From: Halobacteriovorax sp.
Lineage (GTDB): Bacteria > Bdellovibrionota > Bacteriovoracia > Bacteriovoracales > Bacteriovoracaceae
Length of the DNA: 39,645 nt
NCBI GenBank assembly: GCA_002716825.1
Contig: PBCC01000042.1
Span: 1-39,645 of the forward strand
Direction: 5' to 3'
Numbering within the stretch: the stretch's first letter is position 1; each line of letters begins with the position of its first letter. The translations under genes were made by a program, and so were the position numbers. Below are positions 1 through 39,645 of this stretch, piece after piece. The notes under the pieces were generated by a model. That model saw only the letters and a program-made list of their open reading frames with translations. It had not been told where the DNA came from and searched no databases.

Positions 1-312
1 AATGTTTAGTTTCTTTGTGATTCTGTTAAAAAACTCTTCTGCATTTTTAGCGACTCGCGAAGCTTCGGTTGCAGTGATAATAAGCTCAGTACTATCGACA
101 CCTACCTCTTGTGCCAGGGCCACATATTCCTTAATAGCAAGATAGGTTTCCTTCATAGACTCATCTTTGAACAGACCGTCTTTACTTAGACCTTTTCCGA
201 GTCCTGTAACGCGAGATTCATTGGCGACCTCTTTTAAGTTCCCCTTCTCATCAATATCAGCGATCAATAAGAGCACTGAATTTGATCCTATATCAATACT
301 AGCTCGCATCAT
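1..312 (-). CDS. Ppx/GppA-type phosphatase, N-terminal part only
   Basis: The first 104 codons of an exopolyphosphatase / guanosine pentaphosphatase-family protein; the rest lies beyond the left edge. The N-terminus reads MMRASIDIGSNSVLLLIAD, the phosphate-binding P-loop of the ASKHA fold, and TATEASR further in matches the second conserved segment of the family. Members remove phosphate from polyphosphate or from pppGpp in the cytoplasm; which substrate is used cannot be told from this fragment. The start at 312 is chosen because it gives an ATGA overlap with the stop of mtnA, so the two are translationally coupled as the last visible genes of the glmU-glmS-uvrD run. An in-frame ATG at 309 is equally possible. 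Confidence 0.85.
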   Translation of the reverse strand, partial: MMRASIDIGSNSVLLLIADIDEKGNLKEVANESRVTGLGKGLSKDGLFKDESMKETYLAIKEYVALAQEVGVDSTELIITATEASRVAKNAEEFFNRITKKLNI

Positions 313-1364
313 AAATTCACTACGCTTAAAAGTTTAGACTTTGTTACTGGTGAAATTAAGCCATTCTCACAAATAATGCCTTCAATATGAGCGGCCGACG
401 TAATATCAAAAGAAGGATTAAATGCATCACTTTCGTTGGGTGCAATTCGCTGCTCTTTAAGACAAAGAATCTCTTTTGGGTCTCGCATTTCGACTTCTAT
501 TTGATCCCCACTCTCAAGGCTAGTATCGAAAGAACTAACAGGTGCAACAACGAAGAAAGGTACTTTATAGTGAGAAGCAACGATCGCTAAACTTGAAGAG
601 CCCACTTTATTAGCAGTATCACCATTGGCAACAATACGGTCAGCACCAATAAAAATAGCGTCTATTTTTTGAGTACGCATGAGGTAACTCATGGCCCCCT
701 CTACAACAATCTGATGAGGTACATTCTCTTGGCAAAGCTCAAAAGCTGTAAGTCTTGATCCTTGTAGATATGGTCTTGTTTCAAAGGCAAAGACTTTTTC
801 GACTCGCTTCAATTGATTTAAGTGGCTGATTACTCCAAGTGCTGTTCCCATTGGTCCACACGCCAGAAAACCTGTATTACAAAGGGTCATTAGTCGCAGT
901 GGGCGATCACCATAAAGCTCAGCTAAATGCTTGGCCGCAGTTTTGGCCATTTCTAAATTATCGTTACCAAGTTTTATCATCTCTTGATTGGCAAAGTTAA
1001 CAAGGCGGTCGTAAATATCAGCGACCTTCATACCTTCACTTAAACTAGCCTCAATGAGCTTTTGAGCCCTTGAGGCTTCATAAGCAAGATTTACGGCAGT
1101 AGGTCTAGCCGATTCCAAGTATTTTCGGGCTTGAGTAATAGAGTCGCTGGTTAATGATGTTTGGCCTTTAAGCCATAATGCCATTCCATAGAGTGCACTA
1201 AAGCCAATCAATGGTGCGCCTCGAACCACCATATCCTTGATCGCCATATGAGCATCTTCTAAGTTCTTAGAGTCAATATAGTTGATTGTATGAGGCAGAT
1301 AGCGTTGATCAACAAGGCGAAGTACGCCATCATTCCATACCAACGGGTTAATTCTTTGATTCAT
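309..1364 (-). CDS. mtnA: methylthioribose-1-phosphate isomerase
   Basis: A 351-residue protein of the MtnA / eIF2B-alpha-like family, which converts 5-methylthioribose 1-phosphate to methylthioribulose 1-phosphate in cytoplasmic methionine salvage. Visible family marks are VRGAPLIG near residue 47, TLCNTGFLACG with Cys162 (catalytic Cys160 in the B. subtilis enzyme), and GADRIVANGDTANKVGS with the catalytic Asp at residue 242. Length is normal for the family. Its ATG overlaps the stop of the AsmA-like gene by four bases and its own stop overlaps the ppx/gppA start. No other methionine-salvage gene lies nearby, so its place in this operon is probably not pathway-driven. Confidence 0.93.
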   Translation of the reverse strand: MNQRINPLVWNDGVLRLVDQRYLPHTINYIDSKNLEDAHMAIKDMVVRGAPLIGFSALYGMALWLKGQTSLTSDSITQARKYLESARPTAVNLAYEASRAQKLIEASLSEGMKVADIYDRLVNFANQEMIKLGNDNLEMAKTAAKHLAELYGDRPLRLMTLCNTGFLACGPMGTALGVISHLNQLKRVEKVFAFETRPYLQGSRLTAFELCQENVPHQIVVEGAMSYLMRTQKIDAIFIGADRIVANGDTANKVGSSSLAIVASHYKVPFFVVAPVSSFDTSLESGDQIEVEMRDPKEILCLKEQRIAPNESDAFNPSFDITSAAHIEGIICENGLISPVTKSKLLSVVNL

Positions 1365-3565
1365 TGAAGAATTCCTTTTAAGAGCTTATTCACTTTCTTT
1401 ATATCTTTATCTTTAATCACTTTATTGAGTTTTTCTTTAAGCTTTTTCTTACCTTTATGCTTGGCATAAATGGGTGTTAACTTCTTCAAGGTATACGCTA
1501 AGTCTGGCTTGAGGTTAGTTCCATTTCCTATAAGCTTTAATGGCAACTCATCGCTGCCTACTTCTTTTTTTAAGACAGATGATAAGTTGCCATCTTTATC
1601 TTTATAGATAGCAAATATTTCACTGGTTTTATCTTCTACCAATGCCAGGCGACCGCTTCCCTGCAAGTCGAACTTTTCCTTAATGCCAACAAAGTGAAAT
1701 TTCTTTAAGCTAAGATTAGTATTTGTAATTGATCCAGCCGCTTCAAGTTTTTTAAAATCAGGTTCAATCTTAGTTTTAGAGACGGCCCCATCCAACTCAT
1801 CTGAAAACTGCCCTAGTTTAGATTTTAATGGAAGCAACAACTCCTGCAGATTAATTTTTCGAAGCTGGCCATCGCTCATGACAAAATCGTACTTACCATC
1901 AAACTGAATTTTTTTATCACTTTTTTTGAAGGCGATTTTTGCACTACCACTCAATTTTCCATTAAGCTGAGCAATTGTTTTTTCAATGAAAGGATTAACT
2001 GCTCTACCAGGGAAATCGACAAGAGAGATCTCTGTTTTACCACTCATCGCCTCTTTCATCGAAGCCGTGGATAGAGAGCTTAATTTACCACTATCCAGTT
2101 TTAACTCTAGCTTGGACTTAACCTCGGCGTCTTCGGAAAGGGAGAGACTATGATCAAGTTCAAATAATACATCCTCAAACCTAGACTCTCTAATTTCTAA
2201 ATTATGATGAAATGGTAAAATGAATGTACCCTCATTTTTTGCGCTCTTTGTTCCTATAGCGTTTTCATCTGAGCGCAAAGGTGAATCCACAAAAGACTCC
2301 AGCGTTGCTCGTCTTAAAACAAGCCCTACGCCCTTAGTCGAAAAGTCTAAAGGCTTAAACTCTTGTCCGCTCAAATTAAAGTTTTTCGGAAAGATATAAC
2401 TCATCGATGTTACAAGTCGCCCCTGAAAAATTTGATTATTCAAAACAACGGAAAAAGTTTTTTGACTTAATTTTGCACTCAGATCAAATGCAGTAGAGAG
2501 ACTAGGCATGGGTGAAAATGAAGCTCCCGGGCTAACAGTGAGACTGAGCTCAGGCTTAATATCCTCATTTTCAAATGTAATACTTCCCGTCACAGCAAGG
2601 CCTGATTTACCTGCGCTTAAACCCTTAACACCGCCACCAAGAATTTCGGCAATATCTTGAAGAGGGACGGCAAAGTTCAATTGATCGACTAAGACGTTTT
2701 CTTTTCCCTTTAAAAACTGAAAGGAGACTTCTCCATTTCGAAAAGTTGTCTTACTTGTCCCCGTCACGGCTCCATCTCGAGAAAATTCACTTTTAATTTC
2801 GCTTCGAAAATCTGGGATTTTTGCTGGCAAAAGTTTTTGAGCGCCTATATTGGAAACCGTCGCAACAGAAAGCACAGCAAGTCTTCCTTCACTCATAAAT
2901 CGATGTAAGTCCGCCTCACCAATAAGTAGTATTTTACCCGATACAATCCCCAACACTTCCTGTTCAAACTCAAAGGAGGTATCAATTTCAAAGGCTGCTG
3001 GATTTTCAAGTCCCAACTCTTTAATGAGGAGTTTTGAGACTTTTAGCTCGCCCTTATTATTATCTGTTAATCGGTAAGTAAGGGTAGTGTCTCTCATTTT
3101 AATATTTAATCGGCTTGAAACTAGAAATGCCGGCAATGCTGCTACCCCCAACTCACCTGCATCTTCCGACTTACTATCCATGGCCAAAGACCAATTCGTC
3201 TTCTTGTTTGGAAGCTGTAAGAAGTTAAACTTTGGAGCATTAACTTCGAGCTCGACTACACCACCACCTTTTAAGATGGCCCAAACAGGAATTCGAAGCC
3301 GTGCATCGGAAAGTTGAAATAGATCTGTCTTACCAAAAACTTTTATTTCTTTAATATGGAAATCTATCGACGTGCCAAATCCAAACTCGACGCCTCCAAC
3401 CACAATGCTCGCTTGCGGGAAACTCGTTTGTAAGCTTTTAGTAATAAGGGTTCGAACATTTTCAGGTGTAAGTGTTTTAGTTATATAAAAATAAATTCCA
3501 CCCAGCAAAATTCCAAATGCTAAAAAGACCGAGGCAATAATTAAAAATACCTTATTAGGCTTCAT
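1361..3565 (-). CDS. AsmA-like membrane-anchored protein
   Basis: A 734-residue protein with one N-terminal membrane segment (about residues 6-28, rich in Val, Leu, Ile, Phe and Gly) followed by a long beta-rich body and a strongly basic, lysine-rich C-terminus (about residues 690-734). The arrangement, and the stretch after the anchor (SLQTSFPQASIVVGGVEFGF, then KIKEIKVF-type strands), fits the AsmA/TamB/YhdP-like group. Members of that group span the periplasm, and several are linked to phospholipid transport to the outer membrane. The specific role here is unknown. The start lies 8 bases after the uvrD stop and the stop overlaps mtnA. A late block GTFILPFHHNLEIRESRFED resembles the repeated AsmA C-terminal module, which supports the call. 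Confidence 0.7.
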   Translation of the reverse strand: MKPNKVFLIIASVFLAFGILLGGIYFYITKTLTPENVRTLITKSLQTSFPQASIVVGGVEFGFGTSIDFHIKEIKVFGKTDLFQLSDARLRIPVWAILKGGGVVELEVNAPKFNFLQLPNKKTNWSLAMDSKSEDAGELGVAALPAFLVSSRLNIKMRDTTLTYRLTDNNKGELKVSKLLIKELGLENPAAFEIDTSFEFEQEVLGIVSGKILLIGEADLHRFMSEGRLAVLSVATVSNIGAQKLLPAKIPDFRSEIKSEFSRDGAVTGTSKTTFRNGEVSFQFLKGKENVLVDQLNFAVPLQDIAEILGGGVKGLSAGKSGLAVTGSITFENEDIKPELSLTVSPGASFSPMPSLSTAFDLSAKLSQKTFSVVLNNQIFQGRLVTSMSYIFPKNFNLSGQEFKPLDFSTKGVGLVLRRATLESFVDSPLRSDENAIGTKSAKNEGTFILPFHHNLEIRESRFEDVLFELDHSLSLSEDAEVKSKLELKLDSGKLSSLSTASMKEAMSGKTEISLVDFPGRAVNPFIEKTIAQLNGKLSGSAKIAFKKSDKKIQFDGKYDFVMSDGQLRKINLQELLLPLKSKLGQFSDELDGAVSKTKIEPDFKKLEAAGSITNTNLSLKKFHFVGIKEKFDLQGSGRLALVEDKTSEIFAIYKDKDGNLSSVLKKEVGSDELPLKLIGNGTNLKPDLAYTLKKLTPIYAKHKGKKKLKEKLNKVIKDKDIKKVNKLLKGILQ

Positions 3566-3573
3566 TCGATTTC

Positions 3574-5808
3574 CTAATTAACTAAAGACAGGGGAGCAAA
3601 TTTAACTTTAAATTTCTTCCTCGTTCCATCAATAAACTTTATCACGACAATTTCGTCGACACCTACCCCTTCGCTATCTAGAACCTGTCCCTCACCGTAG
3701 AGTCCATGACTAATTCTAGAACCTTTTGGAAACTTTGAAGATGGTTTTGGAGCTGCGACTTGAATGACAGGCTCATCGTCAAAATCATTAAAGTCATCAA
3801 AATCATCGTTATCATTTGAACTTGAATTAAAAAAGCCGTTGCCCTTTGCCACACCTTTTGGACTTACCCACTGGAGATAATCCTTGGGTATCTCCAATAA
3901 AAATCGTGAAGGTCCGTTAAACTTCAATTGTCCGAATAACATTCTACCGCGGGCAAATGTTAAATACAGGCGCTTCATAGCTCGAGTCATAGCAACGTAA
4001 AACAAGCGTCGTTCTTCCTCATCTGCCCCAGAGCCATCTTCAAGACTACGCCAGCTTGGAAATACATTTTCCTCACATCCAGTTACAAAGACATGTCCAA
4101 ACTCAAGCCCTTTAGCACCATGAACAGTCATCAGCGAAACGTCGCCGAGTGAGTCACTTTCCTCAGTGGTCGTATCGAGTGTGACTGACTCCAAAAACTC
4201 TCCGAGTCCGGCTTGTGGATGGTCGCCCTCAAATTGTGCGATGGCATTACCAAGCTCTTGAATATTTTCCATGCGCGCAAGACTTTCATGGTCCTTGGCG
4301 GCTTTTAGAGAGTCCCAGTAACCAGACTCATGGAGTGCTCTTTCAAATAAGTCACTAGGCTTAGCCTTTTGCTCATTAAGGGCAATGAGCTCTTGAACAA
4401 ATGATACGAAGGTCGTTAGTGATGACTTTACCTTAGCTGTGATGCGGATGTGCGAGAAAGCACTGAAATCAACAACCAAAGACTCAAGTGCTTCCCATAA
4501 ACTTTTTCCACTTCGAACTGCTTCATCTTCAAGTTTTCGAAGTGAAGTGGCACCTATGCCCCTCACGGGAACATTAATAATACGTGACAGACTCAAGCTA
4601 TCCTTCGGGTTCACAACTAACTTCAGGTAGGCCATTAAGTCCTTAACTTCTTTTCTTTCGTAGAACTTAATCCCGCCAATGACTCGATAGCGAATATTAA
4701 TCTGCCTTAAAGCGTCTTCTATTATTCTTGACTGGGAATTTGCGCGATAAAAGATAGCCATGTCTGTATATGGAATGCTTTCACTCCTCGCTAGTCTTAC
4801 TATCTCTTTGGCAATCCATTCTGCTTCTTTTTTATCTGACTCATTTTCAATAACACGAATAGATTCACCATCCGCGTTGTCAGTCCACATTGTTTTGCCT
4901 TTACGCTGCGTATTTCTAGCAATGACATGTGAAGCGGCTTCAATGATGTTTTTACTTGATCGATAGTTTTGCTCAAGTCTTAGAATTTTTGCTTTAGGAA
5001 AGTTTTCTTCGAAATCTAATATGTTTCGAATATCCGCCCCTCGCCAAGAGTATATAGACTGATCTTCATCACCAACAACACAAAGATTGCTATGCTGGCT
5101 TGCTAGAAGTGTGACGAGGTCAAACTGACAACGGTTAGTATCTTGATACTCATCGACTAAAAGATATCTAAAACGATCTTGATAGCGTTTTAGAACATCT
5201 GGATACTTACTAAAAAGCTCTAGTACACCTGTAATTAAGCCTCCAAAGTCGGTGGCATTGGCACGATGGAGTTCTTCCGTGTATTCCAAAAAGTATGAGT
5301 AAAACGGATCACTCTCATCTATGTCTAAGTCGTGGTCTTTGCGGCCTGGCCAGTAGCCATTATGATGAAGTTGTTCAATATAATAGAGCACATCTTTAGG
5401 GTTAAGCTCTTTTGGTCCAATCCCACGTCGACCTAAAACCTGCTTCATGAGGGCTTTACTCTCTGTACCGTCATAAATAGTGAAACTTCGAGACAGACCG
5501 ATAAAGTCTGCCTCCTGTCTGAGTACACGTGCACAAAAAGCATGAAACGTCGTAACCTGCAAGGCTCCGATATCGAGTCCAGTCATTTGCGAGATTCGCT
5601 CACGCATCTCGCGTGCCGCTTTGTTTGAGAATGTCAGCGCTAGTATGCGAAATGGACTGACTTGCATGTCGTCCATCAAGTAAGCAATCCGAGTCACTAG
5701 CGTTTTAGTCTTACCTGATCCTGCTCCGGCCAAAACCATAACCGGACCATCAATGGACTCAACCGCTGCTTTTTGTTGTGAATTTAAGCCTTCCAACAAA
5801 TTGCTCAC
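3574..5808 (-). CDS. uvrD: UvrD/PcrA-type ATP-dependent DNA helicase
   Basis: A 744-residue superfamily 1A 3'-5' helicase acting in nucleotide-excision and mismatch repair and in clearing proteins from DNA. Visible motifs are the Q-motif LNSQQKAAV (8-16), Walker A AGAGSGKT (27-34), Walker B DEYQDTN, motif III GDEDQSIYSWRGAD, motif IV QNYRSS, motif V TVHGAKGLEF and motif VI FYVAMTRA. After residue 660 comes an acidic Asn/Asp/Phe-rich linker, and then a C-terminal SH3/tudor-like module (GSRISHGLYGEGQVLDSE) that in PcrA/UvrD contacts RNA polymerase. The start is GTG with GGAG five bases upstream, placed in the last codons of glmS; only two bases separate the two genes. Confidence 0.95.
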   Translation of the reverse strand: MSNLLEGLNSQQKAAVESIDGPVMVLAGAGSGKTKTLVTRIAYLMDDMQVSPFRILALTFSNKAAREMRERISQMTGLDIGALQVTTFHAFCARVLRQEADFIGLSRSFTIYDGTESKALMKQVLGRRGIGPKELNPKDVLYYIEQLHHNGYWPGRKDHDLDIDESDPFYSYFLEYTEELHRANATDFGGLITGVLELFSKYPDVLKRYQDRFRYLLVDEYQDTNRCQFDLVTLLASQHSNLCVVGDEDQSIYSWRGADIRNILDFEENFPKAKILRLEQNYRSSKNIIEAASHVIARNTQRKGKTMWTDNADGESIRVIENESDKKEAEWIAKEIVRLARSESIPYTDMAIFYRANSQSRIIEDALRQINIRYRVIGGIKFYERKEVKDLMAYLKLVVNPKDSLSLSRIINVPVRGIGATSLRKLEDEAVRSGKSLWEALESLVVDFSAFSHIRITAKVKSSLTTFVSFVQELIALNEQKAKPSDLFERALHESGYWDSLKAAKDHESLARMENIQELGNAIAQFEGDHPQAGLGEFLESVTLDTTTEESDSLGDVSLMTVHGAKGLEFGHVFVTGCEENVFPSWRSLEDGSGADEEERRLFYVAMTRAMKRLYLTFARGRMLFGQLKFNGPSRFLLEIPKDYLQWVSPKGVAKGNGFFNSSSNDNDDFDDFNDFDDEPVIQVAAPKPSSKFPKGSRISHGLYGEGQVLDSEGVGVDEIVVIKFIDGTRKKFKVKFAPLSLVN

Positions 5809-5810
5809 GG

Positions 5811-7625
5811 CTACTCCACCGTAACAGACTTGGCGAGATTTCTCGGCTTATCAATATCAGTTCCTTTGAACTTAGCCATATAATAAGCCAGTAGCTGGTT
5901 GGCGACATTGCAATAGATCGCACCTAACTCATCTAGCCCTTCATAATTAAGCGGGAAGAAATAATCGGCAACTCGCTTAGAATTGGCATCGCCTTCAGGA
6001 CCTAGAACGACAATTTTTCCTTTTCTTGCCTTAATTTCTTCGACATTAGAAATCGTCTTATCTAATAGTTCTGGGGAAACTAAAGCGATATTGACCATCT
6101 CTTCATCAATGAGGGCAATAGGCCCGTGCTTAAGCTCACCTGAAGCGTAACCCTCAGCATGGACATAGGCGATTTCTTTTAACTTCAAAGCTCCTTCCAA
6201 TGCCACTGGAAAGAGTGAGCCACGACCGGTATAGAAGAAACCTTTATAATTATGAATTGACTCTGCAATTGATTTCAATTCTTCAGCACGTGATAAAAGC
6301 TCATCAATACGTGTCGCAAGCAAATTGAATTTGTCTTTCAATTTTGACTTATCCTGTCCATCGCCAATGGCATGAGACAAGAGTCTTCCCGTTAATGCTT
6401 GCTGGGTAAAGGCCTTTGTTGATGCCACACCAATTTCAATCCCAGCACGAATCAGCAAATTAAAGTTACAGTCTCTAAAGAGCGTTGAGCCTTCAACGTT
6501 AACGATGGAAACTGTTGCTATTTTCTCATCTCGACATAATGCTTGTGCCGCTAACGTATCTGCTGTATCGCCAGATTGTGATACGAATAAGCCAACATCG
6601 TTTTTTAAAATGAGTGGATTGCGATAACGAAACTCACTGGCAAGATCAACCTGACAAGGTATTCGGTTAAACTTCTCAATAAAGTCTTTAACAACCAGTC
6701 CAGCGTAATAAGCTGTACCACAAGCATTAACTAAGAAGCGCCCAGGTTTTAACTCTCCAACTTTATTTAAAATACTAGAGCCTTCACCATCGAAATAGTA
6801 TTTGGTTAAGCCTCTTATTAGTCCTGGTTGCTCATAGATTTCTTTGAGCATGAAGTGATCAAAGCTGCCTTTGTCTGAAACCTCAAGAGACATCTCTTGT
6901 TTTTTAGACATATAGCGCTCTGACTTCTCTCCATTTAACTCATAAAAATTAATGATATTTTTATTGCCGGCACTCAAGTGACAAATGACGCCGTCTTGTG
7001 GAAAGTAAAGTTTGTCAGCAAATCCCACTAGCGCATAAGGGTCTGAAGAAACCAGCGCATCTGAGTTTACCTCATGAATGCCACACACAAGTGGTGCACC
7101 TTTTTTGATGGCCCATATATCTGATGTCTTTGAATCAAGAATTACAAAAGCCGAGTTGCCATGAAGTTGTTCAAATGAATGTGTAATGGCACTTTGTAAT
7201 GCCGTACCTTTAGCGACTGCAAGAGAAAGCATGGCCAAGAAAACTTCGGAGTCCGTTTGAGATCTAAACTTATATCCCTGCTTAATTAAATCTGCGCGCA
7301 AGCTTTCTGCGTTTTCAATAATCCCGTTGTGAACAATTGAAATTCCCCCATCAGTATGTGGGTGTGAATTCGCATCGCTCACTTCACCATGGGTAGCCCA
7401 ACGAGTGTGACCAATGCATGACAATGCATTCACAGCTTTTGTCTGACCTAGAAATTCAACTAAGTTTTCGAGCTTTCCTTCTTTTTTGAAAATCTCAAGC
7501 GCGCCATCTTGATTATTGAAACTTATTCCTGCGGAGTCATAGCCACGATATTCGAGGCGCTTTAAACCTTCGAGAACTAGATCGATTGAGTGACTTGATC
7601 CGAGATGACCGACAATCCCACACAT
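5811..7625 (-). CDS. glmS: glutamine-fructose-6-phosphate aminotransferase (isomerizing)
   Basis: A 604-residue enzyme making glucosamine-6-phosphate from fructose-6-phosphate and glutamine, the first step toward UDP-GlcNAc for peptidoglycan and lipopolysaccharide. The N-terminal glutaminase domain must begin with Met-Cys, because Cys2 becomes the N-terminal nucleophile after Met removal. The start is therefore the ATG at 7625 (MCGIVGHLGSS) and not the in-frame ATG five codons upstream. Two SIS sugar-isomerase domains follow (NACGTAYYAG and SQSGDTADTL; TGRGSLFPVALEGALKLKE), and the C-terminus DKPRNLAKSVTVE is canonical. It follows glmU by 74 bases, and the Shine-Dalgarno GGGG at 7633-7636 lies inside a hairpin described separately. 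uvrD follows after two bases. Confidence 0.96.
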   Translation of the reverse strand: MCGIVGHLGSSHSIDLVLEGLKRLEYRGYDSAGISFNNQDGALEIFKKEGKLENLVEFLGQTKAVNALSCIGHTRWATHGEVSDANSHPHTDGGISIVHNGIIENAESLRADLIKQGYKFRSQTDSEVFLAMLSLAVAKGTALQSAITHSFEQLHGNSAFVILDSKTSDIWAIKKGAPLVCGIHEVNSDALVSSDPYALVGFADKLYFPQDGVICHLSAGNKNIINFYELNGEKSERYMSKKQEMSLEVSDKGSFDHFMLKEIYEQPGLIRGLTKYYFDGEGSSILNKVGELKPGRFLVNACGTAYYAGLVVKDFIEKFNRIPCQVDLASEFRYRNPLILKNDVGLFVSQSGDTADTLAAQALCRDEKIATVSIVNVEGSTLFRDCNFNLLIRAGIEIGVASTKAFTQQALTGRLLSHAIGDGQDKSKLKDKFNLLATRIDELLSRAEELKSIAESIHNYKGFFYTGRGSLFPVALEGALKLKEIAYVHAEGYASGELKHGPIALIDEEMVNIALVSPELLDKTISNVEEIKARKGKIVVLGPEGDANSKRVADYFFPLNYEGLDELGAIYCNVANQLLAYYMAKFKGTDIDKPRNLAKSVTVE

Positions 7626-7631
7626 AGAGAT

Positions 7632-7688
7632 ACCCCGCATTGCGGCAAATGGTTATTTAAAACTCACTAACCATAGCATTTACGGGGT
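7632..7688 (-). promoter_or_regulatory. glmS leader hairpin masking the Shine-Dalgarno
   Basis: In the transcript (minus strand) the glmU-glmS spacer can fold into a two-tier stem. ACCCCG at 7688-7683 pairs with CGGGGT at 7637-7632, which contains the glmS Shine-Dalgarno GGGG. Inside it, ATGGTTA (7674-7668) pairs perfectly with TAACCAT (7655-7649) around a 12-base loop. Masking the ribosome site would make glmS translation conditional. In enteric bacteria glmS is known to have an SD-masking leader opened by the small RNA GlmZ; whether anything similar acts here is inference. It does not resemble the Gram-positive glmS ribozyme. Confidence 0.5.
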
Positions 7689-7699
7689 GTAATTCACAA

Positions 7700-9106
7700 T
7701 TAATCGTTCTTTTTCGAACTCTTAATGAAGCGCTTGGCCATGCCTTTTTTTGTAACCTGCTTAGACCTAGCAATGGCAAAATCTCCAGCTTCCATATCTT
7801 GATTAATACTAGAGCCGCTGGCGACATAACAGCCATCACCAATATTGATTGGCGCGATCATTTGGCTGTCTGAGCCTATAAAGCTGTCTTTACCAATAAT
7901 TGTTTTATGTTTTTGTGCGCCGTCATAATTACAGGTAATAAAGCCACAACCAATATTAGTTCTCGCTCCAATTTCGGCGTCACCTACATACGAAAGGTGA
8001 CTCACTTTGACCTCTTCTTGTAGCACCGCTTTCTTGGTTTCTACGAAGTTGCCAATTTTTGATCTAGCCCCAACCACCGTTCCTTCACGCAATCTGGCAA
8101 AGGGACCAACACTTGCCTCTTCCGCGACATGGGCTTTTTCAAGGTAGGAGTAAGCTAAAATTTTAGAGTTACTCGCGATTGAACTGTCTTTAACAATCAC
8201 TCCTGACTCGAGGATCACATTATCACCAATGACGGTATCACCCTCTAATACACATCCAGGATAAATCTGAACCCCCTCACCTAGCGCGACGGTATCGTCG
8301 ATAAGAACTTGGTCTGCCGCCATAAAACGTACGCCATTTTCTCTGGCGTTTGCGATGTAGCGAGCGCGCAGTTGCTTTTGTGCATCTTCCAGATGAGCAA
8401 TCGTATTCACACCTGCAAAGGGACTTTTATCACTAAAAGTAATTGCCTTAACATTTCGATCATCTTGAAAGAGATCTGTAAGGTAGAATTCTTTTGATTT
8501 ATTTTCAGACTTTAATTCAAATAAATACTTTGAAATAAAGTCTGTCTTCATCACATAAAGACCAGAGTTTACCTCTGTAATTTTTCTTTGCTCATCACTT
8601 GCATCTTTTTCTTCAACAATATGAAAGCCTTGCTTAGCACGAACGATTCGACCATAACCCTTTGGCTTATCTTCAACGAAAGTTGCCGCCACAGCATCTA
8701 GGTTTTCACTCTCAAGAATGTTTACCAAACTCGTGATTTCGCTCTCTGTAATTAGCGGCGTATCAGCACACAAAACGATTGTGTATTTTCTATTTTTAGC
8801 ATCGCTAATATCATTGAAATAAGAGCGAAGTGCATCAGCTGTTCCGATTTGTTGTTTTTGAAAAGCACTCTCCCAGGGTTTATCGCTCCAGGTTTTATGC
8901 ATATGCGCTTCAACTAGCTCTTTGCCATGACCAAGTACGAGACAAATCTTTCCTGTGCGCTTGTGACGCTCTAAAAAGTCGGCGGCTGCACCAAAGGAAT
9001 AGTCCATCATCTTGCGCCCACTCATAGGCGCCAGAGGTTTAGGCAGAGGCATTTTAAGCCTAGTCCCCGCTCCTGCGGCCAAAATAACTATACCAAATTC
9101 ATCCAC
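7700..9106 (-). CDS. glmU: bifunctional GlmU: GlcN-1-P acetyltransferase / GlcNAc-1-P uridyltransferase
   Basis: A 468-residue cytoplasmic enzyme for the last two steps to UDP-GlcNAc. The N-terminal nucleotidyltransferase domain shows the pyrophosphorylase signature LAAGAGTRLKMPLPKPL (about residues 9-25) and the metal-binding segment VLCADTPL. The C-terminal half is a left-handed beta-helix of hexapeptide repeats (VILESGVIV, SKIGNFVETKKAVL, TNIGCGFITCNYDGAQKHKT), including the conserved NYDG near the acetyl-CoA site. Start is GTG at 9106 with GGGAG five bases upstream; the nearby ATG is in another frame. It heads the minus-strand run with glmS and is divergent from lon. Confidence 0.95.
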   Translation of the reverse strand: MDEFGIVILAAGAGTRLKMPLPKPLAPMSGRKMMDYSFGAAADFLERHKRTGKICLVLGHGKELVEAHMHKTWSDKPWESAFQKQQIGTADALRSYFNDISDAKNRKYTIVLCADTPLITESEITSLVNILESENLDAVAATFVEDKPKGYGRIVRAKQGFHIVEEKDASDEQRKITEVNSGLYVMKTDFISKYLFELKSENKSKEFYLTDLFQDDRNVKAITFSDKSPFAGVNTIAHLEDAQKQLRARYIANARENGVRFMAADQVLIDDTVALGEGVQIYPGCVLEGDTVIGDNVILESGVIVKDSSIASNSKILAYSYLEKAHVAEEASVGPFARLREGTVVGARSKIGNFVETKKAVLQEEVKVSHLSYVGDAEIGARTNIGCGFITCNYDGAQKHKTIIGKDSFIGSDSQMIAPINIGDGCYVASGSSINQDMEAGDFAIARSKQVTKKGMAKRFIKSSKKND

Positions 9107-9265
9107 TTTAACTCCCGAGTGTTTCGCTAGGGCAATACCCTCAAAGCGTGTCCCAGTAACACATTCAGTAGTGTTTAAAGCCTATCAGACTCAAGAAAAT
9201 TACTACTAAATGAACTCTAAGTACGCTCAAGTATACAAAAAAAAATGCATTTTATGCGCGAATTA

Positions 9266-9295
9266 TTTAAAGACTAATCGCAAATACCCCGATTC
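9266..9295 (+). promoter_or_regulatory. possible heat-shock-type promoter for lon
   Basis: The 241-base divergent spacer between glmU and lon holds TTTAAAG (9266-9272) and, 14 bases on, CCCCGATTC (9287-9295). This loosely matches the sigma-32 pattern (CTTGAAA, 13-15 bases, CCCCATnT). Lon is commonly a heat-shock gene, which makes the match relevant, but it is imperfect. No convincing sigma-70 promoter was found for either gene in the spacer. Confidence 0.3.
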
Positions 9296-9347
9296 ATATC
9301 ATGCAAAGCGAAGAACGCGCCAGAGTTTCAAGGTTGGAGGAAACAAT

Positions 9348-11780
9348 ATGGTAACAAACTACGAGGGTGAGAGCATTGAGTTCAAGGATACCCTGCCGCT
9401 GTTGCCCATTCGCGACATCGTAGTCTACCCCTTTATGATACTTCCGTTGTTTGTAGGCCGCGAGGCTTCCATTGCAGCAGTCGAGCATGCGCTTGAGAGT
9501 ACTGATCGTATGATCCTTCTTGCTAGTCAAAAGGATATTACGGCAGAGTGCCCAGAGCCATCTGAGATCTATGAGTTGGGAACGATTGCAATGATCATGC
9601 GTATGCGCAAGCTACCAGACGGTCGTGTGAAAATTTTGGTGCAAGGCTTATCAAAAGCTCGAATCATTTCATTTGATCAAACAGAACCTTTCTATACGAC
9701 TAAGATCGCGAAAGTTTCTGATCAATCATGTCAAGACGAAGCAGTTGCGATTGGTGCTCTTATGCGCACAATTCGCGAACAACTTGAGAGAGTCATCTCT
9801 CTTGGAAAAGTTTTATCGCCTGACATCCTAACAGTGCTTGATGATATTAAGGAGCCTGGTCGCCTAGCCGATCTCGTTGCCTCTAATCTCAACCTGCATG
9901 TTGCAGAGGCACAAGGTATTCTAGAAACACTAGACCCTACTGATCGCCTGAATCGAATTAATGACATTCTTACTCGTGAACTCGAAATTCTCGCCATGCA
10001 GGCCAAGATTAGAACGGCCGCAAAAGATGAAATTTCTAAATCACAAAAAGAATATTTCCTACGCGAACAGATTAAAGCTATTAAGTCTGAACTAGGCGAT
10101 GGTGAAGCACCAAGCGCTGAACCAGAAGATGAGTTTGGTGAGTTCCGTGAAAAAATCGCCCGCGCAGCTATGCCGGAAGAAGTTGAAAAGGAAGCAACGA
10201 AGCAACTACTTCGTTTAGAAAAAATGCATCCTGATTCATCTGAAAGTGCGATTATTCGCAGCTATCTCGAGTGGATGGTCGATCTACCTTGGTCTGTCGC
10301 GAGTGAAGATAAAATTGATATCGACGGCGCACTTGAGATTTTAAACGAAGACCATTTTGATCTTCATAAAGTTAAAGAGCGTATCCTTGAATATCTTGCC
10401 GTAAGACAGCTTAAAGGCAAGGACATGAAAGGACCGATCCTATGTCTTTCAGGCCCTCCTGGTGTTGGTAAAACATCACTTGGAAAAAGTATTGCTAAAT
10501 CAATAGGCAGAGAATTTATTCGCATTAGTCTTGGCGGTGTCAAAGATGAAGCTGAAATTCGCGGTCATAGAAGAACTTATGTTGGCTCCATGCCTGGTCG
10601 TTTAGTTCAAGCTCTTAAACAAGCTGGAACAAATAATCCAGTCGTGCTTCTCGATGAGATCGACAAGCTTGGCGGGGACTATAAAGGTGATCCAGCTTCA
10701 GCTCTACTTGAAGTATTAGATCCAGAGCAAAACTGTAATTTCCGCGACCATTACTTGAATGTTCCATTTGATTTATCGAATGTAATGTTCATTGCAACAG
10801 CTAACGTTCTTGAACAAATTCCAGGACCTCTTAGAGATCGTATGGAAGTCATCAATCTTTCTGGTTACACCCAAGAAGAAAAAGTCGCTATTTCTAAGAA
10901 ATACCTCATTCCTAAGCAACTTAAGGAAAACGGTATTTCTACAGATCATATCGAATTCACTGATGAAGCTGTTGAGAGTGTTATTAAACACTTCACGGCC
11001 GAAGCTGGTCTTAGAAATCTTGAGCGTCGTATTGGTGCACTTTGCAGAAAGGTTGCCATGAAGATTGCTAAAGGTGAGCAAAGTAAAACTCACTTACTGC
11101 ATGATACAGTCATTAAGTTTTTAGGCCCACCTATTTACACTAAAGATGACGAAAAACAATACGACGAAGTTGGGGTCGCGACAGGTCTCGCCTGGACATC
11201 AGTTGGTGGACAAGTTTTACCAGTCGAGACAACCAAGATGAAAGGAAAGGGTTTAACCCTTACCGGTCAACTTGGGGAAGTTATGAAAGAGTCTGCTCAA
11301 ACGGCCATCGGCTTCATTCGCTCAAAAGCTGATGAACTTGGTGTCGATGAGGACTTCTTTGATAAGTACGAACTCCACGTTCATCTTCCTGCTGGTGCTA
11401 TTCCTAAAGATGGCCCATCAGCTGGTATTACTTTGGCCACGGCCATAATCTCTTTGCTTTCTGGCTTTCCAGTCAGCAGAAAGGTTGCCATGACGGGTGA
11501 AATCACCTTAACCGGCAAGGTTCTACCAATCGGTGGTCTAAAAGAAAAAGCATTGGCGGCCATGAGAATGAATATCGATACGGTGATCATTCCTTGGAAA
11601 AATAAGAAAGACCTGGCAGATATTCCACCAGAGTTCCTAGCCAAAATTAACTTTATCCCGGTTCAAACCATTGATGAAGTTTTGGAAGTGGCACTTGTTG
11701 GATGGAAAGAGCATATGGCTCGCCATAAGCGTAAGTCAGAGACAAAGAAAAAGATCAGCCAACCACCTGCAGCAGCATAA
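9348..11780 (+). CDS. lon: ATP-dependent protease Lon
   Basis: An 810-residue LonA protease degrading misfolded and regulatory proteins in the cytoplasm. Domains in order are the N-terminal substrate domain (LPLLPIRDIVVYPFMILPL near residue 16), a coiled linker, the AAA+ module with Walker A GPPGVGKTS near residue 368 and GGVKDEAEIRGHRRTY, then the Ser-Lys protease domain with DGPSAG (catalytic Ser691) and GGLKEK (catalytic Lys734). The start is placed at the ATG preceded by TTGGAGGAAACAAT, a strong ribosome site. An in-frame ATG 46 codons upstream would add a basic tail unlike any Lon N-terminus. A small hairpin and a response regulator gene follow. Confidence 0.96.
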   Translation: MVTNYEGESIEFKDTLPLLPIRDIVVYPFMILPLFVGREASIAAVEHALESTDRMILLASQKDITAECPEPSEIYELGTIAMIMRMRKLPDGRVKILVQGLSKARIISFDQTEPFYTTKIAKVSDQSCQDEAVAIGALMRTIREQLERVISLGKVLSPDILTVLDDIKEPGRLADLVASNLNLHVAEAQGILETLDPTDRLNRINDILTRELEILAMQAKIRTAAKDEISKSQKEYFLREQIKAIKSELGDGEAPSAEPEDEFGEFREKIARAAMPEEVEKEATKQLLRLEKMHPDSSESAIIRSYLEWMVDLPWSVASEDKIDIDGALEILNEDHFDLHKVKERILEYLAVRQLKGKDMKGPILCLSGPPGVGKTSLGKSIAKSIGREFIRISLGGVKDEAEIRGHRRTYVGSMPGRLVQALKQAGTNNPVVLLDEIDKLGGDYKGDPASALLEVLDPEQNCNFRDHYLNVPFDLSNVMFIATANVLEQIPGPLRDRMEVINLSGYTQEEKVAISKKYLIPKQLKENGISTDHIEFTDEAVESVIKHFTAEAGLRNLERRIGALCRKVAMKIAKGEQSKTHLLHDTVIKFLGPPIYTKDDEKQYDEVGVATGLAWTSVGGQVLPVETTKMKGKGLTLTGQLGEVMKESAQTAIGFIRSKADELGVDEDFFDKYELHVHLPAGAIPKDGPSAGITLATAIISLLSGFPVSRKVAMTGEITLTGKVLPIGGLKEKALAAMRMNIDTVIIPWKNKKDLADIPPEFLAKINFIPVQTIDEVLEVALVGWKEHMARHKRKSETKKKISQPPAAA

Positions 11781-11805
11781 AAAAATATCCTTCGTTGGAA
11801 GCATG

Positions 11806-11836
11806 GAGTTTTTCGTTTAGTATTAAATGAAAACTC
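11806..11836 (+). repeat. stem-loop between lon and the response regulator
   Basis: GAGTTTTTCGTTTA and TAAATGAAAACTC form a stem of about 13 pairs with one bulged T and one G-T pair around GTAT. No T-run follows, so it is a poor intrinsic terminator. It ends eight bases before the ribosome site of the next gene and may instead stabilise the lon mRNA end or tune expression of the downstream gene. Confidence 0.4.
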
Positions 11837-11854
11837 GCTTTCAGCGGAGGCATT

Positions 11855-12259
11855 TTGTCCGAACAACACGCTCAAGAATTCAAAATAGTCATTGTCGATG
11901 ATGCCGATTTCTCAAAGAGAACAACCGCTAAGATATTAGAGGACGCAGGCTACAATGTGGCGGCTACGGCTTCATCATCTGAAGAAGGTTTAAGAGCTTT
12001 TGGCTCAATTGCCAGCATCTCACTATTCATCATTGATATTGTTATGCCTGGTTCAAGTGGATTGCAGCTGGCTCAGCGCCTCAGTGAACTTAAATTTAAG
12101 GGGGCTATCATTATGATGTCCTCTCTTTCTATGGAATCTGTCATGATTGAAGCCCTCTCAGTAGGCGCTGTCGATTATTTAAAAAAACCTTTTTCTCCAA
12201 AAGACCTCTTAAAGGCGGTTCAAAAAGTTGAAGAAGAATTGGGCAAGGATAGAATATGA
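11855..12259 (+). CDS. single-domain response regulator (CheY-like)
   Basis: A 134-residue stand-alone receiver domain without an output domain. It carries the acidic pair Asp15-Asp16 (IVDDADFS), phospho-acceptor Asp61 in IIDIVMPGSSG, the switch Ser near residue 90 (MMSSLS) and the invariant Lys111 in LKKPF. Such proteins work by protein-protein contact, for example at the flagellar motor or in a phosphorelay. The start is TTG at 11855 with GCGGAGG four bases upstream; no in-frame ATG lies nearby before the first strand. Its stop overlaps the next gene by ATGA. No histidine kinase is present in the window, so the partner is unknown. Confidence 0.9.
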   Translation: MSEQHAQEFKIVIVDDADFSKRTTAKILEDAGYNVAATASSSEEGLRAFGSIASISLFIIDIVMPGSSGLQLAQRLSELKFKGAIIMMSSLSMESVMIEALSVGAVDYLKKPFSPKDLLKAVQKVEEELGKDRI

Positions 12260-12579
12260 TTAGTTTTGTGCTGAAGCCGCTTTTTTGGTTCACTCTAAGT
12301 TTTCTTGTTTTAAGTGTTCCGATCGAAGATAAGCCTTTATTCGATCATATATCCTCTGTCTTTGGGCCTACCGCTCGTGGAGTCATCAATGACTTTAACA
12401 ATAGGGCTGAAGAGACGGTCAAAGTTGGTAAAAAAGCTCTTAATCAACTTTTCCAAAGCATTCCCAAGAGTGCTGACAAGGTTGAAGTCAGGCAGTCTGG
12501 TACCGCTAGAGAGAAAGCGCCTGATGATGAGTACACAATCGAAGAGCGACAATTACTCGAACAAATTCTTAGCCAATAA
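12256..12579 (+). CDS. small exported or membrane-anchored protein, unknown function
   Basis: A 107-residue protein not recognised as a known family. The first 20 or so residues (FVLKPLFWFTLSFLVLSV) form a hydrophobic signal or anchor. The rest is hydrophilic and helical, ending in an acidic segment (DDEYTIEERQLLEQILSQ). Its ATG overlaps the response regulator stop, implying coupled translation and perhaps a shared pathway. A strong terminator starts at its stop codon. The tail could be a short interaction helix, but nothing more can be said. Confidence 0.65.
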   Translation: MISFVLKPLFWFTLSFLVLSVPIEDKPLFDHISSVFGPTARGVINDFNNRAEETVKVGKKALNQLFQSIPKSADKVEVRQSGTAREKAPDDEYTIEERQLLEQILSQ

Positions 12580-12609
12580 AAAAAGCCCGGATATACCGGG
12601 CTTTTTTTA
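12577..12609. terminator. bidirectional intrinsic terminator
   Basis: GCCCGG (12585-12590) and CCGGGC (12596-12601) enclose ATATA, with an A-run before and a T-run after. It can stop the lon/response-regulator transcript on the plus strand and the micropeptide A transcript on the minus strand. Confidence 0.9.
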
Positions 12610-12626
12610 GAACATTTAACTTTTGA

Positions 12627-12806
12627 TTAACGTTCTGAAGATTCGCTTACTTCTACTTCTGCAGATGAAGTTGAAGCTACAGTTGCTGATGTTGCACGAT
12701 TTGACTGAACCATTGATGAACAATCCGCAGATCCTTCTCCAAGTTCAGCTGCAAAAGAAACGTTAACAGCAAAAGTTAGGGCGATAATTGTAAATAGTGC
12801 TTTCAT
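12627..12806 (-). CDS. exported Ser/Glu-rich single-Cys micropeptide A
   Basis: A 59-residue protein of no family I recognise. Residues 1-19 (MKALFTIIALTFAVNVSFA) form a signal peptide with a signal-peptidase-I site after SFA. The mature part of about 40 residues starts AELGEGSADC, has one Cys, is rich in Ser, Thr and Glu, and ends SESSER. It shares ELGE, the DC-x6-[NS]-R spacing and the SER ending with the peptide at 14463-14654, and the DC-x6-[NS]-R signature with that at 14845-15009. The ATG at 12806 is preceded by AGGAG at seven bases; an in-frame ATG six codons upstream would put charges before the signal. A sigma-54-type promoter lies 38 bases upstream and the shared terminator lies 17 bases downstream, so it is a single-gene unit. 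Confidence 0.75.
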   Translation of the reverse strand: MKALFTIIALTFAVNVSFAAELGEGSADCSSMVQSNRATSATVASTSSAEVEVSESSER

Positions 12807-12843
12807 AGTCTTTCTCCTCTTCATGGTTGTTGCCTATATAGAA

Positions 12844-12860
12844 TGCAGCAACCGTGCCAA
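12844..12860 (-). promoter_or_regulatory. sigma-54 (-24/-12) promoter of micropeptide A
   Basis: On the minus strand TTGGCACGGTTGCTGCA matches the RpoN consensus TGGCACG-N4-TTGCA at all but one position. The -24 GG and -12 GC are at the exact required spacing. Transcription would begin near 12834, about 28 bases before the start codon. The same pattern occurs ahead of micropeptide B. Sigma-54 promoters need an activator ATPase, which is not encoded in this window. Confidence 0.7.
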
Positions 12861-12868
12861 GATTTTTA

Positions 12869-12882
12869 ACCTATAAATAGGT
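12869..12882. repeat. perfect palindrome upstream of the sigma-54 promoter
   Basis: ACCTAT-AA-ATAGGT is a perfect 6+2+6 inverted repeat ending eight bases before the -24 element of micropeptide A. It could be an operator or a close activator site. There is no copy ahead of the other two micropeptides, so it may be specific to this gene or chance. Confidence 0.35.
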
Positions 12883-12944
12883 ACTTAGAGAGTAGAATTT
12901 GAATATTTTTCCGACACTGACTATTTTATCTACAAAAAAGTCAC

Positions 12945-14348
12945 TCAGCTCAGCCATTTCATCATCCAAGCTAACGGAGCTAACTTACCGGAATATGGTG
13001 GATAGCGTAGCTTAAGATCGAAAATGAAGAATCTTCGAAGCACTGACTTCTGATGGCTGAAGATTTTGAACGATGTATGGCCGTGATAAGCGCCCATGCC
13101 CGATTCGCCGACCCCACCAAAAGGCAGATCAGGGTTAGACAGATGCATAAGACAATCATTGAGGCAGATCCCACCGGCCTGAACCTCTTTGGCAAAGCGA
13201 TCGAGCATATTTTGGTCATCACTAAAGAGATAGGCCGCAAGTGGATGATCTCGACGGGCTATGACTTTAAGTGCGTTATCGAAACTATCTGTCTCGATGA
13301 TGGGCAAAATGGGGCCAAAGATCTCCTCTTGCATCACAGGGTGATCAAAATCGGCACTTATAACAGTAGGCTCTATAAAGCATTTTGCTTCATCAGAGTT
13401 GCCACCGAAGATAATATCTTTTTTGCTATAGAGTCCCTTCAGGCGATTAAAATGTCTGAGATTAATAATTTTGCCATAATCGGGAGATGAGGCGGCATCG
13501 CCGTAAAACTCTTTAACGACTTTATTGAGCTCATTGAGAAGTTTATCTTTCAGCCCACGCTCAACTAAAACATAGTCCGGGGCAACGCAAGTCTGACCGG
13601 CATTAAACCACTTTCCCCAGGCTATTCGCCTCGCTGCAACTTCAAGGTTTGTAAGGCCGGCTACCACACAAGGACTTTTACCACCTAACTCTAGAGTTAC
13701 TGGTGTTAGATTCTTAGCAGCTTTCTCCATGACGATGCGCCCGACGTGACCATTGCCGGTGTAAAAAATATGATCAAAATGTTGATCCAAAAGTTTCGTT
13801 GTCTGTTCAACTCCACCATTTACAACATTCACGAGCCTTGGATCGAAGGTTTCCCGCACAATGCGAGTTATCACGGCGGCCGTAGCTGGTGCCAGCTCGG
13901 ATGGCTTTAAGATGACCTGATTGCCCGCCGCTAAGGCGCCGACGAGGGGAGATAACAGCAACTGGAAAGGATAATTCCAAGGAGAGATGATTAAGACTTT
14001 TCCCAGTGGATTAGACACGATAAAGCTTCTAGCTGGCAGTAATATCCACGGCGATGAAACTCGCTTTGGTTTCATCCACTTTTTGAGGCTCTTTAATGTG
14101 TGGGAGATTTCATTTTGAACGAAGCCAATTTCTGCAATTTGTGCCTCAAGCTTATTCTTTCCAAGATCTTCAAATAACGCCCCGGCAATGGCCTCTGAAT
14201 GAGTTGAGATGGCCTTTGAGAGCTTTTTAAGTGCATCAACCCGTTGATCGTAGGAGCTGATTAAGCTCGCCGCTGAGCTTGAGTTTTGCAGCGTCACAAT
14301 CTCACTTACTAGTGCCAAGTTAGTTTCAATTGAAATCGAATCAGTCAT
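12945..14348 (-). CDS. class-3-like aldehyde dehydrogenase
   Basis: A 467-residue NAD(P)-dependent aldehyde dehydrogenase oxidising aldehydes to acids. The general-base Glu is at residue 220 (VTLELGGKSPCVV) and the catalytic Cys at 254 (NAGQTCVAPDYV); the cofactor-binding ISPWNYPF and FYTGNGHVGR are also present. The short length, lack of an N-terminal extension and the ending FGGVGESGMGAYHG place it with fatty or coniferyl aldehyde dehydrogenases (ALDH3 type). The substrate is not predictable. Start is the ATG at 14348 with GGAGG four bases upstream, not the in-frame ATG 11 codons earlier. It sits between two micropeptide genes but is bounded by their terminators and has its own promoter. 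Confidence 0.9.
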   Translation of the reverse strand: MTDSISIETNLALVSEIVTLQNSSSAASLISSYDQRVDALKKLSKAISTHSEAIAGALFEDLGKNKLEAQIAEIGFVQNEISHTLKSLKKWMKPKRVSSPWILLPARSFIVSNPLGKVLIISPWNYPFQLLLSPLVGALAAGNQVILKPSELAPATAAVITRIVRETFDPRLVNVVNGGVEQTTKLLDQHFDHIFYTGNGHVGRIVMEKAAKNLTPVTLELGGKSPCVVAGLTNLEVAARRIAWGKWFNAGQTCVAPDYVLVERGLKDKLLNELNKVVKEFYGDAASSPDYGKIINLRHFNRLKGLYSKKDIIFGGNSDEAKCFIEPTVISADFDHPVMQEEIFGPILPIIETDSFDNALKVIARRDHPLAAYLFSDDQNMLDRFAKEVQAGGICLNDCLMHLSNPDLPFGGVGESGMGAYHGHTSFKIFSHQKSVLRRFFIFDLKLRYPPYSGKLAPLAWMMKWLS

Positions 14349-14368
14349 AAAGCCTCCAAAGCACCTTA

Positions 14369-14397
14369 AGTATCCCCTCAAGAGCTCACAGCTTCAA
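14369..14397 (-). promoter_or_regulatory. sigma-70 promoter candidate for the aldehyde dehydrogenase
   Basis: On the minus strand TTGAAG (14397-14392) and GATACT (14374-14369) are 17 bases apart, between the terminator of micropeptide B and the dehydrogenase start. It would free this gene from the micropeptide transcript. Confidence 0.5.
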
Positions 14398-14403
14398 GTA
14401 AAA

Positions 14404-14431
14404 CAAAAAAGCCCACCATTCGGTGGGCCTT
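14404..14431 (-). terminator. intrinsic terminator of micropeptide B
   Basis: GCCCACC (14411-14417) and GGTGGGC (14422-14428) enclose ATTC. On the minus strand the stem is followed by a run of Ts, 32 bases past the stop of micropeptide B. Confidence 0.9.
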
Positions 14432-14462
14432 AACCATGAATTGAATTAATTAAGTCGGACTA

Positions 14463-14654
14463 TTATCTTTCAGAGCTTGAAGAAGAAGAAGATTGCTCAA
14501 CTTCAGAAGACTGACCATCAGATAGAGTTTGTTGAAAACGACTAGACTGTTGTGTGCTTACACAATCAGAGGCCATATTCTCACCAAGCTCGCCAGCGAA
14601 AGATACACCTGTTACTAGTAGTGACAAAAATAGTACTGAGATAAACTTTTTCAT
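14463..14654 (-). CDS. exported Ser/Glu-rich single-Cys micropeptide B
   Basis: A 63-residue protein. A signal peptide (MKKFISVLFLSLLVTGVSFA) is followed by a mature chain starting GELGENMASDC, with one Cys, then Gln/Ser-rich sequence ending in seven Ser residues and a final ER. It is a clear paralogue of micropeptide A: VSFA|(A/G)ELGE at the cleavage site, DC followed eight residues after Cys by Arg, and the SSER end are shared. GGGGGAA six bases upstream supports the ATG at 14654. It has its own sigma-54-type promoter and a strong terminator, so it should be made alone and possibly in quantity. No lipobox is present, so it should be released to the periplasm or beyond. Confidence 0.78.
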   Translation of the reverse strand: MKKFISVLFLSLLVTGVSFAGELGENMASDCVSTQQSSRFQQTLSDGQSSEVEQSSSSSSSER

Positions 14655-14706
14655 ATATTCCCCCTAAAACATTAAATAGGTTTGTTAAGTTGTTTCTAGT
14701 ATTGAA

Positions 14707-14723
14707 TGCATGAGATGTGCCAA
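14707..14723 (-). promoter_or_regulatory. sigma-54 (-24/-12) promoter of micropeptide B
   Basis: On the minus strand TTGGCACATCTCATGCA keeps TGGCAC, five bases, then aTGCA, with GG and GC at the exact -24/-12 spacing. Bases just downstream (TTCAATA, then AACAAC) also match the micropeptide A region, suggesting the two promoters share an origin. Predicted start of transcription is near 14697. Confidence 0.65.
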
Positions 14724-14785
14724 AGAACTCAATTAACAAATCAATCAGTTAGGGGGAGGAAATTGTTTAAAGTTTGGACGGCCGC

Positions 14786-14815
14786 TAAAAAAAAAGCCCT
14801 TCCGAAGAAGGGCTT
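14786..14815 (-). terminator. intrinsic terminator of micropeptide C
   Basis: AAGCCCTTC (14794-14802) and GAAGGGCTT (14807-14815) form a perfect nine-pair stem around CGAA. On the minus strand it is followed by a long T-run, 30 bases after the stop of micropeptide C. Confidence 0.9.
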
Positions 14816-14844
14816 AGAGATAAATCTTTTTGTGGAGCTAAGAA

Positions 14845-15009
14845 TTAACGGCCTGAACCATTCCCTTCTTCACTCTCTTCTGACTCAATCACGACCGTTG
14901 ACGCGTTACCACGGCTTCCATCGTTGATTGCCTCACAATCTTCAGCAGAAACAGGCGTAGAAACTGTAAATACGACCATTAGTAATGCAAGTAAGCTTAA
15001 AAATTTCAT
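14845..15009 (-). CDS. exported acidic single-Cys micropeptide C
   Basis: A 54-residue protein. Its signal peptide (MKFLSLLALLMVVFTVSTPVSA) is followed by a mature part of 32 residues: EDC, eight residues on an Arg (EAINDGSR), then an acidic Glu/Ser-rich stretch and the end GNGSGR. ELGE is missing, but the DC-x6-[NS]-R spacing, single Cys, acidic Ser-rich tail and Arg end tie it to micropeptides A and B. AGAAGGA just upstream supports the ATG at 15009. Promoter and terminator are its own. Unlike A and B, its promoter looks like sigma-70, so the three may be made under different conditions. Confidence 0.7.
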   Translation of the reverse strand: MKFLSLLALLMVVFTVSTPVSAEDCEAINDGSRGNASTVVIESEESEEGNGSGR

Positions 15010-15056
15010 ATCCTTCTCCGTCTCTTCGCCTTGTGTGTAGGCTTATTCTTTTACCT

Positions 15057-15084
15057 AGTATAAATCAATTCACTCTTCATTCAA
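15057..15084 (-). promoter_or_regulatory. sigma-70 promoter of micropeptide C
   Basis: On the minus strand TTGAAT (15084-15079) and TATACT (15062-15057) lie 16 bases apart, giving a leader of about 40 bases before the start codon. No -24/-12 pattern was found here. Confidence 0.6.
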
Positions 15085-15117
15085 AAATTCATGCCCTTTA
15101 CGGCGATTCAATTACTT

Positions 15118-15143
15118 AGAGTGCCTTTATAAATCGGCACTCT
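15118..15143 (-). terminator. weak terminator-like hairpin after the YD-repeat gene
   Basis: AGAGTGCC (15118-15125) and GGCACTCT (15136-15143) form a perfect eight-pair stem just past the stop at 15151. A T-run is lacking, so termination may be partial or Rho-aided. Confidence 0.45.
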
Positions 15144-15150
15144 AGCCGAA

Positions 15151-16776
15151 TTACATATTCAGGTTAACCCCAGCTGGCTTCACAATCGAAAGCAATGACT
15201 GGAACGCTTGAGTAACTTGTAGAGCCATCTTATGACCGGCCTTAGACTCAACCTTCTTAATCTCACCATAGTTGTCATAAGACACGTTGATCTTACCGAC
15301 GTTATCCATTTGGATCTCAACAGGCTTTCCAAGAGCATTGTACTTAAAGCTTAGTGTGCGCTTCTCGTTTGTCTTCTTGTTGTTGTCTAGCATCTTTGTA
15401 ATACGACCTTGACGATCATAGAGAAGAAGAACCGACATCCCGTGATCATTGACCGCTTTTGAGAGGTTACCGTTCTTGTCATACTCAAAGTTCGTCCAAC
15501 CCTTATTAGAGTTCACTTTTGTGATTTTGTTAAATTGCGGATGATACTCAAGCTTAACAAACTCACCATTGTTTGATGCCTTATTCTTTAGAAGACCATT
15601 TTCATGATAATCAAAAGTCGTTACGCGATCACCACGAATAATTTTCGAAGGCAAAGAACAACACTCTGTATAGAACGTTTCAGTCTTAAGACCATTAATC
15701 TCAGTTAGAATTCTATACGTGTAATCAGACCCATCTGGGCGAGACTTAATCTCATACTCATAGCGATTAGCTACTTCTTTACCAGATACACCTTTTTTCT
15801 TAACAATCGTCCAATAGTGATACTCAGGGTTTTTCGGATTAGACCCATAGTCATACTTTGTTACTTCACCATTACGACTTGTGATCTCTTCAACGAATTG
15901 AGTCTTAGCTGTGTACTTAATCTGCATCTTTGAATCATCAGCGTAAGCAATTGATGAAAGATTGTGATTCGTATCATAGCCATAAGTAAACTTGTTGCCG
16001 CCAACGTCAGTACTTTCAATTAGGTCATCGCCTTTATACTTATAAAATGTTTTCTTATCTCCTGCTGACCAAACGTGCTTAACTTTGCCGTCTGCATACC
16101 AGTCAAAGAATAGTTGCTTCGCCTGAGAGTCCTTAATAGACTTAAGAGTCTTACCTTCGTAGACGAAGTCTACAGAATAGCCATACTTATTCTTAATCTT
16201 TAAAAGCTTTCCGTCTGAATTAAAAACTTCTTCTTTTCCGTCGTTAAAGACTCTTTTGTAACCATCTTTCAGAACGTGAAGCTCTTGAATACCGCGAGTA
16301 TTTGAAAAGAGTTTTGAACCTGAAGCCAACTCGGCCTTGACATCAAACTTACGGCCATAAGCCTGGCGAAGCTCAGCATCGCTCTTAAGCTTTTCAATTA
16401 AAGACTCAGCTACTTGGGCGGTGATGGTTGTTTTCTTTCTCATCGCCTCTACAATTCTTTTTGCAGCAGCTGCAGGATCAACATTTTCTTTTGGTGTAAA
16501 TCGCGTGGTAGCACCTGAACCATTTTCATGAACCACAACTGATCCATCAGCGCCAACACTCAAATATGTCTCAAAGTCTGAGCCCCAACCAAAACCAAAC
16601 CAACCCTTCTCTGTTGATTTCGAGTTATAGGTTCTTGCGATCTCTAAATCCTGACCACCGCCTGGAACGATAATATCAGTATAGGAGATATAGAAATTTC
16701 CGTTCTTAAGGTTCACACCAGACCAAGCTAGTGCAGGTAGAAGTAGTAGAACCAAAAACGCTTTAAACAGTTTCAT
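15151..16776 (-). CDS. exported YD-repeat (Rhs-like) protein without toxin domain
   Basis: A 541-residue protein with signal peptide MKLFKAFLVLLLLPALAWS, then an Rhs N-terminal module (NLKNGNFYISYTDI, LEIARTYNSKS, GWFGFGWGSDFETYL) and many YD-type repeats (for example GDDLIESTDVGGNKFTYGYD, YDKNGNLSKAV, YDRQGRITKML, YNALGKPVEI). YD repeats build a beta-shell cocoon. In Rhs and Tc toxins it holds a C-terminal toxin, but here the chain ends at GVNLNM with no PxxxxDPxG junction or toxin domain. The ATG at 16776 is chosen because it begins the signal peptide and has AGAGGG nine bases upstream. The gene lies 94 bases after the Tad platform gene on the same strand and may be the last gene of the pilus operon. 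A role as an adhesin or surface shell is inference. Confidence 0.85.
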   Translation of the reverse strand: MKLFKAFLVLLLLPALAWSGVNLKNGNFYISYTDIIVPGGGQDLEIARTYNSKSTEKGWFGFGWGSDFETYLSVGADGSVVVHENGSGATTRFTPKENVDPAAAAKRIVEAMRKKTTITAQVAESLIEKLKSDAELRQAYGRKFDVKAELASGSKLFSNTRGIQELHVLKDGYKRVFNDGKEEVFNSDGKLLKIKNKYGYSVDFVYEGKTLKSIKDSQAKQLFFDWYADGKVKHVWSAGDKKTFYKYKGDDLIESTDVGGNKFTYGYDTNHNLSSIAYADDSKMQIKYTAKTQFVEEITSRNGEVTKYDYGSNPKNPEYHYWTIVKKKGVSGKEVANRYEYEIKSRPDGSDYTYRILTEINGLKTETFYTECCSLPSKIIRGDRVTTFDYHENGLLKNKASNNGEFVKLEYHPQFNKITKVNSNKGWTNFEYDKNGNLSKAVNDHGMSVLLLYDRQGRITKMLDNNKKTNEKRTLSFKYNALGKPVEIQMDNVGKINVSYDNYGEIKKVESKAGHKMALQVTQAFQSLLSIVKPAGVNLNM

Positions 16777-16870
16777 CGAAACACCCTCTTTATTCATCTT
16801 TCAGGAAAAGGTTTCTCTCTCATAGCCATATCGTCACAAACGACCCATGGCCTTAGCTAAATTAAATCGA

Positions 16871-17761
16871 TTATATCTTAATTTTAACAATCTTCAGAAT
16901 GACAAAGCCCCCGGCAAGATCGAACAAAAGGGCCAAAAACAGCGCTACCCAGCCCAAAGGGTGCGTAAACATTGGCTTCATCATTTCAGGATCACTGAGT
17001 GTAAAGATCAGGCATATGGCCCAAGGCATGGCAAATATTGTTGCTCCTTGGAACATACCTTGAGCAATGTAAGTGTCTATTTTTTGTTTGAGGCGAACTC
17101 GTTCACGAATAACATCGACAATAGTGTCAAAAACTTCGGCAAGATTACCACCGGTTTCGCGCAAAATATTGACACTTGCAACGAACATTTCGTTATCTTC
17201 TGTAGGAATACGCTTCACTAGCCCTTCAAAACACTCTTCTAGTGGTACACCAATTTTATTTTGCTGGAGAATCATATTGAATTCTTGGCTAACAGGTGTG
17301 GGCATCTCATCGACCACCAGTCCGATGGACTGGGGAAGGGACAAACCGGCCCGAATACCGTTAGCCAGCAATTGCATTGCATCGACCATCTGGCCTTCGT
17401 ACTGCTTGATGCGTTTTTCAATCATGAAATCAATAAATGGCTTAGGAAGTTTGAAACCGAGAAAGATGACCACTGCACCAAGAATGAGCCCTGGTATCCA
17501 TGCACCTAAAAATCCCAACAAGGAAATAATGAATAAGCCTGGAACAAATGAGCAGCAAAGAAGTAGATAAGTAATTTTTTGTGGTTCAACCTCAATGAAG
17601 AGAAGTTCTAATTTCTCTAAAATATAAGTTCTTGTTCCAATCGTTTGCTTTTCAATCCAATCAAAAATATTAACGCTGTACTTGAAAGCTACCAGGAAAA
17701 TAAGTAATCCCGAAACAATCATGATGCCATTAGGACCAAGCAATCTAACAAAAATATCCAT
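16871..17761 (-). CDS. Tad pilus inner-membrane platform protein (TadB/TadC type)
   Basis: A 296-residue protein with a type II secretion F domain. It has an N-terminal membrane segment, two central segments (about residues 55-105), the cytoplasmic F domain (GQMVDAMQLLANGIRAGLSLPQSI and ILRETGGNLAEVFDTIVDVIRERVRLKQKI), and C-terminal membrane helices. It anchors the pilus ATPase and extracts pilins from the membrane. Most Tad systems have two such proteins, TadB and TadC; only one is in this cluster, so the other may be elsewhere or replaced by a homodimer. Its ATG has AGGAG ten bases upstream and follows the ATPase gene by 13 bases. Confidence 0.88.
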   Translation of the reverse strand: MDIFVRLLGPNGIMIVSGLLIFLVAFKYSVNIFDWIEKQTIGTRTYILEKLELLFIEVEPQKITYLLLCCSFVPGLFIISLLGFLGAWIPGLILGAVVIFLGFKLPKPFIDFMIEKRIKQYEGQMVDAMQLLANGIRAGLSLPQSIGLVVDEMPTPVSQEFNMILQQNKIGVPLEECFEGLVKRIPTEDNEMFVASVNILRETGGNLAEVFDTIVDVIRERVRLKQKIDTYIAQGMFQGATIFAMPWAICLIFTLSDPEMMKPMFTHPLGWVALFLALLFDLAGGFVILKIVKIKI

Positions 17762-17774
17762 TACTTGTTATCTC

Positions 17775-19958
17775 CTACTTAGCGCCTACAGGTTTTTTTG
17801 TAGAACTAGCTTGGGGCTTAGCTGGAGCCGGTGCTGCTTTAGGTGCTGGCGGAGCTGCATTACTAAATAGACCTCTTGGAACATTATACCCTTTACGCTC
17901 GAGTACCTCGATGAACTTTGGTATAAACCCAGAAGCCTGAAACTCACCAACAATTTTACCGTTTTTATCAATGTCTTTTTGAACGAACGTGAAGATATCT
18001 TGCAAGGTAACAACATCGCCTTGCATTCCACCGATTTCAGTTATGTAGGTTACACGCCTAGATCCGTCATCAAGTCGTGATTGTTGAATAATCATATGAA
18101 CGGCGTTGGCAATCATTTCCCTAATGGCACGAGGGCTTAAACCTGCACCGGCATACTGAACTAAGGTTTCAATACGTCCAATACATTCTCTTGGATTATT
18201 TGAGTGAACCGTTGTTAGCGAGCCATCGTGTCCTGTCCCCATGGCCTGAAGCATATCTAGTGTTTCACCACCACGACACTCCCCAACGACAATTCTATCA
18301 GGTCTCATACGAAGCGTTTGCTTTACAAGGCAGCGAATATCGATGGCACCATCACCTTCGAGCGAAGGTGGCCTCGTCTCTAGCCTGACAACGTGGTCTT
18401 GTGGAAAATCCAGTTCCGCAGCATCTTCACAAGTGATAATTCTTTCATTGGCCTGAATGAAGCCGCCTAAGATATTAATCAAAGTTGTTTTACCTGAGCC
18501 GGTACCACCCGATACGATGATATTTTTATGAGCCTCTACAGCGATTCTCAAAAAATCGGCCATATTTTGTGTGACAGAACCAAAGGTCACAAGGTCTTTA
18601 TAGGTGAGTCTATTTTCTGGAAATTTACGAATGGTGATCGTACAGCCATCAATTGAGCACGGCGGAATAATAGCGTGCACTCTTGAGCCATCGCCTAGTC
18701 TAGCATCAACATAAGGAGTCTTTTCGTCAATTCTTCTTCCTATAGGAGCAACAATACGTTCGATAACATTGAGAACTTGTCGATCGTTAGTGAAAGTAAT
18801 TTCCGACTTACGAATCTTGCCACCTTTTTCATAGAAGATTTTAGACGGACCAACCACCATAATTTCAGAGACTGATGTATCTGCCAAGAGATCCTCTAGA
18901 GGACCAAGACCAAGGGCTTCATCAAGAATTTCTTTAACAATCTGATTCATATCTTCACGATTATTAAGAATTCCCTTGGTATCCTCTTTGCCAAGAATGT
19001 CGACTACAGCTTTTTTAGTTTGCTCTCTTAAAATGATCTTTGCTTTAGGATCATTATCATCACTTTTCTTGAGATCCATCTCTTCAACTAGGGCTTTATG
19101 GATTCTCGATTTAAGCATGACCCAAGGCTTAGCATCACTTTCTTTACCACCACTTGAAGCGCCAGAGCCCGTTGGCTTGGCAACAGGAGCAGGTCGATTC
19201 AATGAAGCAAGCGTCTTTAGAACACTTTTTTGAACAACTTTTCTAACAACGTCGACAACACCTTTAGTGAAAGGGCTGCTTTTAGCTACAAGGACGGCAG
19301 GCATCTTACGATTGAGCGCCATAACACAGGTTTGTTCATCTTTAGGAATGGGTGCAAAAACAGGTTTACCCATGGTCTTAGACACAACCTCAGGGGTAAC
19401 AGGATGACCTTTAACATACTGATTAAGAATAATTTGCAACATATCCTTGGGATACATCATAGTGACGAGGTCATTAAATAAACGTTTTGTCTGATTGAGA
19501 GCTAGAATATCTGGAGTGACAACCAGGAAAACCATTGTTGTGTACTCTAAGGCTTTTTGTGCCAATGGAGTCACTTCACTGCCTAGATCAATAATGGTTA
19601 ACGGAAAAATATTTGTAATAGACTTTAGCGTTTTCCCCAAGCCCTCGATATTGATATTCTCAGAGGCGCTAGGGTCGTTAGGCATACCAATATAACTCAC
19701 GCCACTTGGATGTGCCGTAACAAAGGTTGCAATACTTCTTGGATCAATAGCGCCGTTAAATTCGGATAAGTCCTTAACAGTCTTTTTACCGCTAATGCCT
19801 GTAATTAAATTTAGATCTCCACTAGCACGTTGATCAAAATCAAGGAGACAGACCTTTGACTTTGTTTCACTGGTCCATGCAAACGCAAGATTAGCTGCGA
19901 CTTGGCTTTTGCCTTGTCCGCCCTTTCCACCCATAATTGCAATAATATGACCTGACAC
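17775..19958 (-). CDS. fused TadZ (CpaE)-TadA (CpaF) pilus ATPase
   Basis: A 727-residue protein joining two Tad components usually encoded separately. Residues 1-250 are a MinD/ParA-like domain with the deviant Walker A GGKGGQGKSQ (10-19) and LLDFDQRASGDLN, as in TadZ/CpaE, which places the pilus machine in the cell. Residues about 251-280 are a Pro/Gly/Ser linker. Residues 281-690 are a full secretion ATPase with Walker A GGTGSGKTT (484-492), the Asp box CEDAAELDF, Walker B RIVVGECRGGE and the His box GHDGSLTTVHSN. An Ala/Pro-rich tail ends the chain. No stop or frameshift signs are seen at the junction. Start is GTG at 19958, two bases after the secretin stop, with AGGAG upstream. A fused form would bind localisation and motor in one chain at a 1:1 ratio. 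Confidence 0.92.
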   Translation of the reverse strand: MSGHIIAIMGGKGGQGKSQVAANLAFAWTSETKSKVCLLDFDQRASGDLNLITGISGKKTVKDLSEFNGAIDPRSIATFVTAHPSGVSYIGMPNDPSASENINIEGLGKTLKSITNIFPLTIIDLGSEVTPLAQKALEYTTMVFLVVTPDILALNQTKRLFNDLVTMMYPKDMLQIILNQYVKGHPVTPEVVSKTMGKPVFAPIPKDEQTCVMALNRKMPAVLVAKSSPFTKGVVDVVRKVVQKSVLKTLASLNRPAPVAKPTGSGASSGGKESDAKPWVMLKSRIHKALVEEMDLKKSDDNDPKAKIILREQTKKAVVDILGKEDTKGILNNREDMNQIVKEILDEALGLGPLEDLLADTSVSEIMVVGPSKIFYEKGGKIRKSEITFTNDRQVLNVIERIVAPIGRRIDEKTPYVDARLGDGSRVHAIIPPCSIDGCTITIRKFPENRLTYKDLVTFGSVTQNMADFLRIAVEAHKNIIVSGGTGSGKTTLINILGGFIQANERIITCEDAAELDFPQDHVVRLETRPPSLEGDGAIDIRCLVKQTLRMRPDRIVVGECRGGETLDMLQAMGTGHDGSLTTVHSNNPRECIGRIETLVQYAGAGLSPRAIREMIANAVHMIIQQSRLDDGSRRVTYITEIGGMQGDVVTLQDIFTFVQKDIDKNGKIVGEFQASGFIPKFIEVLERKGYNVPRGLFSNAAPPAPKAAPAPAKPQASSTKKPVGAK

Positions 19959-19960
19959 TG

Positions 19961-21460
19961 TTAGCGACTCCTGCGACGAAACTTGCGCTGAATTTCTTCT
20001 GAACCGTCAGTAATATTGTCCAAAATCTCTGGTGTAATAAACATAGCGAATTGGCTTTTATTGGTTGAGTAATCTTTTGAACGATTAAAGGAAAACAGAG
20101 GAATGCCACCACCTTGAACTTCAGTGGTCGATGGCTTGTCATACTCAGTACTCGAGTTGTTGACGACGATACCACCAATAACCGCACTCTCTTTGGACTT
20201 AACAACGACTCTGGTTGAAAGTTGATTGGTTTGCTTTGAGCTGGTGTTACCTGCAACTGTACTACTCACTCCGAGACTAATTCCAAGATGAACTTTTTCT
20301 TCAGGAAAAGTTTCGGCTTTAATCTTGAGCTGAAAGCCAACAGTATTTTCCTGAGGCCGTGCAAATTCGCCTGAACCAACGCTAAAGGTTTCGGTGTTTG
20401 TTTTATTGAGTTCTGAATCTGCCGTATCTTTGTCCTTCACAATAATGACACCTGATTGGACGACACGTGCATAACCTGCACTTTTAGCACTCTGCAGTTT
20501 AGGAAATAAATTTGAAATAGTTGCCTGAAGTGTTCCTTGTGAGCCGGTAGAAACACCACCGCCTGAGACTTTGCCAATATTAATTTCGCCACCAGTACCA
20601 GTTCTTAAGGGCTGCCACTCAAAGCCAAATATCTTCTTATAGTTTTTAGTCAGCTCGACAAACTGAGCGGTAATTTTAATCATTTTTGGAACTTCTGGTG
20701 GCTGAGACTTAGGATTAATTTGAATCAAAGTTTCAATAATCCCTTTGAAGTTATTTTGCTGAACCGAGTCCGTTCTTCTTGCCAAGCTCTCAATGCGATC
20801 AGGTAGATAAATCTTGGCGATTTGAAGTGCTCGCTTAGCTTCATCTTCAGAGGCAACGATACCCTCTAAAATAAACGAGCCATTGACTACCCTTACATTC
20901 ACATCACGCATGCCGCTTTTTTGAATTTCTTCTTGCATTTTCCGAGCGATAATCAACTGTGTTTGTGGCGATAACTCGACCAGCATCAAGACTTCTCTAA
21001 ACTTATCTGTTTCTAGAATCGTAACAACTCGCCCGATATCACCAGGGACAACGATCTGTCCGCCGATAAAAACTTGGTCATTAATGAGTCCAATCTCTAA
21101 TCCTTCAACATCTCCGACAAACTCACGAAGCTCTTGAAGTATCTTTGATTTTCCTGTTTCAGTTACATTAACTAGGTAACGTTTTTTAATATCGCCGGTT
21201 GCCTGATCTCGGACGATGATGTCCGTTTTGCCTGCTTTTAAGCCGATCAACACAAGTTCGCGTTTCGCAGGAACAAGTGTGTATCTTAAAATTTGATCGG
21301 AGCTCACCTGGATATTTCCGGGAATAAAATCCATCTGCAAAATCTTACTGATGCCAATCACAACTTCTACTTCTTCTTCATTGCCTTTATCACTAGCCTG
21401 CCCAAACGCAATCTGCGAAATAAAAAGGAAAGAGAGTAGAGTTAAGAGAAACTTGTTCAT
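19961..21460 (-). CDS. cpaC: Tad/Flp pilus secretin (CpaC/RcpA)
   Basis: A 499-residue outer-membrane channel for the Flp pilus. A signal peptide (MNKFLLTLLSFLFISQIAFG) precedes the pilus-specific N domain, a central BON-like fold (QEEIQKSGMRDVNVRVVNGS, with SEDEAKRALQIA) and the C-terminal secretin domain (KIKAETFPEEKVHLGISLGVS, ending GGIPLFSFNRSKDYSTNKSQ). The last segment matches the conserved V-P-xLG-x-LF secretin motif with changes. Its ATG overlaps the cpaB stop (ATGA). No lipobox is present, so a pilotin would be supplied from elsewhere, if one is needed. Confidence 0.9.
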   Translation of the reverse strand: MNKFLLTLLSFLFISQIAFGQASDKGNEEEVEVVIGISKILQMDFIPGNIQVSSDQILRYTLVPAKRELVLIGLKAGKTDIIVRDQATGDIKKRYLVNVTETGKSKILQELREFVGDVEGLEIGLINDQVFIGGQIVVPGDIGRVVTILETDKFREVLMLVELSPQTQLIIARKMQEEIQKSGMRDVNVRVVNGSFILEGIVASEDEAKRALQIAKIYLPDRIESLARRTDSVQQNNFKGIIETLIQINPKSQPPEVPKMIKITAQFVELTKNYKKIFGFEWQPLRTGTGGEINIGKVSGGGVSTGSQGTLQATISNLFPKLQSAKSAGYARVVQSGVIIVKDKDTADSELNKTNTETFSVGSGEFARPQENTVGFQLKIKAETFPEEKVHLGISLGVSSTVAGNTSSKQTNQLSTRVVVKSKESAVIGGIVVNNSSTEYDKPSTTEVQGGGIPLFSFNRSKDYSTNKSQFAMFITPEILDNITDGSEEIQRKFRRRSR

Positions 21461-22269
21461 TGACCTGCCTGTTTGTTTTGATCAGAGAAATAAGTTCTCG
21501 CCTCAGCAGCATCTTCACCGAGGATGTCAAAAAGTCTTGTCGGTTTAATATTGATAATTTCGTTATCATTATTATTTCGAAGTGAGATTGTTGGTCTACG
21601 ACCGCTATAGCTCAAGACGTGAGTGAGTTTTTGAACTTGGTAGGGATCGAGCTCCAATGTAATAGTATTGTACTGACTATATGTTGAGAGCTTCATTGCC
21701 TTGATCTCTCTTGGCGTTTTAATACCAATAATCGGAATATTATTAGTAATGCTCATACCAGTTGAGAGAACATAGACGTTTTGCAAAATAGTCATAATTT
21801 TTTGAAGATCTTTTCGACCTGCTGAGAAATCAATCGCGGCGACAATATCAACGCGATCACCTGGCTTAATCAAGCGACTCACGGCCGACTCATCGGTGAT
21901 CGTCATGGCAAAGGCACGCTTACCAGCACTCACCTGACGAGAAAGACCTGTTCCAGTCCCCGGATAAGTCACTCTAGGCTTTGAAATTTGTTCGCCTTTT
22001 AAGATCGGAACTGTGGCAACTGTATTTTCTAGCTCATCAATTTTTCGAAAGGCACCTGGCTGAACGAAGCTTGAAGGTACACTTTGAATAGTTACCTTAG
22101 AGTCATCAATTAATTCTAGTTCTTGGATATCGACCTTTGCGACAACAACAGAAGTATTTGTTCCATAGCGTTGATTGATCACTGACTTTTCATCTTCAAT
22201 ATAGGTGTAGACCATAAACATTGAAAATAAAGAAATGATTAGAGCTAGTGTAAATGCGCGAGTGTTCAT
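21457..22269 (-). CDS. cpaB: Flp pilus assembly protein CpaB/RcpC
   Basis: A 270-residue periplasmic assembly protein with one N-terminal membrane segment (residues 6-24), an SAF domain (SVVVAKVDIQELELIDDSKV, then ILKGEQISKPR) and the CpaB/RcpC domain (SAGKRAFAMTITDESAVSRL, IKPGDRVDIVA). It links the pilus to the secretin and cell wall in other Tad systems. AAGG eight bases before the ATG is a modest ribosome site. A 97-base spacer separates it from the upstream TadE-like gene, the only real gap within the operon, and an intercistronic stem-loop fills it. Confidence 0.9.
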   Translation of the reverse strand: MNTRAFTLALIISLFSMFMVYTYIEDEKSVINQRYGTNTSVVVAKVDIQELELIDDSKVTIQSVPSSFVQPGAFRKIDELENTVATVPILKGEQISKPRVTYPGTGTGLSRQVSAGKRAFAMTITDESAVSRLIKPGDRVDIVAAIDFSAGRKDLQKIMTILQNVYVLSTGMSITNNIPIIGIKTPREIKAMKLSTYSQYNTITLELDPYQVQKLTHVLSYSGRRPTISLRNNNDNEIINIKPTRLFDILGEDAAEARTYFSDQNKQAGQ

Positions 22270-22282
22270 GCAACTGCCTTAA

Positions 22283-22371
22283 AATAAGTCTTCTACTTAC
22301 TCTAAATTTTAGCAAAAATAGTAACTTATAAGACTGACCGGCAAGAACATCCAGACAGAAGTAGACTTATT
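22283..22371 (-). repeat. intercistronic inverted repeat ahead of cpaB
   Basis: AATAAGTCTTCTACTT near 22283-22298 and AAGTAGACTTATT at 22359-22371 are complementary apart from one or two extra bases, closing a loop of about 60 bases. The distal arm overlaps the stop of the TadE-like gene. It may mark an mRNA processing or stability boundary between the pilin-like and the machinery parts of the operon. Confidence 0.4.
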
Positions 22372-22879
22372 CGGTTCGTGCGCATTGACGACTAACAGAC
22401 TCTGGCCAGTTTAGGACATAGGGATTGGCCGATGCCGCCTCAGCCTTAGACCAGGTTCCAGTGCAGACACCAAAAGAGCTATAAATTCGTATAAATTGAG
22501 TCTTTCGATCAACTGGATTTGCCTCACGACATTCCTCTTCAATTTCATTGCCAAGAAAACCATAGACTTTCACGCAGGCACCTACCGGACTACCTCCCGA
22601 TTCCGCAATTGTATCTAGACTCCAACTAAAAGCATCAAGTGATACATGATTAACTCCGTTATTCTTAAAGTCTTCTAGAAATTTAGCGTTTGGAACCATC
22701 GTATCGTGAGAGACTGAATAGAAATAATATCCTCTGACTACTTTGAGCTGATTAATACCTAAGTTAATCGCATCTCCATAATCAAAAAGTGATTTTATTA
22801 AGAATAAAAAAATTGGCAAAAAGATGATTAGCTCAAAGATTGCTTGTCCCTTTTCATTTTTATTTTTTTTAACAGCCAT
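22367..22879 (-). CDS. TadE-like prepilin (third minor pilin-like protein)
   Basis: A 170-residue protein with a short basic leader, a prepilin-like junction KGQAIFEL near residue 10 and a following hydrophobic helix (IIFLPIFLFLIKSLF). The globular part holds three Cys residues (GACVKV, IEEECRE, FGVCTG) and ends SRQCARTE, so disulfides are likely. The ATG at 22879 is chosen because it starts just before the leader and has GGTGG upstream; the longer in-frame reading lies inside the preceding gene. It overlaps that gene by 11 bases. TadE/TadF-type minor pilins initiate or tune pilus growth. Confidence 0.8.
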   Translation of the reverse strand: MAVKKNKNEKGQAIFELIIFLPIFLFLIKSLFDYGDAINLGINQLKVVRGYYFYSVSHDTMVPNAKFLEDFKNNGVNHVSLDAFSWSLDTIAESGGSPVGACVKVYGFLGNEIEEECREANPVDRKTQFIRIYSSFGVCTGTWSKAEAASANPYVLNWPESVSRQCARTE

Positions 22880-23390
22880 TGTCCACCAATGTGAAAGCTT
22901 TGCCACAGGAACCGGAATCATCGGCAAGTGCGGCCTTACAAGTTCGAGCAGAACATTCCTTACGATCAGGCTCACGGCCAATAAATGATTCCGACTTCAT
23001 ATGCAAAGTTTCAGAGCCTCCAAAGAGTCCGACGCTTGAAAAAGTCGTTTCCCAATCAAAGGTCACCCCTCGCAAAATTCCTTTGCCTTGAGGATCATTT
23101 TTTATAAGTAGTGTGGATGAATCAATATTAAGCTGCTTATTGTAGAGACCTACTTTCGTATTACTAAACTCCGGTTCAACCACACTGGTAAAACTGCTTC
23201 CAGCGCCACCGGAGTCTTCAAAAGTTAAATAGGCCCTGCTCGCCATATAAGTCGAGTAGTGAACGAGGTATCCCGTAGTATAATTCAGTGCAACTTTTAA
23301 TGTGTAGATAATTAAGAAGAATGCAAATCCAAAGCTGAATATAAACTCAATCGTTGATTGACCTGACTCATTTCTCAAGTGTTTTTTCAT
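22869..23390 (-). CDS. TadE-like pseudopilin
   Basis: A 173-residue minor pilin-like protein. A short basic leader ends with the prepilin-peptidase junction ESGQSTIEF near residue 10, where the conserved Glu sits five residues after Gly. A hydrophobic helix of about 20 residues follows (FSFGFAFFLIIYTLKVALNY), then a TadE-type segment (YMASRAYLTF). The globular C-terminus has four Cys residues in the last 35 positions (KECSARTCKAALADDSGSC, NGC). Its ATG overlaps the upstream gene by four bases. Confidence 0.85.
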   Translation of the reverse strand: MKKHLRNESGQSTIEFIFSFGFAFFLIIYTLKVALNYTTGYLVHYSTYMASRAYLTFEDSGGAGSSFTSVVEPEFSNTKVGLYNKQLNIDSSTLLIKNDPQGKGILRGVTFDWETTFSSVGLFGGSETLHMKSESFIGREPDRKECSARTCKAALADDSGSCGKAFTLVDNGC

Positions 23391-23698
23391 GGGTTAGTTC
23401 CCCCAAGATATGTATCTGTGGCACCGATAAATCGTGATCGACCACCTTTGGAATACGAGTCGTGTTGTTCAGGTGTAGTGATGTCTTTTAGGCCAACATC
23501 AGGTTCTACTCCTAAGTGTGTAAAACGATAGGAGAACTCCATGCGATGCTTTAATACTTTAAAAAATGAAGAGTCTTCACCTAGAAGATCAGCAAATAAT
23601 GGGCTACGAAGCACTATTGCCACAAGAAGCATCACGACAGCAAGTAGGAGCACGTACTCAATCGTTGATTGGCCCTTTTGCTGAAGATACTTTTTCAT
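23387..23698 (-). CDS. prepilin-like protein of the Tad operon
   Basis: A 103-residue protein starting MKKYLQQKGQSTIEYVLLLA, the same leader plus G|Q-x3-E junction as the Flp pilin, followed by a hydrophobic helix. The soluble part (about residues 30-103) is hydrophilic with no Cys and ends YLGGTNP. The ATG at 23698 overlaps the prepilin peptidase stop (ATGA); a longer in-frame start would read into the peptidase gene. It is larger than a Flp major pilin, so a minor pilin is more likely. Confidence 0.82.
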   Translation of the reverse strand: MKKYLQQKGQSTIEYVLLLAVVMLLVAIVLRSPLFADLLGEDSSFFKVLKHRMEFSYRFTHLGVEPDVGLKDITTPEQHDSYSKGGRSRFIGATDTYLGGTNP

Positions 23699-24192
23699 CG
23701 TAAACCTGCTTCTATTAAAAACCAAAGCCACGCAGCTAAAATTACCGGCGCATAAGTAAATTTACCACCTAGAAAGTTCTTAAGACTTCCAGCTCTGGCA
23801 AAAACAACGACTTTAAAACGCTCCCATTGTGATACGACTCGATAACTGAGAAGTACTCCCCCAACCATAATAGTTAGGGCGCATAGCTTAATCAGAAGTA
23901 GCTCATGCAAAGGTTCAGGGATGAGGAGAAAAAGAGAAAATAAATACTTTGAGTCCCCTGCTCCCATAATGTCTAACTTAAAGAGGGCAAAGCCGACAGC
24001 AAGGATCGCAATGGGAACAAACCACGTTCTAAACTCGTAGCCGTAGAGATCTTCAAAAATAAAAGGAAGAAAGAGATAGAGTGTAAAGTTGGTAACTGGC
24101 CAAATATTCGAGATTTTTTTGGTCTTAAAATCAAACCATGCGACGACAGAAACTTGAAAGGTGATAAAACTTGCAATTAAAGTTTCCATCAT
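23695..24192 (-). CDS. tadV: prepilin peptidase TadV/CpaA
   Basis: A 165-residue integral membrane aspartyl protease that removes the leaders of Flp-type prepilins. The catalytic pair is visible: Asp21 in AWFDFKTKKISN and Asp80 in the G-x-G-D signature (MGAGDSKYL). About five or six membrane segments are predicted. It lacks the N-methylation domain of type IV prepilin peptidases, as usual for TadV. The start at 24192 gives an ATGA overlap with the preceding small prepilin gene. It is the likely processing enzyme for all five pilin-like proteins encoded around it. Confidence 0.9.
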   Translation of the reverse strand: MMETLIASFITFQVSVVAWFDFKTKKISNIWPVTNFTLYLFLPFIFEDLYGYEFRTWFVPIAILAVGFALFKLDIMGAGDSKYLFSLFLLIPEPLHELLLIKLCALTIMVGGVLLSYRVVSQWERFKVVVFARAGSLKNFLGGKFTYAPVILAAWLWFLIEAGLR

Positions 24193-24419
24193 TCGCCAAG
24201 ATCGTTTTTAAAGCTAGAATTTGAAAGTAGGCATGCGTTGGGACAGCTTCCTGTTGTAAGGAAGTGAGTAACTGCATAATTGAGGGATTGAACTCTTCTT
24301 GTGATAACTTGGGAAAATTCAGAAATGAAACTTACTAAAATAACCATGACAAACGCGAGTATAAAAATATACTCGATCACAGCTTGTCCGCCTTGTTTCT
24401 TGTTAATCGCTCCAGACAT
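24189..24419 (-). CDS. second Flp-type prepilin
   Basis: A 76-residue protein. The leader MSGAINKKQGG ends at the junction GGQAVIEY, followed by a hydrophobic helix (IFILAFVMVILVSFI). The remaining 45 residues hold two Cys residues (TGSCPNACLLS) that could form a disulfide. It resembles the Flp pilin upstream but is a little longer and Cys-containing, so it may be a minor pilin. It overlaps tadV by four bases. A hairpin and 64 bases separate it from the major pilin gene. Confidence 0.82.
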   Translation of the reverse strand: MSGAINKKQGGQAVIEYIFILAFVMVILVSFISEFSQVITRRVQSLNYAVTHFLTTGSCPNACLLSNSSFKNDLGE

Positions 24420-24421
24420 GC

Positions 24422-24448
24422 TAATAGCTTAGCACGTCCTTGCTATTA
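24422..24448 (-). repeat. stem-loop between the major pilin and the rest of the operon
   Basis: TAATAGC (24422-24428) and GCTATTA (24442-24448) pair perfectly around 13 bases. Without a T-run it would be a partial terminator or an mRNA-end stabiliser, either of which would let the first pilin gene be expressed above the machinery genes. Confidence 0.4.
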
Positions 24449-24483
24449 TCAAAGATGGGAGAATTTTTACTCTAACCTAAGGC

Positions 24484-24687
24484 TTAGTTACCTTGATTAA
24501 CCTCATTGCCGATATTTGTCGCAAGGTCATTACCCGCATCAAATACGCCAGTTGAGATCTGGGTAAGCTTAGTTACAGCAATATTCTTAAATTTCATAAC
24601 GATCAAGGCCACAACTGCCACCAATAGGATGTACTCTGTTGATGTCTGACCATTCTCGTCTTTTAAGAACGCGATAACGCTTTTCAT
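24484..24687 (-). CDS. Flp-type major pilin
   Basis: A 67-residue protein with a basic leader (MKSVIAFLKDENG), the Flp junction G|QTSTEYILL with Glu5 of the mature chain, one hydrophobic helix (LVAVVALIVMKF) and a short hydrophilic tail ending NEVNQGN. Size and layout match Flp major pilins, which assemble into thin bundled adhesive fibres. The ATG at 24687 is preceded by AGGAG eight bases upstream; an in-frame ATG nine codons earlier would add charges ahead of the leader. It is the first gene of the Tad operon and has a promoter about 110 bases upstream. Confidence 0.9.
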   Translation of the reverse strand: MKSVIAFLKDENGQTSTEYILLVAVVALIVMKFKNIAVTKLTQISTGVFDAGNDLATNIGNEVNQGN

Positions 24688-24703
24688 TTTATATCTCCTC
24701 GTA

Positions 24704-24800
24704 TTCCGCTCCAATATCCCTATCGGAAGTGAACCTCATTTACCTTAATGAAATAATCACTCTGTTTAACCATTTTAACACGAAGCACAAAATCAACCAA
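24704..24800 (-). promoter_or_regulatory. promoter and structured leader of the Flp pilin operon
   Basis: On the minus strand TTGGTT (24800-24795) and TAAAAT (24777-24772) lie 17 bases apart, a fair sigma-70 promoter. The same TTGG also stands 10 bases before a GC, the -24/-12 spacing of sigma-54, but without the TGGCAC core. In the leader, TTCCG and CGGAA (24728-24704) close a 15-base loop carrying GGGA and TGGA, so an RNA-binding regulator could act here. Confidence 0.45.
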
Positions 24801-24899
24801 GTAAATTAGTCTTGTTTCAAAAAATCAACTAGTTAGCGTGTCAATATGGATATTTTTAGGTCCTACCAATTTATAATTTCGCTCGAGGCCCAGGAGCGA

Positions 24900-24905
24900 T
24901 ATAAT
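24900..24905 (+). promoter_or_regulatory. -10 box of the 6S RNA gene
   Basis: A perfect TATAAT ends seven bases before the predicted 5' end of the RNA at 24912. The -35 region (about 24877-24882, TTTCGC) is poor. The -10 box supports transcription on the plus strand from about 24912. Confidence 0.6.
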
Positions 24906-24911
24906 AGTTAT

Positions 24912-25089
24912 GAGCCTTGGGGGCGAACAAGTTGTTTCCGCCCTACAAGATTTTATAAGGGCGCGGTCCCTGATCATGGTGAGCAAGCTCACGCTATGGG
25001 CAACCAAAGCACAGTGAGAAGCCTAAAGTGGTTACCAATCGCATCCACCTGTCGAAAGGCGGGCGGAACCTTAAAGTTCCCCAAGGCTC
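24912..25089 (+). ncRNA. ssrS: 6S RNA
   Basis: A 178-base RNA that binds and sequesters the RNA polymerase housekeeping holoenzyme in stationary phase. The ends close as a perfect 11-pair stem: GAGCCTTGGGG (24912-24922) with CCCCAAGGCTC (25079-25089). Inside are CGCCCT and AGGGCG as an internal arm, the conserved GGTGAGCAAGCTCACGCT (an apical hairpin with stem GTGAG/CTCAC), and GAGAAGCCTAAAGTGG, matching the GAAGCCTTAAA of enteric 6S RNA. T-rich sequence follows the stem. Open reading frames across it on either strand lack ribosome sites and are chance. The perfect TATAAT just upstream sets the strand. No covariance search could be run here. Confidence 0.82.
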
Positions 25090-25129
25090 TTCTTTTAACT
25101 CATCTTCCTTCAAATTTTTGTGCTCAATG

Positions 25130-25158
25130 TTGACAGTATCCCTTCTGTTGTCGATCAT
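25130..25158 (+). promoter_or_regulatory. sigma-70 promoter giving a near-leaderless mRNA
   Basis: TTGACA (25130-25135, perfect) and GATCAT (25153-25158, four of six) are 17 bases apart. Transcription would begin at about 25165, the A of the next gene's ATG. The region between the 6S RNA and that gene has no Shine-Dalgarno, in agreement with a leaderless transcript. Confidence 0.6.
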
Positions 25159-25164
25159 TAAAGT

Positions 25165-25701
25165 ATGAATAATATTGAAACAATTAATAAGCTTTCTTCC
25201 AAATGGATCGAGCAACTTGCTCTTGAAGAAATTAATATGGATGAATCGGGTATTATCCACATGGATGATCACCTTAATCCACATGCTCTTTTGGAAGAGT
25301 CATCAATTGATTTCATGAATACTGTTCGAGATCGTTTCGAATTTTATATTAATCGATTCAATCAATACCGTGGTGGCGCAAATGCCGGCGCGCTCATTAA
25401 GACATTTAAGATCAGTAATACTGTTAACGACTTTATGATGTTTAGAAACTCTCTGCGCATGATCTTTGCCAGAAGGGCCCATGATGTAATTAGCATTGGT
25501 TTTTTATCCAACGGAAAAGACCTTTTTGCACCAAGACTCTCCGACTCAGATACGTATGGTCAACAGATTGGAACGCATGAAGTACGTGCTCATGTCGGAC
25601 CTTTTAATCAAATCACTTGGCGCTTTCAAGGTGAAGCTGTTGATGTAGATGCACTCGTTAGGCATTATCTCAGTGAATTCATCCGCCAATCTGCTCGCTA
25701 G
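25165..25701 (+). CDS. conserved-looking cytoplasmic protein, unknown function
   Basis: A 178-residue protein I do not recognise. It has no signal or membrane segment. It is acidic at the N-terminus and then has a helix-rich middle (VRDRFEFYINRFNQYR) and a C-terminal part of mixed character (TYGQQIGTHEVRAHVGPFNQITWRFQGEAV), ending in Arg/Ser. Codon use is like its neighbours, so it is probably a real gene. It starts at or next to its predicted transcription start and lies 75 bases beyond the 6S RNA. Its stop shares the palindrome CTAG with the convergent epimerase-like gene. Possible link to 6S RNA is only positional. Confidence 0.65.
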   Translation: MNNIETINKLSSKWIEQLALEEINMDESGIIHMDDHLNPHALLEESSIDFMNTVRDRFEFYINRFNQYRGGANAGALIKTFKISNTVNDFMMFRNSLRMIFARRAHDVISIGFLSNGKDLFAPRLSDSDTYGQQIGTHEVRAHVGPFNQITWRFQGEAVDVDALVRHYLSEFIRQSAR

Positions 25702-26702
25702 ATAAACTTTATCCCTTCGCCGCGACTCGATTTTTTAGCTGTCGTGTCTACAGATGAACCCTGCAATCGCTTAAGCGTAAACTTGAGTGATTCCTCAATG
25801 CTTGGCATATCAATATTTAAATAACCTTCTATATTCGAGATATCGAGTTTAAAGGCTAGCTTATCACCTGAGCCAGCACGCATATTATTTTTACTAAGTG
25901 GCAATGCCCACTTAGACCTAGTGATAAGATCCTCTTGTGCGCCAAAAACTTCAGCGTATTTTTTAGCAAAATGGTAGTGAGTCATTGCGTCTTTCGTTGA
26001 TACTTGAAGTAAACGATTACTGACATTTTTCTCTATACAGATTCTGATAATCATCGACAGATAGGCGACATCAAGAAAACCAACCTGCACGTTATCATCC
26101 ATCGTTGTCGATTGACCATCTGTTAACTTTTTTTGCATCAACTCAAACCATGTTGCTTGAGAAGGATTGATTCCCCGACCATAAATTCGACTGCATCTAA
26201 AAATTAAATAATTATGCGAAGTTTTCTGAATATAGAACTCTGCTGCTGCTTGAGTTCTGCCATACGTAGTAATGGCATCTGGGATATCCATTTCTAGATA
26301 ACTTTTATCCTCGCCTCCAAACACATAACCAGAGGAAATATAGCAAATTTGAGATTTATAGCGCTGACAGTATTCTGCCACGTTAAACAGGCCTGATGTA
26401 TTGAGTGCATCTGCAAATTCTTCCCTGCGTGCGCACTCTATAACAGATGAAATACCTGCGCAGTAAATAGTGACATCCGGTCTAAATGCGTAGAGAACAC
26501 TTTGCACTTCTGCTTTAACTAAGACATCACATGGAACGCATAAAACTCCATCAATCTCAATCGGTGTATTGTGATAAGTGCCGATGACTTTATAGTCATC
26601 CTTAAAGTGCTCGGCCAAGTTAGAGCCAATAAAGGATGAAACACCCATGATCAGGACGGTGCCCTTTTTTACCTTTGGCTTCATTTTTATAAGATTGCTC
26701 AC
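25698..26702 (-). CDS. NAD(P)-dependent epimerase/reductase-like protein with altered YxxxK
   Basis: A 334-residue extended short-chain dehydrogenase. The nucleotide-binding motif is GVSSFIGSNLAEHF (about residues 20-33), followed by the acidic strand CDVLVKAE and ISSGYVFGG. The active-site motif reads YGRTQ at 147-151, so the catalytic Lys of Tyr-x3-Lys is Gln. The layout matches dTDP-4-dehydrorhamnose reductase (RmlD) and UDP-sugar epimerases. Loss of the Lys suggests reduced or changed catalysis, or a binding role. It stands just beyond the flagellin genes, and flagellin glycan synthesis is a possible, unproven role. Start is GTG at 26702 or ATG at 26684; neither has a good ribosome site. 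Confidence 0.75.
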   Translation of the reverse strand: MSNLIKMKPKVKKGTVLIMGVSSFIGSNLAEHFKDDYKVIGTYHNTPIEIDGVLCVPCDVLVKAEVQSVLYAFRPDVTIYCAGISSVIECARREEFADALNTSGLFNVAEYCQRYKSQICYISSGYVFGGEDKSYLEMDIPDAITTYGRTQAAAEFYIQKTSHNYLIFRCSRIYGRGINPSQATWFELMQKKLTDGQSTTMDDNVQVGFLDVAYLSMIIRICIEKNVSNRLLQVSTKDAMTHYHFAKKYAEVFGAQEDLITRSKWALPLSKNNMRAGSGDKLAFKLDISNIEGYLNIDMPSIEESLKFTLKRLQGSSVDTTAKKSSRGEGIKFI

Positions 26703-26752
26703 CTATTCATCATACATGGTCGTGAGTCTTTATGGGAGATGGGAAAAAATGC

Positions 26753-26787
26753 AAAAAAAGACCCGCGGATCATTCGATCCGGGGGTC
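26753..26787 (-). terminator. intrinsic terminator of flagellin 1
   Basis: GACCCGCGGATC (26760-26771) and GATCCGGGGGTC (26776-26787) form a 12-pair stem with one mismatch around ATTC. On the minus strand it is followed by a run of Ts, 20 bases past the flagellin stop. Confidence 0.88.
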
Positions 26788-26807
26788 CTTAGTTCGGAAT
26801 AATTAAT

Positions 26808-27641
26808 CTAGCCCAGTAACTTCAATGCAACATTCGGGAACTGGTTCGACTGAGCGAGTACTGAGGCACCGGCCTGAACAAGGATATTGTTCTTGGTAAG
26901 TTCCGCAGTTTCCTTGGCAACGTCCACGTCGCGAATTCGGGAGTTAGCTGCACTGAGGTTTTCATCACTGATTGCCAGGTTATTAACCGTAGATGACAGT
27001 CGGTTTTGCAAAGCACCCATGCTTGCTCTAGTTCCGTTGATTCGCACGAGGGCATCATCAAGACGCTGTAGCGTCGTTTGAGCTCCCACTTTAGTTGCAA
27101 CTGACTCTTCTGTGAGTCCAAGCGCTGCCAAAGTTGCGTCTGCTGCTGACCCGTCGTAACGAAGTCTGTCCAAAACTGCATCATTGTTGATGCCGATTTG
27201 AAACTCCAGCAATCCGCCTGTGCCATCGAGAAGCTTGACGCCATTGAAATCCGAGCTGCGTGAGATACGATCGACTTCATCTTTAAGGTTCTGAAATTCG
27301 ATGTCTGTAAATCCACGTTCTTGGTCTCCAACGGTATCAGAAGCGGCTTGGACAGCAAGTTCTCGTAGTCGAATGACGATATTTGAAATTTTACTCAATC
27401 CTCCTTCTGCTGTTTGAATGAGAGAGATAGCATCATTGGCGTTCCTGCTAGCTTGTCTCATCCCCCGTATTTGTGCCTTCAAGTTTTCGCTAATCGCAAG
27501 ACCAGCGGCATCGTCTCCGGCTCGGGTAATCCGCTCCCCTGAAGAGAGCTTTCTCAAGTTATCGTTTAAATTTCTATTTGTTATACCCAATGACCTCTGC
27601 GCTGAAAGCGATGCGGTATTGGTGTTTATTCTTAAACCCAT
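26808..27641 (-). CDS. flagellin 1
   Basis: A 277-residue flagellin carrying only the conserved D0/D1 core. The N-terminal domain begins MGLRINTNTASLSAQRSLG and includes LSSGERITRAGDDAAGLAI and the GMRQASRNANDAISLIQTAEG coil. The C-terminal domain ends NQFPNVALKLLG. The variable D2/D3 part is nearly absent, as in many short flagellins. It is exported by the flagellar type III apparatus and has no signal peptide. The ATG has GGAGG five bases upstream. It lies 271 bases after flagellin 2, has its own terminator, and its leader contains a GGA-loop hairpin. Confidence 0.96.
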   Translation of the reverse strand: MGLRINTNTASLSAQRSLGITNRNLNDNLRKLSSGERITRAGDDAAGLAISENLKAQIRGMRQASRNANDAISLIQTAEGGLSKISNIVIRLRELAVQAASDTVGDQERGFTDIEFQNLKDEVDRISRSSDFNGVKLLDGTGGLLEFQIGINNDAVLDRLRYDGSAADATLAALGLTEESVATKVGAQTTLQRLDDALVRINGTRASMGALQNRLSSTVNNLAISDENLSAANSRIRDVDVAKETAELTKNNILVQAGASVLAQSNQFPNVALKLLG

Positions 27642-27662
27642 ATTATCCTCCGTCTAACATCT

Positions 27663-27677
27663 CTTACCTCCTGTAAG
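27663..27677 (-). promoter_or_regulatory. CsrA-type GGA hairpin in the flagellin 1 leader
   Basis: In the mRNA CTTAC and GTAAG pair around the loop AGGAG, and the surrounding TTACAGGAGGT is close to the CsrA consensus. The hairpin ends about 22 bases before the start codon, and the true ribosome site (GGAGG) gives a second GGA. CsrA/FliW control of flagellin translation through two such sites is established in B. subtilis; its use here is inference. Confidence 0.45.
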
Positions 27678-27691
27678 TATTCCTGAACTTC

Positions 27692-27717
27692 ATGTTCGGA
27701 AAATTGTTTATAATTTA
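27692..27717 (-). promoter_or_regulatory. weak sigma-28-like promoter candidate for flagellin 1
   Basis: On the minus strand TAAA (27717-27714) and CCGAACAT (27699-27692) lie 14 bases apart, a loose fit to the flagellar sigma factor pattern (TAAA, 15 bases, GCCGATAA). Because its spacing is off and the match is partial, an upstream promoter or read-through from flagellin 2 is also possible. Confidence 0.25.
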
Positions 27718-27750
27718 GTTAACCTTCGTTTTTAAATACACTGAGCCGAT

Positions 27751-27770
27751 CGCGCTATTCCGAAAGCGCG
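27751..27770 (-). repeat. GC-rich hairpin between the flagellin genes
   Basis: CGCGCT and AGCGCG enclose ATTCCGAA in the 271-base spacer. No T-run follows on either strand, so it is not a clear terminator. It may fold in the leader if transcription of flagellin 1 begins upstream of it. Confidence 0.35.
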
Positions 27771-27912
27771 TCTACTACATTTGGGTAATGACTCGGGGTA
27801 CTTGCAGGTAAGCCCTCTGTCTTTAAACCTCTATCCGTCTCTTAAAGTCATCTTATGCTCCAGTCGTTAAAATTCAGTTAGTCATTCAAAGTTAGCTAAG
27901 GGGTTTCCCCGC

Positions 27913-28761
27913 TTAGCCTCTCGATGCTGACTGGATCAATGACAGGGCACTTGATGTTGAAGAGTTGGCCTGCGATAGTACCGAGGTACCTGCTTGCATC
28001 AAGATATTCGACTTAGTAAGCTCTGCTGTTTCAGAGGCAATATCTGTATCGCGAATACGTGAGTTAGCGGCAGACAAGTTTTCAACACTGACAGCAATAT
28101 TATTCACTGTCGATTGAAGACGGTTTTGAAGAGCACCGAAGTCAGCTCTAATCCCAGAAACACTGATGATCGCTTGATCAATCGATGCTAGTGAGTTTTG
28201 TGCTGAAATTTTATCGGCAACACTTGCAAGGTTAAGACCTAGGGCAGCTACGTTAACGTCGGCGCTTGAAGCATCGAATGTTAGACGGTCACTGATAGGG
28301 TCATTTCTTGTACCAATTTGGATATCAAAAACTGCACCTGTACCATTTAGAAGTGGCACACGGTTAAATTCAGTTGAGTTTGCGATACGGTCAACTTCTG
28401 AAGTTAACTGCTCAAATTCAACATTCAAGAATTTACGTTCTGTTGGCCCGATGGTGTCAGAAGCTGCTTGCACGGCAAGCTCTCGCAAACGGATCATGAC
28501 GTTGGATACTTCCGACATCGCCCCTTCTGCAATTTGAACTAATGAAATGCCATCTTCGGCGTTACGACCAGCTTGACCTAGGCCTCTAATCTGAGCTTTC
28601 AAGTTTTCACTGATTGCCAGACCTGCAGCATCATCACCAGCGCGATTAATTCGCTGACCTGAAGATAACTTCTCTAAAGTCTTGTCCATGGATAGCTTCG
28701 TTCCACGCAAATTCCTTTGCGCATTTAACGAAGCAACGTTTGTGTTAATTCGAAGTCCCAT
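27913..28761 (-). CDS. flagellin 2
   Basis: A 282-residue flagellin closely related to flagellin 1, also consisting of the D0/D1 core. The N-terminus is MGLRINTNVASLNAQRNL and LSSGQRINRAGDDAAGLAI follows. The C-terminal coil includes NNIAVSVENLSAANSRIRD, but the end STSSALSLIQSASRG is less canonical than the LKLLG end of flagellin 1. Differences between the paralogues cluster in the centre and at the C-terminus. The ATG has AGGAGG six bases upstream. It is the promoter-proximal flagellin, with a good sigma-28 promoter and a GGA-loop hairpin in the leader. A GC-rich hairpin overlaps its stop. Confidence 0.95.
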   Translation of the reverse strand: MGLRINTNVASLNAQRNLRGTKLSMDKTLEKLSSGQRINRAGDDAAGLAISENLKAQIRGLGQAGRNAEDGISLVQIAEGAMSEVSNVMIRLRELAVQAASDTIGPTERKFLNVEFEQLTSEVDRIANSTEFNRVPLLNGTGAVFDIQIGTRNDPISDRLTFDASSADVNVAALGLNLASVADKISAQNSLASIDQAIISVSGIRADFGALQNRLQSTVNNIAVSVENLSAANSRIRDTDIASETAELTKSNILMQAGTSVLSQANSSTSSALSLIQSASRG

Positions 28762-28787
28762 CTCAATCCTCCTGATTCGGGTTCTAA

Positions 28788-28800
28788 GGGAATCCTTCCC
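28788..28800 (-). promoter_or_regulatory. GGA-loop hairpin in the flagellin 2 leader
   Basis: In the mRNA GGGAA and TTCCC pair perfectly around the loop GGA, 27 to 39 bases before the start codon. The ribosome site AGGAGG supplies a second GGA downstream. Position and design parallel the hairpin ahead of flagellin 1, which strengthens the idea of a shared CsrA-type regulator. Confidence 0.45.
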
Positions 28801-28839
28801 CCAGTGGCGCTCGCGTTATGCTTTGGCCCTTCAAGAGAC

Positions 28840-28867
28840 ATATCGACTTCTTTTTCGCAGAGCTTTA
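28840..28867 (-). promoter_or_regulatory. sigma-28 (FliA) promoter of flagellin 2
   Basis: On the minus strand TAAA (28867-28864), 16 bases, then GTCGATAT (28847-28840) closely matches the flagellar sigma pattern TAAA, 15 bases, GCCGATAA. Transcription would begin near 28833, giving a leader of about 72 bases that includes the GGA hairpin. Confidence 0.6.
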
Positions 28868-28989
28868 GATAAATATGACAAAATATTAGACAGTATTTTT
28901 CTTCCAAGTTACCGTTTTTATATAAAAACACTAAAAAGAGTAAAAGAGTCTACTAATTATTCTTACAGCTTTTGCCTAAAATAACGACA

Positions 28990-29847
28990 ATGGCCCATCA
29001 ACTTATTAAAAGTTTAGACACTTCTCAACTCAAACAAGCAATAGCCTTAATAGAGAGCTCGTTTGAATACGAATCTACTTATCATTATAAGGATGATTTT
29101 TTTCCACTCTTTAGTAACCATTACGACGCTGGTCACCTCGCCATCATCGATAAGCAAGATGTGATTGCTCATATCGGTTATTGCCTTAGAGAAGTACACA
29201 TTGCCAACGAAACTTTTAAAGCTGCATTCCTCGGCGCCATAGCTGTTGATAAGGATTATCGTGGCAAAGGACTGTTCAAAGAAGTCTTTACGAAAGCACT
29301 AGAGCAGCTTGACCAACAAGTTGATTTCTTTCTTTTATGGTCTGGTGATAATGCCCTCTATGAGAAGTTTGGATTTAATCAGTGTGGACGCATCTATCAA
29401 ATCGGAAGTGATTTATCTTTTCAAGCGCCACTTAAAGCAAGCTCACTAAGCATTAACGATCTAGCGCAGATGCGCAGTCTCTATGAGTCCTCATGGCCAA
29501 ATCGCGTTGCTAGAAATCACAAGCAATGGTTATCTCTTCTTGAAATGCCTAGTATCGATATTTACTTAGACAAGAAAGGCGAAACACTACAAAGCTACGC
29601 GATTAAAAACAAAGGTTTTGATCTTCAAGGAATCGTTCACGAGTTTGCAAGTAAAGATCTTGATCAGTTTATAGAGAAGTTTAAGTCCAGTGCGATCTGG
29701 AGCCCCAAGAGCTTTAACCAACAAGCCCATTCGAAACTCTGGCTCGCCATGGCCAAGCAAAGTTCTCTGTGGAACTCCCAGCGTGGAAATATCGAAGATT
29801 TTCTTAACAAGAATGAGTTAATGATCAGCGGTATTGATTCGGTCTAG
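28990..29847 (+). CDS. GNAT-family N-acetyltransferase
   Basis: A 285-residue protein with an N-terminal GNAT fold. LGAIAVDKDYRGKGLFKEVF (near residues 82-101) is the acetyl-CoA-binding motif A with the R-G-K-G loop, and ALYEKFGFNQCGR is the typical motif B. The C-terminal 120 residues are unlike common GNATs and may be a second, substrate-selecting domain. The acceptor is unknown. The ATG at 28990 is preferred over an upstream TTG (28972), because TAAAAT (28977-28982) is a likely -10 box and the ATG is then at the transcript start. Its stop shares CTAG with the convergent UbiB-type gene. Confidence 0.82.
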   Translation: MAHQLIKSLDTSQLKQAIALIESSFEYESTYHYKDDFFPLFSNHYDAGHLAIIDKQDVIAHIGYCLREVHIANETFKAAFLGAIAVDKDYRGKGLFKEVFTKALEQLDQQVDFFLLWSGDNALYEKFGFNQCGRIYQIGSDLSFQAPLKASSLSINDLAQMRSLYESSWPNRVARNHKQWLSLLEMPSIDIYLDKKGETLQSYAIKNKGFDLQGIVHEFASKDLDQFIEKFKSSAIWSPKSFNQQAHSKLWLAMAKQSSLWNSQRGNIEDFLNKNELMISGIDSV

Positions 29848-31568
29848 GTTCTTCTTGTCGAAATCCATGCCCTGGCCAGACACGAAACCGCCAAAAACCA
29901 AAAGATCCAAACAATAGGTGGCACCGCTTGTAAGTTAGGCACACTGCTCGTATTGAGCAAGAAGGCACCAGAAAATGAAAAGACTCCGGCCAAGAAACTA
30001 AAGCCCAAAAACTCCATTGCTGAAGTCAGCTTACTAACAGCTTCATCTACACCAACGTGCTTTAACTCAAAGGCATACCCACCGCGAGAAAGACTGCGAA
30101 GAAACCACTTTGCATGGCGAGGTAAAAGGCGAAGCATGCTAATAAGATCACGCCCGGCCCAAAAGCCTTCTTCCATCAGTTCTTCTTTTGATAAAGACTG
30201 TTTTACTAGAGCGCCGATATCTTTTTGTAAAAGAGCAAAGACATCAAGATCATAATCAAGTGCTTTACCAACACCGTCCAATGTCATTAAGGCGCGAAAA
30301 ACGACAAACCACTCTCTAGGCAAGTAGACTCGATGTTTTTTTAGCGTTTGCAGGATCAAGTGAAAGACTTCACTGTAATTGGTTTGCTGAATTGTTAATC
30401 CTATATAAGGAGAAAGCGCAGACCTTACGTCACCAACCAAGACATCCATATCTGGCGGATTGTCATACTCGGCAACATCTAGGAATTCATAAACGAGATT
30501 TTCGTAGTTATGCGAAACCAAGGAGTAAACAATGGCAATAAAACTTTGTCTGCCTTTTTTGCCAAGACTTCCAACCAAACCGAAATCAACGACACCGATA
30601 CGGTTGTCTTCTGACATATAAAAGAGATTTCCACCATGAAGATCAGCATGAAAAAATCCATCGGCCAAGAATGTCTTAATAAATACAGCAACGCCCTTAT
30701 CTAAGAGAGGTAAGACATTCTCCTTCTCTTTTTCCATAGCAGCGTGGTCACTAAACTTTATTCCCTTTAAAAATTCTGCCACCAGAATATTTTCACGAGT
30801 TAAATCACGATAGACCTTGGGCATATAGAATGCTCCATCAGGATCGTGTTTAGCACAATTTTGTTTTAAGCGATCACAATTAAGTGCCTCAACATTAAAG
30901 TTAAGCTCATTTTGAAGGCTCGAGGCAAAGTCATTCACCATGCGAGTCACACCAAGGAAGCGAATTTCTTCGCTTATTCTCTCGGCTTGAGTTGTTAAGA
31001 ATAAAATGATCGAAAAGTCCGTCTGCATCGTTCGCTCAATGCCAGGTCTTCTCACTTTTAAAATAACATCATCACCGTCTTTGAGCTTTGCTTTATAGAC
31101 GACACCAATGGAAGCAGTTCCAATGGGCTTATCTTCGACATGTGAAAAGACGGCGCTCACTGGTTGCTCAAGCGCTTCTTCAACAGATAACTTTACCTCA
31201 TTAAAATTGATTGGCTTAACTTGGTCACGCAGTAAGCGCATTTCGGAAATAAAACCTTCATCGAAGATATCTTCTCTGGAACAAAGAAGTTGTCCAAACT
31301 TAATAAAGGCAGGACCTAGCTCCTCAAAGCAAAGCCTTAGTCTCGAGCCAATGATTTGACCCCACTCGCGCTCACCTTCTTCTTTCATTTCTTGCTTAAT
31401 TGTTTTTCTAGCGGCCGGTAAAACAAAGTCTGGCAAATAGGACAGGACACCACCATGGGCCACAAATTCGGCAAATCCGTGACGCGCAAAGATCGTCACA
31501 ATTTCTCTTAGTCGCGCAACATTTCTAATTGTTTGGCCAAACCTAATGCCGGTTCTAATTGGATCCAT
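29844..31568 (-). CDS. ubiB: UbiB/AarF/ABC1-type atypical kinase
   Basis: A 574-residue membrane-associated protein of the UbiB family, which supports ubiquinone or other isoprenoid-quinone synthesis, probably through ATP-dependent lipid handling. Visible family marks are the KxGQ motif LGPAFIKFGQLLCSR, the ATP-site Lys in VILKVRRPG, ELNFNVEA, and the catalytic loop DGFFHADLHGGNLF with the metal-binding VVDFGLVG. Two C-terminal membrane helices (FLAGVFSFSGAFLL and IVWIFWFLAVSCLA) place it at the inner membrane. AAGGAAAT just upstream of the ATG is a good ribosome site. It is divergent from the plus-strand operon at 31711. Confidence 0.9.
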   Translation of the reverse strand: MDPIRTGIRFGQTIRNVARLREIVTIFARHGFAEFVAHGGVLSYLPDFVLPAARKTIKQEMKEEGEREWGQIIGSRLRLCFEELGPAFIKFGQLLCSREDIFDEGFISEMRLLRDQVKPINFNEVKLSVEEALEQPVSAVFSHVEDKPIGTASIGVVYKAKLKDGDDVILKVRRPGIERTMQTDFSIILFLTTQAERISEEIRFLGVTRMVNDFASSLQNELNFNVEALNCDRLKQNCAKHDPDGAFYMPKVYRDLTRENILVAEFLKGIKFSDHAAMEKEKENVLPLLDKGVAVFIKTFLADGFFHADLHGGNLFYMSEDNRIGVVDFGLVGSLGKKGRQSFIAIVYSLVSHNYENLVYEFLDVAEYDNPPDMDVLVGDVRSALSPYIGLTIQQTNYSEVFHLILQTLKKHRVYLPREWFVVFRALMTLDGVGKALDYDLDVFALLQKDIGALVKQSLSKEELMEEGFWAGRDLISMLRLLPRHAKWFLRSLSRGGYAFELKHVGVDEAVSKLTSAMEFLGFSFLAGVFSFSGAFLLNTSSVPNLQAVPPIVWIFWFLAVSCLARAWISTRRT

Positions 31569-31655
31569 GAATTTCCTTTGTTAATACTATTGTAAAGCAA
31601 GCCAAGTTGCCGAAAAGGCGGGAGTTTTCTGCCTCGCAAAGTGAATCTTGGGCTT

Positions 31656-31683
31656 TTGAAGTTCTTTTTAGCCGTGCTAAACT
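31656..31683 (+). promoter_or_regulatory. sigma-70 promoter candidate of the greA-recG operon
   Basis: TTGAAG (31656-31661) and TAAACT (31678-31683) are 16 bases apart and give a leader of about 20 bases before the TTG start at 31711. It lies in the 142-base spacer to the divergent UbiB-type gene. Confidence 0.5.
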
Positions 31684-31710
31684 GCTCATTCACAATTTAT
31701 AGGTGAGAAA

Positions 31711-32217
31711 TTGAAGTTCTTGATTATTTTATTCGGTCTTATGCTTAGCACACTGTCGCATGCCAGTCAGGTATGCTCGCGGGTTGCTTTGGTAAATTAT
31801 CAAGAAATCTTAGTTGATACTAGTTCAACCCAAAAAGGCGAAGGTCTTAGGTTTTACCTCGAAAAAGATAATGTCGCCAAAAGTTATCTTGATGACTATC
31901 AAGAGGGCACTAAAATTAAATGGCAAAATGCGGCCATTGGCACTGTTGGGACAGGAATGATCATCGGCGGTTTATTTGCCAGTGATGGTAGTGATGCAAA
32001 AAAGAGTCTTCTCATTGGAGGCGCAGCTATGATTTTAGTTAACTTTTTTGTCGCGCGCACACTTGAATATAATAACGAGCAGAATTTATCTCGCGCTATC
32101 GAAGAGTATAACAAGCGAAACCTACCAAAAATCTTATTCTATCCAGATGGGCTTCCAGCTGAAACCGGAACCTCTCCAGGTTTAGGCATGGCCATCTTTA
32201 AAGATTGGAGCTTTTGA
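31711..32217 (+). CDS. exported protein of unknown function
   Basis: A 168-residue protein with a signal peptide (MKFLIILFGLMLSTLSHA) and cleavage near SHA. A Gly/Ala-rich segment (about residues 70-110, GTVGTGMIIGGLFA and LIGGAAMILVNFFVA) forms two membrane-seeking helices of glycine-zipper type, similar to outer-membrane or pore-associated small proteins. The ending is hydrophilic. Start is TTG at 31711 with AGGTGAG three bases before it; no ATG fits better. The next gene follows at once (TGAATG), so the two are co-translated. Function is unknown. Confidence 0.75.
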   Translation: MKFLIILFGLMLSTLSHASQVCSRVALVNYQEILVDTSSTQKGEGLRFYLEKDNVAKSYLDDYQEGTKIKWQNAAIGTVGTGMIIGGLFASDGSDAKKSLLIGGAAMILVNFFVARTLEYNNEQNLSRAIEEYNKRNLPKILFYPDGLPAETGTSPGLGMAIFKDWSF

Positions 32218-32508
32218 ATGACGACTGCATCTTGTCATCAATGCCACAAAGACACTGGCCTAGAGGCTGGCTCTGCCGTTTTTAGAACCACTGAGTGCCC
32301 ACACTGCTATGCTGATATGAGATGCTGTTTAATGTGTCGATTTCATGACTCATCAATATATAATGAGTGTCGTGAGACGCAAGCTGATCGTGTCGCTGAC
32401 AAAAATAAGTCCAACTTTTGTGGCTTTTTTGAATTTTCTGCTAATGGCGCAAATGCAGATATCGCAAACAATCAACTCAGCGCCGCACAGGCACTTTTTA
32501 AGAAGTAA
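32218..32508 (+). CDS. Cys-rich probable zinc-binding protein
   Basis: A 96-residue cytoplasmic protein with nine Cys residues, at 6, 9, 27, 30, 36, 37, 40, 51 and 68, spaced as CxxC pairs (SCHQCH, ECPHC, RCCLMC). This implies a zinc ribbon or two metal sites. The stretch RFHDSSIYNECRETQADRV looks like a conserved family core that I recall from other proteobacteria, but I cannot name a function. It starts directly after the upstream stop and lies 8 bases before greA, so it is part of a transcription and repair operon. Confidence 0.78.
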   Translation: MTTASCHQCHKDTGLEAGSAVFRTTECPHCYADMRCCLMCRFHDSSIYNECRETQADRVADKNKSNFCGFFEFSANGANADIANNQLSAAQALFKK

Positions 32509-32516
32509 GAGGAAAT

Positions 32517-33002
32517 ATGAATCAAGAAAATCCCATCACAAAAAGTGGCCTTATTAAGGTTGAAAAAGAACTAGAGCATCTCATCAAGGTTGAGAGAGAA
32601 AGTCTTAAGGTTGTTATTGCTGAAGCTAGAGAGCTCGGTGACCTCAAAGAAAATGCAGAGTACCACGCGGCAAAAGAGAAGCAGAGTCATGTCGAAGGCC
32701 GTATTGCTCATCTTCAAGCCGTAGTTGCATCATCTCGTGTTGTTGAGGTTGGTAAAGTGAAATCTGATAAGATTGTCTTTGGAGCAACAGTTACACTTTA
32801 TGACACCAATAAGGATGAAAGTGTAAAATATCAAATTGTTGGCGAAGAAGAGTCAGACTCCAAACTTAGAAAGATTTCCTATAAAAGTCCGCTTGGCAAA
32901 GCAATGATCGGCAAAGAAGTTGGAGACACTGTGCTTGTCAAAGCTCCCAAGGGCGATCTTGAATTTGAAGTCGAAGACCTAGAATACATTGACAACAATT
33001 AA
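32517..33002 (+). CDS. greA: transcription elongation factor GreA
   Basis: A 161-residue factor that rescues backtracked RNA polymerase by stimulating cleavage of the transcript 3' end. The N-terminal coiled coil carries the tip GDLKENAEYH, with the catalytic acidic residues Asp42 and Glu45. The C-terminal FKBP-like domain shows ISYKSPLGKAMIGKEVGD. Length is standard and fits GreA slightly better than GreB. AGGAAAT directly before the ATG is a good ribosome site. It overlaps recG by 14 bases. Confidence 0.94.
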   Translation: MNQENPITKSGLIKVEKELEHLIKVERESLKVVIAEARELGDLKENAEYHAAKEKQSHVEGRIAHLQAVVASSRVVEVGKVKSDKIVFGATVTLYDTNKDESVKYQIVGEEESDSKLRKISYKSPLGKAMIGKEVGDTVLVKAPKGDLEFEVEDLEYIDNN

Positions 33003-35076
33003 GGAAATTTCTTTAAACTCACCGCTGCGTTCTCTTTCTAAAAGAGTTACAAAAACAATCGAAGCGCTCGAATCTACCGGGGTAGCAAGTATTTTTGATC
33101 TCATGTGGCTGCTGCCACTGCGGGTTCACAAGGTACCACCCATTCAACCCATCTCCATGGCAAAGGATAATACTTATTTTCGTGGTTCAGGCAAGGTTGC
33201 CTCGTTTCAATCTAGACCCAACTTTAGGGCCAAAGGAAAGAACAGAGTAGCCTTAAGCAACTTAACAATTATTGTATGTGATCGAGACAATCAAGAAAGC
33301 ATCCAACTCAAATGGTTTAACTGCTACCCATCGGTCGTTCAAAAGTTACAGAGTCTGGATAGCATAAGTTTTGCCGGTGTTATCCAGTCATTTCAAGGTA
33401 ACTTACAAATTGTCTCACCTGAGACATCTGATATTGAATCTCTAGATGCGAAGAATTTCATTATTCAATACCCAACAGTCGCTGGAGTCAGCTCAACCAA
33501 TCTTAAAAAGCTAATCGATAAAATTCCTGAAAGTCTTTGGCACAGTGCTGATGTCTCCATTCCAATTCCATCTGACTTACCTGGATTGATGGAGGCTCTT
33601 AGATTTTTACATGCCAAGGTTTCACCAGAGAAGTGGCATGAAGACGCTAAAACCAAGGCGCGAAAAGCATTAGCCTACTATGAGTTTTTTTTCGAGCAAA
33701 TCAAACATCGCGTTCGAAAAAAGAAGCTCAATCAATCAGCAGCAATCTCCATCTCAAATCAAAACTCAAAGTCTGACCTAGAGCGTTTTTCAGGGTTTTT
33801 CCCTTATGAACTCACCTGTGATCAAACCTCAACACTTGAAACTATTTTTAGTGATCTGCAGGGCCCTGGCCCAATGATGAGAATGGTTCAAGGTGACGTT
33901 GGCTGCGGCAAAACAACAGTGGCATTTTGCTCAGGATTAAAAGTAATCCAGGCTGGGCACCAAGTTGCGTTGATGGCGCCAACCGAATCACTTGCGCAAC
34001 AGCATTTCAAAAATCTTCTTGAACTTTCTAAGCTGGCCAATTTTACTCCGGCACTGCTTTTAGGCGGATTTTCAAATTCGCAAAAAACTAGTGTCCTTAG
34101 TGGCCTGAAAGAAGGCTCAATCAATTTTGTCGTGGGCACTCACAGTCTATTTCAGGATAGTGTTGAGTTTAAATCACTTGGCTTGGCAATTATCGATGAG
34201 CAACATAAGTTTGGCGTAAATCAACGCATTAAACTTGTAGGAAAAACTGAGGGTGCTCACTGCCTCTTAATGTCTGCCACCCCTATACCAAGGTCACTTT
34301 CTCTCACTCAATACGGCGATCTTGAGATCTCAATTATTAAAACTCTACCTGGCCATAGAAAGGGATTCAAAACAAAGATTATTACTCCAGATACTTACAC
34401 AAAGTTTCTATCCTTCATTAAGACTCGACTCTCGATGGGCGAACAAGCTTATATCGTTGTGCCCGCCATTGAAGAAAGCGAAGGGATGGATATCGCTAAC
34501 TTAAATGAAACTTTACTACGCTTTAAAAAATACTTTCCCGATCATGAGATTCAGGGTTTGCATGGTCAACTTAAGTCAGATGAGAAACAAGCTGTTTTGA
34601 ATGATTTCACAAAAGGCGACATTGACTTGCTAGTTTCAACAAGTGTGGTTGAAGTCGGCATTGATGTTGAAAATGCTACTGTGATGGCGATCATTAATCC
34701 TGAGAGATTTGGCCTTTCATCGCTTCATCAGCTACGAGGTCGAGTCGGCAGAGGCACTAAGCCAGGATTTTGTTTTTTAGTTTGCGATAAAATTCCGAGT
34801 GTCGACTCCTTAGAGCGCTTAAGAGTTATCGAATCCACTAGTGACGGCTTCAAAATTGCTGAGGAAGATCTGCGTATTAGAGGTGAAGGCGACCTCTTTG
34901 GCACTTCGCAATCTGGTAGCGGAGGATTTAGGAGGGTTGCCAATATTGGTTCAGACTATGAGCTACTTGAGCTCGCCCGAAGCAATGTTGAAGAGCTAAG
35001 TCTTAAACCTGACTTTTTAAATCTATCATACGTTATAGCGATGGCCCAAAATGACCATGTAGTTTATACAGTCTAA
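32989..35076 (+). CDS. recG: ATP-dependent DNA helicase RecG
   Basis: A 695-residue branch-migration helicase that remodels stalled forks and R-loops. An N-terminal wedge/OB domain (residues about 1-200, STGVASIFDLMWLLPLRV) is followed by the helicase core: GDVGCGKTTVA (Walker A), MAPTESLAQQHF, IIDEQHKFGVNQR (DEQH box), LMSATPIPRSL, LHGQLKSDEKQ and STSVVEVGIDVENAT with the RecG motif HQLRGRVGRG. The C-terminal TRG-type segment precedes the end. Start is assigned to the TTG at 32989 within the end of greA; the ribosome site is weak, so the N-terminus may be off by a few residues. Confidence 0.93.
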   Translation: MTTIKEISLNSPLRSLSKRVTKTIEALESTGVASIFDLMWLLPLRVHKVPPIQPISMAKDNTYFRGSGKVASFQSRPNFRAKGKNRVALSNLTIIVCDRDNQESIQLKWFNCYPSVVQKLQSLDSISFAGVIQSFQGNLQIVSPETSDIESLDAKNFIIQYPTVAGVSSTNLKKLIDKIPESLWHSADVSIPIPSDLPGLMEALRFLHAKVSPEKWHEDAKTKARKALAYYEFFFEQIKHRVRKKKLNQSAAISISNQNSKSDLERFSGFFPYELTCDQTSTLETIFSDLQGPGPMMRMVQGDVGCGKTTVAFCSGLKVIQAGHQVALMAPTESLAQQHFKNLLELSKLANFTPALLLGGFSNSQKTSVLSGLKEGSINFVVGTHSLFQDSVEFKSLGLAIIDEQHKFGVNQRIKLVGKTEGAHCLLMSATPIPRSLSLTQYGDLEISIIKTLPGHRKGFKTKIITPDTYTKFLSFIKTRLSMGEQAYIVVPAIEESEGMDIANLNETLLRFKKYFPDHEIQGLHGQLKSDEKQAVLNDFTKGDIDLLVSTSVVEVGIDVENATVMAIINPERFGLSSLHQLRGRVGRGTKPGFCFLVCDKIPSVDSLERLRVIESTSDGFKIAEEDLRIRGEGDLFGTSQSGSGGFRRVANIGSDYELLELARSNVEELSLKPDFLNLSYVIAMAQNDHVVYTV

Positions 35077-35094
35077 TAACGTTAAAATATTCTT

Positions 35095-35520
35095 ATGTTC
35101 ATTTTAGAATTAATTTCGAGTTCAGACCCCGATCGCAATGGCGATTACAGATTCTTTTATCCCGAGATACGCATTGGCAATATACTCAGTTTATCTCACC
35201 TCTACATTCCTGATCCCAAGATTGGAAAATCCATACTTAAAGTTAGGATTCAAGAATCTGGTCTCCTTATTTGGGAGGATAGAGGAGGCTTCTACATCTC
35301 TAACGGGAAAAAAATCTCAGGAAAAAAAATACATCATATTGGAGATATCATCGAGATTGGAGGTAGCTTGCTCAAAGTTAAAGCTTTTACTCCACCAAAA
35401 AGTAGTATTGATAATACTGCTCGCTATCATGAACTTACAGAAAAATCTCCCTATATGGCCGATCTCTTTTGGGCCCTAAAGCAAGAAATGTTAAGCCTCG
35501 AAAAAAAGGGTCAAGGCTAG
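35095..35520 (+). CDS. FHA-like domain protein
   Basis: A 141-residue protein whose residues about 25-95 have the layout of a forkhead-associated phosphopeptide-binding domain: IRIGNIL, SHLYIPDPKIGKSILKVRI, LLIWEDRGGFYISNGKKI, HIGDIIEIGG. The classic Gly-Arg and Ser-x-x-His are only partly kept, so binding to phospho-Thr cannot be assumed. The C-terminal 45 residues are helical and charged, ending KKGQG. The gene starts 18 bases after recG and is followed at once by the hydrolase gene. Confidence 0.6.
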   Translation: MFILELISSSDPDRNGDYRFFYPEIRIGNILSLSHLYIPDPKIGKSILKVRIQESGLLIWEDRGGFYISNGKKISGKKIHHIGDIIEIGGSLLKVKAFTPPKSSIDNTARYHELTEKSPYMADLFWALKQEMLSLEKKGQG

Positions 35521-36408
35521 ATGTCTTTTTTTAAAAATTCTCATTCAGGCTATCACGACGTAAGAGATGGAAGTCAGATTTATTTTTGTACAAATTTTCC
35601 TCACAAAGACTTTGCAAAACAAGACAAGGTTCTTGTTTTCAACTACGGTCTTGTCTGCAGTAACGAACACTGGCGCTATCAGCTCCCCTATTTTGATGAA
35701 CTTGGTTACAAAATTCTAATTCATGATTATCGTCATCACTTTATGTCAAAGGGCGCTGGCGGCTTAAGCACCTGCACCTTTAAAAATATCGCCAGTGACT
35801 TAAAAGAAGTTATCTCCCTTTTAGATATTCGCTCTTCTATTCTTTTGGGTCACAGCATGGGCGTAAACGTTTGCTTAGAGTACGCAAGGCTATGGCCTGA
35901 TGATGTTCACTCGATGATTCTTATGTCTGGGACGGTTTTCCCTCCACAGGATGTGATGTTTGATTCCAATGCCATGGAAATTCTAACTCCATTGCTTACA
36001 GAGCTAAAAGGTAAGGCTCCTGGAGTTTTTGATCTTATTTGGAGAACCTCCCACTTAAATCCACTTGCCGTGATGATGACTCATGATGGTGGTTTTAATA
36101 AAGAGAAAGTTAACGCTGAAATGATAAAGCTCTACTTAGAAAAAGTTGGCGAACTTTCGGTTGATCTCTTTTTACAGCTTTTTAGCGAAATGAAAAAACA
36201 CAATATTATCTCTTCACTTGGAAATATTGATGTACCCTCCCTCATCATTGGTGGGGACAAAGACAAAGTCATTCCCAATTATCTACAAAGAATTCTGGTC
36301 GATCATTTAAAAAATGCTGAAATGTACATCGTTAAAGACGGTAGTCACGTTCCACAGTGGGACTTTCCACACACTATCAATGAAGTCATAAGTGATTTTA
36401 TTGATTAA
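35521..36408 (+). CDS. alpha/beta-hydrolase
   Basis: A 295-residue esterase/lipase-like hydrolase. The nucleophile elbow GHSMG has Ser112, the acid is in GGDKDKVIP (Asp246 or Asp248) and the base is His276 in DGSHVPQWDFP. An oxyanion segment NYGLVCSNEHW precedes the elbow, where many family members have HG-x-G. There is no signal peptide, so it acts in the cytoplasm. The substrate is unknown. ATG directly follows the TAG of the FHA-like gene, and AAGG lies in that gene's last codons. The 3' end overlaps the convergent gene by 11 bases. Confidence 0.85.
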   Translation: MSFFKNSHSGYHDVRDGSQIYFCTNFPHKDFAKQDKVLVFNYGLVCSNEHWRYQLPYFDELGYKILIHDYRHHFMSKGAGGLSTCTFKNIASDLKEVISLLDIRSSILLGHSMGVNVCLEYARLWPDDVHSMILMSGTVFPPQDVMFDSNAMEILTPLLTELKGKAPGVFDLIWRTSHLNPLAVMMTHDGGFNKEKVNAEMIKLYLEKVGELSVDLFLQLFSEMKKHNIISSLGNIDVPSLIIGGDKDKVIPNYLQRILVDHLKNAEMYIVKDGSHVPQWDFPHTINEVISDFID

Positions 36409-37642
36409 TTTTCTTGTAATCGATAAGGTGAGCAAACACTCTTCTCATGGCCGATAGAGTTTGTGCCTTTTTGTACTCAGCATGAGAGGCTTCGCCTTCG
36501 GTATTAACTTTATGAGCTTCAACATCCACAATTTGAACTTCGTAAGGATAAAAGAATCTAATATCTCGAGCGATCAATGAAACATCCATAGAAAGAATTT
36601 TCTTTGCCAAATCATTATCATCTTGGACTTTCTTGGCCGCTTTTCTAAGTTGAGAAAATTCTGACATAAATGGGTTTTTATATTTAACTAACTGCCTGCA
36701 CGTAAACTGCAAACTTTGATACCCACCTTTAGTATGCAAGTTCCTTTCATTTGGACCTGATTTATCAAAACCGCATGCTTCAACTTCACTTTCTAAAAGC
36801 TTTATAAACTCTGACTCTGGCAAGTTCTCTCTCATGGCCCGTTTTAGAGCTGCCGTATAGCGATGTCGAAAACTTGTAAGGTTAACCATCGTATTAACTG
36901 AGCGAGAGGGCTTAATATTGTGAGGAATAACAATATTATTTGCAATTAAATGACTAACAACTCTGAGAGTATCAAATCTTGTTTCCGTAATAAAACGAAC
37001 GCCAATTCTATCAAATAATTCTTCAGCTACGTTCTCAGCTTTATGCAATAGCTTAATGATAGTCGAATCGCGCGTCTTGAGAGCTTTTGTCTCAAAAGAA
37101 ACTAAGCGGATTTTTATTTCATCATCTGCAGTGCCAAGAAAAAGCTGATCTCCATCTCGAGACAAGTGCTTGTAGAAGCGATCAAAAATTTGGGTTTGAA
37201 TCACTGGAAAGTAATTTGAGCGAAGATCTTTATCAGCGTGCAGTATTGTGTGCATCACTTTCAAAATAATTTCGGCCCAAAGTTTTTCTTCGTAACTTGA
37301 GTCTTCTTCAAGCCCACCAGTTGCAAGCAATATAAGATCACCAATATCTGTGAGCATATAAAGTGAATTGGGAATCTTAAGGTCCAAGCCGTCCGGGTTA
37401 CCCTCTTTTAAAAAGTAGCGACGGATAAACTGCATGGCCTCTTGGAAGTTTCCAAAGAGTTCGGCCCTATTGACGGGGTCTAGAGGATCGAGACCGTAGC
37501 CGCGAAGAAAGTTATTCACGCGATCTTCGTTATACATACGACCCATGAAAAACTTAGTGTCTAAAGCAGACTTACCGCCAACGACAACATCGAATAATTC
37601 CCAATCGAATAAATATTTTGGTAAATAATCCGGACGAGTCAT
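36398..37642 (-). CDS. RelA/SpoT-like nucleotidyltransferase-fold protein, unknown role
   Basis: A 414-residue cytoplasmic protein. From memory it resembles a hypothetical family seen mainly in predatory and delta-type bacteria (TIGR04552). The middle and C-terminal parts carry marks of a RelA/SpoT synthetase: KALKTRDSTIIKLLHK (about 186-201) resembles the basic R-x-K-x-x-S-I-x-x-K helix, FDRIGVRF (210-217) the Asp-x-x-Gly-x-Arg metal-site strand, GGYQSLQFT (306-314) the GYQSLH loop, and YEVQIVDVEA (367-376) the E-x-Q-I-R-T strand. Asp211 and Glu368 line up with the two metal ligands. The R-F-K-D segment is not kept. There is no HD hydrolase, TGS or ACT domain. A role in alarmone synthesis, or another nucleotidyl or pyrophosphoryl transfer, is inference. 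Confidence 0.6.
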   Translation of the reverse strand: MTRPDYLPKYLFDWELFDVVVGGKSALDTKFFMGRMYNEDRVNNFLRGYGLDPLDPVNRAELFGNFQEAMQFIRRYFLKEGNPDGLDLKIPNSLYMLTDIGDLILLATGGLEEDSSYEEKLWAEIILKVMHTILHADKDLRSNYFPVIQTQIFDRFYKHLSRDGDQLFLGTADDEIKIRLVSFETKALKTRDSTIIKLLHKAENVAEELFDRIGVRFITETRFDTLRVVSHLIANNIVIPHNIKPSRSVNTMVNLTSFRHRYTAALKRAMRENLPESEFIKLLESEVEACGFDKSGPNERNLHTKGGYQSLQFTCRQLVKYKNPFMSEFSQLRKAAKKVQDDNDLAKKILSMDVSLIARDIRFFYPYEVQIVDVEAHKVNTEGEASHAEYKKAQTLSAMRRVFAHLIDYKKINQ

Positions 37643-37682
37643 CCTGCTCCTTGTATTCTTCCTTTTTAGACAGATAAACGTA

Positions 37683-37688
37683 TATACT
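37683..37688 (+). promoter_or_regulatory. -10 box for pgpA, near-leaderless
   Basis: TATACT ends seven bases before the ATG of pgpA at 37696, so transcription would begin at or just before the start codon. The -35 region is poor, and AGG four bases before ATG could be a weak ribosome site if the transcript starts earlier. Confidence 0.4.
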
Positions 37689-37695
37689 GACAGGC

Positions 37696-38187
37696 ATGAA
37701 GATTAAAAACGCACCCAGTCTCAAGCAGTGGGAAATATTCTTTTTATCATTTGGTGGCGTGGGCTTTTTACCCAAAGCACCAGGTACGTGGGGAACACTT
37801 GCAACTTTACCTTTCTTGTGGGGACTCAGTGCGCTAAATTTTCCTAATTTTCTGGCGATTCCCTTTATTTGCTTTATGACGGCCGGAAGTTGTTATGTAG
37901 CAGAAGTCATTCAAAAGAAATATGACCTCCACGATCCCCAGTGGATCGTTATTGATGAAGTGCTTGGCATGTTTACCACCTGGTTTTTCATGACCGGAGC
38001 ACCGGCATGGCACCTTATCCCAGCTTTTATCCTTTTTAGATTTTTTGACATCGTTAAAATCTGGCCAGCATCGTGGTTTGACAAAAAACTTAAGCATGGC
38101 GCTGGCACAATTCTCGATGATATAATCTCAGGACTCTACGCAGGCTTGGTTTATCACCTTCTGGCCAACGTTCTAAATATTATTTAA
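37696..38187 (+). CDS. pgpA: phosphatidylglycerophosphatase A
   Basis: A 163-residue integral membrane phosphatase removing phosphate from phosphatidylglycerophosphate to give phosphatidylglycerol. Conserved PgpA segments are GVGFLPKAPGTWGTL (about residues 20-34), DPQWIVIDEVLGMF with the catalytic acidic residues, FRFFDIVKIWPASWFDKK and GAGTILDDIISGLYAG. Three to four membrane helices are predicted. It lies upstream of recA in the order pgpA-recA; cinA, often between them in other bacteria, is absent here. The promoter seems to place the transcript start at the ATG. Confidence 0.92.
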   Translation: MKIKNAPSLKQWEIFFLSFGGVGFLPKAPGTWGTLATLPFLWGLSALNFPNFLAIPFICFMTAGSCYVAEVIQKKYDLHDPQWIVIDEVLGMFTTWFFMTGAPAWHLIPAFILFRFFDIVKIWPASWFDKKLKHGAGTILDDIISGLYAGLVYHLLANVLNII

Positions 38188-38194
38188 AAAACCC

Positions 38195-38223
38195 TTGACT
38201 TACGCATAACTTACGCACACAAT
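38195..38223 (+). promoter_or_regulatory. recA promoter with tandem 11-base repeat
   Basis: TTGACT (38195-38200) and CACAAT (38218-38223) lie 17 bases apart. Between and around them are two adjacent copies of an 11-base repeat, ACTTACGCATA (38198-38208) and ACTTACGCACA (38209-38219), one helical turn apart, overlapping the -35 and most of the spacer. Such a site could be bound by an SOS repressor. It is not a good match to the Bdellovibrio LexA box (TTAC-N3-GTAA) known to me, although TTACGCATAA shares its left half. The leader from here to the ATG is about 185 bases and contains small inverted repeats, CCCTG/CAGGG at 38272-38287 and GAACA/TGTTC at 38362-38379. Confidence 0.5.
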
Positions 38224-38416
38224 ATTTTTATCGGACCCCTTGTCCAATTCTTTCGCTTGATGACGACGAACCCCTGTAAATTCAGGGTCTTGTATCGTAG
38301 TAGAGGAATTGTGCAACGGCAAAAGAAGCTGCCAGAACGTGGTGACTTTGATAGGTTCTAGGAACACACACCCCTGTTCGCTCGCTTTTGGTAGATTAAC
38401 TTTTGAGGAGAGAGAC

Positions 38417-39544
38417 ATGGCACAGCCAACAACAGCAACCGCCGACGCAAATAAAGCTAAGGCACTCGATTTAGCACTTTCCAGCATTGAGAAACAATTT
38501 GGAAAAGGCGCCATCATGAAATTTGATGGATCAAAGACTAATGAGGCCACTCCCGCAATCTCAACAGGTTGTCTTGGACTCGATCTTTGCCTTGGCGTAG
38601 GTGGCGTTCCTAAGGGGCGTATCATAGAAATCTACGGCCCAGAATCATCAGGCAAGACGACATTAACATTACATATTGCCGCTGAGGCGCAAAAAGCTGG
38701 CGGCACAGTAGCTTTCGTTGATGCTGAGCACGCACTCGACACTGCTTATGCCACGAAGCTTGGTGTAGATGTTCCTAATACACTAATTTCTCAACCAGAC
38801 AGCGGAGAGCAAGCACTAGAAATTACTGACATGCTTGTTCGCTCAGGCGCAGTTGATCTTCTTATCGTTGACTCAGTGGCAGCACTTACTCCTCGTGCCG
38901 AGCTAGAAGGCGACATGGGTGATTCGCATATGGGTCTGCAAGCCCGTTTGATGTCACAAGCCCTTAGAAAGCTTACTGGTTCAATTGCACGTTCCAATTG
39001 CACCGTTATCTTTATCAATCAGCTTAGAATGAAGATCGGTGTTATGTTCGGTAATCCTGAAACAACAACTGGTGGCAATGCTTTAAAATTCTATGCTTCT
39101 GTCCGTATGGATATTCGTCGTATTGCGGCCATCAAAGATGGTGACAATCATATTGGTAACCGCACTCGCGTTAAGATTGCCAAAAATAAAGTTGCTCCAC
39201 CTTTCAAACAAGTTGAGTTTGATATTATGTACGGTGAAGGTATCTCTAAAACAGGAGACCTGCTTGACCTTGCAGTAGCACAGGGCTTTGTGGAAAAAGC
39301 GGGCGCTTGGTTCTCTTATGACAACACTAAGATGGGTCAAGGACGTGAGAACTCAAAACAATTCCTCAAAGATAATCCTGAAGTTTTTGATGAGTTAAAG
39401 AAAAAGATCTTAGCTAAAAACGGTCTTGGATCAAAAGAAGATATGGCCATGCTGGCTGATGAGATGATCAACACCGAAACTGGTGAGATTATCGAAGATG
39501 AACCTGTTAAGAAAACAAAAAAATCCAAAAAGACACTCCAATAA
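38417..39544 (+). CDS. recA: recombinase RecA
   Basis: A 375-residue recombinase promoting strand exchange and activating LexA self-cleavage in the SOS response. Visible motifs are [13 protein letters not shown] near residue 22, Walker [10 protein letters not shown] (about residues 67-75), the catalytic Glu region [28 protein letters not shown] (the DNA-binding L2 loop region) and the C-terminal acidic then Lys-rich tail ([13 protein letters not shown]). The ATG at 38417 has GAGGAGAGAGAC upstream and starts at the usual place; an in-frame reading 36 codons longer lies in the leader and is not protein-like. A strong terminator follows. Confidence 0.97.
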
Positions 39545-39564
39545 CTTTTTGGCGTACTTACTGA

Positions 39565-39589
39565 AGGGGGCTTAGGCCCCCTTTTTTTT
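39565..39589 (+). terminator. intrinsic terminator of recA
   Basis: AGGGGGC (39565-39571) and GCCCCCT (39576-39582) pair perfectly around TTAG, followed by a run of Ts to 39589. The remaining 56 bases to the window edge hold no feature I can support. Confidence 0.92.
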
Positions 39590-39645
39590 GATGACCTATG
39601 GATAACGATTGCTACCAAAGAGCATTGAGATTGTTGGCCCAGCGT

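Follow-up and report, generated by a model that had tools for sequence, protein, structure and literature searches.

Three small signal-peptide genes in the Bacteriovoracaceae counterpart of the Bdellovibrio hit locus

Gene content of the locus

The window, a 39,645-nt stretch of contig PBCC01000042.1 (assembly GCA_002716825.1, 74% complete), comes from a Halobacteriovorax sp., a member of a predatory bacterial family. A first-pass annotation of this DNA had proposed three genes for micropeptides, here called A, B and C, and we found all three ORFs on the minus strand where it had placed them, with predicted mature chains of 40, 43 and 32 aa that contain one Cys each. The features of the locus are as follows.

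9210..11780, plus strand: Lon protease, a conserved downstream neighbour; the sister-species protein is 94% identical
11855..12259, plus strand: stand-alone response-regulator receiver protein (Pfam Response_reg), the conserved module boundary
12256..12579, plus strand: 107-aa protein with an N-terminal hydrophobic segment, convergent to the peptide genes, no Pfam family
12580..12606, bidirectional: terminator common to A and the convergent 107-aa gene, read by eye
12627..12806, minus strand: peptide A (P1), 59-aa precursor, predicted mature chain of 40 aa, AELGEGSADCSSMVQSNRATSATVASTSSAEVEVSESSER
12945..14381, minus strand: aldehyde dehydrogenase (ALDH; Pfam Aldedh), between A and B
14408..14431, minus strand: intrinsic terminator of B, from the terminator scan
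14463..14654, minus strand: peptide B (P2), 63-aa precursor, predicted mature chain of 43 aa, single Cys
14794..14815, minus strand: intrinsic terminator of C, from the terminator scan
14845..15009, minus strand: peptide C (P3), 54-aa precursor, predicted mature chain of 32 aa, single Cys
15151..16797, minus strand: secreted YD/RHS protein of 548 aa (Pfam RHS_repeat and DUF6531), the Bd0109 counterpart
16871..24192, minus strand: Tad/Flp (type IVb) pilus operon, upstream of the YD/RHS gene

The order is therefore Tad/Flp operon, YD/RHS gene and peptides, followed by the convergent 107-aa gene, the response regulator and Lon. The pilus operon encodes TadB/C-like T2SSF proteins, a CpaE-TadA fusion ATPase, a secretin and CpaB/RcpC, and further holds pseudopilin-like genes and a gene for a prepilin-peptidase-like protein. 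The YD/RHS gene, directly upstream of C, was found in 342 of the 369 genomes of the phylum, and a profile of its product recovered Bd0109 of B. bacteriovorus HD100 (550 aa); its best PDB matches were RHS core structures, and its predicted model had a pTM of 0.54. The 107-aa protein is the positional counterpart of an 86-aa gene in HD100 that is probably Bd0103. Because ALDH occurs in only 19 of 72 bounded loci, it is unlikely to be a component of the module and is probably a passenger.

Gene A starts with an ATG at 12806 preceded by AGGAG, and a Shine-Dalgarno site lies before each of the three genes. The first-pass annotation had given each gene its own ribosome site, promoter and terminator; the Shine-Dalgarno sites and terminators stand, that of A being absent from the terminator scan list, but the consensus search for promoters returned 4 sigma-70-like sites against 6.6 expected, which is not above chance. 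Scans of the peptides against Pfam and NCBIfam gave no match above curated cut-offs, and Rfam and tRNA scans of the window gave no matches. By charge-hydropathy, B, C and, marginally, A fall on the disordered side, as do 168 of 189 peptides of the family, and the AlphaFold peptide model was of low confidence (pLDDT 59). The description of these genes as encoding single-Cys, Ser/Glu-rich micropeptides, predicted to be exported and easily missed by annotation, is supported. The further idea that they are made alone and in bulk is not supported, because the genes belong to a conserved pilus/RHS module.

Conservation and kinship of the peptides

Comparison of A with its orthologue in the sister species of the same genus (G113/L079) gave a dN of 0.136 and a dS of 0.665 (dN/dS ~0.20), and for B the corresponding values were 0.228 and 1.534 (L079; dN/dS ~0.15). 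Most peptide pairs compared had dN/dS values of 0.04-0.24, indicating purifying selection. Homologues with a conserved Cys-Arg pairing, whose absence would have counted against the first-pass annotation, were found for A and B. An HMM built from A, B and C had hits in 38 of the order's 129 genomes, and relatives occur across Bdellovibrionota. Gene order at the locus is kept across Bacteriovoracaceae, with exactly three same-strand signal-peptide ORFs in 57 of 72 bounded family loci; of 63 family loci, 50 showed the three-peptide layout, which never arose in 1260 dinucleotide shuffles. All 31 loci sampled outside the family had at least one such peptide and 22 had at least two. From these data, peptides of this kind appear at hit loci throughout the phylum, mostly two or three per locus. 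Given their small size and fast divergence, the peptides might be suspected of being chance ORFs or decayed genes, yet this explanation is extremely improbable given the shuffle result, the purifying selection, and the retention of one Cys in 124 of 126 A- and B-type peptides. Judged from these sequence comparisons, A, B and C are genuine, conserved coding genes under purifying selection.

The first-pass annotation had united the three peptides as one family by the motif DC-x6-[NS]-R, which is present in A, B and C alike. In its exact form, the C-x6-[NS]R spacing is local to certain lineages: 15/63 peptides of the B type have it, 12/63 of the A type and 2/63 of the C type. A looser form of the Cys-Arg pairing, the Cys followed by Arg after 5-8 residues, holds in 52/63 A-type and 53/63 B-type peptides, and a G-E-x(n)-C-x(n)-R core is invariant in the family alignment of B. 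Exactly one Cys was found in 63/63 A-type and 61/63 B-type peptides, and in the second peptide of 20 of 22 loci outside the family. CxxC occurs in 21/63 C-type family peptides; C of the window has its single Cys and no CxxC.

A and B are homologous (BLASTP E 3e-8; hhalign E 7e-10 with tails trimmed). Homology of C to A or B was not detected across the family by hhalign with tails trimmed (E 0.49-0.62), and C as their sequence homologue is rejected at this sensitivity. Because homology is limited to A and B, a single family of three is not supported; what links C to the other two is its position, its signal peptide, its predicted disorder and its tail.

Matching tails and the hit locus

The last four residues of the trio tend to agree within a genome and differ between genomes. 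Among 23 genomes below 80% YD identity, pairs that include C shared 1.5-1.7 of these 4 residues within genomes versus 0.45 under permutation (p=0.0002). The sharing for pairs with C was gone at offsets of 4 or more, and these internal offsets reject lineage-wide composition as its source for such pairs. As a control, 12 comparisons with the tails of four neighbouring proteins yielded 9 null results and 3 with 0.02 < p < 0.04 and small effects. Codon agreement at identical tail residues was only slightly in excess (0.51-0.58 versus 0.41-0.42 expected), and the 3′ flanks of the peptide genes are unrelated, with similarity at baseline; gene conversion is therefore unlikely. Matching tails in the absence of common codons or 3′ flanks suggest that a C-terminal tag is read by one common partner, and the matching, which appears to be new, points towards a partner still missing from the pathway.

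The first-pass annotation did not recognise the peptide family. The locus is now identified as corresponding to the hit (host-interaction) locus of Bdellovibrio, and there is strong evidence that the trio constitutes the small exported peptides of its Bacteriovoracaceae version. Switching between obligate predation and free growth in Bdellovibrio and its relatives is an old question centred on this locus, and the Bacteriovoracaceae trio has so far been largely unstudied. The switch protein Bd0108 binds Bd0109 (published Kd 45 uM, about 3:1) with residues 89-101 unaffected by Bd0109 in NMR, and bd0108 mutation alters piliation and prey-independent growth (PMC3818213, PMC4267844).

In HD100, the '103-108 sRNA' (96455-96716) was published as non-coding and upregulated in bd0108 mutants (PMC3818213). 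We found that it contains an ORF of 66 aa (ATG at 96683-96681) with a signal peptide, a single Cys and a dN/dS of ~0.04, and that both published RT-PCR primers fall within this ORF. It lies at the A/B position, with weak similarity to A and B (E 0.003-0.025). These features indicate that the region encodes a conserved secreted peptide, an assignment that appears to be new.

Possible role and comparison with known systems

By analogy with Bd0108, we consider it fairly likely that A, B and C are periplasmic disordered peptides that act with the RHS protein and link pilus state to the switch between predation and growth. The peptides would be exported by Sec and retained in the periplasm, where they would bind the RHS protein in disordered form, much as Bd0108 binds Bd0109. 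Contact with the RHS protein would involve the N-terminal part near the Cys, leaving the C-terminal tail, which tends to match on all three within a genome, free to be read by one partner; RHS occupancy would then report or set pilus extension, and hence the choice between predation and growth. A signalling or regulatory role is favoured by the analogy to Bd0108, and nothing found indicates the fibre-coating or inhibitory roles that the first-pass annotation had also considered. A possible extension, offered tentatively, is that every hit locus in Bdellovibrionota specifies a periplasmic peptide set with a common lineage-specific C-terminal tag for one partner and N-termini docked in the RHS shell; the HD100 sRNA would be the messenger for the second peptide, made in excess when Bd0108 is lost, and the switch would depend on the set as a whole rather than on Bd0108 by itself.

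Tails that agree inside a genome and diverge between genomes could also serve released signals, or pheromones, with the genome-specific tail as a recognised code whose divergence gives specificity between populations, and Prehna et al. (PMC4267844) cite prey-independent growth as being quorum-like in character. We regard this as unlikely, since the locus revealed neither a processing protease nor an exporter nor a cognate receptor, conservation of the Cys and of the N-terminal core would be left unexplained, and the RHS-adjacent position favours a periplasmic role. It is quite unlikely that the peptides serve the Tad pilus as minor structural components, caps or chaperones instead of acting as regulators: the Tad operon adjoins the peptide genes throughout and the peptides are Ser/Glu-rich and predicted to be disordered, but no pilin-like hydrophobic helix is left after signal cleavage, and Bd0108 deletion changes the extrusion of PilA (type IVa), beyond Tad functions (PMC3818213). 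A redox partnership, in which C-type peptides, often with CxxC, and single-Cys A and B form mixed disulfides mutually or with the RHS protein and sense envelope redox, would suit the near fixation of the single Cys inside and outside the family and the CxxC of Bd0108. It is nevertheless improbable: C of the window has one Cys only, and 38 of 94 RHS proteins have lost their CC pair (379-380) while the peptides keep their Cys, which also weakens this pair as a dock for the peptide Cys.

The preferred reading, that of periplasmic peptides acting with the RHS protein, draws on the likeness of the locus to that of Bdellovibrio bacteriovorus (bd0108-bd0109 with bd0110-bd0119; PMC3818213, PMC4267844). 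The two loci share the order of Tad genes, YD/RHS gene and small signal-peptide protein, for which disorder is predicted in the window, with a convergent small gene and a response regulator beyond the peptide. C occupies the bd0108 position immediately after the YD/RHS gene, where HD100 has Bd0108 (101 aa, D24...Q101), with the 66-aa single-Cys peptide at the next. Bdellovibrio has Bd0108 (78 aa) and a 66-aa precursor, whereas the window has three peptides with mature chains of 32-43 aa, an inserted ALDH, an A that is homologous to B, and a C without homology to Bd0108. Comparison of P3 with the Bdellovibrio set by hhalign gave E values of 0.08-0.2, and C as a sequence homologue of Bd0108 is rejected at this sensitivity; because sequence similarity is weak or absent, the equivalence of the trio with the Bdellovibrio peptides rests on position and features.

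Bd0108 was earlier described as unique to Bdellovibrio. In the same family as the window organism, Halobacteriovorax marinus SJ has BMS_0183 and BMS_0184, small proteins with signal peptides encoded beside BMS_0182, the Bd0109 homologue (PMC4267844); two peptides were noted there, and genome G043 (L251), which may be SJ, has a third behind ALDH. For Bdellovibrionales, as opposed to Bacteriovoracaceae, the relevant part of PMC10469934 describes 2-3 short signal-peptide genes (57-133 aa) by Bd0109/Bd0103 homologues in 20 bins, and this part does not treat Cys, selection or tails. More distantly, the 548-aa protein has the RHS repeat fold in common with the RHS cages of T6SS Rhs effectors, Tc toxin BC and teneurins, but it is much shorter, has no C-terminal toxin domain, and its putative ligands are encoded by separate small genes.

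Micropeptide genes and their neighbourhood

The three small ORFs claimed by the first-pass annotation were found at the positions listed here, and for each we observed the Shine-Dalgarno sequence, terminator and DC-x6-[NS]R motif that it had described, while its proposal of a separate promoter per gene was without support from a consensus scan.

12627-12806, minus strand: A, mature peptide of 40 aa, one Cys
14463-14654, minus strand: B, mature peptide of 43 aa, one Cys
14845-15009, minus strand: C, mature peptide of 32 aa, one Cys

The gene upstream of C encodes a secreted protein of 548 aa that carries DUF6531 and RHS/YD repeats (the RHS protein) and is itself preceded by a Tad/Flp pilus operon (T2SSF, CpaE-TadA fusion ATPase, secretin, CpaB and a prepilin-peptidase-like protein). 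The fusion (17775-19958) joins a CpaE-like (ParA/MinD) domain and the TadA ATPase in 727 aa, and is kept in the family. Beyond A, convergent genes encode a protein of 107 aa, a stand-alone receiver protein and the protease Lon.

Family-wide occurrence and relationships

When 129 genomes of the order were searched with an HMM built from A, B and C, 38 yielded relatives, with neighbouring genes syntenic with the window. Using the RHS protein as bait, we fetched 80 named loci, those bearing a family-level name being mostly Bacteriovoracaceae or Halobacteriovoraceae; the 72 with a downstream boundary, including the window, were used for counting peptides. Three same-strand signal-peptide ORFs occurred in 57 of these, two in 11, four in 3 and one in 1, and the opposite strand carried none in 51. 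A re-count within the intergenic stretch gave three peptides in 50 of 63 loci; dinucleotide shuffles gave three in 0 of 1260 and zero in 91.8%. The aldehyde dehydrogenase gene between A and B is probably a passenger, as it is present in only 19 of the 72 loci. Outside the family, all 31 sampled loci had at least one such peptide and 22 at least two, the second having exactly one Cys in 20 of those 22. One genome carries an extra copy of the A/B type about 17 kb from its locus (G119:C7:168904-169389 and 186168-186323).

The view of A, B and C as a single family was supported for A and B only: profiles of the family-wide counterparts of A and B (P1 and P2) matched with E 7e-10 after trimming the last six residues, whereas that of the C counterparts (P3) matched neither. 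The mature chains of 14 aligned A/B members have an invariant core, G-E-x(n)-C-x(n)-R. Exactly one Cys was found in 63/63 P1 and 61/63 P2 sequences; P3 has 1 to 7, often as CxxC. In the RHS protein, a vicinal Cys-Cys (codons 379-380, 15658-15663) occurs in 56 of 94 sequences and is elsewhere replaced or deleted. Selection on the peptides is purifying: against the sister species, dN and dS were 0.136 and 0.665 for A and 0.228 and 1.534 for B, with similar ratios in other pairs and higher ones, on few changes, for P2 and P1 of the close pair L083/L154. P1 and P2 are nearly identical in some genomes (L109 12096-12756; L083/L154), and thus recent duplication or conversion between them does occur.

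For the Halobacteriovorax marinus Bd0109 homologue, two small signal-peptide neighbours were recorded in 2014 (PMC4267844), and a 2023 study describes short secretory arrays of two or three genes in Bdellovibrionales bins (PMC10469934). Apparently new are the family-wide trio, the homology of A and B with their conserved Cys, the tail that the peptides share, and the coding content of a published HD100 RNA.

Shared C-terminal tails

The last four residues of P3, P2 and P1 often agree in any one genome yet vary from genome to genome (loci L079-L158, e.g. L086), as in SSSIDG/SSSIDG/SSTIDG (L092), GSKVRGQ/GSKVRSQ/GSRVVRQ (L112) and SNTSK in all three peptides (L107). Among 23 genomes with RHS-protein identity below 80%, last-four identity within genomes was 1.74 (P3-P2), 1.52 (P3-P1) and 2.09 (P2-P1), compared with about 0.5 when genomes were permuted (p=0.0002, the lowest attainable); for P3 pairs, agreement was gone four residues further inward. 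Tails of four neighbouring proteins, used as controls, gave no effect in 9 of 12 comparisons, and small effects at uncorrected 0.02 < p < 0.04 in P3 and P2 against the response regulator and P2 against T2SSF. Independent selection on the tails is favoured over gene conversion from the sequence comparisons, because the codon is shared for 51-58% of identical residues vs 41-42% expected, and similarity in the 15 nt 3′ of the stop codons is at baseline. In 20 hand-picked loci outside the family, with kinship uncontrolled, the tail effect was weaker (0.95 vs 0.46, p=0.0016).

Comparison with the Bdellovibrio hit locus

At the phylum level, searches recover the RHS protein in 342 of 369 genomes. 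In Bdellovibrio bacteriovorus HD100 it has 550 aa, and right behind its gene another encodes a protein of 101 aa, D24 and Q101 among them; the two match the published Bd0109 and Bd0108 (PMC3818213). The next ORF encodes 66 aa with a signal peptide and one Cys (96483-96683; L229:8484-8684, minus strand), and falls entirely within the non-coding RNA, situated between bd0103 and bd0108, that Capeness et al. placed at 96455-96716 and found upregulated in bd0108 mutants (PMC3818213). This ORF has a 33-nt 5′ leader with the Shine-Dalgarno site AAGGAG, contains both published RT-PCR primers (96555-96574 and 96633-96652), and differs from that of a related genome (G138) by 15 synonymous changes against 3 non-synonymous ones (dN/dS ~0.04); a strong hairpin follows immediately beyond the reported RNA 3′ end. 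Orthologues are detectable in 6 of 24 genus genomes, the position nonetheless being kept. The simplest reading of these sequence features is that the RNA would be an mRNA, and a dual-function RNA is possible; a literature search covering few subscription papers found no earlier statement of its coding content.

Bd0108 is disordered and binds Bd0109 weakly at about 3:1, contacting it through residues 24-66 with 89-101 remaining free, and its loss reduces pili and favours prey-independent growth (PMC3818213, PMC4267844). The window's RHS protein matches RHS core structures (model pLDDT 79, pTM 0.54). By analogy, A, B and C may be its ligands, their conserved N-terminal cores docking on it and their free tails being read by one common partner; the coincidence of 3:1 stoichiometry with three peptides per locus is suggestive only. 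In putative B. exovorus JSS (L239, G173), two signal-peptide ORFs of 124 and 67 aa come after the Bd0109 homologue that is linked to Tad genes; a different locus was preferred as its hit equivalent (PMC4267844). Profile comparison detected no sequence homology between C and Bd0108. With Bd0108 and the 66-aa ORF followed by a convergent 86-aa gene and a response regulator, the HD100 hit locus agrees in layout with the window, where C occupies the position of Bd0108.
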